58,045 nucleotides of DNA, taken from positions 1-58,045 of IMG/VR virus record IMGVR_UViG_3300013306_000019; one strand, given 5' to 3'. The stretch's first letter is position 1; the number at the start of each line of letters is the position of its first letter. Below, piece by piece: positions 1-58,045 of this stretch. The DNA is from a virus. The position numbers and the translations under genes are program-made. The notes under the pieces were generated by a model. It worked only from the letters and a program-made list of their open reading frames with translations. It did no database searches and was not told the origin of the DNA.

Positions 1-1
1 C

Positions 2-169
2 TTCGATCCCAACATGGAACCTCTGGTTCCCGTTGACACTGTCGGTACCATCAGCAAGGTCTACGAAGACCATCCTGCGGGGGTAGGATATGATGTAACT
101 GTCAACACAACGGAAGGAACCGTAGAAGACTTTTTCTTCCACGAGTTCGAACTCACGGAGGCCAACTAA
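2..169 (+). CDS. 3' end of a hypothetical gene, cut by the window edge
   Basis: Fifty-five codons are open from base 2 to the TAA at 167-169; the 5' end lies outside the window. The visible part contains VGTISKVYED and VNTTEGTVEDFF, an alternating β-strand pattern that loosely resembles small DUF4926-type β proteins; that resemblance is by eye and weak. It ends one base before the next ATG, so the two genes are probably co-transcribed. An internal ATG at 14 could be the true start, but this cannot be decided here. Confidence 0.6.
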   Translation, partial: FDPNMEPLVPVDTVGTISKVYEDHPAGVGYDVTVNTTEGTVEDFFFHEFELTEAN

Positions 170-170
170 C

Positions 171-455
171 ATGTGCCCTTCAGATAAACTTCAGGAAGCT
201 TCACTGGCTTCAGCAGACAATACCGGAAAATACTGGACTCAGCGTGAAATTGACACACTGTTCCAGCTTTTCGAAGAAGGCTTCAACCTCTCGCAGATTG
301 CTGAAGGTTTGGGTCGTACCTATTATGGAGTTACCAAGATGCACGAACTCGGTAAGAAGGAAGCGACGCATCTCGTAAACTCGGGACGGTCGTCCTCCAA
401 GCGAGTCCTTCCCTTTGATAAGGGTCAGTCGAGCTGGGGTCCTGACGAATGGTGA
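171..455 (+). CDS. small helix-turn-helix (SANT/Myb-like) protein
   Basis: 94 aa. Residues about 21-62 (KYWTQREIDTLFQLFEEGFN, then LSQIAEGLGRTYYGVTKM) have the W-x4-D-x-L ... I-A-x-x-L-x-R-T spacing of a SANT/Myb-like or Gcr-like helix-turn-helix, so DNA binding is likely. The Ser/Arg-rich tail (RSSSKRV) may add non-specific DNA contact. It starts 1 nt after the stop of the preceding gene. A regulatory role is inferred; the target is unknown. Confidence 0.75.
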   Translation: MCPSDKLQEASLASADNTGKYWTQREIDTLFQLFEEGFNLSQIAEGLGRTYYGVTKMHELGKKEATHLVNSGRSSSKRVLPFDKGQSSWGPDEW

Positions 456-480
456 TTGTGTAAAAGTTTCCACTTAAGTA

Positions 481-509
481 TGTACATCGGTTGGGTTCCG
501 TTATATATT
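481..509 (+). promoter_or_regulatory. promoter for the AT-hook gene
   Basis: TGTACA at 481-486, 17-bp spacer, TATATT at 504-509. The predicted +1 is about 516 and the leader reads AACAGCAAAACAGC, a diverged version of the AUCAACAAC leader seen at other promoters in the window. An AAAGGA ribosome site precedes the ATG at 584. Confidence 0.75.
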
Positions 510-583
510 GATACCAACAGCAAAACAGCTGCAGAATCAAACAATCCAATCGTATCATACCAAAGACAAAGGAAACAACCACC

Positions 584-973
584 ATGGCACGTCAGCTTCG
601 CACCTTCCGAAACGGCGAGAACGTTTCACTTTCCCTCCACTCTTCCAGCGGTCGAGACCCTTGGGTCGTAGAAGCGACCATCATCGGTCGAGATGGAACC
701 GGATCGGAAGAGGTCATCCACCTCCACGACTCTGCCGATCCCCGCAAAGCGGTGTGGGACATCTACCGCTTCAAGGGCCACTGGGCATGGGGCACTACGG
801 GAAATCGAGTCACCGTCTACGAAGAGAACCCCAAGCCTCGCAAGCCACGGACTCGTCGAACTCCTTCGACAGCTCCCGCACCTTCAGCTCCAGCAGCTGC
901 AAAGACTGCACCCACTCCGAACGCAGTACCCAAGCGCCGTGGTCGTCCTCGCAAAGTAACGGTGGACGCCTAA
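584..973 (+). CDS. AT-hook protein, putative DNA-binding
   Basis: 129 aa. The first 85 residues form a compact β-rich domain (WVVEATIIGRDG, AVWDIYRFKGHWAWG). It is followed by a Pro/Ala/Lys linker (about 86-115) and a C-terminal KRRGRPRKV, the classic AT-hook core GRP flanked by basic residues, which binds the minor groove of A/T-rich DNA. The start is set by an AAAGGA site about 10 nt upstream. Role is inferred as nucleoid-like or transcriptional. It has its own promoter at 481-509 and terminator at 992-1032. Confidence 0.8.
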   Translation: MARQLRTFRNGENVSLSLHSSSGRDPWVVEATIIGRDGTGSEEVIHLHDSADPRKAVWDIYRFKGHWAWGTTGNRVTVYEENPKPRKPRTRRTPSTAPAPSAPAAAKTAPTPNAVPKRRGRPRKVTVDA

Positions 974-991
974 GCCGGTCACTAAGGAAAC

Positions 992-1032
992 GGTCCTCAT
1001 CACTCATACGGAGTGATTGAGGGCCTTTTCTT
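992..1032 (+). terminator. Rho-independent terminator after the AT-hook gene
   Basis: Imperfect stem: GGTCCTCATCACTC pairs with GAGTGATTGAGGGCC (one bulge), followed by TTTTCTTT at 1025-1032. Confidence 0.85.
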
Positions 1033-1067
1033 TGTCACGATGCAGAACCATACACCTCATGAGCCAG

Positions 1068-1096
1068 TGTACATCAGACGTCACCAGGCATACAAT
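1068..1096 (+). promoter_or_regulatory. promoter for a small non-coding RNA
   Basis: TGTACA at 1068-1073, 17-bp spacer, TACAAT at 1091-1096; predicted +1 at 1103. No plausible ORF follows before the next terminator hairpin, so the transcript appears to be non-coding. Confidence 0.75.
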
Positions 1097-1102
1097 GATC
1101 TT

Positions 1103-1210
1103 GGTAGGGGTTTTATTGTTTGACCTACCCGTGTTGACGATATTTTTGTTGAGGTATCGGTCGGCAGGAGAGTCCTCGTTTTCTTCCCCCATAGAAGCGA
1201 GGACTCTTCC
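1103..1210 (+). ncRNA. putative small regulatory RNA with three hairpins
   Basis: The transcript expected from the promoter at 1068-1096 starts directly on a hairpin: GGTAGG (1103-1108) pairs with CCTACC (1124-1129). A second hairpin, CGATA (1138-1142) with TATCG (1155-1159), exposes the loop TTTTTGTTGAGG. A 10-bp terminator stem follows (1169-1178 with 1198-1207). The loop word TTGTTGA (1146-1152) is complementary to UCAACAA in the conserved 5' leader of many mRNAs in this window. I see no good ORF with a ribosome site here. Function is inferred. Confidence 0.65.
1169..1210 (+). terminator. terminator hairpin of the small RNA
   Basis: Perfect 10-bp stem AGAGTCCTCG / CGAGGACTCT with a 19-nt loop, followed by a weak T-tract (TTCCATTT). 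Confidence 0.65.
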
Positions 1211-1220
1211 ATTTAAGAAG

Positions 1221-1249
1221 TGTACATCTCCTCTTCACTAGTATATTGT
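1221..1249 (+). promoter_or_regulatory. promoter for the 1283-2206 operon
   Basis: TGTACA at 1221-1226, 17-bp spacer, TATTGT at 1244-1249. Predicted +1 is A1256, so the mRNA begins AUCAACAACUAC; AAAAGGA lies before the ATG at 1283. Confidence 0.85.
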
Positions 1250-1282
1250 AGTCTTATCAACAACTACTGAAAAGGAAACACA

Positions 1283-1510
1283 ATGAAACTCTTCATCACT
1301 TCCCACCCCAACGGACAGATCAAGCACGAAGAAATCGAGCTGCCTGAACGTTTCCTCGGTCTCTCGATCGAACTCGACGGTGGAGCCATCTTCCAAATCG
1401 ATGCCAGTGACGACACTGAAGAATCGATTGAAGTTCGTGAAGCCACCTTCCGCAAACTTGGAATCACGCCCAAGTCCGCCAACTCCATCCAGCTGAAAGG
1501 TATCATCTAA
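1283..1510 (+). CDS. hypothetical protein
   Basis: 75 aa, acidic, no recognised motif; alternating hydrophobic pattern suggests a small α/β fold (MKLFITSHPNGQ, FLGLSIELDGGAIFQI). First gene of a three-gene operon behind the promoter at 1221, with AAAAGGA nine bases before ATG. The next gene starts 1 nt after its stop. Confidence 0.8.
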   Translation: MKLFITSHPNGQIKHEEIELPERFLGLSIELDGGAIFQIDASDDTEESIEVREATFRKLGITPKSANSIQLKGII

Positions 1511-1511
1511 C

Positions 1512-1940
1512 ATGGAAAACTTCACTCTCACCCCGAACGACTTCCTCGAAGAGACTTCGACTCCATTCAATGAAGGTCGGTACCCCTATACCTACGCCTG
1601 CGATTTCATTCGCTCGCACAACCTCAGCATTTGTGAAACTATGGATCTTCCCTTCGAAGAGAACATCGTCAACTCCCGTGCTGAAGCATCAGGCTTCATG
1701 AAGAAACTGAATGCTGGCGATAGCAACTACCGTCACATCGCACTCGTCTTCGCAGATGCGTTTTGCATTGAGCATCGCATCACTGTTCCCGAGATTCTTG
1801 GCTTCCAAGTCAACCTTGTTGGAACTGAGTACGCCGTCGGCCATGTCTTCCCCACTCATGAAGCTGCTCTCGCATGGACTCAGAAAAATCCCGCAAGGAC
1901 TGGCTACTACTCCATCGACACCATCTTCACAAAGGATTAA
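1512..1940 (+). CDS. hypothetical protein
   Basis: 142 aa, acidic, no family recognised. It is tightly coupled to the genes on both sides (1 nt and 2 nt gaps), so it is translated from the same mRNA. The C-terminal part (YAVGHVFPTHEAALAWTQKN) has the β-strand then 'F-x-T-x-E-A-A-x-A-W' helix seen in several other small proteins of this window. Function unknown. Confidence 0.8.
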   Translation: MENFTLTPNDFLEETSTPFNEGRYPYTYACDFIRSHNLSICETMDLPFEENIVNSRAEASGFMKKLNAGDSNYRHIALVFADAFCIEHRITVPEILGFQVNLVGTEYAVGHVFPTHEAALAWTQKNPARTGYYSIDTIFTKD

Positions 1941-1942
1941 TC

Positions 1943-2206
1943 ATGACAAACTGGAAGCACCAACTCAACATCGCCCACATCTTCCACAACGATGATCTCA
2001 CGATCGCTGAACGAGCAAGTAACATCTCCCTCACCATCAAGTCCCGCCCTTGGTACGACGACGTCAACTACAACGGCGAACTCGAAGACCTTCTTGACGA
2101 ACTCACAGATGCCGGCAAGGAAGACAACATCCCGATGTTCGACGCAGTATGGGACGCCATCTACGACATCTTCAATGCTCACAAGGTTTGGGTGACAGCG
2201 CAGTAA
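1943..2206 (+). CDS. hypothetical protein
   Basis: 87 aa starting at MTNWKHQLNIAH. I chose this ATG (two bases after the previous stop, preceded by AAAGGA) over an upstream in-frame ATG at 1874 that overlaps the preceding gene by 67 nt. Acidic and predicted helical (DLLDELTDAGKEDN); function unknown. Last gene of the 1283 operon. Confidence 0.8.
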   Translation: MTNWKHQLNIAHIFHNDDLTIAERASNISLTIKSRPWYDDVNYNGELEDLLDELTDAGKEDNIPMFDAVWDAIYDIFNAHKVWVTAQ

Positions 2207-2230
2207 ATACTGAGTAACATTGTTTAGGAG

Positions 2231-2259
2231 TGTACATCTCCTAGACAGTGTTATATAGT
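2231..2259 (+). promoter_or_regulatory. promoter for the 2299 gene
   Basis: TGTACA at 2231-2236, 17-bp spacer, TATAGT at 2254-2259. Predicted +1 A2266 gives a leader beginning AUCAACAACAACC; AAAGGA precedes the ATG. Confidence 0.9.
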
Positions 2260-2298
2260 ATTCATATCAACAACAACCATTCAAACAAAGGAAACACA

Positions 2299-2616
2299 AT
2301 GGAAACTCGCAAGCTCAACCACGGACAAGCTTACATCCTCGGCTCCATTGCAAAATGGTCAGACCATTACCGAATGGAACTCACTCGCCTCAACAGTTCA
2401 GTCCAAGAGGGACTCGAGTACGGACCACGTCGAGGACTCAACTTCGACGCAGCGACAAAAGCAAACTTCGCCAGTCGGTTGGTCGATGAACTCCTTGATC
2501 AAGCACACGAGATGTTCGACCTCACGAACGAAGAAATCTCACAGATCACTTCGATGGCAATGAAGCCCAGCGATTCAGGAACTCGTCGTCGCTACCATGA
2601 AGGTGACGAATACTAG
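2299..2616 (+). CDS. hypothetical protein
   Basis: 105 aa starting METRKLNHGQ. The ATG at 2299 sits 8 nt after AAAGGA; an upstream in-frame ATG at 2248 would fall in the promoter -35/-10 spacer and is rejected. The sequence is predicted mostly helical (FASRLVDELLDQAHEMFDL) with an Arg-rich end (GTRRRYHEG). Function unknown. Single-gene unit between two promoters. Confidence 0.8.
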   Translation: METRKLNHGQAYILGSIAKWSDHYRMELTRLNSSVQEGLEYGPRRGLNFDAATKANFASRLVDELLDQAHEMFDLTNEEISQITSMAMKPSDSGTRRRYHEGDEY

Positions 2617-2619
2617 GAT

Positions 2620-2648
2620 TGTACATTTGATCCTAAATAGCTTATAGT
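2620..2648 (+). promoter_or_regulatory. promoter for the 2686 gene and downstream RNA
   Basis: TGTACA at 2620-2625, 17-bp spacer, TATAGT at 2643-2648; predicted +1 A2655 gives leader AUCAACAACACAUC, with AAAGGA before the ATG at 2686. Confidence 0.9.
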
Positions 2649-2685
2649 TAACTTATCAACAACACATCAACTCAAAGGAAAAACA

Positions 2686-3051
2686 ATGACTGCCACGGCA
2701 ATTGAGAACACCAAGAAGCTCACCAAAGCTGAGCTCGCAGAACTTAAGTTGCAGAAGCACGCACTCGCCACCGCAGCGATCAAGCGACTCCGCAACCGTT
2801 ACAATGAAACGGCAAACCTGAAGAAGGCCCTCGACGATGAGCAAGCTCTCATTAAGGCACGCATCGCAGAAGAATTGGCCAAGATCGATATGAAGGACTT
2901 CATCGACATAGATGGAACTCCGATCATTGGCTACCGATTTACCAATAAGAATGAGCTCGACATGGCGAAGGTGACCAAGAAGTACGGCGAGAATGCTCTC
3001 GACGACTGCTACACCCTCAAAACCGGCAAGAGCTTCTTCTCTAAGAGGTAA
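2686..3051 (+). CDS. hypothetical coiled-coil protein
   Basis: 121 aa. Residues about 10-70 are Lys/Glu/Ala/Leu rich (KKLTKAELAELKLQKHALAT, LKKALDDEQALIKARIAEEL), a probable coiled coil; the C-terminal part is a small α/β segment (TPIIGYRFTNKNELDM). Function unknown. Its transcript probably continues through the structured RNA at 3058-3214 to the terminator there, so that RNA may be its 3' UTR. Confidence 0.8.
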   Translation: MTATAIENTKKLTKAELAELKLQKHALATAAIKRLRNRYNETANLKKALDDEQALIKARIAEELAKIDMKDFIDIDGTPIIGYRFTNKNELDMAKVTKKYGENALDDCYTLKTGKSFFSKR

Positions 3052-3057
3052 AATAGA

Positions 3058-3214
3058 CTTGGAGGGATTTCTTTCTCTTTGCCCTCCAAGACCGCAAGGG
3101 AACGTTGTTGATAATTCCTACCTTGCGAAGGACTGGTCTAACCGTTGTTGATAATTCAAGACGACCAGTCGGAGGGACCGTGGTTGAGCCTAGCTCCCAC
3201 GGTCCTTCCTTTTT
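3058..3214 (+). ncRNA. structured RNA with two leader-complementary loops (putative trans-acting regulator)
   Basis: Four consecutive hairpins start 6 nt after the 2686 gene stop. A: CTTGGAGGG (3058-3066) with CCCTCCAAG (3082-3090). B: CGCAAGG (3093-3099) with CCTTGCG (3121-3127). C: GACTGGTC (3131-3138) with GACCAGTC (3163-3170). D: terminator (3175-3205). Stems B and C differ completely in sequence, but their loops contain the identical 15-mer CGTTGTTGATAATTC (3103-3117 and 3143-3157). Its first part, GUUGUUGAU, is the exact complement of AUCAACAAC, the predicted 5' end of many mRNAs in this window. Different stems holding the same loop argue for selection on the loop. Whether it is a separate RNA or a processed 3' UTR is not known. 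Confidence 0.75.
3175..3214 (+). terminator. Rho-independent terminator of the 2686/RNA transcript
   Basis: 9-bp perfect stem GGACCGTGG / CCACGGTCC with an inner GAG/CTC pair and a CCTAG loop, then TTCCTTTTTT. Confidence 0.9.
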
Positions 3215-3223
3215 AAGTTTGAT

Positions 3224-3252
3224 TGTACTTTTGCATTGTCCTGGTATATAGT
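3224..3252 (+). promoter_or_regulatory. promoter for the SprT-like gene
   Basis: TGTACT at 3224-3229, 17-bp spacer, TATAGT at 3247-3252; +1 A3259 gives leader AUCAACAACCC; AAAGGA precedes ATG 3291. Confidence 0.85.
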
Positions 3253-3290
3253 AGAACTATCAACAACCCATATTCAACAAAGGATAAACA

Positions 3291-3881
3291 ATGTCGATGA
3301 CCCAGAAAGAAGCCGAGAAGCTCGCACTCGGACTCATGAGTGAACACAACCTCAACTGGCCCGCATGGGGTTTCCGAATGACGCGTCACAAGCTTCTCCT
3401 TGGTCGCTGCGTTCACAACCGCTACAATGGCGGAACGATCGAACTCTCGAAGAACTACCTTCACCTCTCGTATGAAGAGATTCGAGACACTCTCCTCCAC
3501 GAAATCGCTCACGCACTCTGCGGACCGGGTGAAGGACATGGCGCAGCATGGAAGCGCATGTGCATTAAGATCGGTGCTAAACCGAATCCGCGAGCTGACC
3601 TTCGTGAGAAGGACAACCCTGAGTTCAAGTGGACGGGTCTTTGCCCGAGCAACCACAAGATTCAACGACACGCTCTCACGGAAAAGGGACGGCGTATGGC
3701 ATGTGGACAGTGCTGCCGTGAACTTAATGGTGGTCAGTTCAGTGGCAAGTACCTATTCGAGTGGCACCTTACGGCTGATCTGAAAGCCGCGGGTGTATCG
3801 GGTGTAAGACTACTCAACCAGCCGGAAGCCGCCTCACAGGAGCCCACCAGGATTTCAGAGATAATGGCTCTTCAGTACTAG
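3291..3881 (+). CDS. SprT-like zinc metalloprotease-family protein
   Basis: 196 aa. The zinc-protease motif HEIAH is at residues 70-74 (LLHEIAHALCG), with a third ligand candidate at H83 (GHGAAW), as in SprT-like/Spartan family proteins that cleave DNA-protein crosslinks. A C-terminal zinc ribbon is likely from the C-x2-C pair (MACGQCC) and an upstream Cys (LCPSN). Length fits the SprT-like family (about 150-200 aa). It has its own promoter with the AUCAACAAC leader. In phages such proteins may process proteins on DNA; the substrate here is unknown. Confidence 0.85.
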   Translation: MSMTQKEAEKLALGLMSEHNLNWPAWGFRMTRHKLLLGRCVHNRYNGGTIELSKNYLHLSYEEIRDTLLHEIAHALCGPGEGHGAAWKRMCIKIGAKPNPRADLREKDNPEFKWTGLCPSNHKIQRHALTEKGRRMACGQCCRELNGGQFSGKYLFEWHLTADLKAAGVSGVRLLNQPEAASQEPTRISEIMALQY

Positions 3882-3910
3882 TGTACAAAGTCCGCTAATT
3901 AGTATACAGT
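3882..3910 (+). promoter_or_regulatory. promoter for the 3950 gene
   Basis: TGTACA at 3882-3887, directly after the previous TAG, 17-bp spacer, TACAGT at 3905-3910; +1 A3917 gives leader AUCAACAACAAC, then AAAGGA. Confidence 0.85.
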
Positions 3911-3949
3911 ATAACTATCAACAACAACAAACCAAACAAAGGAAATACA

Positions 3950-4336
3950 ATGAAGACTGAAATCAAGGAAATCGTCAAGGACAACAAGGGTATCGAGTAC
4001 TACCTCATCAAAGCGAACCGCGTCAATTGGATCGTGGAGCGCATCTCGGATGGAGTTCGACTGCAGGGACCCGGAACAATGTTCACCTACCTTGCAACGA
4101 AGGAAGTTGAAGCAGCATCATTCGATGCTCTCATTCGTATCGGTGCATTGGTTCGAGTCAACCCCAATGCAGACATCTGGAAGTATACCAAGTTTACCAA
4201 TGCCTACGACTACGAACAGAAGTTCGTGATCATGGGATTCGGCAAAGTACCTGGCGAATTCAAAGTCATCGAGCTCGGCGGCAATGCTCGCAACACCTAC
4301 TACGGTATCCACGGCAAGGACTTGGTACTCGCATAG
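3950..4336 (+). CDS. hypothetical protein
   Basis: 128 aa, no recognised domain. Two β-rich halves are visible (EYYLIKANRVNWIVERISDG; KFVIMGFGKVPGEFKVIEL). The start is fixed by AAAGGA eight bases upstream in a leader of the conserved type. Monocistronic between promoters at 3882 and 4358. Function unknown. Confidence 0.8.
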   Translation: MKTEIKEIVKDNKGIEYYLIKANRVNWIVERISDGVRLQGPGTMFTYLATKEVEAASFDALIRIGALVRVNPNADIWKYTKFTNAYDYEQKFVIMGFGKVPGEFKVIELGGNARNTYYGIHGKDLVLA

Positions 4337-4357
4337 TCGCATCTTACGCCGCTTCAT

Positions 4358-4386
4358 TGTACATCTCCAATGAAGCAGTGTATGAT
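4358..4386 (+). promoter_or_regulatory. promoter for the 4421-5018 operon
   Basis: TGTACA at 4358-4363, 17-bp spacer, TATGAT at 4381-4386; +1 A4393 gives leader AUCAGCAACUC (A to G variant), then AAAGGA. Confidence 0.85.
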
Positions 4387-4420
4387 ATTACTATCAGCAA
4401 CTCAAACAAAGGAAAAGCAA

Positions 4421-4642
4421 ATGTTCGAACCACTCAAGGCACAGATCGAAAAGACTTCTCGCAACCTCGAACGAGGAGAAGTCCTTCTCGCAGATCGTAT
4501 CTTCCTCAACCATGTTCTCGATGAACTCGAATTCATCGTTACGAATGATGCACTTCTCACCCGTCGACTCGATGCTGCAGACGCACTCGACAGTCTCATC
4601 GGCTCCTGCAATGAGCTCGTTGAAGATGGACTGGAGGACTGA
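4421..4642 (+). CDS. hypothetical protein
   Basis: 73 aa from MFEPLKAQIEKTSRN. The ATG at 4421 follows AAAGGA; an upstream in-frame ATG at 4370 lies in the promoter spacer and is rejected. Predicted all-helical and acidic. Its TGA overlaps the next ATG (TGATG). Function unknown. Confidence 0.8.
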   Translation: MFEPLKAQIEKTSRNLERGEVLLADRIFLNHVLDELEFIVTNDALLTRRLDAADALDSLIGSCNELVEDGLED

Positions 4643-4803
4643 TGTATCTCTGTAAGAACTGCAATAAGCCAATTCGTTGGACTGAAATGATGGGTTGGGT
4701 TCATGGAGCCAATGGCGAAGGATATGTTCAAGCCTGCGGTTTCGATGCTTTTGAAACGACAGCAACACCCAAACCTGAAGACATAGAATGGTTCACCAAA
4801 TGA
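4642..4803 (+). CDS. small zinc-knuckle-like protein
   Basis: 53 aa, starting on the ATG that overlaps the previous TGA. It begins MYLCKNCNKPIRW, a C-x2-C pair typical of half a zinc ribbon; a further Cys (VQACGF) and a His (WVHGANG) could complete a site. It ends in an ATGA overlap with the next gene. Function unknown; its reality rests on the overlaps and the Cys motif. Confidence 0.65.
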   Translation: MYLCKNCNKPIRWTEMMGWVHGANGEGYVQACGFDAFETTATPKPEDIEWFTK

Positions 4804-5018
4804 TTAAGAAACCACACAAGGGCTTCGTTCAACTGGAAGTACCTCTCCGTGTTGAAGTGAATCCTCGACTAACAGTTAAGTTCGAGGATGGCATCGTCAC
4901 ACTCTACTCTCGCGGTAACACCATTCGAATGACTGAATGGGAATTCGATGAAGTGTCAATGATGCATTCAGTGCAGAAGATTAGTGAGATCGTGGCTCGT
5001 CAGAAGCCAAAGAAATAG
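4800..5018 (+). CDS. hypothetical protein
   Basis: 72 aa starting MIKKPHKGFVQ at the ATG overlapping the previous TGA (AATGA). An alternative in-frame ATG at 4788 would overlap more. β-rich and basic at both ends (ending RQKPKK). Function unknown. Last gene of the 4421 operon; the next promoter begins 1 nt after its stop. Confidence 0.75.
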   Translation: MIKKPHKGFVQLEVPLRVEVNPRLTVKFEDGIVTLYSRGNTIRMTEWEFDEVSMMHSVQKISEIVARQKPKK

Positions 5019-5047
5019 TGTACATCTGAAGGGTCCTGTTATATAGT
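5019..5047 (+). promoter_or_regulatory. promoter for the 5082-5924 operon
   Basis: TGTACA at 5019-5024, 17-bp spacer, TATAGT at 5042-5047; +1 A5054 gives leader AUCAGCAACUC, followed by AAAGGA. Confidence 0.9.
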
Positions 5048-5081
5048 AGACTTATCAGCAACTCAAACAAAGGACAAGACA

Positions 5082-5285
5082 ATGACAACACAATTCGAAT
5101 ACCCTCTTAGTGTTCACGTCGGAGACAAGGTCGTGATCAACGACACTGAAGAGCACCGCACCTACCTCGAGACGGTTACCTCGGAACCTGAACGGAACGG
5201 CGAGAAGGTTTCCTTCTGGACGGACAAGCGTCTTCTCTTCTGCGATCCAGGCCTGAAGATTCAGATTCGGCGTGAAGGCAAATGA
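5082..5285 (+). CDS. hypothetical protein
   Basis: 67 aa, β-rich (YPLSVHVGDKVVINDTEEH), resembling small SH3-like or β-barrel proteins by pattern only. First of four genes joined by 4-nt ATGA overlaps. Function unknown. Confidence 0.75.
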   Translation: MTTQFEYPLSVHVGDKVVINDTEEHRTYLETVTSEPERNGEKVSFWTDKRLLFCDPGLKIQIRREGK

Positions 5286-5467
5286 ATGCCAAACACCTCA
5301 GTGAGGAGATTCAAGAGGCACATGTCCCACACTGGACAGTACTGATTAAGACACAAGACGGGTTCTACTTTGAGATCGACTCCATCGACTTCAAGCCCAC
5401 CTCAGATCAAGGAGGCCTGGTGGTCCTCACGGCCTCTCCATCCCTTCAGAAGGATGCTACATCATGA
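5282..5467 (+). CDS. hypothetical protein
   Basis: 61 aa (MNAKHLSEEIQEAHVPHW...). It overlaps both neighbours by 4 nt (ATGA), the standard translational coupling in this operon. The central β pattern (WTVLIKTQDGFYFEIDSI) has no family I recognise. Confidence 0.75.
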   Translation: MNAKHLSEEIQEAHVPHWTVLIKTQDGFYFEIDSIDFKPTSDQGGLVVLTASPSLQKDATS

Positions 5468-5721
5468 ATCGGTTTGCAGAGGCCCCAAGGACTGACCCAG
5501 CACTCGTCGAAGGTGTTACGAAGACACCTCGACCCATGAACAAGTACGTCGAGTTCGGTGCTCGCATTCCAACGGTCTTCGTCCTGAAGTACAACGGTCG
5601 GAAGAGCCGCGTATTCCAAGCCGTGTATCCCGAGTTTCGAGCCTTCTGGATTCGGAACGACAACAAGCAAATCTTCCTCGACGATTCAACTGTCGACAAG
5701 ATTTTCAAAGGAGAAGAATGA
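5464..5721 (+). CDS. hypothetical protein
   Basis: 85 aa, basic, with a Lys/Arg-rich middle (FVLKYNGRKSRVFQAVYPEF) that could contact nucleic acid. Coupled by 4-nt overlaps on both sides. Function unknown. Confidence 0.75.
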   Translation: MNRFAEAPRTDPALVEGVTKTPRPMNKYVEFGARIPTVFVLKYNGRKSRVFQAVYPEFRAFWIRNDNKQIFLDDSTVDKIFKGEE

Positions 5722-5924
5722 TGAATGACAAGGAGAAAGCAGTAGCCGCTTATCGCGAGGCTTACAAGAAATACGCATCAGTCAGTATCGAACAAGAGGA
5801 AGCGGCGATTGAACTGAAGTCCGCTTCACGAGCCGCCCTTGATCTAGGGGTTCCATTACAAGACCTCAGATCAGTCCGCTTCGAAGTCGACAACCACGCG
5901 GAGTTCATGACGGACTGGAAATAA
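5718..5924 (+). CDS. hypothetical helical protein
   Basis: 68 aa, predicted helical (KAVAAYREAYKKYASVSIEQ). Starts at an ATGATG whose first ATG overlaps the previous TGA; AAAGGAGAA is a strong ribosome site. Last gene of the + strand early block, ending at the convergent terminator. Confidence 0.75.
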   Translation: MMNDKEKAVAAYREAYKKYASVSIEQEEAAIELKSASRAALDLGVPLQDLRSVRFEVDNHAEFMTDWK

Positions 5925-5925
5925 G

Positions 5926-5960
5926 AAAGGCACTCTCATTTCGAGAGTGCCTTTTCTTTT
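5926..5960. terminator. bidirectional terminator between converging operons
   Basis: Perfect 9-bp core stem GGCACTCTC / GAGAGTGCC with an ATTTC loop, flanked by AAA and TTTTCTTTT; it ends the + strand early operon and lies at the 3' end of the - strand terminase gene. Confidence 0.9.
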
Positions 5961-7431
5961 ATACTCGACGAGTACGAGGAGTGAAGGTACGTGCTTTACC
6001 TGTACCGCGCATTGAGGGAAGCTTTCGCCCTAGAGATGTATGCACCTTCACCTGACGTGAACGAAGCTCATAGGGAGGTGCGATGAGCAAGGCAGTGATA
6101 CCCCATACCATTGCATCCAATCGGTCAGGCGAGTCAGCACCCTTTTGGTTAGGGTCCCAGAATACCATTTGCTCTTCAAGCTTCTCGAGAAAGTTCCATA
6201 TCTTCACTCGACCGCGTGACATGGCCATTACGATTGGCTCGGCTCGCATTGCTTTACCCTTTGTCGCTACGACAGTGTGGATGATTAGGGAAGGATCAAT
6301 GTTGTGAATGACTCCGCGAACGAGGTCACCACCTTGGTTACGCTCAATGACGATGTGTTTAGTATCCCACTCCTTTGCCGCTTTCACAACCTCCATTGCC
6401 CAGTGTTCGGGCTTGGCCTTCAGGCTGTAGTCTTGGAGAATGAATGCTGTGCGTTTACTGAGGTCCTTCTCTTGGGTCGCGCCTATGACTACTATGCCAC
6501 ACTCATCTCTAGGCTCAGCGGCCACCGTGGGGTCAACCGCGACAACCCTTAGGTGAGTATAAGGAGGATCGTCAGGGTCCTCAATGCGATTGTCAATGAT
6601 CATGTCCTCTGTGAACACGGCTCCTTGGACACCATCCAGCATTTGACCTTCAATTTCCTGCTTGTAAAGGTCTTCATTACCCTCGTACGCTCGTTCGAGG
6701 TTTTCGATATACGTGTGACCAAGGTTTGTGTTCTCAGTTGTGGCACCCGAAACAACGACGATCTTGTTCTTCTTGTCGTGTGACTTCTCAATCATGTCCT
6801 TCATGAACTGTGTTCGCTTAGGAGTGGTCGCGAGAAGGATTTGAGGTGGGGTCTTTTCGTCCAATGTCAGACGTGCACAAACAACCGCGTTGCTCCATGC
6901 TGTAGCACCTGATGCGTCAGGCTTTGTGGGCCATGCAGCGACCTCATCGCCTACGAGATAGTGGCACTGGAAACCACGCAACTGGTCAGGTGAGTCCGCA
7001 GAGAACAGCAAGGCATACGAGCCATTAGGCCATTCGATCTTACGGATAGAGGGTTTGTACGTGGGCATCTCATCAGGTGCATGGACCTTGATGATGCCTG
7101 ATTCACCCAACGCGATGATGTCACGAGCATCCGCAGCTGTTCTCGCCACAATGCCGATGATTGTTCCTGGACGGGCTAACGCTTTCTCTCTCACCCATTC
7201 GGCGAGCATTCGCGTCTTACCAAAACCACGGCCTGCGCACGCAAGAAGGATGTGCCAGTCTGATTTCGGTGCGAACTGAGATGGTCTGCCCCAGAAATTC
7301 CAGTCATACTTTAGTGATTGGAGCTGTTCGGGTGTATATTTAGCGAAAAACTCTTTTTGCTGCTCTTTTGGCAATTGTGCGACTTTTTGCGCAATTGACA
7401 TCTTTTTCGGATCTACGACGATATTTGACAT
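5959..7431 (-). CDS. terminase large subunit
   Basis: 490 aa, typical TerL length. The ATPase half carries Walker A at residues 66-73 (AGRGFGKT), Walker B in HYLVGDEVA and a coupling motif LLATTPKR. The nuclease half has the acidic triad pattern: VVAVDPT, IVIERNQGG and DRLDAMVWGI. It would package DNA into proheads at the portal, cutting the concatemer. The ATG at 7431 follows the promoter at 7477-7506. The distance to the candidate small subunit (8864-9412) with several small genes between is unusual but not unique. No portal or capsid gene is adjacent in this window. Confidence 0.95.
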   Translation of the reverse strand: MSNIVVDPKKMSIAQKVAQLPKEQQKEFFAKYTPEQLQSLKYDWNFWGRPSQFAPKSDWHILLACAGRGFGKTRMLAEWVREKALARPGTIIGIVARTAADARDIIALGESGIIKVHAPDEMPTYKPSIRKIEWPNGSYALLFSADSPDQLRGFQCHYLVGDEVAAWPTKPDASGATAWSNAVVCARLTLDEKTPPQILLATTPKRTQFMKDMIEKSHDKKNKIVVVSGATTENTNLGHTYIENLERAYEGNEDLYKQEIEGQMLDGVQGAVFTEDMIIDNRIEDPDDPPYTHLRVVAVDPTVAAEPRDECGIVVIGATQEKDLSKRTAFILQDYSLKAKPEHWAMEVVKAAKEWDTKHIVIERNQGGDLVRGVIHNIDPSLIIHTVVATKGKAMRAEPIVMAMSRGRVKIWNFLEKLEEQMVFWDPNQKGADSPDRLDAMVWGITALLIAPPYELRSRQVKVHTSLGRKLPSMRGTGKARTFTPRTRRV

Positions 7432-7472
7432 TTTTTACTCCATTGAGGAATTGAATGTCGTTTCGTCGATAG

Positions 7473-7703
7473 TTAGATTATACCATCAAACTGAGTAGTT
7501 TGTACATAGTCGTTGATGGTGTACAAACCGTCCATTATCTCAATGTCGTTAGGTTTGCGATACAGAGGACGATCGTGCTCAGAACCGACGTAAGTCATCG
7601 TTATGTCTTTACCGTCACTCTTGAACAATTCGTACAGTCTGCGAGCTGAAGGCTCAGGAACGTTCTCACGGTTGATAACGCCGCTTAGTCGATACAGTTT
7701 CAT
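7473..7703 (-). CDS. hypothetical protein
   Basis: 76 aa from MKLYRLSGVINREN. I prefer this ATG, which lies 2 nt after the upstream gene's TAA, over an in-frame TTG at 7724. The last codons (FDGII) overlap the predicted -10 of the terminase promoter. No family recognised. Confidence 0.7.
   Translation of the reverse strand: MKLYRLSGVINRENVPEPSARRLYELFKSDGKDITMTYVGSEHDRPLYRKPNDIEIMDGLYTINDYVQTTQFDGII
7477..7506 (-). promoter_or_regulatory. candidate promoter for the terminase gene
   Basis: On the - strand: TGTACA (7506-7501), 18-bp spacer, TATAAT (7482-7477); predicted +1 about 7470, giving a 39-nt leader. The spacer is one longer than the window norm. It lies inside the 3' end of the 7473-7703 gene. 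Confidence 0.6.
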
Positions 7704-7704
7704 T

Positions 7705-7938
7705 TTACTCTTTATTGTAGACAATTAGGAAACAGGCATTTGGTCCTGCGAATCGCTTTAGTTCGAGCAAATGAGCCTGGTCCCTTTCATCTAGATCGGC
7801 AGGGAGATTTGACTCCACACCATAGGAAAAGGAAACTGAGTCAAAGTGCTTGAGGGCTGCATCTGCTGCGAAACCCTCCGCTTGGAACTGTGACGGTGTT
7901 TCAGTCAATAGGACAATGGTTCTCTGTAGTTTCTTCAT
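7705..7938 (-). CDS. hypothetical protein
   Basis: 77 aa (MKKLQRTIVLLTETPSQFQA...). Alternating hydrophobic strands at both ends (RTIVLLTET; ACFLIVYNKE) around a helical middle suggest a compact α/β fold. Preceded by a strong promoter; the short leader lacks the conserved AUCAACAAC. Function unknown. Confidence 0.75.
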   Translation of the reverse strand: MKKLQRTIVLLTETPSQFQAEGFAADAALKHFDSVSFSYGVESNLPADLDERDQAHLLELKRFAGPNACFLIVYNKE

Positions 7939-7954
7939 TGTTCTATTATATGCA

Positions 7955-7983
7955 ATTATATCGCAGCTTTAGCTGAAAGTACA
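7955..7983 (-). promoter_or_regulatory. promoter for the 7705-7938 gene
   Basis: On the - strand: TGTACT (7983-7978), 17-bp spacer containing the small dyad CAGCTTTAGCTG, TATAAT (7960-7955); +1 about 7948. A second TATAAT (7950-7945) sits exactly 6 nt before the ATG, so a leaderless start is also conceivable. Confidence 0.8.
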
Positions 7984-7984
7984 A

Positions 7985-8125
7985 TCAGTAGAATTTTCCT
8001 TGGAGGATGTCATAAAGGATATCGAGCTGCCCTTCATGGAAATACCACCGAGTCGAAAGGAACTCAGTCTTGGCCTGTTTGGCTTTGGTTGTCTCGATTA
8101 GTTGTCTTAGTTCGTTTTCACTCAT
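7985..8125 (-). CDS. hypothetical protein, leaderless mRNA
   Basis: 46 aa starting MSENELRQLIETTKAK. The ATG at 8125 is chosen because it coincides with the predicted +1 of the promoter at 8132-8160 (TATAGT, six bases, ATG); the longer reading to 8170 would run through that promoter. Helical N-terminus and aromatic C-terminus (FHEGQLDILYDILQGKFY). Divergent from the 8199 gene. Confidence 0.65.
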   Translation of the reverse strand: MSENELRQLIETTKAKQAKTEFLSTRWYFHEGQLDILYDILQGKFY

Positions 8126-8131
8126 AGTTCC

Positions 8132-8160
8132 ACTATACACTGAATCGAGGTCCATGTACA
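8132..8160 (-). promoter_or_regulatory. left-facing half of a divergent promoter pair
   Basis: On the - strand: TGTACA (8160-8155), 17-bp spacer, TATAGT (8137-8132), +1 at 8125 = A of the ATG. Its -35 is 3 bp from the -35 of the opposite promoter, together making the palindrome TGTACACTGTGTACA. Confidence 0.85.
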
Positions 8161-8163
8161 CTG

Positions 8164-8192
8164 TGTACATCTGAGGCTCTGCAGTATATAGT
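8164..8192 (+). promoter_or_regulatory. right-facing half of a divergent promoter pair
   Basis: TGTACA at 8164-8169, 17-bp spacer, TATAGT at 8187-8192, +1 at 8199 = A of the ATG, predicting a leaderless mRNA. Confidence 0.85.
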
Positions 8193-8198
8193 AGTTAC

Positions 8199-8477
8199 AT
8201 GAACAAAACACATAAAGAGATGCTCATTACGGAGGTCACGCTTGATGAAGCATTCAATGCTCTCAATGCAGTCGACTACATGCCTGAGTTCAGGAGGGCT
8301 ACGAACGGACCTGTGTCTGAATGGACCTTCACAGTTCTCAAGGACTCCACTACACTGAGCAACACAGTCAACCTCATCGTCATCGTACCCGCAGGCACCT
8401 ACACACTGGTGAGGGAAGAAGCAACAAGGAACTGGGTCACACTCATCGTACCTGAGGAGCACAATGGACGCGCTTAG
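8199..8477 (+). CDS. hypothetical protein, leaderless mRNA
   Basis: 92 aa (MNKTHKEMLITEVTLDEAFN...). The predicted transcription start is the A of this ATG; no ribosome site precedes it. β-rich C-terminal half (TVNLIVIVPAGTYTLV). First gene of a three-gene + strand unit that interrupts the - strand genome arm. Function unknown. Confidence 0.8.
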   Translation: MNKTHKEMLITEVTLDEAFNALNAVDYMPEFRRATNGPVSEWTFTVLKDSTTLSNTVNLIVIVPAGTYTLVREEATRNWVTLIVPEEHNGRA

Positions 8478-8619
8478 CCATTTGACTGACGACGAGATTT
8501 ATGGCGCACTCGACGTAGTTTGTCCAAGATGTGGTATGCCTGAAGGATATTACTGCATGCCAGTCTTATTCACATTTGTTACCCACTTATTTCTCCATGC
8601 ATCAAGGATTCCCAAATGA
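8464..8619 (+). CDS. small zinc-finger protein
   Basis: 51 aa (MDALSHLTDDEIYGALDVVC...). It carries VCPRCGMPEGYYC ... H-x3-H-x3-R, matching the C-x2-C-G-x5-9-C plus His/Arg pattern of the small zinc-binding domains common in actinobacteriophages. It overlaps the upstream gene by 14 nt and the downstream gene by 4 nt (AATGA). Confidence 0.7.
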   Translation: MDALSHLTDDEIYGALDVVCPRCGMPEGYYCMPVLFTFVTHLFLHASRIPK

Positions 8620-8828
8620 GCAGACGACCACACTCCGACGAAGTAGAGCAAGCTTTCCCTGGTGTTGACAAGGACGTGCTGTACGATCTCCGTATGGCAG
8701 ACCTTCTCGAAGTCCAGGACTGGGGAAATGTCGTCATCACAGATACGAATGCAATGTTCGCATTCATGCTTCGACGGCTGTTTCCTGAAGTCATGCCTGA
8801 AATCGTAGATTACGACGATCGAGATTAA
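8616..8828 (+). CDS. hypothetical protein
   Basis: 70 aa, acidic (ending YDDRD), predicted helical with a hydrophobic centre (TNAMFAFMLRRLFPEVMPEI). Coupled by a 4-nt overlap to the zinc-finger gene. Function unknown. Confidence 0.75.
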   Translation: MSRRPHSDEVEQAFPGVDKDVLYDLRMADLLEVQDWGNVVITDTNAMFAFMLRRLFPEVMPEIVDYDDRD

Positions 8829-8833
8829 ACCAG

Positions 8834-8858
8834 AAAAGGCGAGGTGTTCTCGCCTTTT
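8834..8858. terminator. bidirectional terminator
   Basis: 10-bp stem AAAAGGCGAG / CTCGCCTTTT with loop GTGTT; the A/T runs on both sides let it act for the + trio and for the - strand gene ending at 8864. Confidence 0.9.
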
Positions 8859-8863
8859 GTGGG

Positions 8864-9412
8864 TTAAGCTTCTTCTACTTCTTCTGCGTCGAATATTTCT
8901 TCAGCATCGAGAACTGGTTCTCTGTGTCCGGCAATGATATCGAGTTGATTCATGATATCCTCTAAAGGAGAACCGATGTGCTCCACAGTGACATTGATTT
9001 CCTGACCCGCTTTAAGTCCTGCACGGTCGAGAATCTCTGTTGCTGCTTTAAGTCGAATTCCTTCAGCGATTCCGGGTTGCATGAGCGCTTGCAATACGTC
9101 ATAGGCTTCCATTGTGGAGCCCATCATCATTAGTCGCGCTCTTTCGACACGAGTTGCTGCTGCAGCTTTTACGGCTGGGAGATTTCCTCCATGACGAAGA
9201 CAACGCCCGTCAGTTCCTTTGAGACCCCAAGCTCCGCAACGGTTGCCATCTTTCTTGATGTGCTGACAACGGATAGACGGGAGAGGATCAGCGACGGTTG
9301 CGACCCAGTTCTTTGGAATATCTGAATCTTGCTGAGCCGCTGAGTACTTAATTGTTATAGGAGTGTTATCGGAATCATCCAGTGGTGGTGGAGGGGGCGG
9401 AAAATTGTTCAT
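8864..9412 (-). CDS. putative terminase small subunit
   Basis: 182 aa. Starts with a poly-proline stretch (PPPPPPL). Residues about 48-75 carry CQHIKKDGNRCGAWGLKGTDG...CLRHGG, a C-x9-C-x11-C-x2-H zinc-binding pattern found near the N-terminus of many phage small-terminase-like proteins. It is followed by a helical region (GIRLKAATEILDRAGL) typical of the same proteins. It would recognise packaging sites and regulate TerL. The assignment is by motif and proximity to TerL (1.4 kb downstream in transcription); other DNA-binding roles are possible. Confidence 0.6.
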   Translation of the reverse strand: MNNFPPPPPPLDDSDNTPITIKYSAAQQDSDIPKNWVATVADPLPSIRCQHIKKDGNRCGAWGLKGTDGRCLRHGGNLPAVKAAAATRVERARLMMMGSTMEAYDVLQALMQPGIAEGIRLKAATEILDRAGLKAGQEINVTVEHIGSPLEDIMNQLDIIAGHREPVLDAEEIFDAEEVEEA

Positions 9413-9429
9413 TTTAAACTCACAAGAAT

Positions 9430-9458
9430 AGTATATTACATGATTGTAATATTGTACA
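9430..9458 (-). promoter_or_regulatory. promoter for the 8864-9412 gene
   Basis: On the - strand: TGTACA (9458-9453), 17-bp spacer, TATACT (9435-9430), +1 about 9423; short 11-nt leader without the conserved AUCAACAAC. Confidence 0.75.
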
Positions 9459-9531
9459 CTATACGGTGGGACGAAAACGCCAGTTCACTCTACACCTGGT
9501 AGTCCCAAGAATAGTTGAATTTCTGCTTTTC

Positions 9532-9549
9532 AATACTACATGTAGTATT
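9532..9549. repeat. 18-bp perfect palindrome at the end of the 9548 gene
   Basis: AATACTACA / TGTAGTATT with no loop, overlapping the stop codon at 9548-9550. It could fold into an RNA hairpin but lacks a T-tract; a further nested dyad, GGGAC...GTCCC (9468-9506) with CCAG/CTGG inside, lies just downstream. Confidence 0.6.
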
Positions 9550-9901
9550 ATTCAGGCAAAACCAATTCAGTCATCCACTCTTCAGTGATCTTCTCCATAC
9601 GAACTTTGTCCGTCAAACGACATGTGCCTAAGTATCCTTCGAGGAATGCTTCATGAATCTTTTTGTCCTTGGCAAAGATCGTGAAGTCTGATCCTCCAAA
9701 TGCTGGATTCGCTTTAGGATCAGGGCCAACCCATAGTAGTGCACAAGGAAACTTAACGTACTTCTGAGAATCCCATGGCACAATGTAGAAGTTATAGAAT
9801 CCTTCAACAGGAATCTGAAATCCTTTTTCGATTTCATCATTGTCAAGCTGGCGTTTCTTCCACGCATTGAATTCTTTTTCGTAGCTGTCATCATCTGTCA
9901 A
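9548..9901 (-). CDS. hypothetical protein (TTG start)
   Basis: 117 aa (MTDDDSYEKEFNAWKKRQLD...). The TTG at 9901 is the only reasonable in-frame start and overlaps the end of the upstream gene, consistent with coupling. The central region (FYNFYIVPWDSQKYVKFPCA) is aromatic and β-rich. Function unknown. Confidence 0.7.
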   Translation of the reverse strand: MTDDDSYEKEFNAWKKRQLDNDEIEKGFQIPVEGFYNFYIVPWDSQKYVKFPCALLWVGPDPKANPAFGGSDFTIFAKDKKIHEAFLEGYLGTCRLTDKVRMEKITEEWMTELVLPE

Positions 9902-10070
9902 TTGGAATTTCCTTTACACATTTAGCATTGTAGGTGAAGACTCCACCTTTTGCTGCGCATTGATCATGATACATCATTTGATCAGCCACGCTTGGCATTA
10001 CGAACACGAGTCCTGCAATTAGGATTCCCACGAACAGAATCCACGCAAAGGCATTCTTAATATTCGTCAC
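9891..10070 (-). CDS. small membrane or secreted protein (GTG start)
   Basis: 59 aa. The N-terminal segment AFAWILFVGILIAGLVFVMP is a clear hydrophobic helix, followed by a short exported-looking tail with two Cys (DQCAAKGG, AKCVKE) that could form a disulphide. The GTG at 10070 overlaps the upstream TGA (GTGA). Could be a membrane-anchored early protein; function unknown. Confidence 0.65.
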   Translation of the reverse strand: MTNIKNAFAWILFVGILIAGLVFVMPSVADQMMYHDQCAAKGGVFTYNAKCVKEIPIDR

Positions 10071-10207
10071 GCTTTAGTCCATTCACCGACGTAACGAAAC
10101 ATCACACAATCTGCTTCACCGCAAAGTCTATCTGCTGTCTCTTCATCAGGCATAGGCTGTACTACATTAGCATTCCAACCTGAGAGGATTCCCCATTCGA
10201 GTCTCAA
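10067..10207 (-). CDS. small hypothetical protein (TTG start)
   Basis: 46 aa (RLEWGILSGWNANVVQPMPD...), beginning at a TTG fused to the upstream TGA (TTGA) and ending in a GTGA overlap with the next gene. The chain of overlaps is the main support. Two Cys (RLCGEADC). Function unknown. Confidence 0.55.
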   Translation of the reverse strand: MRLEWGILSGWNANVVQPMPDEETADRLCGEADCVMFRYVGEWTKA

Positions 10208-10566
10208 TCTAACTGCACGTTTCTGTTCGCAGCATAGGCTTTAGCAATGCGAGTAATTTTTGCTTCGTCAACAGGGTTAGAACCTTCAGTGCCTCGTGCT
10301 CCGGGAACTCCGTTGTGCATCATCATCTGGACTTGAGTCACAGGCATCTTGGCATTCTTATCCGTCAAGCTAAACTCCCAGCAGTCAGGTCCAACTTCAT
10401 CAGACCATTCTCCGATGACGGTGTCTTCATGAGCTTCCACCAACTGAACTCGGAAGTAATAGTCCGAATCAATCGGAACTTTACCGCTATGCTCATTCAG
10501 CATCTTGGTCACAGCGAGAATCATCTCGAGCTGTTCGGCGTAGAAGGGGAAGCTATGTTTACTCAT
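10204..10566 (-). CDS. hypothetical protein, leaderless mRNA
   Basis: 120 aa (MSKHSFPFYAEQLEMILAVT...). The predicted +1 of the promoter at 10573-10601 is the A of this ATG. It overlaps the upstream gene's 3' end by 8 nt, so it can be transcribed separately. The middle is β-rich (YYFRVQLVEAHEDTVIGEW). No family recognised. Confidence 0.75.
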   Translation of the reverse strand: MSKHSFPFYAEQLEMILAVTKMLNEHSGKVPIDSDYYFRVQLVEAHEDTVIGEWSDEVGPDCWEFSLTDKNAKMPVTQVQMMMHNGVPGARGTEGSNPVDEAKITRIAKAYAANRNVQLD

Positions 10567-10738
10567 AAAACAATCCTAACACGTTTAGTCCGAATAGTAC
10601 AATCAGTGATTCCATCCCAGTATGAAGGCAACAGGTGGGATAGCATATCCGATGAGAGCTAAAGACATAGAAGAATCCAGCCAGCCAGTAAAGAATCGGA
10701 GGAACACCTATGTCATCGTTCTGAAATAGTCTTTTCAT
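10559..10738 (-). CDS. small putative membrane protein
   Basis: 59 aa from MKRLFQNDDIGV; an alternative in-frame ATG at 10762 is possible. Two hydrophobic stretches (PPILYWLAGFFYVF; MESLIVLFGLNVLGLFYE) suggest two membrane helices; four Cys lie near the loop (RICYPTCCLH). It overlaps the upstream small gene by 26 nt. Function unknown. Confidence 0.5.
   Translation of the reverse strand: MKRLFQNDDIGVPPILYWLAGFFYVFSSHRICYPTCCLHTGMESLIVLFGLNVLGLFYE
10573..10601 (-). promoter_or_regulatory. leaderless promoter for the 10204-10566 gene
   Basis: On the - strand: TGTACT (10601-10596), 17-bp spacer, TAGGAT (10578-10573), six bases, then ATG; +1 = 10566. The same TAGGAT box recurs at the leaderless promoter 51501-51529. 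Confidence 0.7.
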
Positions 10739-10841
10739 TTGCTTCTCGCTCTCGCTCTTCATTTTCTCGCATGATCTTCAAAAGTCCTGCACGAGTCAGC
10801 CTTTGTCGATTCGCTGATTTGATCAACTCTTCAACAGTCAA
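10713..10841 (-). CDS. small basic helical protein (TTG start)
   Basis: 42 aa (TVEELIKSANRQRLTRAGLL then KIMRENEEREREANEK), highly charged and helical, starting 8 nt after the upstream stop. Supported by position and continuous charge pattern only. Confidence 0.45.
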   Translation of the reverse strand: MTVEELIKSANRQRLTRAGLLKIMRENEEREREANEKTISER

Positions 10842-10849
10842 CTTCTCGA

Positions 10850-11080
10850 TTAGCCCATCACCTTAACTTCGAAGTAGTCTCCAGGCTGTAAATCAATTAC
10901 GTTGAGGTTGCCTTGCAAATCTGAATACATCAACCTCTCATCAAGAGTAACTCGGAAATTTATGCACATGATCATTTTAGGTAGACCGCTATGTCCGTAT
11001 CTTCCACCTCGTATGGTAAGTCGATATTTTGCCCGTGACCTCGTAAGAGCCGCGTTTTCCTCTGGCAAGTATTCATTCAT
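10850..11080 (-). CDS. hypothetical protein
   Basis: 76 aa from MNEYLPEENAALTR; this ATG overlaps the upstream TGA (ATGAATGA), so the longer reading to 11146 is rejected. β-rich (MIMCINFRVTLDERLMYSDL; DYFEVKVMG). Function unknown. Confidence 0.7.
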   Translation of the reverse strand: MNEYLPEENAALTRSRAKYRLTIRGGRYGHSGLPKMIMCINFRVTLDERLMYSDLQGNLNVIDLQPGDYFEVKVMG

Positions 11081-11672
11081 CCTTGGCTCCAACTTCGTCC
11101 TGTGACACGGTAGCTTCGTCCTCGCTGATGCCCTTGAACTGATCAAGACTTACACTGAACCGCTCTAGCTCCTTTTCCTCAAGGTACTCTTCAGCTCGTT
11201 CAATTCGAGTGACTTCACTCCAAGGAAGAAACGTCATCACTGTTCGCTTCAACAACACGAGTTCTTCGTGAGGCTCCATAAGTGCATTCATCTGTGAAAT
11301 CATCACATCAGTAATTTCCTGCACCATCTCGCTTTTCTTCTTCAAACCTTTCAGAGAAATCTCTTCCTCTTCAGCAATGGCCTTCAGCTCCGCAACAGTC
11401 GACCTAAACAGACTCTCTCGAACCAGGTTCGCAGTCTCTCCATCAACCTGTTCTTGAACCGTCTTCATGCGGTACGTCGCACGATAGATCACACCAAAGT
11501 CTGTGAGACCCACATACGCTCCGACTGACTGACCACCATCTGCGTGCTGAATCAGAATCTCAGAACCTGGATCGAAGATTCGACCATTCACTTCGTCTTC
11601 AGAAACTCCGTCAAAATCCGGATCGTCTACGCCATCTTCATCCATACCGTCTTCACTTCCTTTTTCAGTCAT
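11073..11672 (-). CDS. acidic protein with a SAP/HeH-like helical motif, leaderless mRNA
   Basis: 199 aa starting MTEKGSEDGMDEDGVDD. The ATG at 11672 equals the predicted +1 of the promoter at 11679-11707. After an Asp/Glu-rich N-terminus and a β-rich middle, the segment TVAELKAIAEEEEISLKGLK followed by KKSEMVQEI matches the helix-extension-helix of SAP/HeH/Rho-N type nucleic-acid-binding motifs. It ends in another acidic tail. Its gene borders the repeat-rich non-coding region, so a replication or DNA-mimic role is possible but unproven. Confidence 0.7.
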   Translation of the reverse strand: MTEKGSEDGMDEDGVDDPDFDGVSEDEVNGRIFDPGSEILIQHADGGQSVGAYVGLTDFGVIYRATYRMKTVQEQVDGETANLVRESLFRSTVAELKAIAEEEEISLKGLKKKSEMVQEITDVMISQMNALMEPHEELVLLKRTVMTFLPWSEVTRIERAEEYLEEKELERFSVSLDQFKGISEDEATVSQDEVGAKDE

Positions 11673-11678
11673 ACTTCG

Positions 11679-11707
11679 ATTATATCTGTTTTTCCTGCAT
11701 TTGTACA
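11679..11707 (-). promoter_or_regulatory. leaderless promoter for the 11073-11672 gene
   Basis: On the - strand: TGTACA (11707-11702), 17-bp spacer, TATAAT (11684-11679), six bases, ATG. Confidence 0.85.
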
Positions 11708-11779
11708 CTCAACTTCTTCTTGAATCATATACAGCTCAAGTTTGCAGACTCGCAAAAACGTGCTAGAATACGTTTGTAC

Positions 11780-11889
11780 CTTTGTACCTTTTTTTGAAAA
11801 GGTTCCATCTCTATAGGGGGATAGAGCTCTCTTATCTCTTTTATACTCTATTCTATATATTCTTAAACTTATTTAAAAAAGGTACAAAG
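11780..11889. repeat. 15-bp inverted repeat pair
   Basis: CTTTGTACCTTTTTT (11780-11794) and AAAAAAGGTACAAAG (11875-11889), perfect, 80 bp apart. Confidence 0.9.
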
Positions 11890-11955
11890 ATACAGAATAG
11901 ATAAAAAAGGTATAGATTCCAACCCCAGATGACTGTTCCTTTTTCCAGAAAAAGA

Positions 11956-12059
11956 TTCAAAAACGATACAAACTATACGATTTCTCAAATTCGGTACAGT
12001 CATTTTCTCGACCTCCAATGTAAGCAGTATATCTTCCACTCTTTTGTATCGTTTTTGAA
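11956..12059. repeat. 17-bp inverted repeat pair
   Basis: TTCAAAAACGATACAAA (11956-11972) and TTTGTATCGTTTTTGAA (12043-12059), perfect, 70 bp apart. Confidence 0.9.
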
Positions 12060-12115
12060 CTACAAAAAGGTACTCACATCTGGAGCCACCCGAGCCCCAA
12101 AATCGTGTACAGCCC

Positions 12116-12146
12116 AAAAGAGGGAGCCGACAGAATCGACTCCCTC
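12116..12146 (-). terminator. terminator of the primase-helicase operon
   Basis: On the - strand: GAGGGAG, 13-nt loop, CTCCCTC, then TTTT; it lies 3 nt past the stop of the 12150 gene. Confidence 0.85.
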
Positions 12147-12149
12147 CTT

Positions 12150-12347
12150 CTACTTTTCTAGCATGTACTGACGATATGCCGTAATAAAATCAACGGACAT
12201 CTGCGGAAACTGGTCCCTGTCCTCGTCCTCTTCGCCATACTTCAAGTACTTGTACGTGTCATAGTCCATCAGCGAAATCAAGTCCTCAAGTACCTGTCGG
12301 ACCACATCACGATCTAACTCACTCACTGTTTCTTCACCTATTTCCAA
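12150..12347 (-). CDS. hypothetical protein
   Basis: 65 aa, strongly acidic and helical (MEIGEETVSELDRDVVRQVL; KYGEEDEDRDQFP). Overlaps the upstream gene by 14 nt; last gene before the operon terminator. Function unknown. Confidence 0.7.
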   Translation of the reverse strand: MEIGEETVSELDRDVVRQVLEDLISLMDYDTYKYLKYGEEDEDRDQFPQMSVDFITAYRQYMLEK

Positions 12348-12561
12348 CGTACTCCCATGCAGGTTTTATTTGAGTGACGAGGTATCTATTCGGACCTTCA
12401 CTCACCCATCTCTCTGCAATTTCGCGAGTTGGTGCGATATACACGCAGTCAGTCTTATCTCCTGTCGGAGCAAGAGGATGTTTTTGAAGAACACCCCATA
12501 GTCTGATCTCCTCATGGGCGTATGAGTCTGATCTTTTCTTCGCATCTTCCATTCTAATCAT
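12334..12561 (-). CDS. hypothetical protein
   Basis: 75 aa from MIRMEDAKKRSD; the ATG at 12561 overlaps the primase stop codon (TAATG), preferred to the longer in-frame starts. The segment YIAPTREIAERWVSEGPNRY has the strand-helix-strand look of many small proteins here. Function unknown. Confidence 0.7.
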   Translation of the reverse strand: MIRMEDAKKRSDSYAHEEIRLWGVLQKHPLAPTGDKTDCVYIAPTREIAERWVSEGPNRYLVTQIKPAWEYVGNR

Positions 12562-14207
12562 TACGGCCTCATCCATGCTTGATCGTATTTCTCTGTCCAT
12601 GCTTCTGTCTTAATGATGCCTGTGAATCTATGGCCACCACTGAGAGTTTTCTCACCATATGTCGCTTGGATATCCTTCGAGAAGAATGTCTTTGATAATG
12701 GTTTTTCACCAGACTGAACAGCCCAGTTCTTGTAGTTCTCATATGCTTCATTGATAAGAATGTAGTGAGACTTTGGCACATCAAAGTTGACAGCGAGAAT
12801 GCCATCCTCTTCCTTCATCTCATCGACCCAACGAAGAGCAGTAGAACCGTCATGCACAACCTTGTCTCGTGCCACTATAACAGAGTCAGGCGGTGTGAGC
12901 ACCATTCCGTCATTGATGAAGCGTCTCATGCCTGCGATGACCCACATTAGAATTCGTGAACGATCGCGAAGCAACAGCTTGTCCAGTCCCCGAATCTGAA
13001 TCTGTTCTTCAGGAACTCCGGGTGTATTTGGTGGATAAAACCGAACAGGGAAACTAATCTGTTGAACTCGCTCCACAATAGCAGGGTCTCGAGAGTTGAT
13101 CTTGATCGGAGCATTAGCCGCGATCAGCATTAGACACTGAGGATTCCAGGTCGATTCCTTCTGGTTTAGAGTTCGTGTTGCCACATCACCATCACCGGTG
13201 ATTGCCTTTAGGAAGTCATCATCAGTCTTGCCTGTCGATGGTGGTTCAGAGATAGCCACGATTCGAGCTCCACGATACTCATCCTGTGCAAAGTTCTGTC
13301 CATTGGCTTTCATAATCGAGTTACCTGAAGGCTTCTTTGAATACTTTGCTCCCTTGCTACCCAAGGTTCCAATAGCATCCAACATCAAAGACTTACCAGT
13401 TCCAGGTGGCCCGATAATTGTGATGATTGCTCGAAGCTTACCAATTCCTGTAAAGCCAGCACCAATTGCTGTTTGCAAATAGGACCTCTGACTTTCATCG
13501 GGTATAGACTTCTTTAGGTACGAATCCCAGTGACCCAGGTTCGCACTCTTAGGATCGTCAGGATAGTCTGCATCGAAGTACTTCGTGACGTTGCGCTTTG
13601 GATCATGAGCAAGCATGGTCCATTTGCCAGCTTTCAAGTCCTCAAGATCGAGAACCCAGTTGCGCATCACAAACCACTGAGTGTCATCCTCAAAGTAATC
13701 TGTGTCGACGTCGCATTCAGAGCGGAGCATGCGAGTGACTGCACTAATTCCAGCTTCCGATGCAATTCGGTCACGGAAGTAACGGTGGTCCCCATACTTG
13801 AACTCGTAGTCCTTGCGCATCTTCGCAGCTTCCTGCTCAGCATTAGCGTTATTAGCTGTTAGGATTTTCTGAGCTTCAGCTTCGAAATACGCCTTGACAA
13901 GTCCCAAAGCCTTCGTCACGTTCTGCCAGAAAATTTTCGTGATCTTGAATGCAAGTCCAGACCCAGTGCAAGGAACGTGAATGATCCCGTTCCATGCATA
14001 CCATGTGTCTGTGAATGCCACATACGAGAGCTGATGGTTCATTTTGCGTGCAATCTCAGCTGCTGCTGTGATTTCAGTGTGTGGAATACGAGCCATGACT
14101 TTATCATGATTGACATTAGTCACATCACTACCATCGAGCAATTCTTTCCACCAGTTATTGAGGTCGAGACTATCGACTAGAAACTGGAATGTCTGCTTCT
14201 CACTCAT
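12561..14207 (-). CDS. D5_N/SF3 phage primase-helicase
   Basis: 548 aa from MSEKQTFQF; the ATG at 14207 overlaps the upstream TGA, so an upstream in-frame start (14246) is rejected. A D5_N-like region (about residues 90-240) precedes an SF3 helicase: Walker A GPPGTGKS at about 267-274, Walker B in RIVAISEPP, and motif C in CLMLIAANAPIKI. A winged-helix-like C-terminal part follows. Such proteins are hexameric 3'-5' replicative helicases of the P4/poxvirus D5 type. The separate AEP primase at 23838-24986 likely supplies priming, since no primase catalytic motif is evident here. Confidence 0.9.
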   Translation of the reverse strand: MSEKQTFQFLVDSLDLNNWWKELLDGSDVTNVNHDKVMARIPHTEITAAAEIARKMNHQLSYVAFTDTWYAWNGIIHVPCTGSGLAFKITKIFWQNVTKALGLVKAYFEAEAQKILTANNANAEQEAAKMRKDYEFKYGDHRYFRDRIASEAGISAVTRMLRSECDVDTDYFEDDTQWFVMRNWVLDLEDLKAGKWTMLAHDPKRNVTKYFDADYPDDPKSANLGHWDSYLKKSIPDESQRSYLQTAIGAGFTGIGKLRAIITIIGPPGTGKSLMLDAIGTLGSKGAKYSKKPSGNSIMKANGQNFAQDEYRGARIVAISEPPSTGKTDDDFLKAITGDGDVATRTLNQKESTWNPQCLMLIAANAPIKINSRDPAIVERVQQISFPVRFYPPNTPGVPEEQIQIRGLDKLLLRDRSRILMWVIAGMRRFINDGMVLTPPDSVIVARDKVVHDGSTALRWVDEMKEEDGILAVNFDVPKSHYILINEAYENYKNWAVQSGEKPLSKTFFSKDIQATYGEKTLSGGHRFTGIIKTEAWTEKYDQAWMRP

Positions 14208-14625
14208 GAACTTCAACTCCCTCAGGAATCTCAACCAGAGACGCACTCAGCATTTCACGAAGTCCCATAATATGGAACAACATCTGAACTTTCTGCATCT
14301 TTGAGTGACTAGCCAGGAACCACCGAGCGCTAGTCCGTGCTCGAGGATCGCATTCTAGTTTGAAAGGGTCAGTGTCGACTAGCTTTAGAAGACTTTGAAT
14401 AACTTCATCGCCCTCGAATGAGAGAACTCGGTACATCCAGAATGAGCCATCAAAAGGAATATCATTCTCTTTAAAGTACTCGTAGCCTTTTTTGTTCTTG
14501 TAAACTGTGAACTCGTGTTCTTTGAATGGTGGAAACACCTCCCACTCAAACGAGTCCTCTGTAAAGAGCAACCTAATTTCGGCTGCTGTGTAGGAATATG
14601 GTTTTTCTATGTTATTAATTTCCAA
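14200..14625 (-). CDS. hypothetical protein (TTG start)
   Basis: 141 aa (MEINNIEKPYSYTAAEIRLL...). Overlaps the helicase gene by 8 nt, so probably co-expressed with replication functions. C-terminal helices (KMQKVQMLFHIMGLREMLSA) end in an acidic tail. No family recognised. A TATAAT with no good TGTACA partner lies upstream near 14687. Confidence 0.75.
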   Translation of the reverse strand: MEINNIEKPYSYTAAEIRLLFTEDSFEWEVFPPFKEHEFTVYKNKKGYEYFKENDIPFDGSFWMYRVLSFEGDEVIQSLLKLVDTDPFKLECDPRARTSARWFLASHSKMQKVQMLFHIMGLREMLSASLVEIPEGVEVHE

Positions 14626-14769
14626 CGATGGTTACCATTCGATGTTGCATTCGGCCTCGTCGAGTCGTTCTCAACGAGTTACTTTCATTATATACTACTC
14701 AACTGTACGTCCCCTACCACACATAATAGATGCTATGGCAGGGAACGATTACGCTGTTTCCGTGTAGTC

Positions 14770-15015
14770 CTACTTAGTAAACGGTCCTGAAAAGATAGTC
14801 GACAGTACACTGTACCGGTAACGAGTGCGCGTCACATTCAACTGAGCGCAGGTCCTGTACGCTGCCTTCTTATCCTGAAACACGAGCATGTATTCCTTCG
14901 CACTGTCAGGATTCCAGAGTTCCTGCTTCACTAGAACATAGACAGCACGAGCAGCTGCTTCTTCCTCGCTCATGCCGAACGATCTGGCTTGAATGTCCTT
15001 TACTCTAATCTCCAC
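14770..15015 (-). CDS. small α/β hypothetical protein
   Basis: 81 aa. Follows a pattern repeated in this region: an initial strand (AVYVLVKQE), an F-x-D-x2-A-A helix (YMLVFQDKKAAYRTCAQLN) and a final aromatic strand (RYRYSVLSTIF). Overlaps the upstream gene by 11 nt. Function unknown. Confidence 0.75.
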   Translation of the reverse strand: MEIRVKDIQARSFGMSEEEAAARAVYVLVKQELWNPDSAKEYMLVFQDKKAAYRTCAQLNVTRTRYRYSVLSTIFSGPFTK

Positions 15016-15226
15016 GCTGCACCAGCCAAGGAACGACCGAATAGGCGCCTAACTCTCCGCGAAATTCGTCCCTGCTTTTTCGAGCTTCTATGAATTTCTC
15101 TGCTCCATGCGAAGAATCAAACATTGCGATAACTGTACCTGAAGTACCCCATCGAAAGCGAGGATTCATTTCATTTTTGTAAACAGCCCAAACTTTTCCT
15201 GCATATGGTTTTGTTTCCATTATCAT
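15005..15226 (-). CDS. small α/β hypothetical protein
   Basis: 73 aa (start at 15226, or METKP at 15220). Same strand-helix-strand plan: KVWAVYKNE, AMFDSSHGAEKFIEARKS, GAYSVVPWLVQ. Function unknown; probably a diverged paralogue of its neighbours. Confidence 0.75.
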   Translation of the reverse strand: MIMETKPYAGKVWAVYKNEMNPRFRWGTSGTVIAMFDSSHGAEKFIEARKSRDEFRGELGAYSVVPWLVQRGD

Positions 15227-15233
15227 TCCTTGC

Positions 15234-15392
15234 TTAGGGCTTTATTGAGTGCGTTGTGCCATATGAGGTGTTTCTCTCTCTGCTATGAACAATAGCACCA
15301 CATAGGTTGCAGTTAGGCAAGATAACTCCCCGTCCTATCTCATCGAATAGATCAGGAAGCTTGAGCCTTTTAGATGTAAATAGGCTTTTCAT
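15234..15392 (-). CDS. small zinc-knuckle-like protein
   Basis: 52 aa, starting at an ATGA overlap with the upstream gene. Contains LPNCNLCGAIVH with a second His near the C-terminus (GTTHSIKP), a possible C2H2-type zinc site. Basic N-terminus (MKSLFTSKRLKLP). Function unknown. Confidence 0.65.
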   Translation of the reverse strand: MKSLFTSKRLKLPDLFDEIGRGVILPNCNLCGAIVHSRERNTSYGTTHSIKP

Positions 15393-15598
15393 AGCCACAC
15401 AGTCCGAACATAGAAGTTGTAACGGTAGTTGCCAGCAAAGTTCTGTTCAACGAACCACTTCTCAGTTTCATTCCACTGTTTCACCATTGCATTAGCGTCT
15501 TCGGCTTCATCAAAGGCCTGGATAAACACCGGGAACTCATCCACGAACGTGACTGATTCTCTCACCACTAGGTAGACACAGTTCTGTTTCCTACTCAT
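15389..15598 (-). CDS. small α/β hypothetical protein
   Basis: 69 aa: strand NCVYLVVRES, then FIQAFDEAEDANAMVKQWNE helix, then YRYNFYVRTVWL strand. Overlaps both neighbours by 4 nt. Member of the recurrent small family in this region; function unknown. Confidence 0.75.
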   Translation of the reverse strand: MSRKQNCVYLVVRESVTFVDEFPVFIQAFDEAEDANAMVKQWNETEKWFVEQNFAGNYRYNFYVRTVWL

Positions 15599-15858
15599 GG
15601 CGCCAAACCCTCAGTCAGGCCCGCAACAAACTTCGCAACAGCGGCTGCCTCGACTTCGTGCGTCCAGTCCAAGAGAGCCTTGACCCGTCCAATGTGTTCA
15701 TTCAGTGCGAAGAAGTAGTTCATGGCGCAGTTAGGGCTCATGAAGGCTTCTTCATTGTCGGGTGCATCCCAAGCGCAGGCACACGTGTCGAAATCGTGTT
15801 TCCACTCAATGGCTCCAGTAATTGTCTGGATTCTTTCTTCTGATGCATCTAAATTCAT
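15595..15858 (-). CDS. hypothetical protein
   Basis: 87 aa with a Cys-containing middle (FDTCACAWDA ... PNCAMNYFFAL) and a helical C-terminus (VEAAAVAKFVAGLTEGL). The three Cys could bind metal. Coupled by 4-nt overlaps. Function unknown. Confidence 0.75.
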   Translation of the reverse strand: MNLDASEERIQTITGAIEWKHDFDTCACAWDAPDNEEAFMSPNCAMNYFFALNEHIGRVKALLDWTHEVEAAAVAKFVAGLTEGLAP

Positions 15859-16037
15859 TTTAGTCTTATCCTTCTCACAAAGTAAATGTTCCTTGAATCG
15901 TTGCGACGGAGCTCTAGGGCAAGCTTGTTGGCTTCCATGTAGTCAGCCCGGACTCCGCAAAACACTCCGTCTAGTACATCTTCACCTACGGAATCCCACT
16001 GCTCCTGGGTGAAGCGGAGCACTACTGACACGATCAT
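15855..16037 (-). CDS. small α/β hypothetical protein
   Basis: 60 aa: strand MIVSVVLRFT, acidic loop, helix YMEANKLALELRRN, strand RNIYFVRRIRLK. Same plan as the other small α/β proteins nearby. Starts 3 nt after the upstream stop. Confidence 0.7.
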   Translation of the reverse strand: MIVSVVLRFTQEQWDSVGEDVLDGVFCGVRADYMEANKLALELRRNDSRNIYFVRRIRLK

Positions 16038-16040
16038 ATG

Positions 16041-16268
16041 CTACACCTCAGGATAGGGTTGGGCTTCCCTATTCTGTCTCTCGTATTCCTCAAGAAACGG
16101 AAGAATAGTGGCATCAAGCGCAGCTTCAGCCAGGAACATCAACGCCTTCTTGGCATCGGTCTTAAGTGCGAGCTCTGCTTGGTACGACAAACGACCCCAA
16201 GGGTCAATGCCCCATTCGTTTTGCAAAGCTTGAGCAACAGCCAACTTCAGCTCTTCAGTGATCATCAT
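16041..16268 (-). CDS. hypothetical helical protein
   Basis: 75 aa, predicted helical (MMITEELKLAVAQALQNEWG; ALMFLAEAALDATILPFLEE). The ATG overlaps the upstream TGA. Function unknown. Confidence 0.75.
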   Translation of the reverse strand: MMITEELKLAVAQALQNEWGIDPWGRLSYQAELALKTDAKKALMFLAEAALDATILPFLEEYERQNREAQPYPEV

Positions 16269-16438
16269 CCCTCATGCACCTCAAGTTCCTCGACGTAGTA
16301 CCTGATCCGAGTGTCAGGATTGTTGCGCTGTCGGACAAGGTTGAAAGCTTCAGCGTAATCCTCTGCACTCTTCTTTTCTGTAAATGCCTCGCAAATAGCG
16401 AATACATTCTTGGTGTGCTTGACAACGTGGATGATCAC
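16265..16438 (-). CDS. small α/β hypothetical protein (GTG start)
   Basis: 57 aa: IIHVVKHTKNVFAICEAFTE, KKSAEDYAEAFNLVRQRNN, then strand IRYYVEELEV. The GTG at 16438 overlaps the upstream TGA (GTGA) and its own TGA overlaps the next ATG. Clear member of the recurrent α/β family; short length makes it easy to miss. Confidence 0.7.
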   Translation of the reverse strand: MIIHVVKHTKNVFAICEAFTEKKSAEDYAEAFNLVRQRNNPDTRIRYYVEELEVHEG

Positions 16439-16752
16439 TGTAGTTCCCAGAGATTACCCGTGCACTGAGGAACAATTACTTCGTCATACTCTTTACGAGA
16501 AACATTAGTGCCAGGCCCAATGAACGCCGTCATGACATAGTGAGCACCATTAGCGGCAAGGTTCCAGTTTCCCTTCGAACTGAATGAAACATACCCAATC
16601 CGAGAGTGCCGTCCTACGACGAGGTCACGAGTTGTCGTCTGCTCTTCCCATGCCACAACACCTGGGCATGCTTCGAAATAGACCTTGTCGGCTTCTTTGT
16701 CATGGTAGATATTGACCCAGCCTGGTTCAAGAGCGGTAAATACAGCAGCCAT
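16435..16752 (-). CDS. hypothetical protein
   Basis: 105 aa, mostly β (PGWVNIYHDKEADKVYFEAC; RIGYVSFSSKGNWNLAANGA). No domain recognised. TAATG-type coupling with the upstream gene at 16752. Confidence 0.75.
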   Translation of the reverse strand: MAAVFTALEPGWVNIYHDKEADKVYFEACPGVVAWEEQTTTRDLVVGRHSRIGYVSFSSKGNWNLAANGAHYVMTAFIGPGTNVSRKEYDEVIVPQCTGNLWELQ

Positions 16753-16982
16753 CAGTTCCCTTTCCTAAATCCAACTTTGAGAATCCATTCAGCGACATGC
16801 TTGAAAAAGAGAGCGTCACCTGTCAATTCACGAGGGTTGTGTCCGTCATGAATCCATGTGGCTCCGCAGCAACAGATGAACTCGGTACGGTACTGGCCTA
16901 GGTTCTTATTCTCCACCACCCAATGGCTTTCGTAAATCTGGGCCAGCTCGTCCACTTCATCCTTGAACATCAGACAATCCAT
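16752..16982 (-). CDS. hypothetical Cys-rich protein
   Basis: 76 aa with FICCCGATWIHDGHNP, a cluster of three Cys and two His that could bind zinc. Overlaps the upstream gene by 13 nt. Function unknown. Confidence 0.75.
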   Translation of the reverse strand: MDCLMFKDEVDELAQIYESHWVVENKNLGQYRTEFICCCGATWIHDGHNPRELTGDALFFKHVAEWILKVGFRKGN

Positions 16983-17278
16983 TCATTGAGAGTAGTCCGT
17001 ACTTCGCGCATCAGCCATTCATCCATTGTTTCGTGGCGACGAGAGTCAGGGTCAATTTCCAGTATTGTCAAGAAATTATTTTTCTCCTCTGCCCAAAAGG
17101 AATTGCCATGTCCTTCGACAATGTGGTACTTACCTGAGATTACTTTTTTAGTAGTCAATGAAGTGAATGTCCGCACAACAGAGCCTCGTACCTTACGAAC
17201 AGTGAGTCCGCCATTGTCCATCCGAAAGACAGCGTAGTGGTCTTCAAGGGGTTTCTCTTCCGCAATTACCGTCGGCAT
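16970..17278 (-). CDS. hypothetical protein
   Basis: 102 aa, β-rich (HYAVFRMDNGGLTVRKVRGS; ISGKYHIVEGHGNSFW) with a C-terminal helix. Shares 1 nt with the upstream gene (stop/start overlap at 17278). Function unknown. Confidence 0.75.
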   Translation of the reverse strand: MPTVIAEEKPLEDHYAVFRMDNGGLTVRKVRGSVVRTFTSLTTKKVISGKYHIVEGHGNSFWAEEKNNFLTILEIDPDSRRHETMDEWLMREVRTTLNEWIV

Positions 17279-17508
17279 CAGTAGACCTCATTCGGGTCTT
17301 CAACGCCGTATCGCTCATCGAACCGATCATAGCCAGGGTCCTCAAACACATAGCCGACTGCATCACGAATTTCGGTGTGGGTGTATTCTCCACTGCGATA
17401 GAGGGGTTCAATGAAGCGGTCGAACACTGCTTTCCATTTTGCTTCTTCGAGCTGTTCCTGCATCAGACCTAGAGCTGTACGAAGGTCTACTTCTTTATTA
17501 CTTGTCAT
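17278..17508 (-). CDS. hypothetical protein
   Basis: 76 aa, acidic, helical first half (LRTALGLMQEQLEEAKWKAV). A possible ribosome site AAAGGA lies upstream. Function unknown. Confidence 0.75.
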   Translation of the reverse strand: MTSNKEVDLRTALGLMQEQLEEAKWKAVFDRFIEPLYRSGEYTHTEIRDAVGYVFEDPGYDRFDERYGVEDPNEVY

Positions 17509-17534
17509 TGTTATTGTCCTTTAGTGGGGTTTAT

Positions 17535-17813
17535 CTAGTCTGTAATGAATTTGCAGATTTTATCGTAAGCTACCTGCAATAGTGTGCTTTGCTTCTCACT
17601 AAACTCAATACGAGAATAAAGGAATTCCTTCATCGCTCGTTCACTGGTCAAGACCGCCTCGTGAGAGTCTTCCTCGCTGATGACGACTGCATTTGTATAG
17701 GTTAATGCCGCCTGATCGAGACGAAGCTGTTCCCTGATGTTGCGAAGATGACCGTAAAGAACATCGGCGGCAGCAGCCGCAATGTCACTCGATGTGGGGT
17801 TGTTACTCATCAT
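17535..17813 (-). CDS. hypothetical helical protein
   Basis: 92 aa from MMSNNPTSSDIAAAAADVLY; start chosen because ATGATGAGTAA overlaps the upstream stop. Helical, with AFLDQAALTYTN-like and C-terminal LLQVAYDKICKFITD helices. Function unknown. Confidence 0.7.
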   Translation of the reverse strand: MMSNNPTSSDIAAAAADVLYGHLRNIREQLRLDQAALTYTNAVVISEEDSHEAVLTSERAMKEFLYSRIEFSEKQSTLLQVAYDKICKFITD

Positions 17814-18054
17814 TGCCACCCGGGAAGACATTCTCCAGCTTTCCCTTTTCCGTCATCTTGGCGTAGATGCATCGGGTCTTGTGCTTCGTGGCAGGGTAGA
17901 AGTGCGTGTCGCCCTCTTCGTAGTGGCCCTCAAGAATGTGAACAACATAGACATGGAAGGGATTGTGCGGATCAGGCGTCACAGTGTCAATCGACCAGAT
18001 GTTCTTTCGGCCGCTCTTCTGTGCATTCTGGTTTTCATACGTTGATACTGACAT
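17803..18054 (-). CDS. hypothetical protein
   Basis: 83 aa. β pattern around DPHNPFHVYVVHILEGHYEE with several His. A weak promoter (18100-18128) lies upstream. Function unknown. Confidence 0.75.
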   Translation of the reverse strand: MSVSTYENQNAQKSGRKNIWSIDTVTPDPHNPFHVYVVHILEGHYEEGDTHFYPATKHKTRCIYAKMTEKGKLENVFPGGNDE

Positions 18055-18099
18055 TTGGTATATCTTTCTGTTTACTGATCTATAGTAGCTTGAGTAGTA

Positions 18100-18128
18100 A
18101 TATTACTTCGAACGAGTCGTAAAGTACA
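18100..18128 (-). promoter_or_regulatory. weak candidate promoter for the 17803-18054 gene
   Basis: On the - strand: TGTACT (18128-18123), 17-bp spacer, TAATAT (18105-18100). It overlaps the end of the 18103 gene; +1 would be about 18093. Confidence 0.45.
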
Positions 18129-18315
18129 ATTCTAGTTTTGATTCGATGGCCATGATCGCGACATCGTTGGCATCCACGATGTTCTTGATGTAGGGAAAGG
18201 CAGGGCACTGCTCAAGAGCCAGACGGATCGTGTACAGGTTTGTCATCACGAGTGCGATCTCTCGCAGATCAGGGTCCACGATAGTGTCAAGAGCCCCCAG
18301 TGCTTCACTCGTCAT
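18103..18315 (-). CDS. hypothetical helical protein
   Basis: 70 aa, predicted helical (LREIALVMTNLYTIRLALEQ). Overlaps the upstream membrane-protein gene by 13 nt. Function unknown. Confidence 0.75.
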   Translation of the reverse strand: MTSEALGALDTIVDPDLREIALVMTNLYTIRLALEQCPAFPYIKNIVDANDVAIMAIESKLELYFTTRSK

Positions 18316-18571
18316 CGTTCTTCTTCCGCCTAAATATCGCCTTTACCATCGTAATCACAGAGCCTATGGCGGCAACAGCAAGTGTGAACATCGAGGCCAA
18401 CAGTGCCAGGGTCAGGGCAAAAAGAACGACCTGCAACCCTACGGTCTGAATCCACAGGAAATAGACGTGAAGGAATGAATTCTCCAACACCCATGAACCT
18501 CCATAAACTCCAGCAGTAAACACCATTGCCAGTGCTAGGTTCTTGGCAATCGTCGTTGCTTTACTTTCCAT
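18305..18571 (-). CDS. small membrane protein
   Basis: 88 aa with two or three hydrophobic segments (LALAMVFTAGVYGGSWVL; VGLQVVLFALTLALLASMFT; LAVAAIGSVITMV) and a basic C-terminus (FRRKKNDDE), predicting an integral membrane protein with the C-terminus inside. A holin-like role is possible but nothing specific supports it, and it is far from the endolysin. Confidence 0.75.
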   Translation of the reverse strand: MESKATTIAKNLALAMVFTAGVYGGSWVLENSFLHVYFLWIQTVGLQVVLFALTLALLASMFTLAVAAIGSVITMVKAIFRRKKNDDE

Positions 18572-18698
18572 CAGTCTTCACCATTCTAAAACCTGCATTG
18601 TACAGGTCAATTGCAATTCCCATGTGCGTGCGCTCGGCTTTGTCAGACTTCTCCAACACTGCGCGAATAACTTCTACTTCTTCTTTAGTTCCTATCAT
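18561..18698 (-). CDS. small hypothetical protein
   Basis: 45 aa (MIGTKEEVEVIRAVLEKSDK...), helical. It begins in an ATGA overlap with the upstream gene and its stop overlaps the start of the membrane-protein gene, so it fits the operon exactly. Confidence 0.6.
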   Translation of the reverse strand: MIGTKEEVEVIRAVLEKSDKAERTHMGIAIDLYNAGFRMVKTDGK

Positions 18699-19261
18699 TC
18701 AGCTGCGTCCGAGAAAACGAGACCGTAACGGTACATACCATCAACAAACGTGCTGGAACCTACCAGCTCAACCTTCATAGGTGGCGAGGGGTTCTTTCCT
18801 TTGCTCCGTACAGTAAGCTGGACAGCCACAATCTCAGATTGAAGGTCTACATTGGTGTTGTAGAAGTCTACAGCTGCACCAATCTCATCACCGACTGTGC
18901 CAATTGCGGTGAGAAAGTGAGTGCCATATGCCTGGCACTCATTGTCTGCTGTTGCTTCAATTTCGGGTTTAGTCACTTTCATATCTCCAATATAACTCGT
19001 TGTCGAGTTCTTGTACATTTTCCACTGCTCTTCGTCCCAGTTGTCCACATGCTGGTAACGCATTTCCATTTCATCGATGTGAGCAGGCATACCGTAGCCT
19101 ACTGAATTGTCAGGTGTTTCACTGACGAAGTACCATTTGTCATTCATCGGCGCAATGACATACATGATGGTGTTGTTGTATCGTCTCATCTGGTTAGATG
19201 GATTGTTCATCTGGTTGAGACGAAGATAGACCTTGTCGCCCATGCCGAATTTAGCTGCCAT
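18695..19261 (-). CDS. hypothetical protein with a nested leaderless start
   Basis: 188 aa. The N-terminal half is β-rich (DKVYLRLNQMNNPSNQ; DKWYFVSETPDNSVGY). A promoter lies inside the gene (18989-19017) whose predicted +1 is the A of an in-frame ATG at 18982 (MKVTKPEIEATADN), so a separate 95-residue C-terminal product may be made. No family recognised. Confidence 0.75.
   Translation of the reverse strand: MAAKFGMGDKVYLRLNQMNNPSNQMRRYNNTIMYVIAPMNDKWYFVSETPDNSVGYGMPAHIDEMEMRYQHVDNWDEEQWKMYKNSTTSYIGDMKVTKPEIEATADNECQAYGTHFLTAIGTVGDEIGAAVDFYNTNVDLQSEIVAVQLTVRSKGKNPSPPMKVELVGSSTFVDGMYRYGLVFSDAAE
18989..19017 (-). promoter_or_regulatory. internal leaderless promoter inside the 18695 gene
   Basis: On the - strand: TGTACA (19017-19012), 17-bp spacer, TATATT (18994-18989), six bases, in-frame ATG at 18982. 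All four features match the leaderless class. Confidence 0.6.
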
Positions 19262-19644
19262 TACGCTGCGCTCACTTCGGCATCAGCAAGGGCAATACGA
19301 AGATCGACAGGCGTCGAAATGCCTTCACCAGTCCCTGTCCCATACTTCATGACAAGCTGCATCAGCTTTGCGTACTCGTGCTCCTGTAGAACAAGGGTGT
19401 ATTTGAACTGGCGAGGTGCTCTAACAGCAGGTACCGGGTCTACTAGAAATATCTGATCCAAAGATACGTATGTAAAAGCACCAGAATTATCATCAGCAAC
19501 AATACGGTATGGTTCATCTTCTTCGAAACTGATGTGATTGATGTGACCAGTGCGCTCATTCCATTTCATAAAACCAGCATCACCAGGCTCAAGCCGGACC
19601 TGTACTCGATCACCTGCTTGGAAAGGGTTACTTACGATTGGCAT
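19261..19644 (-). CDS. hypothetical protein
   Basis: 127 aa starting MPIVSNPFQAGDRVQV. GGGAGG lies 6 nt before this ATG but directly abuts the alternative ATG at 19650, so 19644 is preferred. The N-terminal AGDRVQVRLEPGDAGFMKWN resembles KOW/SH3-like β folds by pattern. Overlaps the next gene by 1 nt. Confidence 0.75.
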   Translation of the reverse strand: MPIVSNPFQAGDRVQVRLEPGDAGFMKWNERTGHINHISFEEDEPYRIVADDNSGAFTYVSLDQIFLVDPVPAVRAPRQFKYTLVLQEHEYAKLMQLVMKYGTGTGEGISTPVDLRIALADAEVSAA

Positions 19645-19828
19645 CTTCATCCTCCCAGTGAAACCGTTCCTGTGCACTCTCATTCATCTCAAGCCAAGGG
19701 TTGTTCTTCTCCGTCATTGTGTGGAAGGTCCAGCCTGCACGAATGACAAGCCACGTACACAGACGACCCAGCAGAATGTAGCCAATGACCCATCCGATCA
19801 GAACGACTGTAAATAATACCCAATCCAT
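19628..19828 (-). CDS. small membrane protein
   Basis: 66 aa: MDWVLFTVVLIGWVIGYILL is a strong N-terminal membrane helix, followed by a soluble acidic tail (ESAQERFHWEDEDANRK). Function unknown. Confidence 0.75.
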   Translation of the reverse strand: MDWVLFTVVLIGWVIGYILLGRLCTWLVIRAGWTFHTMTEKNNPWLEMNESAQERFHWEDEDANRK

Positions 19829-20047
19829 TTAAAGCACCATATTTCTTTGATACATAAATTCTTTTCCGCGGTCCTTTTCGTAAGGATTGTTGCGAGAGCG
19901 TGGTCGATGCCCACCTTCTACCAGACGGTTGCATGCTTTCTGTGCAGACTTCTCATCACCATGGATCGAGAACAACTGCCAATACCAGTCCGTGTCTCCA
20001 TACCCGTACCAACGCTTGGCAAAGACAGGGTAAACGTCATTCAATGA
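19829..20047 (-). CDS. small hypothetical protein (TTG start)
   Basis: 72 aa from the TTG at 20047, which overlaps the upstream stop (TTGAATGA); GTG at 20056 is the alternative. It contains a Trp/Tyr-rich start (KRWYGYGDTDWYWQL) and an EKSAQKACNRLVEGG helix like the local α/β family. Function unknown. Confidence 0.6.
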   Translation of the reverse strand, partial: SLNDVYPVFAKRWYGYGDTDWYWQLFSIHGDEKSAQKACNRLVEGGHRPRSRNNPYEKDRGKEFMYQRNMVL

Positions 20048-20321
20048 TATCACCAATTACAGAAGCATTGATGCCGAGAGCAACTCGCTTGAAGTCCTCA
20101 GTGGTCCAAGTCAGGGGCTGGTCTTCCAGTTCTCCCCAGTTGTACTCTTCTCGCTTTGCAATCAGCTGACGAGCAATTTCCTTGTCAAGGTTCTGAGCCT
20201 GAATAATGTAGTTCACACCCTTGTATTCTACAGGCGTCTGCATTCGCATCTGTTCCTGTAGTAGCTTGTAGTCGAACTTAGCGTCGTTCATGAAGAAGAC
20301 GTCGTCTTCACTGGAATCCAT
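20037..20321 (-). CDS. hypothetical protein
   Basis: 94 aa from MDSSEDDVFFMNDAKFDYKL. The open frame extends to 20453, but that upstream part is the out-of-frame shadow of the HicB-like gene, so I start at 20321. Helical region QNLDKEIARQLIAKREEYN. Function unknown. Confidence 0.7.
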   Translation of the reverse strand: MDSSEDDVFFMNDAKFDYKLLQEQMRMQTPVEYKGVNYIIQAQNLDKEIARQLIAKREEYNWGELEDQPLTWTTEDFKRVALGINASVIGDIIE

Positions 20322-20457
20322 TGAGCAACTCCACAAGTCCAGCTTTCGCAGCTTCGGGTGATCCATCAATCCACGAGAGAGACGGGAAGTCGGAGTGGAT
20401 CGCGACCCATTCAGAGTCTGCCTCGGACCAGAAGACCGAGATAATTCCTTCATTCAT
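20308..20457 (-). CDS. HicB-like small protein
   Basis: 49 aa. ISVFWSEADSEWVAIHSDFP followed by SLSWIDGSPEAAKAGLVELL matches the HicB/DUF1902-type fold (strand, strand, 'SPEEA' helix). HicB proteins are usually antitoxins paired with HicA; no HicA-like partner is visible, so this is an orphan, possibly a regulator or anti-toxin decoy. It starts in an overlap with the upstream stop and overlaps the next gene by 14 nt. Confidence 0.6.
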   Translation of the reverse strand: MNEGIISVFWSEADSEWVAIHSDFPSLSWIDGSPEAAKAGLVELLNGFQ

Positions 20458-20665
20458 TTATATTGCCCTCTTCATAATGTATTTTCCTGTAACTTGGAAC
20501 CCATTCGGATATTACCCGAGTTTCATAGCCAAGTTCTCTTGCCGTACTAAGATGATCATAAGCTGATTTCCAGTCCTTGTACAATCCCAGCCCAGTCCAA
20601 TAGCTGAGGTTGCGTCCGTTGATTTCAACATGAGCAAAGAACTCAGACCGGAATACCTGCTTCAT
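20450..20665 (-). CDS. small α/β hypothetical protein
   Basis: 71 aa from MKQVFRSEFFAHVEINGRN, preceded by GGAGAG; the reading to 20710 is rejected. Plan: SEFFAHVEI strand, YKDWKSAYDHLSTARELG helix, YETRVISEWVP strand, like the 14770-16438 family. It overlaps the upstream gene by 23 nt. Confidence 0.7.
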   Translation of the reverse strand: MKQVFRSEFFAHVEINGRNLSYWTGLGLYKDWKSAYDHLSTARELGYETRVISEWVPSYRKIHYEEGNINE

Positions 20666-20873
20666 CTTCTCTCCAAACCAACATAACCTCGCACGTCTTA
20701 AACGCTTCAATGATTTTCAGCGCATGTTTCTGGTCGAACTCAACATCAGTCGTTCCCAGCATTCTCGACCATTCCTTCTCAATGAAGGCCAAGACGATTT
20801 TCTCGGTGATCTGTTCTGGTTCGGAGCAAGCAGTGTGAGCCACTTTCCATGGCATTTTCTTCTTCTGTCCCAT
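20643..20873 (-). CDS. hypothetical protein
   Basis: 76 aa from MGQKKKMPWKVAHTAC; ATG at 20873 overlaps the upstream TGA. Helical middle (EQITEKIVLAFIEKEWSRML). Function unknown. Confidence 0.7.
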   Translation of the reverse strand: MGQKKKMPWKVAHTACSEPEQITEKIVLAFIEKEWSRMLGTTDVEFDQKHALKIIEAFKTCEVMLVWREDEAGIPV

Positions 20874-21103
20874 CAACGGTCGTCACTGACTGCCCATAGG
20901 ATGCCAAAGACAGCGCCTGCAAGCATCACAACTCCACCAAATGCAGCACCATATGGGTTGTCCGTTGCGTAGCCTGCAGTCACTACAATGGACCCTACAA
21001 CGAGAAAGAGAATTCCAATCAGTCCAGTTTCTCTGATTGCTTTCTTTCGCGCGTTTTCTTGTTGTCTTTTAATACGGCGAGCCATACCACGAGCTGTGTC
21101 CAT
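20873..21103 (-). CDS. small membrane protein
   Basis: 76 aa: basic N-terminus (MARRIKRQQENARKKAIRE) and two hydrophobic helices (LIGILFLVVGSIVVTAGYAT; GVVMLAGAVFGILWAV). It overlaps the upstream gene's 3' end by 85 nt, unusually long for this genome; a start at 21085 would reduce this to 67 nt. Function unknown. Confidence 0.65.
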   Translation of the reverse strand: MDTARGMARRIKRQQENARKKAIRETGLIGILFLVVGSIVVTAGYATDNPYGAAFGGVVMLAGAVFGILWAVSDDR

Positions 21104-21351
21104 TTGCTTTCCTTTTTCTTTTTCTGTTCAAAACCAAAGATACGCTTCATCCGTGCAACCTGTGTCATAGCCATCCAGGCGAACCCTGCCCAATAGAGGG
21201 GAAGTGCGATAAGATTCCAGTCATCAGGCAGATTGCTGTAATAGACAATCATGTATGCAACGAGAAGCCACGTAACACGCAATACAGTTGAACGGACTAG
21301 ATTATCTGCTTTGTCAAGTATATACTGTTTTTGTTCTGGTGTAAAGTTCAT
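21019..21351 (-). CDS. small membrane protein
   Basis: 110 aa: helical N-terminus, hydrophobic segments TWLLVAYMIVYYSNLP and LIALPLYWAGFAWMAM, and a Lys-rich C-terminal tail (QKKKKESK) in the overlap with the next gene. Function unknown. Confidence 0.65.
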   Translation of the reverse strand: MNFTPEQKQYILDKADNLVRSTVLRVTWLLVAYMIVYYSNLPDDWNLIALPLYWAGFAWMAMTQVARMKRIFGFEQKKKKESKWTQLVVWLAVLKDNKKTRERKQSEKLD

Positions 21352-21357
21352 GTGTTC

Positions 21358-21783
21358 CTACTTAATGATAGCGTGCTTGTCGATGCCCCAAGTCCAGGGA
21401 ACGAGGGCTGTCTGACGGATTTCGAAAGTGTCAACCTGAACCTGCTTGATGTTCTTCGTCTTGTACTCGACCTTAGCAGCATCAATCTTCTGAGGAATGA
21501 GATCACCTTCAGATGTCTTCTCGACAAACTTGACGTAGCCATCAGTGCTGAATGTAGAACCCTCAGCAATTGTGTATGACTTGGTCTCAATCTTTTGATG
21601 GTCTGAACTCTCAATCGAGACACTGCCGATAGCGAGAATCAACAGAGCAACAGCACCTGAAGCAATGATCCACACAGTAAAGAAGGCAGCAATACCTTCA
21701 CCTAGCTTCTCATCCTTCCGGACCGACCAGCCGACCCATCCTGCTAGCCCCAGAGCTAAGATCATTAGTCCAATGAAGATCAC
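21358..21783 (-). CDS. membrane protein
   Basis: 141 aa: two N-terminal membrane helices (MIFIGLMILALGLAGWVGWS; VWIIASGAVALLILAIG), then an external-looking β-rich domain (KSYTIAEGSTFSTDGYVKFV). ATGA-type 4-nt overlap with the next gene. Function unknown. Confidence 0.75.
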   Translation of the reverse strand: MIFIGLMILALGLAGWVGWSVRKDEKLGEGIAAFFTVWIIASGAVALLILAIGSVSIESSDHQKIETKSYTIAEGSTFSTDGYVKFVEKTSEGDLIPQKIDAAKVEYKTKNIKQVQVDTFEIRQTALVPWTWGIDKHAIIK

Positions 21784-22007
21784 TGTTCCTCCACCTTTGC
21801 CTTAGCCCCGGTCTTCTTCAGAGGCTTCTCAGCAGTAGGGTTTTCCTTCTCAATGAGTGCATCCATTCGAGCAGCATACTCGAGACGGTAGACACGAGGA
21901 TCGGAAGTGTCGGCCCATCCATCAGCTTCACGAATCCACGTGACTCCATTGACATCGGTGTATTCACCAAGCTCGTATGCTTTGGTGATTGCGGGGTTCT
22001 GTGTCAT
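21780..22007 (-). CDS. hypothetical protein
   Basis: 75 aa from MTQNPAITKAYELGEYTDVN; the ATG overlaps the upstream TAA (TAATG), so the longer frame to 22091 is rejected. C-terminus is Lys-rich (KPLKKTGAKAKVEEQ). Function unknown. Confidence 0.7.
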   Translation of the reverse strand: MTQNPAITKAYELGEYTDVNGVTWIREADGWADTSDPRVYRLEYAARMDALIEKENPTAEKPLKKTGAKAKVEEQ

Positions 22008-22219
22008 TACTTGATAGTTCCTTTGTAGAGATTGTTGTCGAGAGAGTCTTTGCCTGACTTGATGCCAAGGTTCCACCAGTAAGCAACCCATTTGGCACCT
22101 AGCATAGTCATGCAGTACTTCTCCCGAATGAATTTCCCATCCACTTCAAGCACGACGTATGGTGCTCCACTGACCATGTTTGGCCGAGTGTAGATTCTGT
22201 AGCTCTGCCCGTCACTCAT
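22007..22219 (-). CDS. hypothetical protein, paralogue of its neighbour
   Basis: 70 aa. Shares with the adjacent 22216-22425 product the frame YxIYTRPN, YVxLExDG, EKYC, GxKWxAYW and K(S/A)GK along nearly its whole length, so the two arose by tandem duplication. Function unknown. Confidence 0.75.
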   Translation of the reverse strand: MSDGQSYRIYTRPNMVSGAPYVVLEVDGKFIREKYCMTMLGAKWVAYWWNLGIKSGKDSLDNNLYKGTIK

Positions 22220-22425
22220 TTGATTTCTCCGCCATAGCTCACGATTGATTCAGGTTTGCCTTGGTTGTATTTGCCAGCTTTGACCTTGGCATCCAGCCAA
22301 TAGGCGCACCATTTGGTACCGATGTCCGTACCACAGTACTTTTCGTAGACCTTCTCGCCATCAATTTCAAGGATGACGTAGTTGCCACCATATGAATTGG
22401 GGCGAGTATAAATTTCGTAGTTCAC
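22216..22425 (-). CDS. hypothetical protein, paralogue of its neighbour
   Basis: 69 aa (MNYEIYTRPNSYGGNYVILE...). Tandem paralogue of the 22007-22219 product with which it shares a 4-nt overlap. Conserved Cys in EKYC; the WCAYW of this copy is WVAYW in the other. Function unknown. Confidence 0.75.
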   Translation of the reverse strand: MNYEIYTRPNSYGGNYVILEIDGEKVYEKYCGTDIGTKWCAYWLDAKVKAGKYNQGKPESIVSYGGEIK

Positions 22426-22607
22426 TTAGCTACTTTCTTTGCCCAGCGGTCAAGGTCCATCGAATAGACGATGGCATTTTCATTGTCATCTCCGTGGAAA
22501 TGGTTGATGGACAGCCATGCTCGAAGCAGGCTTAGGTCTACAGTCTTTCCAGCATCTCGCGAGAAGTATGTCTCAGCGAAGTTTGCGAGGTAATCAGGGT
22601 CTGTCAT
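22422..22607 (-). CDS. hypothetical protein
   Basis: 61 aa (MTDPDYLANFAETYFSRDAG...), with 4-nt overlaps on both sides. Small α/β look; function unknown. Confidence 0.75.
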   Translation of the reverse strand: MTDPDYLANFAETYFSRDAGKTVDLSLLRAWLSINHFHGDDNENAIVYSMDLDRWAKKVAK

Positions 22608-22855
22608 TCTTTTCTGTCCATTTCAGCCAACTTTACAGCGGCAATAGTAGTTTCAACATCATCGAGAGTGATGGGTCGGTTCTCACCTGTGGCACTGTAG
22701 ATATGCTCGAGGAAGGCGAGAATGTCGACGTCACTGAGATTGACAACAGCTCGAGCAGCTGCAGCACGGGTCTCGTAGATTCCAGGAACCCATACGTCAT
22801 CACTTGAGACGACGTAATGGTCATCGACCTTGAATGTTTTGATCATGGTTACCAT
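22604..22855 (-). CDS. hypothetical protein
   Basis: 83 aa. Strand FKVDDHYVVSSDDV then YETRAAAARAVVNLSDVDIL helix, related in plan to the small α/β family. The first ATG overlaps the upstream TAA (ATGGTAA); M4 is an alternative start. Confidence 0.75.
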   Translation of the reverse strand: MVTMIKTFKVDDHYVVSSDDVWVPGIYETRAAAARAVVNLSDVDILAFLEHIYSATGENRPITLDDVETTIAAVKLAEMDRKE

Positions 22856-23076
22856 CCCCTAGACTTCTTTAGAATTCCTAGCTTGGCGCAGTGACGAATT
22901 GCTACAGTGTCTTGTATTGCTGCATCAAGCATTTTGCGCCAATTGCCTGTGTTGTCTGAGGCCAGAGTATTGCCTGTGTCAGCATCGAAGACACGGTAGT
23001 ACCAGCAGTAAATGTAGCCTCGACGTGTAAACTTGTTTGTCTCTTTGCGACAATAGACTTGAGTCTTGATATTCAT
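22849..23076 (-). CDS. small hypothetical protein
   Basis: 75 aa, basic (MNIKTQVYCRKETNKFTRRG...), ending KKSRGW. Strands around YIYCWYYRVFDADTGNTLAS and a helix LDAAIQDTVAIRHCAKLG. First gene behind the promoter at 23108-23136, with AAGGAAAAG before the ATG. Confidence 0.75.
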   Translation of the reverse strand: MNIKTQVYCRKETNKFTRRGYIYCWYYRVFDADTGNTLASDNTGNWRKMLDAAIQDTVAIRHCAKLGILKKSRGW

Positions 23077-23107
23077 TCTTTTCCTTGGTTGTTGATGTTG
23101 TAAAAAG

Positions 23108-23136
23108 ATACTATACCAGACTCGAGAGGATGTACA
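23108..23136 (-). promoter_or_regulatory. promoter for the 22849 and downstream genes
   Basis: On the - strand: TGTACA (23136-23131), 17-bp spacer, TAGTAT (23113-23108); a TATAGT with 15-bp spacing overlaps it. The leader reads ACAACAUCAACAACCAAGGA and so contains AUCAACAAC. It starts directly after the TAG of the previous gene. Confidence 0.75.
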
Positions 23137-23265
23137 CTAGGGCTTCTGACCCTTACGGATGAGAGGTTTTGCCCACCACATGCGACGGACAAAGCCGCAG
23201 GTTGGGCAGACGTTATAGCTTTTGCTAAAATCTACTGTCATGTAGCAACCCTTTTTACTCACCAT
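23137..23265 (-). CDS. small zinc-knuckle-like protein
   Basis: 42 aa (start at 23265, or MTVDFSKSYN at 23241). NVCPTCGFVRRMWWAKPLI carries one C-x2-C pair and a basic tail. The stop abuts the next promoter. Function unknown. Confidence 0.55.
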   Translation of the reverse strand: MVSKKGCYMTVDFSKSYNVCPTCGFVRRMWWAKPLIRKGQKP

Positions 23266-23405
23266 TCCTCATGACCACAGCGATGGCACTTATAGCTATT
23301 AGCATTAGTCCATCCTGCATTCCAGACGGTGTAAAAGAAATGAAGATGAAGTCTGCACAACCAAGGAATCTTCTTCCCGTAGACAGGGTGCACGAAGAGT
23401 TTCAT
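23259..23405 (-). CDS. small zinc-knuckle-like protein
   Basis: 48 aa (MKLFVHPVYGKKIPWLCRLH...), ending YKCHRCGHEEW: a C-x2-C pair with nearby His residues. Its ATG overlaps the upstream TGA. Resembles in layout its downstream neighbour, which also has a single CxxC. Function unknown. Confidence 0.6.
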   Translation of the reverse strand: MKLFVHPVYGKKIPWLCRLHLHFFYTVWNAGWTNANSYKCHRCGHEEW

Positions 23406-23581
23406 CCTGCAATATCCTCGATAATCTTGATCAGTCCTCTGTTCTGTGCGCGAAGAGCTTCAACATACTGGCACACGCTGAGAATGTCTGTTCGATTGAA
23501 AAGTATCTGCTCAAGAGGACTTGCCTGCAGATTCGCGATGAGACTGTTCAAGCTCAGATCATGCTCGTCGATTTCATCCAT
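23402..23581 (-). CDS. small helical hypothetical protein
   Basis: 59 aa (MDEIDEHDLSLNSLIANLQA...), predicted helical, ending VEALRAQNRGLIKIIEDIAG. Its ATG is fused to the upstream TAA (TAATG). Function unknown. Confidence 0.65.
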   Translation of the reverse strand: MDEIDEHDLSLNSLIANLQASPLEQILFNRTDILSVCQYVEALRAQNRGLIKIIEDIAG

Positions 23582-23838
23582 TACTTTTCTCTTTCTCCGT
23601 CGAGATACTTCAAAATCATTTTGAGACCATCAATCCATCCAGTAGCATAGTCAATAAAGGCATCAGCAAGCTCAGCCTTTTGAATCTCATCTTCAATAAA
23701 AGCTCGTAACTCATTTTGATTATCGATGTAACGGAGTAGAAAGTCAATATCAAACCACTCTTGAACCCCACCTACTAGGCCCGAATCCCCACGGTCTTGA
23801 TTACGCTTTCGAATGTTTGCTAGAAGTTTCTCGTTCAT
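23581..23838 (-). CDS. hypothetical protein
   Basis: 85 aa, helical and acidic (WFDIDFLLRYIDNQNELRAF; GWIDGLKMILKYLDGEREK). Directly follows the primase gene (1-nt overlap), so may work with it; function unknown. Confidence 0.75.
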   Translation of the reverse strand: MNEKLLANIRKRNQDRGDSGLVGGVQEWFDIDFLLRYIDNQNELRAFIEDEIQKAELADAFIDYATGWIDGLKMILKYLDGEREK

Positions 23839-24986
23839 TACTTTCCATTCAGCTTGTTCACTACGTCTACTGTCATTTTGTTTACATCATCGTTCCAAAG
23901 AAGTCGACGAGCTACTCGGTACTTCGTGAGTGCAATGCCAGCTTCCTTCAAGTCAGCGAGACCCGTCTCAGGACTCTCACTCAATAGAGACATCATGTCT
24001 GGCGATTCCGGCCACCCCACTGTTGCACTCTTCTCGAATCGACCAGGACGTGCATACTCTTCTCGACCAGCAGAATCCTCTTTCAAGTATGTCCAACCGA
24101 GCGGTTCAAGAATCTCAGCCCATGTATAAATCTCATTGAAGTTGTCTTCCAACACTGCGATAGCCGCGTAGAGACTCCACATGTTTGCATCTCCACCAAC
24201 ACCAAGCTCTGCTGCCAGTTGAGAAGCATCCAGCTTCATTCTGGAGTCCTCATCAATGATGTGTGAAACTCTCTGTTTCCGATTATCCCAAGCTTCTGTG
24301 GTGAGCTCCTCGAGCTTCTGGACAGAGTACTGAGGTCCGTCAGACCAAACTACTGACACAGTGCCAGGAATACCACCACTACCATCCTTGGGCCAGTAAA
24401 TGCTAGACGGAAGACGAGACAGACGAGTCGCATCGATCAGACGGTCAACCTTGACAGGAGACTTAGATGAGACGAAAGCCCACCAACGAGCCAACAATTC
24501 CTCATAGCCAACTTCATCCCAGGGAACTCGCCAATACGCGTGCATACCACCAGAACCCCCGTTGTCTACAAGAATAGTGGGCTTTGGAACTTCACTTTCA
24601 GTGAGGAACTTGATGACATCTTCGCGAGACTCGAAAGAACCAGGCTTTACGTCGAAGTCGATGAAGACTCCATAGACATCACCAACATTGGTCTTGTCAC
24701 CACGCTTCCCACCAGCTACCAGCTTTGGGTCCTTGATTGGATAGAGCGTCATGTACGTACCGTAGATGTCACCATTGCTTCGCTTTGCCAAACCCCAGAT
24801 ATCGTCTTCAGTGAATGACATCAAGTCCTTGACAGACATTGGCATGCTGAGAACACCTTGACGGTTCTTGGATGGTCGAATACCCGAGATGGCAATTAAA
24901 TCTTCGGGCTTATACCAAGCCTTGACGAATTGTTGCAGTGAGTCCAACTCAATGGTTACATCACCAACTAGATCATTCAGTTCCAC
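23838..24986 (-). CDS. archaeo-eukaryotic primase (AEP) superfamily protein
   Basis: 382 aa. The catalytic signature of AEP primases is visible: acidic pair D110/D112 in VFIDFDVKPG, the s-x-H motif in GGSGGMHAYW (H149), and a third acidic residue in LIDATRLSRLPSS, which also resembles the 'R-x-P-G-T' segment of phage RepB-like primases. A C-terminal helical region follows. It would synthesise primers and may act with the SF3 helicase at 12561-14207. Length fits phage prim-pol-like proteins. A lagging-strand or origin-specific role cannot be separated here. Confidence 0.85.
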   Translation of the reverse strand: MELNDLVGDVTIELDSLQQFVKAWYKPEDLIAISGIRPSKNRQGVLSMPMSVKDLMSFTEDDIWGLAKRSNGDIYGTYMTLYPIKDPKLVAGGKRGDKTNVGDVYGVFIDFDVKPGSFESREDVIKFLTESEVPKPTILVDNGGSGGMHAYWRVPWDEVGYEELLARWWAFVSSKSPVKVDRLIDATRLSRLPSSIYWPKDGSGGIPGTVSVVWSDGPQYSVQKLEELTTEAWDNRKQRVSHIIDEDSRMKLDASQLAAELGVGGDANMWSLYAAIAVLEDNFNEIYTWAEILEPLGWTYLKEDSAGREEYARPGRFEKSATVGWPESPDMMSLLSESPETGLADLKEAGIALTKYRVARRLLWNDDVNKMTVDVVNKLNGK

Positions 24987-25010
24987 TAATTTTTCCTTTG
25001 GTTGTTATTT

Positions 25011-25235
25011 CTACTGTAACACAGAAGCTGCTGCAAGTAAATTCACGCTGAACATCGTGTAGCCACCATAGATGAAGAGTGTCGAGACGACCACAACAAA
25101 GATCAAAAGTCCTTTGGTCATCTCAATGTCCATGACCCTAGCCATGTCAGGGTTGGTGATAGACCGATAAGCACCAGCAAGGAGCGTGCCTCCTAAACTA
25201 GCGAGACACACTCCTAACACCATCCAAAGAATCAT
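25011..25235 (-). CDS. small membrane protein
   Basis: 74 aa: MILWMVLGVCLASLGGTLLA and LLIFVVVVSTLFIYGGYTMF are two membrane helices joined by a short acidic loop. ATGA-type overlap with the helicase gene. Function unknown. Confidence 0.75.
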   Translation of the reverse strand: MILWMVLGVCLASLGGTLLAGAYRSITNPDMARVMDIEMTKGLLIFVVVVSTLFIYGGYTMFSVNLLAAASVLQ

Positions 25236-27346
25236 ACAGCTTGTTCCATGAATTGCTTGACAACTCCAATGTCACGAGTCACGTAACTTCCACTTGCATC
25301 GATGCCAATCTTAGCAGTGCGAAACACATTCGATGTCTGGTCTTGCATACGGATGTCCAAGATCGAAATCAGTCCACGGTCTGTCACAGTTCGAATCAAA
25401 CGACCCTTACCTTGGTTGAATGACTCCAGTGAACGCATAGCATACCACTGACGGAAACCCTTCTTTGCCCAGATTTCCATCATCATGCGGCATTCAGTGT
25501 TGTATCGTTCATTGGGGAACCGAATGAAAGCTGTGTGGCGAAGTGATTCACCCTCAATGCTGATGCCGACAAAGAAACTCTTCAACCCGATCAGGATCGA
25601 GTGAGTATCATGAGTGAACTGTTCGACAAGTTTGTTCTTGTCAACACCATCCTCTTGGACATAGACATTGTACGGCAAAGCACCAGATGCATTGAGAGCT
25701 CTTAGCTGCTCAGCGACTATATTCAATTCACGTTTGCTGGTGCAAAGGACCAGTGTCCCACCCTTCGTAACGTGAATCAGTTGGAGCAGTTCATTCATCG
25801 AGAAAACTGTGTCGTCGACTGGCCGTTGGTTTGCCGGAGTCACATAAATCAGCTGGTTCTTACGGAAATCAAACGGAGTGTCAACAATGAGCTCCTTCGC
25901 CTCTGGAAAACCAAGACTGGCCTTCACGTATGAGAAAGAATTATCGACTGGATCACGCAAAGTGCCACTCATTAGGATTGTTGAGTCAGCCTGCTTCCAC
26001 AGTGCTTGAGCTTTTGATGAAATATCGAGTGGAATCATACGAATAGTGCACGTATTTGTCCCGTCACGCTTCACCCAGCCATCGACGAGCACACCATAGT
26101 TGACTCCAAACTGGAAGACGATTCCATTTTTGCTTTCCATGGCAGTCTTCAAGATTCCCAACAGCTCCATGACCTTTTTCGAGGCTCGAAGTCCCTTGGA
26201 AATCTCGCGGACACCCTTCAAGTCATTGTCACGAATGTAGGTGACAGTTTTCTCGAGGTGCTGCTTGATCTGGAAGATGGAATTCTCTGCTGCTGCGAGT
26301 CGTTTAGGGTTTTCTTCCTCGTATTCTCGCATCGTAGCCTGAAAACCAGCGTCCTGTGAACCGACAACGTACTTTAGAGACACTGATGTCGAACTTCCAG
26401 TCCATTCATCACCGTTTTTAGCTGCCAAACGACCATAAAACTTGATGAAGCTCGACATGACGTCACTTAAATCATCAGTGGCTTGGCTCGCGTAGTAGCT
26501 CATGACCTCTGATGGAAAGAATGTTGAACTCTTCGTGATGCCCTTTGTCATGGAGTTCATCAAGTCCATGACTTCCCATTCACTGAGCGTCTCCGTCCAG
26601 CCAGAAATAAGAACATCGGCTAGAGAGTGAGCTTCATCGACAACGAGGTAGTCAAAATCACCAAGAAGACCGTCGGCGAATGGTCCACCACTGTTCTTCA
26701 TGTCGATATCAGTCTGGAGAAGAGCGTGGTTGATGACGACAATGTCCGAGACAGCTGCTTCGGCTCGAGCTTTCATTGCAAAACAACCCGAGTCTGGTTG
26801 GCAACCATTGTCATTGCAGAAGTTTGTCGAACCTGCAATTTTCTTCCAGTCACGAGGGTCGATGTCTCGTCCTAGCACCTTCTCGCATGTCTTTTTGGTG
26901 CCATCTCCGAGGCTGTCCTGTCGTCCCTGAAGCATCGTAACCATCGAGTTTAGTGCTTTATCACCTATTCGCGCCTGTAGGCCCTGGTCTAGGCAGAAAT
27001 AGTTCGAGCGACCTCTCAGGACCTTGAACGTAAAGCCTGGATAGAGTTTCTGAAGGAATGGAATATCCTTGAACTCTAGCTGTGCCTGAAGAGAAAGTGT
27101 CTCAGTCGAGATGATTCCTCGCTTGTGTTCCTTCTTTTTCTTTCCAGCAAGAATCTCGGTAATCATCGGAATCAGAATCCCGAAAGATTTACCTGTTCCA
27201 ACTGGTGCATCACAGATGAGGTTCGTCTTGGTCTTGAAAGCTTCAAAGACTGCCTGTCCCATCTGAGCTTGACCTATGCGCAGCGTGCTGCCTTTAGACA
27301 TCAGCGGTTCGAATGCTGGAGTCCAGTCTTTAAATTGTTCTTTCAT
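25232..27346 (-). CDS. DinG/XPD-like ATP-dependent DNA helicase
   Basis: 704 aa. Walker A at 46-54 (DAPVGTGKS), DEAH box in YLVVDEAHSLAD, and motif VI in NQGKGRLIRT mark SF2 helicases of the XPD/DinG group. Between motifs I and II lie Cys residues at YFCLDQ, KTCEKV, FCNDNGC and SGCFAM, about where XPD and DinG hold a 4Fe-4S cluster. Motif III-like LMSGTLRD is also present. It would unwind 5'-3' or remove R-loops during phage replication or recombination. Length agrees with DinG (about 700 aa). Confidence 0.9.
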   Translation of the reverse strand: MKEQFKDWTPAFEPLMSKGSTLRIGQAQMGQAVFEAFKTKTNLICDAPVGTGKSFGILIPMITEILAGKKKKEHKRGIISTETLSLQAQLEFKDIPFLQKLYPGFTFKVLRGRSNYFCLDQGLQARIGDKALNSMVTMLQGRQDSLGDGTKKTCEKVLGRDIDPRDWKKIAGSTNFCNDNGCQPDSGCFAMKARAEAAVSDIVVINHALLQTDIDMKNSGGPFADGLLGDFDYLVVDEAHSLADVLISGWTETLSEWEVMDLMNSMTKGITKSSTFFPSEVMSYYASQATDDLSDVMSSFIKFYGRLAAKNGDEWTGSSTSVSLKYVVGSQDAGFQATMREYEEENPKRLAAAENSIFQIKQHLEKTVTYIRDNDLKGVREISKGLRASKKVMELLGILKTAMESKNGIVFQFGVNYGVLVDGWVKRDGTNTCTIRMIPLDISSKAQALWKQADSTILMSGTLRDPVDNSFSYVKASLGFPEAKELIVDTPFDFRKNQLIYVTPANQRPVDDTVFSMNELLQLIHVTKGGTLVLCTSKRELNIVAEQLRALNASGALPYNVYVQEDGVDKNKLVEQFTHDTHSILIGLKSFFVGISIEGESLRHTAFIRFPNERYNTECRMMMEIWAKKGFRQWYAMRSLESFNQGKGRLIRTVTDRGLISILDIRMQDQTSNVFRTAKIGIDASGSYVTRDIGVVKQFMEQAV

Positions 27347-27383
27347 GTGTTTAATATTATCCTAGTTGGTGTTAATTAGACAA

Positions 27384-27599
27384 TCAGCTGATTACTCCAG
27401 CATCTCCTGCTTGCATCATCAGACTGCCGAGCTGCTGCAGTTCCTCGATGGGTCCACATGCCTTGAGCTCTTTATCATGGTAATAAGCAAAGGTATCGGA
27501 AGTGTCCTGAATCAAAAGCTTTGCTTCGTGTCCATTACAACCAGCAGGACTGCATTCACCTAAACAGGTGTAGTCATCTTCAAAAGTCCACGTACTCAC
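27384..27599 (-). CDS. Cys-rich small protein (GTG start)
   Basis: 71 aa from GTG 27599, which overlaps the upstream TGA; a TTG at 27611 is the alternative. TCLGECSPAGCNGHEAK clusters Cys and His, suggesting metal binding. Function unknown. It ends in a TCAGCTGA dyad just before the helicase gene. Confidence 0.65.
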   Translation of the reverse strand: MSTWTFEDDYTCLGECSPAGCNGHEAKLLIQDTSDTFAYYHDKELKACGPIEELQQLGSLMMQAGDAGVIS

Positions 27600-27829
27600 A
27601 TTACTTCCCAACCAATATGCTCATGACGGAACCCAAATTGCTGCTTAACTCTTTCCCATCGAAGAACTCGAGGGCTAGGGTCCCACTGCATGCCACCATC
27701 AGAGAGTCCGGTGCAGCGCCAATATTCATTGCATTTATCACACTGGATGACATCGCCTGTATTACAACCACTACTAGGTTTTTCGCAGTAGCAGGGCTGT
27801 ACTTCTCGGTGAACTACGTTAAATCCCAT
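27596..27829 (-). CDS. small zinc-binding protein
   Basis: 77 aa with CYCEKPSSGC and CDKCNEYWRCTG, enough Cys for one or two zinc sites. Function unknown; coupled to neighbours by short overlaps. Confidence 0.7.
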   Translation of the reverse strand: MGFNVVHREVQPCYCEKPSSGCNTGDVIQCDKCNEYWRCTGLSDGGMQWDPSPRVLRWERVKQQFGFRHEHIGWEVM

Positions 27830-28115
27830 AATATTCCTCTATTCCTGAGACCCACTGTTCCTCGAACTGAGCCAGTGTCAGTCGTCGGTTGTGGGCCCAA
27901 TAGGCAATTAGTTCTTCACTTGCATACTTCAATGCGCGAGACAGCTGTCCAGAGAAAAGAGTATAGCCATCAATTCCTTTAGAACGACCGAGGTGGTTGA
28001 CAAGGACTCCGTTACATTCTTGAAGGGCTCGTTCGTACTGCCACTCGATGTGGCCTTCCCAAGCCCCATGCATCACTTGCCAATCTTTCTTGGCTTTTTC
28101 GAAAATAGCACCCAT
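27819..28115 (-). CDS. hypothetical helical protein
   Basis: 98 aa, mostly helical and Trp-rich (FEKAKKDWQVMHGAWEGHIE; EELIAYWAHNRRLTLAQFEE). The start shares a base with the upstream stop. Function unknown. Confidence 0.75.
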   Translation of the reverse strand: MGAIFEKAKKDWQVMHGAWEGHIEWQYERALQECNGVLVNHLGRSKGIDGYTLFSGQLSRALKYASEELIAYWAHNRRLTLAQFEEQWVSGIEEYYGI

Positions 28116-28417
28116 TATAGGTGGACCATAATTCCTTCATTGCCGAACAGATCAGCTGTAGCAGCGAAGTTATGTCCGACGATGGAGAGTCTCATACGGC
28201 GATCAGCAGAAGTGTACTCGATTTGACGAAGCTGACCGATAATAGAGGACTGGCCAAGACGACTGTCATAGGCATGAACCTCAACACGCGATCCAAGATA
28301 AGCGGCAATATCGTCTATAGTGACCCACTTGTGTCGAGGAACTTCAACTTCCTCAGGCTCGACAGGAACCTCTCGCGTGAACTGCTTCTTGATAATATCA
28401 AGCAAAGTCTTAATCAT
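28115..28417 (-). CDS. hypothetical protein
   Basis: 100 aa. Helical N-terminus (MIKTLLDIIKKQFTREVPV), then a β-rich part (SRVEVHAYDSRLGQSSIIGQ; RMRLSIVGHNFAATADL). Overlaps the end of the homing-endonuclease gene by 8 nt. Function unknown. Confidence 0.75.
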   Translation of the reverse strand: MIKTLLDIIKKQFTREVPVEPEEVEVPRHKWVTIDDIAAYLGSRVEVHAYDSRLGQSSIIGQLRQIEYTSADRRMRLSIVGHNFAATADLFGNEGIMVHL

Positions 28418-29252
28418 TGTCTTCTTTCAATATGTCTTTGATAGCTTGGTCCAATGTATCTCCATTGCACCAACGGCATGTGTATTTACGCTTGGGTGTT
28501 CTTTCAACATGATGTTGAATATGCTTTGTAAAGCTAGAGCGTAGTTTTGATTCAGGAGAAGTGCTACGTCCTGTAAGACTTTGACGGCGTTTCTCGCGAG
28601 TTGCTTCTGAATCGACTCGACCTATACCTGCTGCACTAATTTTAGCTCTAGTCTCATCTGAATGGGTTTTACCGTAAAATGCATTATTCTCGCCTTTACG
28701 CATTTCAGACATTTTCTTTCGAGTTTCCTCAGAAGCTTTACGTCCTATCTGCACTTCACTAATCTTCTTTCGAGTTTCTTTAGTGTGTTTCTTTCCATAT
28801 GATGGATGAGATTCTCCTCTAAGGAAACTCTCTAAATCTCTAGCCTTCTGAGCGATAGAGCAGTTTAGACGTTGTTCGTGTGTCATTGTCCATCTATGGC
28901 CTCTGATTCCTAGACCACCATCAGCCATGTTTGTAAGGTAATCATCAGTAAATCGGGTGTCATGACTGCCTTGAAATGCGCGATAGTAAGCGATCCAATA
29001 AATTTCTCTTGCGTAAAGAAACTCTAGGTTCTCTTTAGGGCATTGTTCAATTACATCATAGGTAACATTCTCAGGTCCAACTTTATGAATCCAGTTGTCC
29101 TTCAAACCTCTACCGTAGTGCTGATCGCGAACAAGATGGCGTTTCAGAGTTTTCCACATCTCAACAGTTGAATATCCAATGTAACGAAATTCGCTATCTT
29201 TAGTATTTTCATGAAGACCATAAATTACCCAAGACTCTTTACCAGTACCCAT
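28410..29252 (-). CDS. GIY-YIG endonuclease with NUMOD3 repeats (homing-type)
   Basis: 280 aa. The N-terminal GIY-YIG core is seen as VIYGL (residues 9-13) and FRYIGYS (about 22-28). The central region holds three NUMOD3-type repeats (SYGKKHTKETRKKISE; KASEETRKKMSEMR; FYGKTHSDETRAKIS) that bind DNA. A C-terminal CRWC element may bind zinc. Such genes are free-standing mobile nucleases in phage genomes and promote their own spread. Its edges (8-nt overlap downstream, 60-nt gap upstream) show where it may have inserted. No intron is evident. Confidence 0.85.
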   Translation of the reverse strand: MGTGKESWVIYGLHENTKDSEFRYIGYSTVEMWKTLKRHLVRDQHYGRGLKDNWIHKVGPENVTYDVIEQCPKENLEFLYAREIYWIAYYRAFQGSHDTRFTDDYLTNMADGGLGIRGHRWTMTHEQRLNCSIAQKARDLESFLRGESHPSYGKKHTKETRKKISEVQIGRKASEETRKKMSEMRKGENNAFYGKTHSDETRAKISAAGIGRVDSEATREKRRQSLTGRSTSPESKLRSSFTKHIQHHVERTPKRKYTCRWCNGDTLDQAIKDILKEDND

Positions 29253-29313
29253 ACTATAATTCCTTATTTAGCCGATAAGTAAATTATACTATAGGACCAA
29301 TCTAGTCATGCAT

Positions 29314-29733
29314 TTACCAATTTGGGCGTCTGCGCTTTAGAGTTTTTTTGGTCGTCCAATGAAGATCGCAGTTACTGCACATGATATCCGTTTTGGTCCG
29401 ATGATACTCAACGACCTTTAGGAAACGAGTAGAGTTAGGGCCACAATCCGGGCAGCGAATAACCCTCTGCCAATCGTGTCGTTTTCCGTCAGCGCCCATA
29501 GATTGAACGCGTCTTAATTCACTCTCATCGACGCCACCCCATGTCCCATGATGAATGCCATTCTTCAATGCATACTCGAGGCACAGTCGTTGGACTGGGC
29601 AAGCAGCACATACTTCTTTAGCACTTACTGGTAGTTCTAGATCATCGAAAAAGAAGAGATCGTCTGATGGTGCAGTGACTGTGTCTTTACAAGCAGCTTC
29701 ATTGACCCACTCATTCGAAGCCCTACTCAGCAA
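29314..29733 (-). CDS. WhiB-family iron-sulphur regulator with extra C-terminal zinc ribbon
   Basis: 139 aa, TTG start overlapping the upstream gene. The WhiB signature is intact: C15, C42, C45, C51 (CAACPVQRLC) and the GTWGG turn at 63-67, so a 4Fe-4S or redox-sensing domain binding host sigma factor is expected. In place of the usual short basic tail it has a second four-Cys module: CPDC (C94, C97) and CSNC (C119, C122), a treble-clef/zinc-ribbon-like unit ending in KKTLKRRRPNW. Phage WhiB proteins can silence host whiB genes; here the extra module may change DNA targeting. Confidence 0.9.
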   Translation of the reverse strand: MLSRASNEWVNEAACKDTVTAPSDDLFFFDDLELPVSAKEVCAACPVQRLCLEYALKNGIHHGTWGGVDESELRRVQSMGADGKRHDWQRVIRCPDCGPNSTRFLKVVEYHRTKTDIMCSNCDLHWTTKKTLKRRRPNW

Positions 29734-29992
29734 CTACTTCACCCTGAATTATGTCGTTGTTCTCAGTAACTTTGAAGTCTCTACTGAGAGGGAGAATCTT
29801 AGTGATATTGACGGCAACGTAGTCTCCATTTGCAGCCACTTCTCGTGCAAGATTTTTCCATTCTTCTTCAGTTGCAGGAATATAAGCGAGGTCACCCTCT
29901 ATTTCTCCCTGACCCCATGGTGTTTCTTTCTCTAAATTCTTGAATGGATTCGGCTTTTCAAGGAATTCATAGAAAATTCGATGTGTTGACAT
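29723..29992 (-). CDS. hypothetical protein
   Basis: 89 aa from MSTHRIFYEFLEKPNPFKNL, with TAGGAG as ribosome site; the longer frame to 30031 would overlap the -10 box. Acidic, with a β C-terminus (YVAVNITKILPLSRDFKV). Function unknown; co-transcribed with whiB. Confidence 0.75.
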   Translation of the reverse strand: MSTHRIFYEFLEKPNPFKNLEKETPWGQGEIEGDLAYIPATEEEWKNLAREVAANGDYVAVNITKILPLSRDFKVTENNDIIQGEVVAE

Positions 29993-30030
29993 GGGGGTAC
30001 TCCTAAATTGTATAACTAAGTCTAGAGACA

Positions 30031-30059
30031 ATTATACAATATATGACTACAAAAGTACA
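30031..30059 (-). promoter_or_regulatory. promoter for the 29723-whiB unit
   Basis: On the - strand: TGTACT (30059-30054), 17-bp spacer, TATAAT (30036-30031); +1 about 30024, 31-nt leader without AUCAACAAC but with a TAGGAG ribosome site. Confidence 0.85.
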
Positions 30060-30064
30060 CTGGC

Positions 30065-30099
30065 AGAAGTCCCGACCTAACGAGCAGATCGGGACTTCT
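30065..30099 (-). terminator. hairpin after the AAA+ ATPase gene
   Basis: 11-bp perfect stem AGAAGTCCCGA / TCGGGACTTCT with a 13-nt loop, 3 nt past the stop at 30102. No clean T-tract follows, so termination may be partial; the next promoter's -35 begins 6 nt on. Confidence 0.65.
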
Positions 30100-30101
30100 A
30101 C

Positions 30102-31682
30102 TTATTTGCTGGCGAGAGATTTCTCCATCGCTGCAACGCGCTTCTCATCGACAAAAGCAGTAACGTGAGGCAGTGCATCGCTCAGGTTCGGGATGTACTT
30201 CTTGATCACTCCGACGATTGCCGCAGGAGTAATGTTAAGACCTTCAACCGACGGAAGGTCAAGCACAACGTCGTCCTTGATCTGCATGAACTTGCGACAA
30301 AGACGCTCGAATTGCTCATCGATGAGGTACGTGATGTCATAGGTCGCATCAATTCGACCAGGTCGGACAACAGCCGGATCGATCTTGTCAAGGTAGTTCG
30401 TCGTCAGAATAAAGACGCAGCCATGAGGAGACAGAACACCGTCAAGAACGTTAAGCAGAGTCTCCATCGTCACGCCTCCTCCGTCAGATCGAGTCACTGC
30501 AGAAGCGACATCGATGTCTTCAAGAAGAACAACGCTGTTGGTGCTCACGTTCTTGATGAACTTGAGGAATGCATCGTTCGACTCGAGAGTAGAGAGTGAG
30601 GCCGAGTAGGTCTGCATGTGGAGCTCAGACGCAATTGCCTGCGCAGCAGAAGACTTTCCAGTGCCAGGAGCACCAGACAACATGACACCGTGGTGGTACG
30701 GAACGCCAAGCATGTAGTACAGCTTCTCGTACTGGAGGAAAGTACGGATTTCACGAACAATCTCTGTCAGCTGACCATCAGGAAGAATAACAGTGTCAGC
30801 AGTTCGAGCAGGAATCTGTGACCATGAGCCACTTCCCTTTGCATCTGCAACGTAGATGTCTGCAGAACCACGGACAACCTCATTGTCAGAGCGGATGTTG
30901 TGTGCCTTTGGCGCCAGCTCGAGAAGGAACTTATAGACAGCATCTCGCTCTTCAATAGTCCAGCACTCGAAAAGGTAGGAGTCTTGCGATTCCAGCTTCT
31001 TGGCGAAGTCAGAACCCATTCCGCGCCGGCTTCCGGATTCCTTGGGCTCTTCCCAGCTGACAGTCCCATCACCACGCTGTACCATCTTGGGCTGCGGAGG
31101 CGGAGTGCGGTTCACAAAGCGAACAGTGACATACTCGTCTCCAAGGTGCAGAACACTCTCAACAAGAGTGCGAGGTTCGATGTAGACGTGGACACCCTTG
31201 TTGCTGTCAGTTCCCTCAACAAGTGCACGGAGGTGTGGAGGAAGGTCTGCGACAGTCTCACACGTTTCATCACTCTCATGGTTGTAGTGGTCTGCAATGT
31301 TCAGGGACTGATAGACAACCTCAGGCTCCGTATTGCTGTCGACAGCGATCTGCTTGGTGTAGTTCTTGCGGATGTGGTTCTTGATCTCATTGAAGAGAAC
31401 TTCACCATGGAACACACGAACAAAGAACTGGTCAGGAATGGGCTCGAGTTCTTCGACCTTGCTGTTCTCCTGAATAATCTGAATCAGGGTACGGAGAACA
31501 ACGGCAGTTGAGAAACCGAGGGTAGTTCGAGAAATGAGACGCTGCAGCTTGAAGCTGTGGTTGCCATTCGTAACAGAAGCGGCTACGCCTGCAAGTTCCG
31601 TAATGAGCTGGATGGACTGAGTCCGAACATCCTTGTTGGTCTTGAGGTTCTTGGCCAGAGTTGCAACTTTATTCTTAATCAT
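30102..31682 (-). CDS. BCS1-like AAA+ ATPase
   Basis: 526 aa. The AAA+ core in the C-terminal half shows Walker A (SGAPGTGKSSAAQAIASEL), Walker B (SVVLLEDIDVA), sensor 1 (FILTTNYLDKIDPAVVRPGR) and Arg fingers (RPGRID), closest to the BCS1/AAA ATPase group. The N-terminal half (about 300 residues) is poorly conserved and may bind substrate. Phages often carry such remodelling ATPases of unknown target. It has its own promoter with the AUCAACAAG leader. Confidence 0.85.
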   Translation of the reverse strand: MIKNKVATLAKNLKTNKDVRTQSIQLITELAGVAASVTNGNHSFKLQRLISRTTLGFSTAVVLRTLIQIIQENSKVEELEPIPDQFFVRVFHGEVLFNEIKNHIRKNYTKQIAVDSNTEPEVVYQSLNIADHYNHESDETCETVADLPPHLRALVEGTDSNKGVHVYIEPRTLVESVLHLGDEYVTVRFVNRTPPPQPKMVQRGDGTVSWEEPKESGSRRGMGSDFAKKLESQDSYLFECWTIEERDAVYKFLLELAPKAHNIRSDNEVVRGSADIYVADAKGSGSWSQIPARTADTVILPDGQLTEIVREIRTFLQYEKLYYMLGVPYHHGVMLSGAPGTGKSSAAQAIASELHMQTYSASLSTLESNDAFLKFIKNVSTNSVVLLEDIDVASAVTRSDGGGVTMETLLNVLDGVLSPHGCVFILTTNYLDKIDPAVVRPGRIDATYDITYLIDEQFERLCRKFMQIKDDVVLDLPSVEGLNITPAAIVGVIKKYIPNLSDALPHVTAFVDEKRVAAMEKSLASK

Positions 31683-31718
31683 GTGTATCTTTCTTTATTT
31701 TGGCTTGTTGATAAGATT

Positions 31719-31747
31719 ACTATATGTCAGTTATTTAGAGATGTACA
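31719..31747 (-). promoter_or_regulatory. promoter for the AAA+ ATPase gene
   Basis: On the - strand: TGTACA (31747-31742), 17-bp spacer, TATAGT (31724-31719); +1 gives leader AUCAACAAGCC, then AAAGAAAG before the ATG. The -35 lies in the last codons of the upstream gene. Confidence 0.85.
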
Positions 31748-31832
31748 AATCAGCTTTATAATCTGTAATCCAGATCTTTGTAGCAGTTTCATGATAAGTT
31801 CCCCATGAGTATTCAACAACCATTTCAGTCAT
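31731..31832 (-). CDS. very small hypothetical protein
   Basis: 33 aa (MTEMVVEYSWGTYHETATKI...), starting in an ATGACTGA overlap with the upstream gene. The larger open frame to 31949 is mostly the shadow of the 31825 gene. Short β protein, function unknown. Confidence 0.5.
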   Translation of the reverse strand: MTEMVVEYSWGTYHETATKIWITDYKADLYISK

Positions 31833-31974
31833 CGAGTTCCTCACAAGAACCATCGTATTCCCATTCTCCGTGGCCACCCTCAGATTCCTGACCTTCGCCT
31901 TCAAAAGCCTTTTGAATAGCTTCATCATGGTCATCTGCTGTGACAACAACGTTGAGATATTGGTGACGGTACAT
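31825..31974 (-). CDS. small acidic hypothetical protein
   Basis: 49 aa (MYRHQYLNVVVTADDHDEAI...), with an acidic C-terminus (WEYDGSCEELDD). The Y-L-N-V-V-V strand then DEAIQKAF helix follow the local α/β plan. Starts 14 nt after the nucleotidyltransferase stop. Confidence 0.6.
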   Translation of the reverse strand: MYRHQYLNVVVTADDHDEAIQKAFEGEGQESEGGHGEWEYDGSCEELDD

Positions 31975-31987
31975 CGTTACGAGAAAT

Positions 31988-32647
31988 TCAGCCAATGTTG
32001 TTCCTTATGTGTTTGAGTAGTTCAGTCGCTTCAGTCAGATCAGCTTTAAGAGGGAGAAAAGGGTGTGCTTCCATCGAGTCAATGCGGCTGGCAAGATACT
32101 CGATGACTTGCTTTTTACTGAACTCATTTAGTGCCATGAAAATATCGAATGACACTTGAGAGAAATACGTAGAGTGCTGGAGAGTAGAGCTGGGAACTCT
32201 TCCTTCCCACAACCAATGAGCAGTGAGCTCACCAATGTAGTAGGCTTCGATTAGCTCCTTTTTCTTACCTGTGTTGAGATAAGAGGTGTATTTGCCTCGA
32301 ACGTAGTTTGCATTTTTGCGGAGCCATTCAACTGAAATAAGGCCCCGTGCAACCATAATAGCTTGTTCTCCTAGAGGTGTAGAACATATCAGCTTATTAG
32401 AGCCAATGAACGGGAGGATAGCCGGGGTGCTCTTGGCAGCTAGCCGGAAGAACTTCCGTACTTCATAGAAAGTCTCGTCGTCTCCATCAGGAGAAGCAGT
32501 CGTCTCTACGTTTTTCGAGTCATTCCACTCGAAACCGCCGATATCTTCGTTACGTGCAATGAAGATACCGACGGTGTCGGTGTCAGACAGAGGGGTATCG
32601 TTGCCCTTAAGTTTACTGCCGACAACGGCTTCGTAGATGATGTTCAT
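31988..32647 (-). CDS. predicted nucleotidyltransferase, leaderless mRNA
   Basis: 219 aa. VGSKLKGNDTPLSDTDTVGI near the N-terminus matches the GS-x(n)-S-D-x-D signature of Pol-β-type nucleotidyltransferases (phage and YbeY-neighbour predicted families), followed by a helical substrate domain. The substrate (tRNA, protein or nucleotide) is unknown. The promoter at 32654-32682 predicts +1 at the A of its ATG. Confidence 0.75.
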   Translation of the reverse strand: MNIIYEAVVGSKLKGNDTPLSDTDTVGIFIARNEDIGGFEWNDSKNVETTASPDGDDETFYEVRKFFRLAAKSTPAILPFIGSNKLICSTPLGEQAIMVARGLISVEWLRKNANYVRGKYTSYLNTGKKKELIEAYYIGELTAHWLWEGRVPSSTLQHSTYFSQVSFDIFMALNEFSKKQVIEYLASRIDSMEAHPFLPLKADLTEATELLKHIRNNIG

Positions 32648-32653
32648 GTTAGA

Positions 32654-32682
32654 ACAATATCATGAACCCTATCCATTGTAAA
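32654..32682 (-). promoter_or_regulatory. leaderless promoter for the nucleotidyltransferase
   Basis: On the - strand: TTTACA (32682-32677), 17-bp spacer, TATTGT (32659-32654), six bases, ATG. The -35 departs from TGTACA at one base. Confidence 0.65.
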
Positions 32683-32683
32683 C

Positions 32684-34201
32684 TTAAGGGAACTTTGGAA
32701 GTACCACTCGAATATTGGAAGTCATCATACCTTGGACACCCAAGGATACTGCCCTGTTGCGGTCAGCAATTGTGTGTACTTCCCACATGATGACCTTCTT
32801 ACCAAGAGAGGTTGCCAGTGCAACGACGTTGGTGATGTAGGCATCTGATGCAGCGTGGTTCACACCAATCAGGTCCACATCTGACTTAGCAACAAGGGTT
32901 TGCCAGTCAGCGTGGGCCGGATCATCTTGAAGTAGGTAACCCCATGTCGTAAATCCTCGCAACTTGGCACCTTGGAATCCAGCAACGATAGGTGCCTTCC
33001 AGACAAAACGGTTGGTGGCATCTGGGTAGCTCGCCATCAGGTCCAGAAGGGTTGCCTGCCACGCACCACCAGTCTTTGCTTCTACAAAGCATACGTGGTC
33101 GATGGCAAACTTGTCTAGTAGAGGCACAAGCAGAGGGATCGGCTGTCGGTCCTGTGTAGGATTGTCCGTGAAGGCTGCCGTGTTGGTTAGAGCTGAAATC
33201 TGCGCTGCTGTTGAGGATGAAATAGTGAGACTGGTTTCAGTCATACGGTTGGTGTTGGTGTCGTGGTGGGCGACCATCACGTTGTCTGAGGTGATATTGA
33301 CGGAAATCTCAATCGCCTTCAGTCCCCAGTTCACCGATCCTGTGTACGCTCTCATGGTATGCTCAGGCCAGTTGTCTCCACTACCTCGGTGAGCGATGTA
33401 GAACGGGTTTGTGGAGAGTAGGTCTGAGATTTTATAGTTGCCATTATAGGGTTCCATTTTGGTTACTGCAACTTCTGAGGCACCATTCCAGATTGTAGCA
33501 TTTAGCGCAACTTCAGTAGTTCCATTCCAAAGTCTGAATGGTGAAGTAATAGGTGCAACCTTGGCGGGAAGACCTAGCTGGACAGCCCAACCATTGCTTG
33601 CTTGCGTGCTTGGATAGACTACAGTAACAGGGTCTGTAGTTGCTGGTGTAGCATAGTTTCTGGTACCCACTGCAATTGTTTCAATCTGGACAGTACCAAC
33701 TTGGGCCTTATAGAACCAAGGGGTTGAGCCAGTCATTGAGGTGTAGTTGGCTTCAGCAGCTGATGTACGCTCGGTGGATACCGTCACGACAAAAGTGTTG
33801 GCTACTGTGGTGGTGATCGGGTCGGCAATATTATTGAAACTGGAACCAGTGGTGGAACGGTAGCGACCATCTGTTGGGATGATCCATCCAGTATCAGCCA
33901 CACCACGGAACCACATAAGGGTTATTTTGCCCGAGGTTGTGTTTGCACCGTAGTGGAAGACGTACCCCGTATCTCCTGCAATGCGCTTCTTAGTGAAGAT
34001 GGCAGTAGAGAGTGTGCCAGTGACCTTCATATTGTAGAGCGCAGTCCATCCAGTCGGCACAGTAAGTGTCTGGCCCTGACCAGTCACAACAACAGCAACC
34101 ATCCAGTCATCAGTTGCAATCGTTCCATCGGGTGTTAGGGTATAGTCGAAGACACCTGTTGTGAATTCTGCATCGACATGCCCGACTTGGGTAACAGCCA
34201 T
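32684..34201 (-). CDS. tail-associated protein with glycerophosphodiester phosphodiesterase domain
   Basis: 505 aa. The first 260 residues are Thr/Gly-rich, β-type, like a phage tail or receptor-binding module (DWMVAVVVTGQGQTLTVPTG). From about residue 270 a GDPD domain is clear: IAHRGSGDNWPEHT (HRG, metal-binding E), then AIEISVNITSDNVMVAHHDT, and FVEAKTGG. GDPD domains on tails are thought to cleave teichoic-acid or glycerol-phosphate polymers of Gram-positive walls. It is followed without gap by the collagen-like protein gene upstream (1-nt overlap). Confidence 0.85.
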   Translation of the reverse strand: MAVTQVGHVDAEFTTGVFDYTLTPDGTIATDDWMVAVVVTGQGQTLTVPTGWTALYNMKVTGTLSTAIFTKKRIAGDTGYVFHYGANTTSGKITLMWFRGVADTGWIIPTDGRYRSTTGSSFNNIADPITTTVANTFVVTVSTERTSAAEANYTSMTGSTPWFYKAQVGTVQIETIAVGTRNYATPATTDPVTVVYPSTQASNGWAVQLGLPAKVAPITSPFRLWNGTTEVALNATIWNGASEVAVTKMEPYNGNYKISDLLSTNPFYIAHRGSGDNWPEHTMRAYTGSVNWGLKAIEISVNITSDNVMVAHHDTNTNRMTETSLTISSSTAAQISALTNTAAFTDNPTQDRQPIPLLVPLLDKFAIDHVCFVEAKTGGAWQATLLDLMASYPDATNRFVWKAPIVAGFQGAKLRGFTTWGYLLQDDPAHADWQTLVAKSDVDLIGVNHAASDAYITNVVALATSLGKKVIMWEVHTIADRNRAVSLGVQGMMTSNIRVVLPKFP

Positions 34202-34608
34202 TAGGTTGCAGTCCTAAAGACAGCTGTTCCTGCCGGAGTATTAGGCGGGATGGTGTCCTGAGGTCCTAGCCACAGTACCATAGATGGTCCTGCTGGGCCA
34301 GTGGCACCTGTAGGTCCTTGAATTCCTTGAGGTCCTGCTGGTCCTTGAATTCCAGGGGCACCATCAGCCCCATTATTTCCTGCAGGGCCAGTAAGTCCAA
34401 TAGGTCCTTGAGGTCCTGGTCCACCAGTAGGGCCAACAGGTCCTTCAGGTCCTTCAGGTCCAGCTGGTCCGATGAGGCCAACAGTTCCTTCACCACCAAC
34501 TTCTTGAATAAGAGGTTCCAGAGCTTCTCGCAGTGCTAATGCTGTTTCACTCTCAGATGTTAGAAGATGGGCAATTTTTCTGTCGCCCCATGGTATTTCA
34601 ATAGCCAT
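34201..34608 (-). CDS. collagen-like repeat protein
   Basis: 135 aa. After 40 N-terminal residues the sequence is about 22 G-x-y triplets ([17 protein letters not shown]...), rich in Pro and Gln, so a collagen-like triple helix is likely. Such stalks trimerise phage tail fibres. The C-terminal 25 residues ([20 protein letters not shown]) look like a small cap. Paired with the GDPD gene, it probably forms part of a tail fibre. The repeats can recombine and change length. Confidence 0.85.
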
Positions 34609-34650
34609 TGTCTGTCCCCGTTAAATACGTATATTAGACATATTTTATCA

Positions 34651-34666
34651 TGTGATCTAGATCACA
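34651..34666. promoter_or_regulatory. CRP/GlxR-type operator upstream of the tail-fibre genes
   Basis: TGTGATCTAGATCACA, a perfect 16-bp palindrome fitting TGTGA-N2-TA-N2-TCACA exactly. It lies about 40 bp upstream of the collagen-like gene start. No TGTACA promoter is present; a possible TAATAT -10 would place the site over the -35 region, as for a class II activator or a repressor. The host protein would be a CRP/GlxR homologue (inference). Confidence 0.6.
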
Positions 34667-34667
34667 T

Positions 34668-34708
34668 ATTAAAAGAAAGAACCCCTTCAAATGGGATGAA
34701 GGGGTTCT
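34668..34708 (-). terminator. terminator after the small membrane protein gene
   Basis: On the - strand: AGAACCCCTTCA / TGAAGGGGTTCT, 12-bp stem, followed by TTCTTTTAA. Confidence 0.9.
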
Positions 34709-34714
34709 TCTATC

Positions 34715-34870
34715 TTAGGGGCGGTGTTTGGAGTCTTTCTTGAAAAACATCCAAGCACCTGTCAGGACAAAGATAACTCCAATCACTGTAAGTATCCATG
34801 ATCCGACAGACAATCCTGTAGCTGCAAGCGCTCCTGCAGCGATGCCATGCGTTGTTGTATTTCCGTACAT
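34715..34870 (-). CDS. small membrane protein
   Basis: 51 aa from MYGNTTTHGIAAGALAATGL; the ATG is fused to the glycosyltransferase TAA (TAATG). One or two Gly/Ala-rich membrane segments (AAGALAATGLSVGSW; ILTVIGVIFVLTGAWMFF) end in a basic tail (KKDSKHRP). It could be holin-like or an accessory of the glycosyltransferase; neither is proven. Confidence 0.7.
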   Translation of the reverse strand: MYGNTTTHGIAAGALAATGLSVGSWILTVIGVIFVLTGAWMFFKKDSKHRP

Positions 34871-35934
34871 TATATTCCTTCTGCTTTGTATTGCGCTGCC
34901 CAAAGGTCGCGCTCTTTTTTAGTTACTGCTTTCTTTGCTACTTCAATCCATGATGCAAAAATCCAACCACCTTGAATGCATTGAAGAAATTCCATCGGAA
35001 GAATTGTCACAGCAAGTACCATGTCCCATTTATCTCGATGTGGAATACGTAGAGTTGACTTGATATTCAATGCAATGTAGAGTAGCGGGATCAACCAACC
35101 CCACCAAACAAATGCAACAGAATCTAAAGCTATTGCGAGAATCATCACACCTACCCATAGCAACCGAATTAGAGGAATGAGTAGACCTTTAGCTTGAGAC
35201 ATCCAGTCATGAAGTGTAAGACGGTTCAATCCAAAACGAAGAAGATCGTACAGAGTACCAGTCTGCCACTTCATCCGCTGTCCCCATAGGGATTTGAGGT
35301 CCTTCATTCCATCTGTGTAGGCTCGGACTGTAGGTGATACTTTCGTAGACAGCTTGAGTTCTCGAAGACGATAAGTGATTTCATAATCTTCTACAGCACT
35401 CTCGTAAGACCATGGTCCTATTCGATCTATCCGAGATGCTAGAATTCTCATCGCTGCACCGGAAAATGCTGAGCCTGCTCCAGCTAGAACATTTGTCCAT
35501 CCACGATTCAAACCCATCTGAATATTTGAAGAATACTCAGCTTTCTGGAGACGGCCAAAAAATCCTGGCTGCTGCACCGTAAATTTAGAAGTCGATCCAC
35601 CGAAGTCCTCATCAGTGAGAAACTCCTGTTCCCAGTCTGCAACAGCATTTGATGGAAAGACTGTGTCTGCATCCATCGAAATGACTAGATCAAAGCTTTG
35701 ACCGAATTTTACCCATGCTCGGTTCAAAGCTTCAGATTTACGATGTGCAAGCTTCGGCAGCTCATAGACAGTCACAGGATATTCTCGTGCAATGTCTGCA
35801 GTGTCATCAGTGCATCCATTTGGAATGATGACGATTTCGTCGGGTAGTCGGGTCTGCGAAAGCAGTGATTCGATGGTGTCTCTAATACTTCCAGACTCAT
35901 TGTGCGCTGGAACCAGAGCAATGATAGATGTGAT
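34870..35934 (-). CDS. GT2 family glycosyltransferase, candidate AUC start
   Basis: 354 aa if it begins at the ATC of 35934. GT2 motifs: SIIALVPAHNES at the N-terminus, DxD in ISMDADTVF, AVEDYEITYRL (ED acceptor base) and QRMKWQTG (QxxRW-like), all of processive membrane GT2 enzymes. Three or four C-terminal membrane helices follow (LLWVGVMILAIALDSVAFVW). No ATG, GTG or TTG lies in frame between the promoter +1 (about 35968) and the conserved domain. The ATC sits 8 nt after AAAGG, exactly where ATG sits in sister leaders. It could modify host-wall or phage glycans. Confidence 0.8.
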   Translation of the reverse strand: MTSIIALVPAHNESGSIRDTIESLLSQTRLPDEIVIIPNGCTDDTADIAREYPVTVYELPKLAHRKSEALNRAWVKFGQSFDLVISMDADTVFPSNAVADWEQEFLTDEDFGGSTSKFTVQQPGFFGRLQKAEYSSNIQMGLNRGWTNVLAGAGSAFSGAAMRILASRIDRIGPWSYESAVEDYEITYRLRELKLSTKVSPTVRAYTDGMKDLKSLWGQRMKWQTGTLYDLLRFGLNRLTLHDWMSQAKGLLIPLIRLLWVGVMILAIALDSVAFVWWGWLIPLLYIALNIKSTLRIPHRDKWDMVLAVTILPMEFLQCIQGGWIFASWIEVAKKAVTKKERDLWAAQYKAEGI

Positions 35935-35974
35935 TGTATTTGCCTTTGTTTTGTTTGTGTAGTTGATATTGACT

Positions 35975-36003
35975 ACTATATAATAACTTTTATCCAATGT
36001 ACA
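35975..36003 (-). promoter_or_regulatory. promoter for the glycosyltransferase gene
   Basis: On the - strand: TGTACA (36003-35998), 17-bp spacer, TATAGT (35980-35975); +1 about 35968, leader containing AUCAACUACAC and later AAAGG. Confidence 0.85.
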
Positions 36004-36010
36004 CTTAAAC

Positions 36011-36044
36011 AAGAAAGACCCTCCAGATTTCTCTGAAGGGTCCT
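36011..36044 (-). terminator. terminator after the PIN-PhoH gene
   Basis: Imperfect stem AGGACCCTTCAGA / TCTGGAGGGTCT on the - strand with a short loop, followed by TTCTTG. Confidence 0.75.
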
Positions 36045-36054
36045 TCTCAGTTAT

Positions 36055-37332
36055 TTACTTGTAGTCGTCCAGCAAGCTAGAGACTGCCTGAGCAAACTCA
36101 CTACGTTCAGATTTCTTCATCGATGTGTGTGCGAAGAGCTTGTGGCCTAGCATACGAGAGACTACATTGTAGACTCCATCATAACGACCAACGTGTAGGT
36201 TGTCACGCTGTGCGATGTCCCAGGTAAGAACAGCTTTCGAACCATGGCCGAGACGAGAAAGAACAGTAAGGATGACGGACTTCTCTAGGTTCTGAGCTTC
36301 ATCAACAATGATGAATGCATCATTAAGAGTACGACCACGAATGTGAGTCAATGGGAGAACCTGAAGCTGCTGCTTAGTTTTCATCTCATCGATCTGACGC
36401 TTCGTAAGGAAGCTCTCGAGTGAGTCAAAGACTGCTGCAGTCCATGGGTCCATCTTCTCTTGCTCAGTTCCTGGAAGGAAGCCAAGCTCTTCTCCACCGA
36501 CAGCGTGCATAGAGCGGAAGACGATGATCTTCTTGTGCTCTTTACCGAGCTGCTCAACACCAGCTGCAAGAGCAAGCATGGACTTACCACCACCTGGAAC
36601 ACCGCCAAGAGAGACACACTTGATAGTTGGATCCATCAACTGCTCAATAGCAATTCTCTGCTCAGCAGATTTACCACTGACCGTCTTGTGAAGAATTGTT
36701 TCTTTGATGAGTCTGAACTCGTACTGCGTCTTGGCAATTGCAAGAGCACTTCCAGTGCCTGATCGAAGAACAACACCCACATTGAGTGGAACATCAATTT
36801 CAAGTTTGATGGTGCCATCCTTGTAGAGAGCTGCCATCTCCTCGCCTGTAATGTCGAAGTATTCAATGTCATCGATGAATTCACCTGTGGTGTTTCCTTC
36901 GATGAAGTCTTCAGTTGCAACGTTGACGAGAGAAGCAACAATCTTGAGAGGGATATCCTTAGAGACAAGAACTACCTCATCTCCCGCTTCAGCTTCTTTG
37001 GCCAGTCCATGGGCAACGGTAATGATCTGAGTGTCATTACTTGGGTGTGCCTTTAGAATCGTAGGAATATCCCCGACGTGATTGATTTCAACACGAATCT
37101 TGGTGTTGTTTTCAATCCAAACACCGGTCTTCAAATCTCCAATTTCTCGTAGTTCTTCGAGCTCTCTGAGTACCATCCGTGCTTCATAGCCAAGGGATGG
37201 GTCAGATCGTTTGGATTCAAGTTCTCTTACACAGACGAGGGGAATAACAATCTCTGAACCTGGGTAGGAATAGAGAGCTTTACGTCCAGCTGAAAGAAGA
37301 ACTGAAGTGTCAATCACGTAAATTTTAGACAT
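36055..37332 (-). CDS. PIN domain-PhoH ATPase fusion
   Basis: 425 aa. The N-terminal PIN domain (KIYVIDTSVLLS, then VCVRELESKR and a later acidic NDTQIITVAHGL) is a Mg2+-dependent RNase fold. The C-terminal PhoH ATPase shows Walker A at 244-251 (GVPGGGKS), Walker B in FIIVDEAQNL, and conserved RGRTLNDA. This is the YlaK/PhoH2-type architecture, an RNA helicase-nuclease. It could degrade or process RNA during infection. The gene ends at the terminator at 36011-36044. No clear TGTACA promoter lies directly upstream. Confidence 0.9.
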   Translation of the reverse strand: MSKIYVIDTSVLLSAGRKALYSYPGSEIVIPLVCVRELESKRSDPSLGYEARMVLRELEELREIGDLKTGVWIENNTKIRVEINHVGDIPTILKAHPSNDTQIITVAHGLAKEAEAGDEVVLVSKDIPLKIVASLVNVATEDFIEGNTTGEFIDDIEYFDITGEEMAALYKDGTIKLEIDVPLNVGVVLRSGTGSALAIAKTQYEFRLIKETILHKTVSGKSAEQRIAIEQLMDPTIKCVSLGGVPGGGKSMLALAAGVEQLGKEHKKIIVFRSMHAVGGEELGFLPGTEQEKMDPWTAAVFDSLESFLTKRQIDEMKTKQQLQVLPLTHIRGRTLNDAFIIVDEAQNLEKSVILTVLSRLGHGSKAVLTWDIAQRDNLHVGRYDGVYNVVSRMLGHKLFAHTSMKKSERSEFAQAVSSLLDDYK

Positions 37333-37409
37333 ATTTATTCACTTAATGTCGAGAGCCGTAGGAATGGCCTTGTGTATCTATTCTATACTATAAGAGGAAT
37401 ATATAACAA

Positions 37410-37715
37410 TTACCACTTAAAGCCTTCATAAGGCAGTGAAGGCTTAGGGGCGACGCGATCAAACAGTCTGGACTGCTCTGTAGCATTCCAACACTGTTCC
37501 TCTGCCAAAGCAACCCACTTGTCCATTGAAGGGCGAAGATAGTACTCAGTCTGATAGCGGAAACGAAGCTCACCGAATTTTTCTTTTACTGAGATGAGCC
37601 TGTAGTCAGGATCAATTCTCTGTAAACGGTTGTTCAGATCAATGAGTATAGGAAACCACGTGTAATGATCGATTGTGCAATCCTCAATCATTTTAAGACG
37701 TTCAAAATTCTTCAT
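37410..37715 (-). CDS. hypothetical protein
   Basis: 101 aa, with aromatic pattern (YTWFPILIDLNNRLQRIDPD; KEKFGELRFRYQTEYYLRPS) often seen in small phage proteins of the 'KFGxLRFY' kind, whose function is unknown to me. Overlaps the upstream gene by 1 nt. Confidence 0.75.
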   Translation of the reverse strand: MKNFERLKMIEDCTIDHYTWFPILIDLNNRLQRIDPDYRLISVKEKFGELRFRYQTEYYLRPSMDKWVALAEEQCWNATEQSRLFDRVAPKPSLPYEGFKW

Positions 37716-38443
37716 CAGCGGCCCTTAGAAGTAGGCAGGAGCCACAGATCAGTCTCATTGAAGATGTAGTTGGACATCTCAGGAAAATTGGAGAGTGCTT
37801 GGATAGTCGCAAACGTGTCAAATGCCATTGCCTTCGTCAGCTCATCTCGAATCCGATCCTGTGCAACCTTCTGCATCAGATTGTGAATCGAGAGTGGAAC
37901 CTGCTGAGTAATGAAGTAGAAGACATCCTCATCCAGTATGAAATCCAAAGTGATTGCAAAACGGAAAGCTCGTAGCATTCTCAATGGGTCTTCTTCGAGA
38001 CGATCAGTACTTCCAACGCATCGGATGATTCTCTTCTCAATGTCTTTAACACCACCGTGAGGGTCGAGGATATTCCCCTTCTCATCAATGGCAATTGCAT
38101 TCATTGTGAAGTCACGGCGTGCCAGGTCATCATAGATGGTGCCCATTTCAACAGAGTCAGGTCGACGTCCATCGGAATAGGCACCATCTTTGCGACATAG
38201 GACAAAGTCAAAGGTCTGGCCTGAAAGATTGAAGTCTGCGAAACTCCATGGCAATTTGCGACGTGCTCGAATTGTCAGGTACTGCGGAGTCTCTAAGAAG
38301 ATTTCGAAATCATTCTTTAGCAGCCAGTCTTTCATGGCTTCGTAAGATTCGGCTTCAACTGAAAAGTCAAAGTCGTGCGAGAGGCGACCCATAATGTGGT
38401 CACGAACTGCACCACCTACGAGGTAAAGATGTACGTTTGTCAT
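37715..38443 (-). CDS. tRNA nucleotidyltransferase/poly(A) polymerase-family protein (CCA-adding type)
   Basis: 242 aa. The class II head is intact: LVGGAVRDHIMGRLSHDFDF (GG-x-V-R-D and D-x-D) and a motif B/C region (RRDFTMNAIAID, then DPHGGVKDIEKRIIRCVG, and RLEEDPLRMLRAFRFA). The enzyme is shorter than cellular CCA enzymes (about 400 aa) because the C-terminal body/tail is reduced. It could repair or add CCA ends; twelve of the thirteen tRNA genes here encode no CCA. Alternatively it may be a poly(A) polymerase. Confidence 0.85.
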   Translation of the reverse strand: MTNVHLYLVGGAVRDHIMGRLSHDFDFSVEAESYEAMKDWLLKNDFEIFLETPQYLTIRARRKLPWSFADFNLSGQTFDFVLCRKDGAYSDGRRPDSVEMGTIYDDLARRDFTMNAIAIDEKGNILDPHGGVKDIEKRIIRCVGSTDRLEEDPLRMLRAFRFAITLDFILDEDVFYFITQQVPLSIHNLMQKVAQDRIRDELTKAMAFDTFATIQALSNFPEMSNYIFNETDLWLLPTSKGR

Positions 38444-38460
38444 TTTGTCCTTTAGATTGT

Positions 38461-38727
38461 TTACGAGTTCTCTGAACCCTTATGTCGATTGTATACTAGT
38501 CGGTCAGTTTCATCTACCACATCATCGACTATATCCTGAGCTCGCATGATGGACTCATACTTAATCCAGTGGTGGCGGCAAAAGAGAAGATCGAGCCCTG
38601 ACGTGAGAACTACTTGTACGTAGGCCTGGGCTCCATCTCTGTCACAGCGATGGTTGGCATTTAGGGTGTATTGACGAGGTTTGGTGGGTGTCTCAGACTT
38701 AGCCTGGGTAGCTGTAGCAATACTCAT
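38461..38727 (-). CDS. DUF7455-like zinc protein
   Basis: 88 aa. HRCDRDGAQAYVQVVLTSGL then LLFCRHHWIKYE is the C-D-x(n)-A-Q-A-Y-V ... L-x-F-C-x-H-H pattern of a small actinobacterial and phage zinc protein. It is of unknown function. In cellular members the first pair is C-x2-C (CDRC); here the second Cys is replaced (CDRD), so the site may use fewer ligands. Confidence 0.75.
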   Translation of the reverse strand: MSIATATQAKSETPTKPRQYTLNANHRCDRDGAQAYVQVVLTSGLDLLFCRHHWIKYESIMRAQDIVDDVVDETDRLVYNRHKGSENS

Positions 38728-38758
38728 AACCGCTCCTTAGTAGATAACTAATTCTAAA

Positions 38759-39688
38759 TCAGAAGTCAGAGTCAATGGGGCCAACACGGAAGAGTGTCAG
38801 TCCGATTTCCTCCCACATCCGACAAACCTTGAGACGGTCATCGAACACACCAACTACACTGTAGTTTGGTGCCACGTGCTTGTAGAACAACTCGTGCTTG
38901 ACGATGTCATCAGGAATGTATGAATCCTTTGGACGCATGAACAGAGCTTCACCGAACAGCTCGTGCTTGATCAGCCAATCCATTGTCTCGTTGTAGCAAA
39001 CCTCATCACGACCAGACATGAAGATGACTTTGTAGCCAGCCTTGATCAAAGAGCGCGCAACCTTGATGACTGCCCAGATCGGAGAATCTTCTCCAACACG
39101 GTGCCAATCGAAAGGTCCACGTCCAAACATCTTTGCCAATGTGCCATCGATGTCGAAGAGGAAGACTTCCTCCAGCTCCTCATTTGGAACGTAAGTCGTC
39201 CACTTTCCCACTTCAGTTCCTTCAGAAGAGAAGTCAGGAACAATAGGAAACTTGCCCTTTGTGATGTAGCGCTGGTGGAAATTGCGGATGACGGCTTCAC
39301 CAACCTGACGGTCAGTGGCTGCAGCATCACGACGAACAGCTTCTTCAACGTCGACTGGAACATCTTCGATGACCAGAGGAATTTTCATCTTCTCAGCCTT
39401 TGACTGCCATTCACGCACAGTCTTGAGGCGAAGGTTCGTTGCATCGACACAAACTGAAAGCTGGGCTTTCAATGCAGCAGTCACCATTGCGTGTTCGATT
39501 GTGGAGACAGTCTCTTCCTGCTGGCGCTCCAGTCCCCAGTACATTCCATACAGCTGGAAACGGATGTCATCGCGGTTAATACGGACTCGTCCACTGGGGT
39601 TTTCAGCAACCCATGCCTTGGCAAGAGTGCTTTTGCCGCTTCGAGGGATTCCTCGGTACAACTTGATTACTTGTTCTTCGATAGTCAT
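38759..39688 (-). CDS. pnk: polynucleotide kinase-phosphatase (T4 Pnkp-like), leaderless mRNA
   Basis: 309 aa. N-terminal 5'-kinase with P-loop at 13-21 (GIPRSGKST) and R-I-N-R-D-D; C-terminal 3'-phosphatase of the HAD family (LFDIDGTLA, about residue 176, then MSGRDE). This is the full T4 Pnkp architecture. It heals 2',3'-cyclic phosphate and 5'-OH RNA ends left by anticodon nucleases so that RNA ligase (42152-43345) can seal them. Promoter at 39695-39723 predicts +1 at its ATG. Confidence 0.9.
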   Translation of the reverse strand: MTIEEQVIKLYRGIPRSGKSTLAKAWVAENPSGRVRINRDDIRFQLYGMYWGLERQQEETVSTIEHAMVTAALKAQLSVCVDATNLRLKTVREWQSKAEKMKIPLVIEDVPVDVEEAVRRDAAATDRQVGEAVIRNFHQRYITKGKFPIVPDFSSEGTEVGKWTTYVPNEELEEVFLFDIDGTLAKMFGRGPFDWHRVGEDSPIWAVIKVARSLIKAGYKVIFMSGRDEVCYNETMDWLIKHELFGEALFMRPKDSYIPDDIVKHELFYKHVAPNYSVVGVFDDRLKVCRMWEEIGLTLFRVGPIDSDF

Positions 39689-39694
39689 ATTTGA

Positions 39695-39723
39695 ATATTA
39701 TCCTAGTTCTCTCATTTTGTACA
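39695..39723 (-). promoter_or_regulatory. leaderless promoter for pnk
   Basis: On the - strand: TGTACA (39723-39718), 17-bp spacer, TAATAT (39700-39695), six bases, ATG. Confidence 0.8.
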
Positions 39724-39756
39724 ATTCTTCTACGAAACCAAACTGATAGATAGACA

Positions 39757-40023
39757 TCAGAGTTCCACCTCATCAAGTGCTCGCATCAATTCACCGAGGT
39801 CGCTGAACTTCTTCTCAGCTACAGTCTCAGTCCAACGGGTAGGTTCGTGCAAAGTCTTAATGACCTTGACAACCGTCCAAGAGTTAGTGTCTGTGTACTC
39901 GCAAGAGTAGCCAGCCCATTCAGTGATAGTCTCTGTTGCCGTGTTCATTACGACTACCAGAGAGTCATCGGTGACTCCGCAGATACGACGGAGTCGCTTG
40001 TCCATTTCTTCTTTGAAGCTCAT
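39757..40023 (-). CDS. hypothetical protein
   Basis: 88 aa. β-rich core (DDSLVVVMNTATETITEWAG) with a C-terminal acidic helix (FSDLGELMRALDEVEL). Shares one base with the upstream stop. Function unknown. Confidence 0.75.
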   Translation of the reverse strand: MSFKEEMDKRLRRICGVTDDSLVVVMNTATETITEWAGYSCEYTDTNSWTVVKVIKTLHEPTRWTETVAEKKFSDLGELMRALDEVEL

Positions 40024-40259
40024 TATTTCAACCCTTCCAGTGCGTTGAGGCAGTTGTGGATGTGTTCCCAGAGCTGTTCTCGATTCATGCCTACATAGGC
40101 AAAAGACTCATCCCCATACTGATCAACTGTCTCAACGCCTAGTTCAACGTAATCATTACCGAGAACTTCGATACTAATTTTTTCCTGTTGATTGGAAGAA
40201 CGATTAACATCAATTGTGAGATTCTGCTCTGTGCCAAGTCTCGTGTATTCAGTAGCCAT
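40023..40259 (-). CDS. hypothetical protein
   Basis: 78 aa with acidic middle (NDYVELGVETVDQYGDESFA) and a His-rich C-terminal helix (EQLWEHIHNCLNALEGLK). First gene behind the promoter at 40301; AAAGGACAAAG lies before the ATG. Confidence 0.75.
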   Translation of the reverse strand: MATEYTRLGTEQNLTIDVNRSSNQQEKISIEVLGNDYVELGVETVDQYGDESFAYVGMNREQLWEHIHNCLNALEGLK

Positions 40260-40300
40260 TTTCTTTGTCCTTTAAGTAGTGTGGTGTTGCTGATAGAATT

Positions 40301-40329
40301 ACTATATCCTACCAGCAACACCATGTACA
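40301..40329 (-). promoter_or_regulatory. promoter for the 39757-40259 genes, with inverted-repeat spacer
   Basis: On the - strand: TGTACA (40329-40324), 17-bp spacer, TATAGT (40306-40301); +1 A40294, leader AUCAGCAACACC. The spacer contains GGTGTTGCTG (on the - strand), the exact complement of the leader CAGCAACACC, so the -10 sits inside a 10-bp inverted repeat (40283-40292 with 40313-40322). Confidence 0.85.
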
Positions 40330-40330
40330 C

Positions 40331-41419
40331 TTAAGAAAGGACAGTCTTCCGGGCCCAGTTGGGAGAAGTGAATGTCATGTTCTGAGTGATGATCTGATCA
40401 ATAACCGAGACAGCCGTTTTCATCCGTCGTTCATGGTCACCACAGACAAGTACCCAAGAGTGTCCTCGCTTCGTGAGAAGCTGCTTGAAGTTCTCTGTCA
40501 TTCGTTCGCGGAGATGTTCACCATCACGGTAGCCATCATCCTCAAAGTCAACACCTTCATCATCAGTGATCAAGTACAGATCACGTCGAGGCAAAGGGTT
40601 GTCGATCAGGAGCCGCGAGTCCTTGTCTGTGTAACGCTCTTCCCAGATGCTTGTAGCCAATACATCGGTGTCTGCGATGACTAGAGGGGCACTATCAGCA
40701 GCATAGTTTTCCATCTGCTGCTGAGACTTTGCAATGTGCTGGAAGTCTTCCTTCGTCCACTTCAAGTCATCCATTCCAGCATCTGGATTTGCATAGCGGA
40801 GATGAGTCAGCCAGTTTTCAGTGAAGATACGACCATACTCAGGCACAGTTCCCATCTCAGGAAACTGAGGTCGGTAGTGGTCAACAAGAGCTTCAGTGAG
40901 AGTTGTCGTTCCAGTTGACTCTGCACCGACAACGATGATGCGAGTTGCCATTTCCTGTCGAGCAGGTGCAATGATCTGGTGCCAGTTTTCTGCATGCTGG
41001 TCTCGACAGGCTGTACCACTGACATGGAACTTGGAGCGAGACTGGTCAATGACTACATTCTCTGCTTCGAACCAATCAGCCAGTTCCTCACCATAGGCTT
41101 CTGAAGTGAAGACTTTGTGGATTTTACCGTTGAACTGCTTCTCAAGAGCCAGACGCATCTGCTCTACATGAGCTTTCCAGATTTCCCTGGAGTGGTAGTC
41201 TTCAGGTGTATCGTTCTTCTGCCCGATGAAGCGGACATTTCGCTGTGACTTGAACTCTTCTTGCAGCCACTCGACTCTCTGATCTACTTCAATACTTTCG
41301 AACCGGTTGCCAAGAACAATAACGAAGAGGAAGTCGACCTGCTTTGCTGCTTCTGAAATCAGATGAGCGTGGCCTTTGTGGGGTGGGTAGAACTTGCCGA
41401 TTACGAGACCGTTGGTCAT
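40331..41419 (-). CDS. nadR: NadR-like bifunctional NMN adenylyltransferase / nicotinamide riboside kinase
   Basis: 362 aa. NMNAT domain first: GKFYPPHKGH (8-17), the (H/T)-x-G-H nucleotidyl motif, and ISGTACRD-like FHVSGTACR near 131-139. The C-terminal half is an NR kinase with P-loop GAESTGTTT (165-173) and DTD/DVLA and RxDLY features. It would convert imported NR to NMN to NAD+. It lacks the N-terminal HTH repressor of enterobacterial NadR. It overlaps the adjacent pnuC gene by 1 nt, so uptake and phosphorylation are co-expressed. Confidence 0.9.
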   Translation of the reverse strand: MTNGLVIGKFYPPHKGHAHLISEAAKQVDFLFVIVLGNRFESIEVDQRVEWLQEEFKSQRNVRFIGQKNDTPEDYHSREIWKAHVEQMRLALEKQFNGKIHKVFTSEAYGEELADWFEAENVVIDQSRSKFHVSGTACRDQHAENWHQIIAPARQEMATRIIVVGAESTGTTTLTEALVDHYRPQFPEMGTVPEYGRIFTENWLTHLRYANPDAGMDDLKWTKEDFQHIAKSQQQMENYAADSAPLVIADTDVLATSIWEERYTDKDSRLLIDNPLPRRDLYLITDDEGVDFEDDGYRDGEHLRERMTENFKQLLTKRGHSWVLVCGDHERRMKTAVSVIDQIITQNMTFTSPNWARKTVLS

Positions 41420-42078
41420 TAGACAGTCACCAGTTCCGGAGTCTCCTGAGCTTCTTCAACCTTGCAGGTTTTCTTCCAGTCGAAGAGACCGTAGATGCAG
41501 AGTGCAAAGAAGCCGATGTAGAGGATTGCCGTCAGTGTGAGACCCTTGCTGAAGTATAGGGGAATCGAGACAAGGTCGATGACGATCCAAACGTACCAGT
41601 GCTGGAAAATCTTTTTGGCCTGGCCGTAAGTGGCAACGAGAGAAGCTGCAAGGATAAATGCGTCAGGGATGGGAACACTCGAGTTGGTTGCAAAGGAAAG
41701 AAGAGCACCGATTGCTACTGTACCGACGACAATTGCTGCAAGACCATTGATAGCTTCACTTGTGTAGGTGTCTCGGATTGGAAGGTCATTGCGGAGTTCA
41801 GTCGATTTGGAACCTCGGCTCCAGTTGTACCAGCCATACGCTGCAACAACTGCGAAGACAACCTGCAGGAAGGAGTCTGCATAGAGACCCGATCCGAGGA
41901 ACAGGATGGTGAAGGCGACGTTGTTGAGAATACCTACTGGCCAGTTCCAAAGGTACTGTTTAGCAACTGCAAAGACGCAGGCTGCACCAGTTACGAAGCC
42001 GATGATTTCGATCCAACTGACTGGAGCTCCGAACAATTCGAAGGGAGCCGAGGTCATCCAGGTAATAAGTTCATTCAT
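41419..42078 (-). CDS. pnuC: PnuC-like nicotinamide riboside transporter
   Basis: 219 aa with six or seven membrane helices (ITGAACVFAVAKQYLWNWPV; LAAIVVGTVAIGALLSFAT; LTAILYIGFFALCIYGL). The WNWPVGILNN motif and the W-Y-x-W pair (GWYNW, HWYVW) are PnuC hallmarks. It imports NR for the adjacent NadR kinase. ATG follows AAAAGGAACAAAACAAACA in the conserved leader of the promoter at 42122. Confidence 0.9.
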   Translation of the reverse strand: MNELITWMTSAPFELFGAPVSWIEIIGFVTGAACVFAVAKQYLWNWPVGILNNVAFTILFLGSGLYADSFLQVVFAVVAAYGWYNWSRGSKSTELRNDLPIRDTYTSEAINGLAAIVVGTVAIGALLSFATNSSVPIPDAFILAASLVATYGQAKKIFQHWYVWIVIDLVSIPLYFSKGLTLTAILYIGFFALCIYGLFDWKKTCKVEEAQETPELVTV

Positions 42079-42121
42079 TGTTTGTTTTGTTCCTTTTTAG
42101 GTGGTTTGTGTTGATATAAAG

Positions 42122-42150
42122 ACTCTATACAACTTTTTAGAGAATGTACA
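42122..42150 (-). promoter_or_regulatory. promoter for the pnuC-nadR operon
   Basis: On the - strand: TGTACA (42150-42145), 17-bp spacer, TAGAGT (42127-42122); +1 gives leader AUCAACACAAACC. Confidence 0.8.
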
Positions 42151-42151
42151 C

Positions 42152-43345
42152 TTAAGGTTCCATGTCGCTGAATGGAGGCAAAGAAACACCGAACGGCTGA
42201 ATGTCAGCCCATGCCTTCATCTGAATACCCGTCGCATCTCCATGACGGATGTAGCGAATGATTTCAGTGACGTAAGGATGAGACTGAGCCTTGAGCCAAA
42301 GGTCCTGACCTTCGAGATGACGAATGTCTTCAGCAAACTTGAATGCATCAGTAATTTTGTCACCAGCTTTAATATAGTGCTCCTGTAGAGTTCTATGCAC
42401 CCAGTTTTCGAACTCGTCAGGAACAGTGTCAAAGAGACGAGCTTTCCAGTCATCCTGCTCTGCAGCATCGACAAAAGCCTTGACGTCATAGAAGAAGACA
42501 GAACCCCAATGTTTCGGGTCTTCCTTGATGTAGGGAACATCCTTGAACAGATCGGCAACTTGGTAGACCCAAAGGCTACGTGCCGACGTTCCTGTCACAA
42601 TTGCATGAAGTCGCTTGTAGTCTTCCTGCTTGATCTTGAGGTGGACAGTGCCATCCTGTGAAAAGACATCGAGAACAAGACCCTCAGCATTGTGACGAGG
42701 GGGAATAGCGAGAGCCTCTGCAACTGTAATGTTCCGCTTAAGAATAATGTCAGAGGTGATCTGACGGCGGATAATACCTGTATCAAGGAGGACAGTGCCC
42801 AATGGGCGGATCGACTCTTCAGCTCCGTAGTCTAGGACGATGCGACCTTCAGGGTAGATAATTTCAAAGATGGGAGTTGCCCAGCGTAGCATGCCTTCAT
42901 CCCACTGGTCCCGGTAGTATTCACCTTCATCTGAAGAATCCAAGAGCTCTGTTGCCTTTAGGGCCTGAGGTGAGTTGAAGCTGCCCTTTGTTGCAATGCC
43001 ATCATGGCCATTGTAGCGCCAATAAACACCAAGCGAACCATCCAGTTTGTCTGTGACGTAGCACAAATCATCAAGCGAGAACTTGGGTGCACCTGGCTGG
43101 CCGTAGTTGAAGAACTTTCCAGGACCTCGAGCAATGACGTAGCCTTCTTCATCGATGATGAGACCTCGGCAAACCATTGTCTCTGCGGTCCAGTACTGCT
43201 TGAACTGCGTCAAATGAGTGTAGCAGAGAATTTCGATGGGAAGTTCAGAGTGGTGAGACCGTTTGATCATTCCATCCGCAATATCTTTTTCAAGCTGGAT
43301 AGGATCGAGAAGTTCAGAGATATGAATTTTAGCAGGGGTTGACAA
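42152..43345 (-). CDS. RNA ligase (TTG start)
   Basis: 397 aa. Nucleotidyltransferase motif I lies at VTDKLDGSLG with the lysine K100 as the expected AMP acceptor. Upstream MVCRGLIIDEEGYVIARGPG fits the ligase fold, and GLVLDVF and HLKIKQEDYK later fit motifs IV and V (E-G-L-V, L-K-I-K). It belongs to the T4 Rnl1/DraRnl-like ATP-dependent RNA ligases rather than to the DNA ligases. Together with pnk it forms an RNA-repair pair. The start is the TTG at 43345, after AAAGGAAAAGTAA. Confidence 0.9.
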   Translation of the reverse strand: MSTPAKIHISELLDPIQLEKDIADGMIKRSHHSELPIEILCYTHLTQFKQYWTAETMVCRGLIIDEEGYVIARGPGKFFNYGQPGAPKFSLDDLCYVTDKLDGSLGVYWRYNGHDGIATKGSFNSPQALKATELLDSSDEGEYYRDQWDEGMLRWATPIFEIIYPEGRIVLDYGAEESIRPLGTVLLDTGIIRRQITSDIILKRNITVAEALAIPPRHNAEGLVLDVFSQDGTVHLKIKQEDYKRLHAIVTGTSARSLWVYQVADLFKDVPYIKEDPKHWGSVFFYDVKAFVDAAEQDDWKARLFDTVPDEFENWVHRTLQEHYIKAGDKITDAFKFAEDIRHLEGQDLWLKAQSHPYVTEIIRYIRHGDATGIQMKAWADIQPFGVSLPPFSDMEP

Positions 43346-43374
43346 TTACTTTTCCTTTAGTTGATGTTAGAACT

Positions 43375-43403
43375 ACAATATACTACTTAGCAGCAGATGT
43401 ACA
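43375..43403 (-). promoter_or_regulatory. promoter for the RNA ligase gene
   Basis: On the - strand: TGTACA (43403-43398), 17-bp spacer, TATTGT (43380-43375); leader starts AACAUCAACUAAAGG, a variant of the conserved leader. Confidence 0.8.
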
Positions 43404-43404
43404 T

Positions 43405-43860
43405 TTACTGACGGTAGTGGAGTTCACCAAGAGCACAGAAGTCAATAAGAGCGTCGAAGTCACTGCTGTCATACAGCTTTTTGTCATAGGAGTTCAACCA
43501 ACGGAAGGAATAACCTCGCGCATCCAATGCCATAAGGTAGCTGACATGGGTTTCAGCTGGGGCTAAGACTGATACTTGGGTATAGAACTCTACTTCTATC
43601 CAGCATTCGACGTCCTCAGGCTCACCGGTGTCACTGAACGTATCTTCCTCGTACAGCTTGCCAATAATAGCGCATGTCATGACGATACCTGGTCGCTGAG
43701 GGGTGTGGCTGACTTGGGTTGCTTTGATGATGACTTGCTCTTCTGGATCGAGAGCTTCTCTTTTCGGACTATCCTGTGTCTGGGTAATCTCTGTAAGATC
43801 ATCATACAAAAGGTCTAGGTCGAGATTGTCATCGAAGTAGACGATTGTAATGAGTGACAT
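43405..43860 (-). CDS. hypothetical protein
   Basis: 151 aa, strongly acidic in the first half (FDDNLDLDLLYDDLTEITQT). β-rich later (CWIEVEFYTQVSVLAPAETH). No family recognised. A promoter over a perfect palindrome lies upstream. Confidence 0.75.
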   Translation of the reverse strand: MSLITIVYFDDNLDLDLLYDDLTEITQTQDSPKREALDPEEQVIIKATQVSHTPQRPGIVMTCAIIGKLYEEDTFSDTGEPEDVECWIEVEFYTQVSVLAPAETHVSYLMALDARGYSFRWLNSYDKKLYDSSDFDALIDFCALGELHYRQ

Positions 43861-43878
43861 ATGGTTACAGCCTTAAAC

Positions 43879-43914
43879 AGATATAGTGGTTCTACGAATA
43901 GAACCACTATATCT
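43879..43914. promoter_or_regulatory. 16-bp-arm perfect palindrome spanning a promoter -10 and start site
   Basis: Arms 43879-43894 and 43899-43914 pair perfectly around the loop TTCG (read on the - strand). The -10 (43911-43906) is in one arm and the predicted +1 (43899) is at the loop edge, so this acts on DNA (operator or cruciform); the transcript includes only half of it. Confidence 0.8.
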
Positions 43915-43934
43915 TATTTAGTTAGAGAAGTACA
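43906..43934 (-). promoter_or_regulatory. promoter for the 43405-43860 gene
   Basis: On the - strand: TGTACT (43934-43929), 17-bp spacer, TATAGT (43911-43906), +1 about 43899; leader lacks AUCAACAAC. Confidence 0.8.
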
Positions 43935-43935
43935 G

Positions 43936-44844
43936 TTACTTCTTGTCTACCTGGATGAGAGGGTTGGAACCATTCGGAACTACGAATACGTTACCCTTAG
44001 CACCAAGGTCTCGAAGGGTATCGAGCTGCTGCGACTGAAGAACTTCAGGGGTAAGAGAAGCGGCAAGAGTTCGGTTAGCCTTGGCCTGAGCTTCAGCTTC
44101 TACGATTCGCTGCTGTGCAGAAATCTTAGTTGCATCGAGCTTAGCCTGTTCCTGGAGAACCTGAGTCTTGGCATTCTGTGCATCGGTGAATCGGTCCTGA
44201 ACAACCTGAGGGTAGCGGATACCCTGAAGAGCGACCGAGTCTACGACGACACCCTGCTTTTCCCAGCGAGTCTTAAGACCTTCAACGATCTTGAGCTCAA
44301 GTTCAGAGCGCTTAGCGAGTACATCTACCGTCGAGTAGCTAGACGGTACGTTTCGAACGACGGAGCGGATGTCCTGGTCGATGAGCTTCGAAACGAAGTT
44401 TTCCTGAGACTTGTAGACAGTGAAGATGTCGGACACCTTGTCAGGCTTGATTGAGTAGCGGACTGCTACGTCAATGTTGGCTGTAACGCCGTCCTTGTCC
44501 TGAGCTGTGATTTCCGGACCGTTGACCTTCTCATTGCCACTTGCCTGACCATTCAACTTGTAGATGGCCTGCTGACCGGTGATGTCAAAGTCAATTGCTT
44601 CCTGGTTCGGGAACTTCCAGTCAGGACCTGCAGTTGTGTCTTCACGAGCAATGGTACCGTCCCAGTTCTTGATGACCTTTGCTTCGCCGACTTCCTGAGT
44701 GTAGAAGGAAGAGAAGACAAGCATACCGCCACCAATTACGAGGGCTAGTAGACCTGCACCCAACTTAGCGGGAGCACCAGGGCCGAAGATGGCAAAGCCA
44801 GCGCCGACCACGAGGATAATAATGCCGAGAATAAAGAGAATCAA
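43936..44844 (-). CDS. SPFH/prohibitin-family membrane protein (TTG start)
   Basis: 302 aa from TTG 44844, seven bases after AAAGGA; the reading to 45006 is rejected because it runs through the hairpin and the upstream gene. One N-terminal membrane helix region (ILFILGIIILVVGAGFAIFG, then LGAGLLALVIGGGMLVF), then a SPFH domain (VGEAKVIKNWDGTIARED ... AVRYSIKPDKVSDIF) and a coiled-coil tail (AKTQVLQEQAKLDATKISAQ). SPFH proteins assemble in rings on membranes; phage versions may affect host proteases or membranes. Confidence 0.85.
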   Translation of the reverse strand: MILFILGIIILVVGAGFAIFGPGAPAKLGAGLLALVIGGGMLVFSSFYTQEVGEAKVIKNWDGTIAREDTTAGPDWKFPNQEAIDFDITGQQAIYKLNGQASGNEKVNGPEITAQDKDGVTANIDVAVRYSIKPDKVSDIFTVYKSQENFVSKLIDQDIRSVVRNVPSSYSTVDVLAKRSELELKIVEGLKTRWEKQGVVVDSVALQGIRYPQVVQDRFTDAQNAKTQVLQEQAKLDATKISAQQRIVEAEAQAKANRTLAASLTPEVLQSQQLDTLRDLGAKGNVFVVPNGSNPLIQVDKK

Positions 44845-44868
44845 TTTCGTCCTTTTGTCATTGTTTGA

Positions 44869-44894
44869 GGGAGGGTGCCTTGTGACACCCTCCC
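44869..44894. other. stable intergenic hairpin between DUF932 and SPFH genes
   Basis: 9-bp G/C-rich stem GGGAGGGTG / CACCCTCCC with an 8-nt loop, no T-tract on the - strand. A processing or mRNA-stabilising hairpin, or a weak attenuator. Confidence 0.6.
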
Positions 44895-44911
44895 AGGTAA
44901 AGCAGGGGTTG

Positions 44912-45841
44912 TTATTTGCTCGTAGCCAAGATGCGCTTGTGAGCGTTGTTGCGAAGCTTCTCACCGAATCCTGCATCTGCAAGAGACTTGAAGCGAGAAG
45001 TGTCATTGTGGTACTTCTTCACGTGGTCCGAGAAGAAAGTAACGGTGTTGAAAGCTGCCCAAGCTGTTCCTGCACCAGCCGCATTGATAACAGTGGGTTC
45101 GTTCTCGTAGATGTCCATCAGAGACGCTACGGTCTTGGTCTTCTGGACCTTCGATTCGGGAACGATTGCATTGGCGAGGTTGAGCATTTTCTTCTCAGTG
45201 AAAGGGATAGACAACATCTTCTGTACCTCGAGCTCGAAAGCGTCGTGGTACTTGACGGTCATCTGAAGAGCTTCACGAGCCTCTTCAATCCTGCCACTGA
45301 GAGAAGACTGGTGACGAAGTGACCATTTGTGCTTAGCGCCGTTGAGAGCCATTGTCACGGTGTTGTTGCAGACTGCTCGAATCTGAGTAAGAGCGGCTGT
45401 GAAAGACTGTGAGCCATCATGCGAGTTGGTGATGAGAAGATACGTCTTGTGAGCATCTTCACCAGCTACCAACCAATCTTCTCCAACCTGAGCCGTCAGG
45501 AAGACTCGCTTTCCACCGAAGAGAGAACCAGCTGTAGTGTACTTGGCTTCTCCCGAATCGACGAGGTTGTCAAAGAATTCGAAAGCAACGTTATTCTGGA
45601 AGAGGTTGTATCCATCTCCAACGATTCCCAGTTCGTGGTCATCCGAAGTTCGGACTACAGCATGTCGACCAGAGAAAAGCTTGTTGCTTGATCCGAACTT
45701 GAGTGGCTGCTTTTCAACCATCCAGTCAAGTCCTGAAAGCTTGAGAGCTTCAGAAGCAGTCTTGACTCCTTCAACTACATTTCCGACTCCGTGCCAGGGA
45801 ACGAGTGATTCACCTGAAAACATGGTTTCAACTGCGTGCAT
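44912..45841 (-). CDS. DUF932 phage/plasmid-like protein
   Basis: 309 aa from MHAVETMFSGESLVPWHGVG; the frame to 45901 runs through the promoter and is rejected. Conserved features of the DUF932 family (TIGR03299-like) are visible: PWHGVGNVV, VGDGYNLFQNNVAFEFFDNL, VFLTAQVGEDW, NSHDGSQSFTAALTQIRAVC, NTAWAAFN-like AGTAWAAFNTVTFFSDHV. Function is not established; it is a common early gene on plasmids and phages. It has the conserved leader. Confidence 0.85.
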   Translation of the reverse strand: MHAVETMFSGESLVPWHGVGNVVEGVKTASEALKLSGLDWMVEKQPLKFGSSNKLFSGRHAVVRTSDDHELGIVGDGYNLFQNNVAFEFFDNLVDSGEAKYTTAGSLFGGKRVFLTAQVGEDWLVAGEDAHKTYLLITNSHDGSQSFTAALTQIRAVCNNTVTMALNGAKHKWSLRHQSSLSGRIEEAREALQMTVKYHDAFELEVQKMLSIPFTEKKMLNLANAIVPESKVQKTKTVASLMDIYENEPTVINAAGAGTAWAAFNTVTFFSDHVKKYHNDTSRFKSLADAGFGEKLRNNAHKRILATSK

Positions 45842-45887
45842 TTTGGTTTTCCTTAGTTTGTTTGTTTGAGTTGCTGTTGATAAGACT

Positions 45888-45916
45888 ACTCTATAACACA
45901 CTTTGGAAAATGTACA
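45888..45916 (-). promoter_or_regulatory. promoter for the DUF932-SPFH unit
   Basis: On the - strand: TGTACA (45916-45911), 17-bp spacer, TAGAGT (45893-45888); leader AUCAACAGCAACUC, then AAGGAAAACC. Confidence 0.8.
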
Positions 45917-45919
45917 ATC

Positions 45920-46183
45920 CTAGGGCCAGAGTACTACTGCCGGCTTAAAAGCTTCATCAATCTCATGCTCCTCGTAGTCGCGCTCACTGATGAGGTCCTC
46001 ACGGGAGAACAACTCTCCAGCTTCCAGGACTCCACCAGCATACGTTCGTTCGACGAGCTCAATCGAAAAGTCATCAGTCGAATAATAACTATTGCCCTCT
46101 TCATCACTGGCTTGAATGACTTCCATGGTGGGGTCTTGCTGAGCCAGTTCGGTCATTTTTTCTGCGAATGCTACAATATTCAT
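45920..46183 (-). CDS. hypothetical acidic protein
   Basis: 87 aa, acidic, beginning MNIVAFAEKMTELAQQDPTM; middle DEEGNSYYSTDDFSIELVER. Function unknown. Upstream is a leader with a perfect palindrome (46246-46263). Confidence 0.75.
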   Translation of the reverse strand: MNIVAFAEKMTELAQQDPTMEVIQASDEEGNSYYSTDDFSIELVERTYAGGVLEAGELFSREDLISERDYEEHEIDEAFKPAVVLWP

Positions 46184-46245
46184 GATGGGCCTTCCTGAAG
46201 GCTACGTTAGCTTCCAGGTCTTGACCCAATCGGAAGCATTTGATG

Positions 46246-46263
46246 TAATGGTTATAACCATTA
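46246..46263. promoter_or_regulatory. 18-bp perfect palindrome over a probable -10/start site
   Basis: TAATGGTTATAACCATTA overlaps the TATAAT (46265-46260) expected for the 45920 gene; the predicted +1 (about 46253) lies at the dyad centre. The -35 is poor, so control by a binding protein is likely. Confidence 0.55.
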
Positions 46264-46275
46264 TATACAACCTTA

Positions 46276-46488
46276 TTATTCTACAATCTCAGGAACCACA
46301 CTTGTAACGATGAAAGCTGCCTGTCTGTCATCACTGTCAAAGGCTTCAACTAGACTCATCAACTTATCTTCCATATACGCTTTCTCAAGATCGGCAAGCT
46401 GATAGATGTCATCAGGATCACCTTCGAAAACTTCACTTGAGAAGATAACTTCGATCGTAGCAGTGTAGGTCTGGTAGTTCGTAGCCAT
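46276..46488 (-). CDS. hypothetical protein
   Basis: 70 aa (MATNYQTYTATIEVIFSSEV...), helical middle, β ends. Shares one base with the upstream stop. Function unknown. Confidence 0.75.
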   Translation of the reverse strand: MATNYQTYTATIEVIFSSEVFEGDPDDIYQLADLEKAYMEDKLMSLVEAFDSDDRQAAFIVTSVVPEIVE

Positions 46489-46970
46489 TAGGCTTTTGGT
46501 TCCTTACTGGATAGTTCAGCATAGAGAGCAAGATATGCAGCTCCATCAATTGCAGAGTCTTCTTTGTAGCCTGCAATGTTTCGTACAATTTTCAGCAAAG
46601 CCATAGCAATAGCGACATCTGCTGGAGTTAGTGGTTCCTTCAACTTCTTTTTAAGTTGAATGTTCCAAGCATCGGCAATGTTCTGAAAGTTCTCTTCAGG
46701 TGGACCGTACTGCTCTTGTCGGTCACTGGTGATTAGCTTTGCAGCTTCGTTGAGAATTTCTTCGCGCTTTGTCAATGTCTTCTTCGGAATAGTAAAGGTA
46801 CTGTTTGTATTGTCTGTCGTGTAGACAGGATACTTTGGTGGGCTTGTAGGAAGTATGATGTCATAACCAGGATATGGGGCTTTTATCTCATAGGGGGTAT
46901 TGATTATATGCCCATCTACGATGCCAGCATTCCACTCTGCATCTTTTAGTGCTTCTTCAGAATTTGTCAT
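46488..46970 (-). CDS. DUF6378-like protein
   Basis: 160 aa. The C-terminal half carries REEILNEAAKLITSDRQEQY, GPPEENFQNIADAWNIQL, VAIAMALLKIVRNIAGYKED and SAIDGAAYLALYAEL, the pattern of the phage DUF6378 helical domain (G-D-R-x3-Y-G, D-V-A ... L-K-x-A/V-R, D-x-x-x-D ... G-Y). MazG-type nucleotide pyrophosphatases share a related fold, so nucleotide hydrolysis is possible but not shown. The N-terminal 60 residues (APYPGYDIILPTSPPKYPVY) are Pro/Tyr-rich. Confidence 0.75.
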   Translation of the reverse strand: MTNSEEALKDAEWNAGIVDGHIINTPYEIKAPYPGYDIILPTSPPKYPVYTTDNTNSTFTIPKKTLTKREEILNEAAKLITSDRQEQYGPPEENFQNIADAWNIQLKKKLKEPLTPADVAIAMALLKIVRNIAGYKEDSAIDGAAYLALYAELSSKEPKA

Positions 46971-46984
46971 CTAACAATCATATC

Positions 46985-48286
46985 CTAACGGAAGTCAAAC
47001 GAGAAAATCTCGCCGTCTTTGGTGAGGAAGGTTGCAGCTGAAGGATTTCCAACTCCACCATGACGTCGACGGTAGTAGTTTGACTCAGATTCAAAGGAAG
47101 GCGTACGAACAGTGAACATGTCATTCTCCTGCTCGAAACAACCTGTGTGGTTGTGACCATGAATAAGAACGTGAACACCCTGCATCGGAGAGTGGCGGTT
47201 GAAGAGCTGACCCTTGAGCCAGTCCCAGTGCTTACCCTTTGTCCACTGGTCTCCATGCACTTGAACGATTTTGGTACCTGCAACTTCACGAACGAGAGTA
47301 TCCTCATCGAACGCTACAATACCAAACTCAAGGTGGCCGAAGAGGTAAGGATCGCCAAACTCTGTGAGTGCCTGCTTAATAGAAGACAGAGCCTGAACTG
47401 CCCACGAGTCAGAGGAATCTGTCGAGACAGGTTCACGCTGAGCCTGATCGTGGTTGCCAGGTACTGAGTCAATTGTCAGTTTAGTGGTGAGAGGTGCGAA
47501 GGCCTTGATGGTGAAGATCATCAGAGTCTGCATCAACTGGACCTGCTGAGTTGTTGTCAGTTCAGTTCGGCGTGCATTACGACCACCCTGTGAAACCATA
47601 CCTTCGATGAAGTCACCAACCCAAGAAATATGGATAGGTCCAATTTCATCACGGAATCGGTTGACCTTATTTACAGCATGCTGAACTGAATCGACATAGC
47701 GCTGGACAATACCTTTAGTACCGTCTCCATCGGCTTTACCGAGCTGAAGGTCTCCAGCTGCAAAGACAAATCCCTTGTCGCCAGTACCAGGTTCTACATA
47801 CTCTGGGTAGGAAACATCCGTAACAGAGGCAATTAGTAGATCAAAACTCTCTGTTGAAATTGGTTCAACAACCTTGATTGGCTGGACATTATAGGAATGG
47901 AGGTAGGGTCCACCAGGTGTTCTCTGCCACTGCTTTGCACCAGCAATATAGAACTTAGTAGGATCGTAGCCAAGCTCCTCAAGCTTGCCTGGTTCTTCCT
48001 CAGCAGATACCTGCTCATCTTCTGCATATTCTTCTTCATCGAAAGAAGTTGGAGGAGCTACAACACCAGTTATTGGTCTAAGTCGAGCAGTAGGATCTGA
48101 TTCTTCTTCAGGAGTACCAGCTTCAATATGCTTTTTAAGATAAGTAGAGATAGCAGTGGGGCTAATCTGAATATCAAATGCTTCTGCAATATCACGAGAA
48201 ATATCTGCGTAAGTTAGTCCACTTGCGTAAAGTTCTGTAATTGCTTCATGATATTCTCTGCAAACCCCAGGATAAGCTTTTTTCAA
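46985..48286 (-). CDS. metallophosphoesterase with N-terminal HTH (TTG start)
   Basis: 433 aa. I start at TTG 48286, eight bases after AAAAGGA; the frame to 48466 would run through the tRNA-Arg gene. The N-terminus (YHEAITELYASGLTYADISR, AEAFDIQISPTAISTYLKK) is a helix-turn-helix. The catalytic part has FAAGDLQLGK, ISWVGDFIEGM, VPGNHDQ, VQVHGDQW and IHGHNHTG, the full calcineurin-like metal site. It could act on DNA or RNA ends or nucleotides. Downstream genes follow with short gaps. Confidence 0.85.
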   Translation of the reverse strand: MKKAYPGVCREYHEAITELYASGLTYADISRDIAEAFDIQISPTAISTYLKKHIEAGTPEEESDPTARLRPITGVVAPPTSFDEEEYAEDEQVSAEEEPGKLEELGYDPTKFYIAGAKQWQRTPGGPYLHSYNVQPIKVVEPISTESFDLLIASVTDVSYPEYVEPGTGDKGFVFAAGDLQLGKADGDGTKGIVQRYVDSVQHAVNKVNRFRDEIGPIHISWVGDFIEGMVSQGGRNARRTELTTTQQVQLMQTLMIFTIKAFAPLTTKLTIDSVPGNHDQAQREPVSTDSSDSWAVQALSSIKQALTEFGDPYLFGHLEFGIVAFDEDTLVREVAGTKIVQVHGDQWTKGKHWDWLKGQLFNRHSPMQGVHVLIHGHNHTGCFEQENDMFTVRTPSFESESNYYRRRHGGVGNPSAATFLTKDGEIFSFDFR

Positions 48287-48322
48287 TTCGTCATTCCTTT
48301 TAGTCGATAAAACATAATTTCT

Positions 48323-48351
48323 ATAATAACAAAGGGTCAAGTAAAAGTACA
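48323..48351 (-). promoter_or_regulatory. promoter for the metallophosphoesterase operon, embedded in a terminator
   Basis: On the - strand: TGTACT (48351-48346), 17-bp spacer, TATTAT (48328-48323). The -35 forms the loop side of the hairpin at 48331-48362, so termination of the upstream transcript and start of the next share the same DNA. Confidence 0.7.
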
Positions 48352-48362
48352 CTTGACCCTTT
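48331..48362 (-). terminator. terminator after tRNA-Arg, overlapping the next promoter
   Basis: 12-bp perfect stem AAAGGGTCAAGT / ACTTGACCCTTT with loop GTACTTTT (read on the - strand), then TGTTATT. Confidence 0.75.
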
Positions 48363-48364
48363 AG

Positions 48365-48436
48365 TACCTCTATGTGGGATCGAACCACAGGCCTGGTCTT
48401 CGGAAAACCATGCTCTGTCCACTGAGCTATAGAGGT
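48365..48436 (-). tRNA. tRNA-Arg(CCG)
   Basis: Cloverleaf: acceptor ACCTCTA/TAGAGGT, D-arm GCTC/GAGC, anticodon arm TGGTT-TTCCGAA-GACCA (anticodon CCG), T-arm TGTGG-TTCGATC-CCACA, discriminator A. No CCA encoded. It lies between the HNH terminator and the next promoter. Confidence 0.9.
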
Positions 48437-48470
48437 AAAAAGAATGGCAGCCACAAGGACTGCCATTCTT
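48437..48470 (-). terminator. terminator of the HNH gene
   Basis: 11-bp stem AAGAATGGCAG / CTGCCATTCTT, loop TCCTTGTGG, then TTTT on the - strand; immediately upstream of tRNA-Arg. Confidence 0.85.
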
Positions 48471-48472
48471 AT

Positions 48473-48979
48473 TTACTTTTTGTTCTTACGCTTACGTCTT
48501 GGCTTATCTGACTGGATGTAGACCTTGACAGGAATATGTGGCTGGAACAAAAGAGGCATACGAGCTTCCTCAGGAGTTCTGTCATTCTTCTTGTTGTTAC
48601 ATGGAGAACAAGCTGCAATAGCATTCATCCATGTGTCTCCACCACCACGAGACTTTGGAAAAATGTGGTCGTGAGTTGTTGCTGCTTTGTTGCAGTAACC
48701 ACACTTGTATTTGTCTCGTTCAAGAACTCCACGCTTCGAGAAAATAACATCTCGAGTAACGTATGGAACCTTGACAAACTCTAGAAGACGGATCACCAAT
48801 GGGAATGGAATGTCAATTCCACCCACTGAACGGATTCTCCGAGACTCATCGCCTTCTTCGATAACTGCACGATTGGATGCGACAAGGGCTAGAGCTCGTT
48901 TAAGCTGTGTAGGGCCGAGCTCTTGGTAACTTGCGTTAAGTACATTCACTTGAGTGTACGCGATAATATGGTTGCTCAC
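48473..48979 (-). CDS. HNH endonuclease (GTG start)
   Basis: 168 aa. McrA-type HNH: KYKCGYCNKAATTHDHIFPK (C-x2-C then T-x-D-H-I), SRGGGDTWMNAIAACSPCNN and KKNDRTPEEARM, all of the actinobacterial phage HNH group. A basic tail (KPRRKRKNKK) would aid DNA binding. It may be a packaging-associated or mobile nuclease; the terminase is far away. GTG start eight nt after AAAGGA. Confidence 0.85.
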   Translation of the reverse strand: MSNHIIAYTQVNVLNASYQELGPTQLKRALALVASNRAVIEEGDESRRIRSVGGIDIPFPLVIRLLEFVKVPYVTRDVIFSKRGVLERDKYKCGYCNKAATTHDHIFPKSRGGGDTWMNAIAACSPCNNKKNDRTPEEARMPLLFQPHIPVKVYIQSDKPRRKRKNKK

Positions 48980-49014
48980 TTGTCATCCTTTCATCATGTC
49001 AGTGTGCTAGTAGA

Positions 49015-49043
49015 AATATATACACTGCATTTTACAATGTACA
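49015..49043 (-). promoter_or_regulatory. promoter for the HNH gene
   Basis: On the - strand: TGTACA (49043-49038), 17-bp spacer, TATATT (49020-49015). It starts 4 nt after the 3' end of tRNA-Cys. Confidence 0.8.
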
Positions 49044-49047
49044 ATCG

Positions 49048-49118
49048 AGGTGAGTGTGGGACTCGAACCCACGTGCACGCTTTTGCAGAGCGCGACCTAA
49101 CCACTCGGACAACCCACC
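49048..49118 (-). tRNA. tRNA-Cys(GCA)
   Basis: Acceptor GGTGGGT/ACTCACC (one G-U), anticodon loop CTGCAAA, T-arm GTGGG-TTCGAGT-CCCAC, discriminator U73 (a Cys identity base). No encoded CCA. Confidence 0.9.
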
Positions 49119-49122
49119 AGAG

Positions 49123-49195
49123 AGCCACAAGCGGGCAACGATCCCACGACCTCGTCCTTACCAAGGACGCACTCTACCAACTGAGCTATTGTGAC
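49123..49195 (-). tRNA. tRNA-Thr(GGT), atypical T-loop
   Basis: Acceptor GTCACAA/TTGTGGC, anticodon stem CGTCC/GGACG with loop TTGGTAA (anticodon GGT). The T-loop is ATCGTTG: position 54 is A instead of T and the usual A58 is missing, so tertiary pairing may be altered. Four nt upstream of tRNA-Cys in transcription order. Confidence 0.8.
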
Positions 49196-49238
49196 ATATC
49201 ACGCTTTTGGGAGAAGCGTGCAAAACTCTATAAGGTTA

Positions 49239-49412
49239 TTATATACTGAAACAGGCTAAACATACAATCTCTTCGATGGGGATGCCACCTTCAGACATTG
49301 CGTAAATTTGCGTCCCGTAGTACTTGAAGCGGTCAATATCACCATCACACTCCATGCAGACCATTTCTTTCTCGAGTTCGGTGACAAGAAAAAGAATGGA
49401 CTCTTCGTCCAC
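49239..49412 (-). CDS. small zinc-binding protein (GTG start)
   Basis: 57 aa. The GTG is fused to the upstream TAG (TAGTG). Two C-x2-C pairs, MVCMECDGDI and IVCLACFSI, 30 residues apart, form a likely zinc ribbon. Ends just before the tRNA pair. Function unknown. Confidence 0.65.
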   Translation of the reverse strand: MDEESILFLVTELEKEMVCMECDGDIDRFKYYGTQIYAMSEGGIPIEEIVCLACFSI

Positions 49413-49954
49413 TAGTGGCCAATTTCAAAATATTCGACGTTGAAGCCATCGCGAGTAGCTGTGACTTCTGCAGGATCACCGAACTTCTGCTGAAAGAGGT
49501 CAGAGAAGTGGTCCCATTCTCCAGCTAGTGTAGCAAAATCTTCTCCAAAGCTAGATGGAATTTCTACTCCACCAAGAGATGTTACCCAGTGGCGCTCGTA
49601 GGTTTTGCCGTTGTATTCCCCGTAGTTGAAGAGACTATAGCTGTCGAAACTAGTATCACCGTAGTCTTCGTTGTAGTCATCGGCTTCTTCAACGTCTTCA
49701 TCCCAATCACGGCCAGGATTGCCAAGGCCGAAGCGAACTTCATGCAAGCTAAATGTACAGGGTTCACCATCATTGAAGCCGGGAGTGCCTTGGCCCCATC
49801 GAATGAAGGTAACGAAGGGGTACTTCTCGAAGAACGTGTCAAGTACCTCCAGAAACTCCTCAGGGCCTTTCTGAGGTACTGGAGTGGAATAGCTATAGTT
49901 GCTTACATCCCCATGGATTGGGCGTCCCAGGATGTCATTCTCAGTCGTGGTCAT
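49412..49954 (-). CDS. hypothetical protein, paralogue of the next gene
   Basis: 180 aa. Shares GRPI-x-G(D/E) near the N-terminus, acidic β-rich middle and FGDPAEVTATRDGFNVEYFE at the C-terminus with the 49941-50372 product (FGDHAEVTATKEGFRVEFYD). A Tyr/Asp-rich insert (EEADDYNEDYGDTSFDSYSL) is specific to this copy. Function unknown. Confidence 0.75.
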   Translation of the reverse strand: MTTTENDILGRPIHGDVSNYSYSTPVPQKGPEEFLEVLDTFFEKYPFVTFIRWGQGTPGFNDGEPCTFSLHEVRFGLGNPGRDWDEDVEEADDYNEDYGDTSFDSYSLFNYGEYNGKTYERHWVTSLGGVEIPSSFGEDFATLAGEWDHFSDLFQQKFGDPAEVTATRDGFNVEYFEIGH

Positions 49955-50372
49955 AAAATTCTACCCTAAATCCTTCTTTAGTTGCAGTCACTTCTGCGTG
50001 GTCACCAAATGTCTCTTGTAGGAACTCGTAATGGTCTGAACCTAGCTCGTGTACCATGTTGCTAAATGCTTCTTTGATTTCAGAGTCCATCTCAATTACT
50101 CTTCCACCGTAGGGATAGAAAATCTCATCCTGCTGAAACTCTACTTCAGCAGACTTTAGCTTAATGTGGGTCTGGTCCTGAAGAACCCAAAACTCACATT
50201 CTTCACCGTCCATCCAGTATGGGGTGTACTGAACCCAAGAAACATACTCAACATCGTCAAAAGTGAGTACAGCGTCAAGAGCGTCTAGCCACTTTTGCGG
50301 ATCTGATTGCTTTGACCATGGAGAGCGAATTTCACCCTCAATGGGACGGCCGAATACTTCACTTGTCGTCAT
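49941..50372 (-). CDS. hypothetical protein, paralogue of the next gene
   Basis: 143 aa, acidic. Paralogue of the 49412-49954 product (see its shared motifs); overlaps it by 14 nt. The gene overlaps the DUF6915-like gene's end by 14 nt. Function unknown. Confidence 0.75.
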   Translation of the reverse strand: MTTSEVFGRPIEGEIRSPWSKQSDPQKWLDALDAVLTFDDVEYVSWVQYTPYWMDGEECEFWVLQDQTHIKLKSAEVEFQQDEIFYPYGGRVIEMDSEIKEAFSNMVHELGSDHYEFLQETFGDHAEVTATKEGFRVEFYDHD

Positions 50373-50766
50373 CTGTCTTTCCTACCTTTACGATATTCTG
50401 GAGCATCTCTTCGCGTCCAATAAACTTGTTGCGTCGTCCACCCATCCAGGTGACACAGTTCATACAATCGAGCCAGTCTCCAGGAGATGGGATACAGCCG
50501 AGGTCCTCAACAATATGATTCTCAGCGATGTCACGGACAATGACTTTCTTTTCTTTCTGAGTCTTCTCGTCAAAGATGGTGATGTAGTGGCCGAAAACTT
50601 CTTGAGCCATGAATGGTCCATTGGCGTGGTGGAGCATTGCACGATGGCGAACGTCTCCATACGAGCTTTTGTATTGGTCAATCCATTCATGAATCTTGAT
50701 ATAGTCTTCTGGCTTGCCACCGAAATGGCGAGCAGAAGCTTCAGCATGCAGATAGGATTGTGCCAT
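50359..50766 (-). CDS. DUF6915-like protein
   Basis: 135 aa. HAEASARHFGGKPEDYIKIH (residues 7-26), then RHRAMLHHANGPFMAQEVFG and a CMNCVTW Cys pair match the pattern of the phage DUF6915 domain, with many conserved His that may bind metal. Function is not known to me. Confidence 0.75.
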   Translation of the reverse strand: MAQSYLHAEASARHFGGKPEDYIKIHEWIDQYKSSYGDVRHRAMLHHANGPFMAQEVFGHYITIFDEKTQKEKKVIVRDIAENHIVEDLGCIPSPGDWLDCMNCVTWMGGRRNKFIGREEMLQNIVKVGKTDDDK

Positions 50767-50987
50767 TAGACAGGGGTGTCCTCAAGGATTTCAATGAGGT
50801 TGGTGAGCTCAGCAATCTGACCTCGCACATATCCATAGTCTACGCCAGCACTGAAGGTGTCGTCATGGTTCCCACCACTGGCTACATCTGCTACAAACTC
50901 ATCGTAGTCTTCTTCAATGTGCTCGATAGTATGCTGAAGATCAGCAATTTTGGAGTGGGCAAAACTAATCAATTCGTCTTTAGTCAT
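50766..50987 (-). CDS. hypothetical helical protein
   Basis: 73 aa, coiled-coil-like and acidic (KIADLQHTIEHIEEDYDEFV; GQIAELTNLIEILEDTPV). Shares one base with the upstream gene. Function unknown. Confidence 0.75.
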   Translation of the reverse strand: MTKDELISFAHSKIADLQHTIEHIEEDYDEFVADVASGGNHDDTFSAGVDYGYVRGQIAELTNLIEILEDTPV

Positions 50988-50995
50988 TTATTTCC

Positions 50996-51289
50996 TTAGC
51001 AGGACCAGCAATCGCCGACCTGGAATTTGTTGTAGTCACCTTCATTGACATAGGCCCAACCGGTCTTGTCATTCTTTTTCAAATCAAATTTGTAGGTTGC
51101 AGCATGATGAGTCTTCTGAGGTATCTTCATCGTGCAAATACCAGCACTGTTTCGAGTCATGCACTCCATAGTCGAAGTGTCATACGGTGCTGTGTAAGAC
51201 TTCTTGGTGATAAATCCAGAGTCAATAGAGCTACAAGCCGAAAGAGTGAAGAGGCTGAGAAGAGCGAGGATAGCTGTCCATTTACGCAT
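50996..51289 (-). CDS. predicted lipoprotein
   Basis: 97 aa from MRKWTAILALLSLFTLSACS. It has a basic N-terminus, hydrophobic h-region and lipobox LSAC, so it should be exported and lipid-anchored on the cell surface, leaving a small domain with four further Cys (MECMTRNSAGICTMKI; GDCWSC). Phage-encoded surface lipoproteins can block superinfection; that role is inferred. ATG overlaps the upstream stop. Confidence 0.8.
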   Translation of the reverse strand: MRKWTAILALLSLFTLSACSSIDSGFITKKSYTAPYDTSTMECMTRNSAGICTMKIPQKTHHAATYKFDLKKNDKTGWAYVNEGDYNKFQVGDCWSC

Positions 51290-51494
51290 GAGCTTTACCC
51301 AACTGGTGAGTGCCAATGACGATAACACGGCTACGCTTGTACTGAAGATTCAGGGAACGCATGAGACGGTCTCCTGCAGCCTCGTGGCTAGGAGCTACCA
51401 TCTTTCGCACAGCTTCTCGACCATCACCCCAGTAAATGTCGATTTCGAATCTCTTCAGGCCTGGCTTCTCTTTGACTGGCTTCATCTTTTTCAT
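51282..51494 (-). CDS. small basic protein, leaderless mRNA
   Basis: 70 aa, basic (MKKMKPVKEKPGLKRFEIDI...). The ATG equals the predicted +1 of the promoter at 51501-51529. β then helix (GDRLMRSLNLQYKRSRVIVI). Co-transcribed with the lipoprotein gene. Function unknown. Confidence 0.75.
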   Translation of the reverse strand: MKKMKPVKEKPGLKRFEIDIYWGDGREAVRKMVAPSHEAAGDRLMRSLNLQYKRSRVIVIGTHQLGKAHA

Positions 51495-51500
51495 AAGATG

Positions 51501-51529
51501 ATCCTACACTATTGGTAGGGATTTGTACA
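51501..51529 (-). promoter_or_regulatory. leaderless promoter for the 51282-lipoprotein unit
   Basis: On the - strand: TGTACA (51529-51524), 17-bp spacer, TAGGAT (51506-51501), six bases, ATG. Confidence 0.7.
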
Positions 51530-51530
51530 A

Positions 51531-51887
51531 TTACTTACCTTTGTAGATTTCAGCAAGTCCTGATGCAAGAAGACCCTCATTAATTGAGAAGCCATCAAGA
51601 GTGTACATGATGACGAAGTAACGTCCAAAGTTGTCTCTTAGTTTTCCATTGACTTTAATAGTACGTACAAGTGCTGTCGCACCTTCAGGAGCATGCTCAC
51701 GAGAGTAAGCAGTAGCTTCTTTAAAGTTGATTTCTCCATGCTCAGGAGTATCAATGGGCACGAGACGACCTACAGGGGGTTTCTCTTCTTTGCCCAGAGT
51801 AATATCAAAACCGAGATCGGCTATGAACTCTAGTGTGTCTCCGTCTACCCAACGAATTACTTTGCAGAAATATAGATAAGGTTGCAT
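51531..51887 (-). CDS. SNase-like (thermonuclease-family) nuclease
   Basis: 118 aa. VDGDTLEFIADLGFDI, GRLVPIDTPEHGEINFKEAT and FGRYFVIMYTLDGFSINEGL, LLASGLAEIYKGK match the staphylococcal nuclease OB-fold: acidic D (VDGDT), Arg (GRLV), D/E (IDTPE) and second Arg (FGR). No signal peptide, so it would act inside the cell. Starts 26 nt after the encoded CCA of tRNA-His. Ca2+-dependent cleavage of nucleic acids expected. Confidence 0.85.
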   Translation of the reverse strand: MQPYLYFCKVIRWVDGDTLEFIADLGFDITLGKEEKPPVGRLVPIDTPEHGEINFKEATAYSREHAPEGATALVRTIKVNGKLRDNFGRYFVIMYTLDGFSINEGLLASGLAEIYKGK

Positions 51888-51913
51888 GGAGACTTTCTAG
51901 CGTATTAAATAAA

Positions 51914-51990
51914 TGGGGTGTCTGACGGAATTCGAATCCGCGGAATCCTGGACCACAACCAGGCGCATTAGGCCGCTTTGCTACAGACAC
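51914..51990 (-). tRNA. tRNA-His(GTG), CCA encoded
   Basis: Acceptor GTGTCTG/CAGACAC, anticodon arm CCTGG-TTGTGGT-CCAGG, T-arm GCGGA-TTCGAAT-TCCGT, discriminator C73 followed by an encoded CCA (51916-51914), the only tRNA here with one. No G at -1 is encoded (U instead), so the G-1 of His tRNAs would have to be added after transcription. Confidence 0.9.
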
Positions 51991-51992
51991 AG

Positions 51993-52064
51993 CGCCTATG
52001 ACGGATTATGATACCGCGACCTCCGCTTCGACAGAGCGGTGCTCTTCCTCTGAGCTACACAGGC
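51993..52064 (-). tRNA. tRNA-Asp(GTC), weak T-arm
   Basis: Acceptor GCCTGTG/CATAGGC (one G-U), D-arm GCTC/GAGC, anticodon arm CCGCT-CTGTCGA-AGCGG, discriminator G73 (Asp identity). The T-stem GCGGT/TCCGT has a U-U closing mismatch and the loop ATCATAA lacks T54. Two nt from tRNA-His. Confidence 0.8.
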
Positions 52065-52194
52065 TTGATGGAAATTGTAGAATGATGGCTGTTGAACGAT
52101 CATCATGTCGGTTACATAAAGCAATATCGTCTAAATCCTGAGGAATCTCTACGAGAGTTGCACATTCATAACACTTACGCATGAACCGGACCAT
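52006..52194 (-). CDS. small CDS running into tRNA-Asp
   Basis: 62 aa. AAGGA lies 7 nt before the ATG, and KCYECATLVEIPQDLDDIAL with CNRH forms a plausible C2-CH zinc site. The last 19 codons are read through the tRNA-Asp gene and stop inside it. Either the CDS really overlaps the tRNA or its stop was lost; coding by eye is good only for the first 40 residues. Confidence 0.4.
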   Translation of the reverse strand: MVRFMRKCYECATLVEIPQDLDDIALCNRHDDRSTAIILQFPSSLCSSEEEHRSVEAEVAVS

Positions 52195-52235
52195 AAGCCC
52201 ATCCTTCTACTCCATTGTATTACGCAAAAGCGTAG

Positions 52236-52309
52236 TGGAACAGGTCGGATTCGAACCGACAACCTACTGTATGCAAAACAGTCGCTCTACCAATTGGAGC
52301 TACAATCCC
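52236..52309 (-). tRNA. tRNA-Ala(TGC)
   Basis: Anticodon arm ACTGT-TTTGCAT-ACAGT, T-arm GTCGG-TTCGAAT-CCGAC, discriminator A73. Acceptor GGGATTG/CTGTTCC includes the G3-U70 wobble that defines Ala, plus a U-U mismatch at pair 6-67. No CCA encoded. Confidence 0.85.
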
Positions 52310-52392
52310 ATTGACTAGTTAAGGTAGTCACTCTAGCATTTAGGTATTGCCAGCCTTGGGGATGTTTAACGGCCTCGCGGCATTAAATTGCG

Positions 52393-52476
52393 CTCTCACG
52401 ATAGGAATCGAACCTATGATGTCTTACGAACTTGATTAACAGTCAAGCGCATCCAGCCAACAGATGCCCCGTGAGA
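52393..52476 (-). tRNA. tRNA-Asn(GTT) with a long variable region
   Basis: Acceptor TCTCACG/CGTGAGA, anticodon arm CTTGA-CTGTTAA-TCAAG, T-arm ATAGG-TTCGATT-CCTAT, discriminator G73 (Asn identity). Thirteen bases (TTCGTAAGACATC) lie between the anticodon and T arms where Asn tRNAs normally have five. Confidence 0.85.
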
Positions 52477-52493
52477 ATACTTCTTTCGAAGAG

Positions 52494-52567
52494 TTACGGA
52501 GGTCGGATTTGAACCGACGGTCTTCGGGTTATGAGCCCAATGAGATACCAAACTTCTCTACTCCGTG
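52494..52567 (-). tRNA. initiator tRNA-fMet(CAT)
   Basis: All initiator marks are present: C1/A72 mismatch (CACGGAG / CTCCGTA), the GGG/CCC run in the anticodon stem (TTGGG-CTCATAA-CCCGA), the A11-U24 pair in the D-stem (GAGA/TCTC), and T-arm GTCGG-TTCAAAT-CCGAC. Discriminator A73, no CCA. It is the first gene behind the promoter at 52581-52609. Confidence 0.9.
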
Positions 52568-52580
52568 CCGTTATTTAATT

Positions 52581-52609
52581 ATAGTACCATAGAAAAGGTA
52601 CTTTGTACA
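52581..52609 (-). promoter_or_regulatory. promoter of the tRNA cluster (fMet, Asn, Ala, Asp, His)
   Basis: On the - strand: TGTACA (52609-52604), 17-bp spacer, TACTAT (52586-52581); +1 about 52574, seven nt before tRNA-fMet. Confidence 0.75.
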
Positions 52610-52610
52610 A

Positions 52611-52904
52611 TCAAACGTAAGTCACAACTGTTTGGGTAACAATTTCTTCTTTACGTTCGACGATCTGCGCAAAAGCGGCTGAAAAGTCGAAGTCCTTGTA
52701 ACCGATATTGTTGTATCGAAGTGTTACTCGAACATACACGTCACCAACTTTGAGAATATTTTCATCAAAGAATCCTCGATCATCATATTCAATCTCATTG
52801 TTGATGAATTCAGCATCAAAATCCTCTTGGAGAATTTCAACTAGTTCATTGCCATAGGAAGTTTCAGCATTTTTCAGAAGCTCTTGTAGCTTTTCGTTGT
52901 TCAT
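52611..52904 (-). CDS. hypothetical protein, leaderless mRNA
   Basis: 97 aa, acidic (LVEILQEDFDAEFINNEIEY). ATG coincides with the predicted +1 of the promoter at 52911-52939. β-rich C-terminus (VYVRVTLRYNNIGYKDFDFS). Function unknown. Confidence 0.75.
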   Translation of the reverse strand: MNNEKLQELLKNAETSYGNELVEILQEDFDAEFINNEIEYDDRGFFDENILKVGDVYVRVTLRYNNIGYKDFDFSAAFAQIVERKEEIVTQTVVTYV

Positions 52905-52910
52905 ATAAAT

Positions 52911-52939
52911 ACTTTATCATGCTTTCTGGGAGAAGTACA
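52911..52939 (-). promoter_or_regulatory. leaderless promoter for the 52611-52904 gene
   Basis: On the - strand: TGTACT (52939-52934), 17-bp spacer, TAAAGT (52916-52911), six bases, ATG. Confidence 0.7.
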
Positions 52940-52940
52940 C

Positions 52941-53777
52941 TTAGAAGTCGTATTCTTTTCTGGCAGCTGCGAGACGGTCCTCAATGTCTACTTCCAGCTG
53001 AGTCTTCTCGTACTCTACGTCAGGTCGGTCTTCACCGTCAAGTGAGAAGAACTTATGGATTTTCTGTGCCATCTGGACATAGCCATCCTCGAAGTTGGGT
53101 GCCCATACATCAAGACGGAAATCATGGAAATGGTGGTTATGTAGAGGTGGTACTGATGCACCGTGCTCCATCATCACGACTGGGCCATCTTTGTTCGTTG
53201 ACACACCAATCCAAAGGCTTCCATGTCCACCATCAAAGTCCCACTCGTATGGGTACTGCTCAGGGCGAGGACGACTCCAGAAAGCAGGGTGCTCTTGAAT
53301 GAAGTTGTATGCCAGAACCCAGTTGTTCTGGTCAGTAAGCCACTCTTTTGCCGTGAGTAAGAAAGAGTAGTATGTGTTGAAGTCAAGAGGTCGCGAATTT
53401 ACTCGACCGATCAAAGCCCGGTGAAACTTTGAATCCTTTTGTTTGATGCTAAGCATTGTCAGATTAGAGTCAGTGTCAACTTCAAGAGATTCCCTAATGG
53501 ACTCATCAAATTCGATGTCGACATTCTTTTTGTCAAGCGAGTCGTAAGCATCAACGATAGAATCCCACTGCTCTCGAATACCCTCAGCAGCAAAGACTCC
53601 GTATTCCTTGATGTACTTAATAGTGACAACAGGCTTGGGGTCTTCCCATGTTACTTTTGTCGGGTAAGTTACACCAGCATCTGCGAGGATAGTCTCAATA
53701 TTGAGAAAGGAACTCTCATCATCAGGCAGACCGTCCTGATTAAAAATAGAGTGATTGAGAATGTCATCGTTAAGCAT
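52941..53777 (-). CDS. hypothetical protein
   Basis: 278 aa, acidic, with a long β/aromatic C-terminal half (WDFDGGHGSLWIGVSTNKDG; FHDFRLDVWAPNFEDGYVQM) ending in a helical tail. No family recognised. ATG overlaps the end of the small upstream gene. Confidence 0.75.
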   Translation of the reverse strand: MLNDDILNHSIFNQDGLPDDESSFLNIETILADAGVTYPTKVTWEDPKPVVTIKYIKEYGVFAAEGIREQWDSIVDAYDSLDKKNVDIEFDESIRESLEVDTDSNLTMLSIKQKDSKFHRALIGRVNSRPLDFNTYYSFLLTAKEWLTDQNNWVLAYNFIQEHPAFWSRPRPEQYPYEWDFDGGHGSLWIGVSTNKDGPVVMMEHGASVPPLHNHHFHDFRLDVWAPNFEDGYVQMAQKIHKFFSLDGEDRPDVEYEKTQLEVDIEDRLAAARKEYDF

Positions 53778-53916
53778 TGTTGTCCTTTGTCATTTGAAGA
53801 TAGATTAGAAGCTGTTGGTTGGGATGTGATGCATCACGTTCATACCGATTATACTCTTCAGAACGTCGACGCCACAGAGCTCTATTCCACACATCTATGT
53901 CTTGAGTTTCTTTCAC
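53770..53916 (-). CDS. small basic protein (GTG start)
   Basis: 48 aa (KETQDIDVWNRALWRRRSEE...), helical and charged. GTG at 53916 lies directly after the tRNA-Met-like gene; its TAA overlaps the next ATG. Function unknown. Confidence 0.6.
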   Translation of the reverse strand: MKETQDIDVWNRALWRRRSEEYNRYERDASHPNQQLLIYLQMTKDNNA

Positions 53917-53988
53917 GTTCCTCAGGGTGGGATCGAGCCACCTACCAAATCGTTATGAGCAATTCGAGCTTCGCCAGAGCCAGAGGAA
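53917..53988 (-). tRNA. tRNA-Met-like gene (anticodon CAT) with an abnormal D-arm
   Basis: Acceptor TTCCTCTG/CTGAGGAA (one U-U mismatch), anticodon arm AATTG-CTCATAA-CGATT, T-arm GGTGG-CTCGATC-CCACC. The D-arm region (GCTCTGGCGAAGCTCG) cannot form a normal four-pair stem. It lacks the GGG/CCC run of initiators. A well-formed promoter (54001-54029) starts about 6 nt upstream, so it is probably transcribed. It may be a degenerate tRNA-Met/Ile2 or a tRNA mimic. Confidence 0.6.
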
Positions 53989-54000
53989 TATTCAGTTATT

Positions 54001-54029
54001 ATTCTATATCACTCAGATGTGAATGTACA
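54001..54029 (-). promoter_or_regulatory. promoter for the tRNA-Met-like gene
   Basis: On the - strand: TGTACA (54029-54024), 17-bp spacer, TAGAAT (54006-54001); +1 about 53994. Confidence 0.7.
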
Positions 54030-54687
54030 CAGGACCTGATCCGATATTGGCAGAGAAGATAGCAGTTGTGCCACCATTCCAGCCACCATGGACTGCTTGA
54101 CCATTTCCAATGTAGACTGCAATGTGAGCCATTCCAGTTCCTCCATTAGCGTAATAGATCAAATCACCTGGAACGGGATTGCTTGTTGGAGTTCCAAGGG
54201 CCATGTAACTAGCAGGCCAACCATGATGATGGATTCCTGCAGCTGATAGAGCATTTGTGACAAGAGCTGTACAGTCTTGAGCAATTCCAAGTTGAGCCAA
54301 TGCAGCAGAAGCAACAATAGCTCCACGACCTGAAACAGCAGGCGGTGCTACTAGTTTAGGAGCTTCAACTCTGGGTGCTACAGCTTCAGGAGTGGTAACA
54401 TTCTTCTTAGCAACTGGCGCTTGGCTAGTTTCAGTGATCGTTGCTTCAGGTTGGCTATACTGAACATCCATCACCGGAGCTTCATATTGAGAGGCAGGGG
54501 TCGAAGAAGTTGTGATACTTGACCGAGCAAAACTAAGCTTGGCCATTGGTGCTGTGATGGGTGCTGAAGTGATTCCTAAATCTTCGGAGACTCTTTTGGT
54601 AGAGTCAGCTTCAGCGGGTTGAACAAAAGAAAGACTAGCCACGATGGCTAGTCCCAGGGACAGAAAGGTGTTTCGTAGCTTAGTCAT
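54013..54687 (-). CDS. secreted NlpC/P60-type peptidase
   Basis: 224 aa. Signal peptide: MTKLRNTFLSLGLAIVASLS ... QPAEA. A long Ala/Thr/Pro/Val linker (about 30-120) precedes an NlpC/P60-like domain: QDCTALVTNAL (catalytic Cys C139), GDLIYYANGG and MAHIAVYIGNG (catalytic His H188), then AVHGGWNG. It would cleave peptidoglycan stem peptides from outside or in the wall, in lysis or entry. A second lysis enzyme (54806-56479) is upstream in the same strand but separately terminated. Confidence 0.85.
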   Translation of the reverse strand: MTKLRNTFLSLGLAIVASLSFVQPAEADSTKRVSEDLGITSAPITAPMAKLSFARSSITTSSTPASQYEAPVMDVQYSQPEATITETSQAPVAKKNVTTPEAVAPRVEAPKLVAPPAVSGRGAIVASAALAQLGIAQDCTALVTNALSAAGIHHHGWPASYMALGTPTSNPVPGDLIYYANGGTGMAHIAVYIGNGQAVHGGWNGGTTAIFSANIGSGPVYIHI

Positions 54688-54751
54688 TTGTTCCTAACAG
54701 TAGACGACAAGGGCATACGAACAGTGGCTTTGTAAGCCAGTGCTAGGTATC

Positions 54752-54780
54752 ACTATAAACAGAAAGAGGGAGATTTTACA
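54752..54780 (-). promoter_or_regulatory. promoter for the NlpC/P60 gene, embedded in a terminator
   Basis: On the - strand: TGTAAA (54780-54775), 17-bp spacer, TATAGT (54757-54752), +1 about 54745, long leader with a small TGGCTT/AAGCCA hairpin. The -35 overlaps the loop of the terminator hairpin at 54764-54791. Confidence 0.75.
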
Positions 54781-54791
54781 ATCTCCCTCTT
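54764..54791 (-). terminator. terminator after the endolysin gene
   Basis: 12-bp stem AAGAGGGAGATT / AATCTCCCTCTT with loop GTAA on the - strand, then TCTGTTT. Confidence 0.85.
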
Positions 54792-54805
54792 CCATAGAGT
54801 AGGTT

Positions 54806-56479
54806 TTACTTCTTCATGAAGTATTCGTCGACTACCCAATCGACAAATTTTTGTACTGCCTCTCGCTCACTCGCAGCTGTTGGTACCGTTGGTGGCACTA
54901 CTACGGGAGGCTGGGTGACAGGTGGGGTCACTGGTGCATCAAGGCTGTAAAGCTCTAAATGGATGTCAGCACCACATAAGGTGGAGTTACCAGGCACATC
55001 TCTGTGTCGGATGTAAATCGGTAGGTAGCCATACTTGTTCTTGATGGCAGTCAGAAGCTTCTTGACAGATGCGAGTGTTGCAGCATCCTCATCAGGATCA
55101 ACTTCGATTCCAATGTAGTCGTTACCAACTTTTCCAGCATGGTATGCGCGGTCCTTGAGTGAGACAGCCTGGACGATGCGATTTCCCGAAACAGCAAAGT
55201 GAGCTGATGACTCAGAACCTGGACGCTCTGTCTGGAAGTGCTTGATTACTCCATCAAGTTCTGGATGAAGGTCTTTCGCATTGAACTGGTGAAGCACAAC
55301 ATGGGTTGGCTTGTCAGGGAAAACCTTAATGCCAGGGTTATTGGCCTGAGACTGCACATTGGTAATGTCAGCTGGGAAATACTCAACAAAGTCAAAGTCC
55401 TTGGTGAAGGAATACTTTGCAGGCTGAGGAATTACGACAACGGGAGGTGGTGTAGGAGCTACAACAGGTGGTGTGACAACAGCAGGTGGCTTAGGTGCGG
55501 GTGTTGGTACAGGAACTGGCTTAGGCATGAGGTTAGTCAGTCCTGTAGTTGCTTGAGAGGTGAATCCACCAGCCCATGCATAACCCTTTGCATCCTTGAA
55601 CCAAATGTTGATACCCTTGACAGATTCACCAATGATGTATCCAGTGAAAATCTCATTGCTCTTTCCAGCAATGACTCTCACAACAGGTGAAGTTGTATTT
55701 GGCTGAGTGCGCATGTTGACATTGTCGGTGCCCACAGTTCTCTGCGCTGGATTAACTACAACGACTGGCTTTGGAGGAGCTGGTGTCGTATTCGGAAGTC
55801 CTGTTGCAGAAACAGTAGTGAATCCGGCACTGTGTGCAAAACCTTCGGCATCTCGGTACCAGAGATTGTTACCATTGACAGCCTGACCATTGAAGTAGCC
55901 TGTAAAGGTCTCAATCGAGTTAGCAGGAATGACGCGCAGAATCTTTGAAGTGGTACTTGAAGCAGCTCTCATATTGACGTTAGCTGGTCCAACTTTACGC
56001 TGGTTAGGCTTTAGAACAGTCGATGATGAAGAGTTGATGGTCGAGATGTAGAGGTCAGGATTTAGACGACCATAGAAACCATTGTAGGGCTTTAGTGGCC
56101 AACCAAGAACCTCGAAGTGTAGGTGAGGACCCGTAGAAAGTCCAGTCGAACCTGACAGACCAATTTGCTGGCCCTGAGTAACTTTGCTACCAATATTCAA
56201 AGGAGTGCTGTTGAGGTGTGCGTAAAGGGTTAGTAGACCATTTCCATGGTCGATAACGACGCAGATACCAGCATAAGCAGGTGCAATCCACCATTGGTTA
56301 GATGATGAGAGCTTAGTTGCCCAGTCAGCCCAGACAACAGTTCCAGCACCTGCAGCCTTGATTGGCGTATTAAGTGGGATGGCATAATCTTTACCAGTGT
56401 GCCCATTAGGTTGAATAGAGTTGGGGTTGGCCCCAAAGATTTGGGACACTCGTGCAATGACAGGTGCAATAAGCGACAT
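54806..56479 (-). CDS. modular endolysin: M23 peptidase, two SH3-like domains, amidase
   Basis: 557 aa from MSLIAPVIARVSQIFGANPN (56479, after GGAGG; upstream start at 56530 rejected). The N-terminal LysM/M23 endopeptidase has GHTGKDYAIP and GPHLHFEVLG (metal His/His). Two SH3b-like repeats follow, each with R-x-VG-x-x-NVNMR (RKVGPANVNMRAA and RTVGTDNVNMRTQ) and a Pro-rich linker. A C-terminal N-acetylmuramoyl-L-alanine amidase (HVVLHQFN, SSAHFAVSGNRIVQ, YIRHRDVPG) completes it. It degrades host peptidoglycan at lysis. No signal peptide; a holin or other exporter would be needed. Confidence 0.9.
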   Translation of the reverse strand: MSLIAPVIARVSQIFGANPNSIQPNGHTGKDYAIPLNTPIKAAGAGTVVWADWATKLSSSNQWWIAPAYAGICVVIDHGNGLLTLYAHLNSTPLNIGSKVTQGQQIGLSGSTGLSTGPHLHFEVLGWPLKPYNGFYGRLNPDLYISTINSSSSTVLKPNQRKVGPANVNMRAASSTTSKILRVIPANSIETFTGYFNGQAVNGNNLWYRDAEGFAHSAGFTTVSATGLPNTTPAPPKPVVVVNPAQRTVGTDNVNMRTQPNTTSPVVRVIAGKSNEIFTGYIIGESVKGINIWFKDAKGYAWAGGFTSQATTGLTNLMPKPVPVPTPAPKPPAVVTPPVVAPTPPPVVVIPQPAKYSFTKDFDFVEYFPADITNVQSQANNPGIKVFPDKPTHVVLHQFNAKDLHPELDGVIKHFQTERPGSESSAHFAVSGNRIVQAVSLKDRAYHAGKVGNDYIGIEVDPDEDAATLASVKKLLTAIKNKYGYLPIYIRHRDVPGNSTLCGADIHLELYSLDAPVTPPVTQPPVVVPPTVPTAASEREAVQKFVDWVVDEYFMKK

Positions 56480-56491
56480 GAGTCGCCTCCA

Positions 56492-56517
56492 ATAATAGAA
56501 GTGTATACTTCTATTAT
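56492..56517. promoter_or_regulatory. 11-bp-arm palindrome over a -10 box upstream of the endolysin
   Basis: ATAATAGAAGT (56492-56502) and ACTTCTATTAT (56507-56517) pair perfectly around GTAT; the arm contains TATAAT on the - strand (56518-56513) and the predicted +1 is at the loop. No TGTACA -35 is present, so this late gene may need another activator. Confidence 0.55.
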
Positions 56518-56544
56518 ACGATGTGCACAATCATATCATGCTGG

Positions 56545-56907
56545 TTAAGCTAAAGAGTCAGGATCAACCGTAACCCATTCTCCTTTGACCTTTACCTCAG
56601 TAAGCAGATTCTTTTCTGACATTGAAGCTTCAACTTCTGCTTCTAGTTCAGCCTGAGTCTTTAGATTGTTAGTGATCGCATGAACCCAATACTTGAAAGA
56701 AGGTGTCTCACTCATTCGAATAAACGCTGTGCGCTTGTTCTGGAGTTGACTACGTTCCTCTCTGGACTCACCTCTCGAATTAGATGGATGGTGTATCACC
56801 CTCACACCTGAAGAGGTCTTGTTTTGATTCTGGCCTCCTGGGCCACCGGCTCTGAATGTCTGGACTTCACAATCGTGGATTGAGACTGAAAGAATTTTTT
56901 CTCTCAC
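56545..56907 (-). CDS. GGQ release-factor-like protein (ArfB/RF domain, GTG start)
   Basis: 120 aa. The RF domain core TFRAGGPGGQNQNKTSSGVR has GGQ at 24-26, followed by VIHHPSNSRGESREERSQLQ and NKRTAFIRM, the pattern of bacterial/phage peptidyl-tRNA hydrolase domains (ArfB-like). It would hydrolyse peptidyl-tRNA on stalled ribosomes. The C-terminal region is not the RNA-binding tail of ArfB but an acidic/hydrophobic extension. Stop-start overlap TAGTG with the upstream gene. Confidence 0.85.
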   Translation of the reverse strand: MREKILSVSIHDCEVQTFRAGGPGGQNQNKTSSGVRVIHHPSNSRGESREERSQLQNKRTAFIRMSETPSFKYWVHAITNNLKTQAELEAEVEASMSEKNLLTEVKVKGEWVTVDPDSLA

Positions 56908-57170
56908 TAGACTGCAGGAGTTTCAGAGACGTCGAAGATTTCAAAGAAGCGATTACGGAGCTGTTCAGCTGCATCGTAATGACCATCCATGTAACCATTT
57001 CCAACCTCATCAATGACTGCATCATCTGCATTGTCGAATCGAGTCATCTCCTGGCGAAGAGCTTCAGTAAATTCAAAAACCTGATGGGCCCAGAGAGATT
57101 GAGGAGTGGTAGGAAATACAGCCAAAACTTCTTGTGAAGGGCCAAATTCATATTCTTCGTAAGCAGTCAT
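56907..57170 (-). CDS. hypothetical protein
   Basis: 87 aa from MTAYEEYEFGPSQEVLAVFP; the ATG overlaps the upstream TGA. Helical, acidic, with a VFEFTEALRQEMTRFDNAD helix. Function unknown. Confidence 0.75.
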   Translation of the reverse strand: MTAYEEYEFGPSQEVLAVFPTTPQSLWAHQVFEFTEALRQEMTRFDNADDAVIDEVGNGYMDGHYDAAEQLRNRFFEIFDVSETPAV

Positions 57171-57604
57171 TTTCGTCTTTCGTAGATTTTTGTCAAGCAC
57201 TTAGATCCGAAACTTACGTCAAAGTAGAATCCATATCGTGACAACCACTTGTAGTAAATATCCCTACGTCTAGCGTTTGACCAAGAGATTGTGTAAACCA
57301 GTCGGTCTTTGTGCTGGTAGAAAGGCTCTGAAAAGAGAAACTCTGGGAATTCAAGAAGGTTTTTAGTTGCCCATATTGCTGGCTCTAAACCATCTTTACC
57401 TCGAACAGAGAACTCGAAGTCAGGCTGGTCCTTTTGCTTCCTTTTGGTAAAGGTTCGTAGTCCTACTTCAACAAGCATAGGGCCTTCAGTACTGTACTCG
57501 CCTAAGTAGAATTCCATTTCTACTGTGGCCCCTGAGTCAAACTTCTTTTTCAGAACGTAGGTGCAATTTTCATGGTCATAGGTATTTTCAAATTCTTCAT
57601 ACAC
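57167..57604 (-). CDS. hypothetical protein
   Basis: 145 aa; GTG at 57604 directly after tRNA-Lys is preferred to the ATG at 57613 that lies inside the tRNA 3' end. Mixed α/β with a Lys/Arg-rich middle (RTFTKRKQKDQPDFEFSVRG) and aromatic end (RDIYYKWLSRYGFYFDVSFG). Function unknown. Confidence 0.7.
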   Translation of the reverse strand: MYEEFENTYDHENCTYVLKKKFDSGATVEMEFYLGEYSTEGPMLVEVGLRTFTKRKQKDQPDFEFSVRGKDGLEPAIWATKNLLEFPEFLFSEPFYQHKDRLVYTISWSNARRRDIYYKWLSRYGFYFDVSFGSKCLTKIYERRK

Positions 57605-57605
57605 G

Positions 57606-57677
57606 TGCCCCATCTGGGACTCGAACCCAGGTCCACGGATTAAGAGTCCGTTGCTAAACCTACTCAGCTAATGAAGC
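57606..57677 (-). tRNA. tRNA-Lys(CTT)
   Basis: Acceptor GCTTCAT/ATGGGGC with G-U pairs, anticodon arm ACGGA-CTCTTAA-TCCGT, T-arm CTGGG-TTCGAGT-CCCAG, discriminator A. No CCA encoded. Confidence 0.9.
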
Positions 57678-57678
57678 G

Positions 57679-57750
57679 TGCCCCCAGTGGGTTTCGATCC
57701 CACGTCCCCGGTTTAAAAGACCGGTGCTATCCCAACTCAGCTATAGAGGC
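57679..57750 (-). tRNA. tRNA-Lys(TTT), atypical T-loop
   Basis: Acceptor GCCTCTA/TGGGGGC (two G-U), anticodon arm CCGGT-CTTTTAA-ACCGG, T-arm GTGGG-ATCGAAA-CCCAC with A at position 54. One nt from tRNA-Lys(CTT), which covers the other Lys codon. Confidence 0.85.
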
Positions 57751-57752
57751 TT

Positions 57753-57815
57753 GTAGTAACCATTCTCACTGTGTATGGCTGACCTAGAAAAGCCGCGATA
57801 TCTAGGTTGTTACTA
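57753..57815. other. structured spacer between tRNA-Lys and tRNA-Tyr
   Basis: Outer 8-bp stem GTAGTAAC/GTTACTAC and inner 5-bp CCTAG/CTAGG; no ORF. Possibly a processing element or a decayed tRNA. Confidence 0.45.
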
Positions 57816-57820
57816 CTCCG

Positions 57821-57908
57821 TGCGCCTACTAGGATTCGAACCTAGGATGTGTCTTTAACTGTAACCGGGTTACAACCGGCCCGCTTCGTCCTCTCGCGGC
57901 ATAGACGC
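57821..57908 (-). tRNA. tRNA-Tyr(GTA), class II
   Basis: Acceptor GCGTCTA/TAGGCGC, anticodon arm GCCGG-TTGTAAC-CCGGT, 18-nt variable region with a small GTT/GAC stem, T-arm CTAGG-TTCGAAT-CCTAG, discriminator A. Confidence 0.9.
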
Positions 57909-57928
57909 ATTATTATTTAGTTGTTACG

Positions 57929-58001
57929 CACCCTTGACTGGACTCGAACCAGTGACACGCGGATTAGAAGGCCGCTGCTCTATCCTCTGAGCTACAAGGG
58001 C
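57929..58001 (-). tRNA. tRNA-Arg(TCT)
   Basis: Acceptor GCCCTTG/CAAGGGT (G1-U72), D-arm GCTC/GAGC, anticodon arm GCGGC-CTTCTAA-TCCGC (last pair C-U), T-arm ACTGG-TTCGAGT-CCAGT, discriminator G. Upstream (58009-58037) a nested GTCCC/GGGAC hairpin with GAGAAGGCCTTCTC precedes it. Confidence 0.85.
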
Positions 58002-58045
58002 AAAATGTCCCTTTGAGAAGGCCTTCTCGGACGGGACCATCCAGC

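Follow-up and report, generated by a model that had tools for sequence, protein, structure and literature searches.

A phage 3'-UTR RNA with twin hairpin loops complementary to the predicted common 5' end of early mRNAs: a candidate antisense regulator of an early gene class

Background

Small RNAs that steer phage development by base pairing include the CI RNA of phage P4, the C4 RNA of P1 and P7, and sar of P22, each directed at a single leader or message, at a few of them, or at host mRNAs. For lambda OOP, P22 sas, VP882 VpdS and lambda PreS, the available portion of a review (PMC12197685) likewise describes base pairing with targets of this limited kind; none of the phage small RNAs in that portion is described as aimed at the common 5' end of a large early gene class. 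The initial annotation of the DNA analyzed here, which had proposed an RNA of this kind, knew of no described phage system of the same form, and our search of the open-access literature agreed in returning none aimed at a common early leader.

Redundant loop seeds that act on mRNA leaders are known from bacteria, i.e., from the LhrC family of Listeria monocytogenes (PMC4132741, PMC4691137) and from RNAIII of Staphylococcus aureus (PMC2837412). Like these, the RNA described here is structured, ends in a terminator and carries redundant, unpaired hairpin-loop seeds that pair (here by prediction) with mRNA leaders, and its additional pyrimidine loop (H0) resembles their CU-rich seeds. However, the bacterial RNAs place CU-rich seeds on the SD regions of a few unrelated mRNAs that have no 5'-terminal sequence in common, whereas the seed of the phage RNA complements a standardised 5' terminus that nearly every early gene of its own virus carries. 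In group A Streptococcus, FasX base-pairs with its target mRNA at the 5' end and stabilises it, using separate motifs for different outcomes (PMC4691137); its motif UUGUUUUCUCUCUCUC (for the RBS of cpa) also resembles the H0 loop, but FasX is bacterial, acts on individual targets and lacks twin identical loops.

Cluster K mycobacteriophages carry a short conserved sequence before many genes, together with upstream inverted repeats (SAS/ESAS; PMC3203893). In the part of that report available to us, SAS lies at the translation start site, whereas the phage leader considered here would be at the 5' terminus of the mRNA, from which it is mostly 24-33 nt to the start codon; the same part of the report mentions no complementary RNA and leaves open whether an RNA or a protein is the binder (PMC3203893).

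Results

The window, i.e., the whole stretch of DNA analyzed, is IMG/VR virus record IMGVR_UViG_3300013306_000019 (58,045 bases). Judged by its sequence, it is a piece of a large tailed phage, an uncultured bacterial virus; its terminase is approx. 50% identical to those of the 190-kb Arthrobacter phages Mimi, Racecar and Atuin. The + strand genes from position 1 to about 5,900 have, in most cases, their own promoter (TGTACA, 17 nt, TATAGT-like), and behind each such early promoter follow a leader starting with TATCAACAAC or TATCAGCAAC, a purine-rich SD and a start codon. Transcription starts were placed by promoter geometry throughout. Farther along the window, genes for tRNA nucleotidyltransferase, polynucleotide kinase, RNA ligase, NMN adenylyltransferase and PnuC are grouped at 37715-45901 (- strand), and at least nine tRNAs lie elsewhere; this RNA-repair and NAD group and the tRNAs may serve as a defence against host tRNA cleavage or NAD depletion.

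The transcript that would carry the RNA has the following features:

2620-2648, + strand: promoter of the host transcript (TGTACA-17-TATAGT), assigned by geometry only; predicted +1 at 2655
2655-2663, + strand: the host transcript's own leader AUCAACAAC; the relatives have AUCAACAGC, which is G-U compatible
2686-3051, + strand: host ORF, 121 aa, coiled-coil-like; the relatives' proteins are 89% (G001) and 61% (G002) identical
3058-3090, + strand: hairpin H0, stem CUUGGAGGG/CCCUCCAAG, with the 15-nt pyrimidine loop AUUUCUUUCUCUUUG at 3067-3081
3093-3127, + strand: hairpin H1, anti-leader loop GUUGUUGAUA at 3104-3113
3131-3170, + strand: hairpin H2, anti-leader loop GUUGUUGAUA at 3144-3153
3175-3214 (hairpin 3175-3205 plus T-run), + strand: intrinsic terminator, GGACCGUGG/CCACGGUCC, conserved UU bulge, GAG/CUC, then UUCCUUUUU

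Positions 3058-3214 lie in the 3' UTR of gene 2686-3051. As a search directly upstream of 3058 found no promoter, the RNA would have to come from the 3' UTR of the transcript 2655-3214. For the host protein, an AlphaFold model was shallow (pLDDT 69) and too weak for a fold search.

Region 3052-3216 folds with -72.2 kcal/mol (z = -6.8; no shuffled sequence was as good) and presents repeated words in its hairpin loops. The initial annotation had described two adjacent hairpins with a shared 15-nt loop word, CGTTGTTGATAATTC; the same-loop pair is present, but the fold comprises four hairpins (H0, H1, H2 and the terminator), and while the 15-nt word holds in the window, its invariant core is only the 10-mer GUUGUUGAUA, the flanking C and AUUC varying in the relatives. 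CGTTGTTGATAATTC occurs exactly at 3103-3117 and 3143-3157, and with up to two mismatches there are four matches as compared to 0.11 expected. H1 and H2 have unrelated stems and share the unpaired word GUUGUUGAUA, which exactly complements TATCAACAAC, the sequence from -1 to +9 at the phage's promoters. Within window positions 1-6000, the early strand has the word GTTGTTGAT in the H1 and H2 loops only; on the early strands of all three contigs that carry the RNA, other copies are reverse complements of opposite-strand leaders, plus one copy elsewhere. A search of Rfam 15 at the gathering score matched only tRNAs in the window, and the RNA at 3058-3214 had no match.

Two other IMG/VR contigs, IMGVR_UViG_3300013308_000031 (G001) and IMGVR_UViG_3300013102_000040 (G002), carry the same RNA in the corresponding position, behind gene 2686 and close to where the early array ends. 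The H0 stem and loop are identical in all three phages, with one extra outer pair in G002, while the stems of H1, H2 and the terminator differ in each phage and are all intact. Of 24 stem pairs common to the three phages (H1, H2 and terminator combined), 20 show compensatory double changes, four are invariant and none is broken; all six H1 and H2 loops retain GUUGUUGAUA. Both relatives thus keep both loops and the leaders as the stems change with compensation, which was one of the comparisons that could have refuted the reading of the initial annotation, and its argument from changing stems and a fixed loop gains from these counts. Since the stems turn over while the loop stays frozen, this comparison of sequences provides strong evidence that the loops are the functional part of the RNA; it establishes the RNA structure and the constraint on the loops. 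No covariation between loop and leader was found among the three carriers, because the leader is unchanged among them.

The terminator stems have been rebuilt as well, yet in all of them (window 3175-3205; G001, L123 about 6498-6531; and the G002 homologue) the UU bulge persists, and after it comes GAG...CUC enclosing a short loop whose end is UA(G). In both relatives an ORF that, by eye, looks like a GIY-YIG homing endonuclease is inserted between the RNA and the SprT gene (L123 6537-7130; L253 9900-10440, - strand); its absence from the window places the point of insertion immediately behind the terminator of the RNA.

We located the leaders at the promoters that the initial annotation had named (1221, 2231, 2620, 3224 and 3882), and TATCAACAAC is indeed present at 1255, 2265, 2654, 3258 and 3916; TATCAGCAAC occurs at 4392 and 5053, each leader lying behind a promoter of the TGTACA-17-TATAGT type. 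Apart from the host transcript's own leader, which had also been counted among the complementary messages and proves to be one of them, the predicted targets in the window are:

1256-1264, + strand: leader AUCAACAAC, promoter 1221
2266-2274, + strand: leader AUCAACAAC, promoter 2231
3259-3267, + strand: leader AUCAACAAC, promoter 3224, SprT-like gene
3917-3925, + strand: leader AUCAACAAC, promoter 3882
4393-4401, + strand: leader AUCAGCAAC, promoter 4358; pairs 9/9 with one G-U
5054-5062, + strand: leader AUCAGCAAC, promoter 5019; pairs 9/9 with one G-U

In a set of 64 promoters collected blind to the leader, predicted transcripts from 61 pair 9/9 with the loop sequence GUUGUUGAU (G-U allowed), as compared to 0.5% of shuffled leaders, and 51 of the 64 have TATCAACAAC unchanged. 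A leader-guided search raised the number to 90 promoters (13 in the window, 40 in G001 and 37 in G002), so that the gene class sharing the leader is much larger than was first seen; 82 of these pair 9/9 with G-U allowed, and position -1 is T in 87. The complement of the loop thus coincides with predicted nt 1-9 of the mRNAs, their 5' ends being those given by promoter geometry, and the distance from leader to start codon is mostly 24-33 nt. Comparison across the contigs establishes, at the level of prediction, accessible complementarity between the loops and nearly all leaders.

The early promoters of window positions 1-5100, G001 and G002 also show inverted repeats around the -35 element, with arms that differ between promoters (at least 5 bp in 37 of 90, as compared to five with arms shuffled), and in Mimi (L276 37700-42700) longer arms surround TTGACA. 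Such a repeat is probably the terminator hairpin of the upstream gene overlapping the next promoter; hairpin promoters are a possible explanation. In the spacer of one G001 promoter (L247 13625-13690) lies an anti-leader copy, which makes up a long palindrome together with that promoter's leader (GAGTGGTTGTTGATATA...TATATCAACAACCACTC).

The mean energy of the loop-leader duplex is -11.1 kcal/mol as compared to -4.1 kcal/mol for shuffled loops (0 of 200 as good). The predicted cost of opening is 0.7-1.5 kcal/mol for five of the six loops; H2 of the window is predicted to be partly closed (4.0 kcal/mol). The leaders are predicted to be open (probability unpaired 0.91, cost 0.34). Changes at A positions inside the leader block go to G in 15 cases and to C or T in six (n = 21), as compared to 27 and 228, respectively, just downstream of the block (n = 255; P = 1 × 10-9, Fisher's exact test, a value inflated by orthology since related promoters are not independent). 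G still pairs with U, and A-to-G changes keep the duplex at -9.3 kcal/mol whereas A-to-C changes reduce it to -6.4 kcal/mol. The match between the H0 loop and SD regions was marginal (4% of shuffled loops were as good in one run and 5.5% in another), and contact of this loop with the SD is a possibility.

In Mimi and Atuin, both Arthrobacter phages, the layout is similar and the leader, which begins ACCAAC, is looser. No twin anti-leader loops with GTTGKTGGTA or GTTGGT were found on the sense strand of either genome, and the loop-leader covariation sought there met with this same absence. In a like-for-like comparison, leader nt 7-9 read A[AG]C in 88-93% of cases in the three carriers as compared to 37% in Mimi and 20% in Atuin. 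On these sequences, the leader seems to be older than the RNA and to have another role, the strict 9-10 nt form going with the RNA; a looser leader in phages lacking the RNA implies that the leader has some other function too.

The RNA with anti-leader loops is known from three contigs only. Scans of IMG/VR for the exact 15-mer and for twin copies of the 10-mer gave, among the matches listed, mostly chance occurrences without paired hairpins; complete IMG/VR scans with the promoter/leader and H0 patterns returned only the two relatives and scattered single matches, and a profile search with the host protein returned only the same two relatives. Gene 2686 was not found in named phages. A scan of genome contigs gave 32 matches, few of which had hairpins at both words, and these few showed tandem-repeat or coding-like stems.

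A second locus (window 1068-1215, + strand; G001, L123 about 4178-4330; G002, L253 about 11440-11600, - strand) is, by its sequence features, a probable noncoding RNA gene. A promoter (TGTACA-17-TACAAT) with neither leader nor ORF is followed by three hairpins, the last one strong (z = -5.1 for the fold in the window). The loop of the first hairpin, G(G/C)UUUU(A/G)UUGUUUGA, is kept in the three phages, with the stem changed in G002. We rejected the idea that this RNA (1103-1213) targets the leaders via TTGTTTGA, as 30% of shuffles were as good for the window loop; in the same test, 5% were as good for the G002 loop.

Discussion

Our preferred reading is that the 3'-UTR RNA probably base-pairs in trans with early mRNAs at their 5' ends and, most likely, represses them. 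The structured RNA would derive from the 3' UTR of gene 2686 as a processed or terminated 3' fragment, or act as part of the mRNA. Its twin loops would offer GUUGUUGAU(A) as seeds for pairing with AUCAACAAC, the common early-mRNA 5' terminus; that the early leaders are the partners is well supported by the comparisons of sequence. Because the leaders are short, a bulky hairpin RNA bound to nt 1-9 would lie within reach of the initiating 30S subunit, so that repression of translation and faster decay of the early class would be the most likely outcome. In all three phages the RNA is encoded close to the distal end of the early array; expressed, as predicted, from a promoter that itself has the leader (2620), it would build up as early expression proceeds, until the whole early class, including its own transcript by negative feedback, would be repressed. 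Where the transcripts start, that a discrete RNA is made, that pairing occurs in vivo and which way it regulates are our inferences, the last being a guess from distances. A 9-10 bp A/U-rich seed would be modest for an actinobacterial host, in which no RNA chaperone is known to us.

The same pairing could have the opposite sign, the RNA capping early-mRNA 5' ends with a duplex that protects them from 5'-end-dependent decay. This FasX-like stabilisation is the main rival, and we think it unlikely. Complementarity extends over precisely nt 1-9, the site at which 5'-end-dependent nucleases would be blocked by a duplex, and leaves the SD itself uncovered, and FasX stabilises ska mRNA through structure at its 5' end (PMC4691137); yet leaders as short as these would let a bound RNA hinder 30S binding, and a position near the distal end of the early array better fits a late brake. 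Repression in trans is hence the reading that we favor from the sequence.

It is less probable still, and in our view rather improbable, that pairing of the loops is confined to the 5' end of the mRNA on which they lie, for 5'-3' closure or autoregulation of gene 2686, with the other matches a by-product of the shared leader. Loops and a matching leader do occur on one transcript in all three phages, but in G001 and G002 that leader is the weaker form AUCAACAGC, other leaders being mostly perfect; a second identical loop would be needless for pairing in cis, and any RNA acting in trans would hit the remaining leaders. We consider it very improbable that the loops bind a protein or another nucleic acid, e.g., the non-template strand of open promoters or promoter DNA from -1 to +9. 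The conserved loop has 10 nt, and its last A matches the T at -1, a position not expected in the RNA; this T may, however, reflect a preference at the start site, the tenth loop base could have a structural role, no protein would recognise both a sequence and its complement, and we know of no precedent for an R-loop formed by a structured hairpin loop on duplex DNA. Least credible of all is an ordinary 3'-UTR and terminator cluster in which a duplicated hairpin kept its loop word by chance or recent copying, as the stems differ wholly within and between genomes while the word is constant, which rules out recent copying and strongly disfavors this reading even with three contigs only, and the probability of a chance match is negligible.

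Trans-acting repression thus stands as the preferred reading, and the RNA can be set against repeated-loop antisense sRNAs. At least two unpaired seed copies and a terminator are present in the three phages (H1, H2 and the terminator), and complementarity to leaders exceeds chance with both partners predicted to be accessible. A CU-rich, SD-masking seed as in LhrC and RNAIII was not found, as the twin loops pair with nt 1-9 and the H0-SD match is marginal. By this analogy the RNA would work like RNAs of the RNAIII/LhrC type, with an unusual system-level design in that it would be aimed at the early leader of its own virus. On the broader proposal, that a common 5' tag on separately promoted early genes would let one multi-loop RNA regulate dozens of mRNAs as a viral post-transcriptional master switch, we are evenly divided.

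The switch from early to late phage genes is usually attributed to transcription factors, to modification of RNA polymerase and to nucleases. If the reading proposed here is true, one viral antisense RNA could control a whole early gene class at once; a shared mRNA tag read by such an RNA would represent a different principle, offering compact, programmable control of dozens of genes. The same idea would provide a test for other phages with puzzling conserved leaders, e.g., the SAS sites of Cluster K mycobacteriophages.
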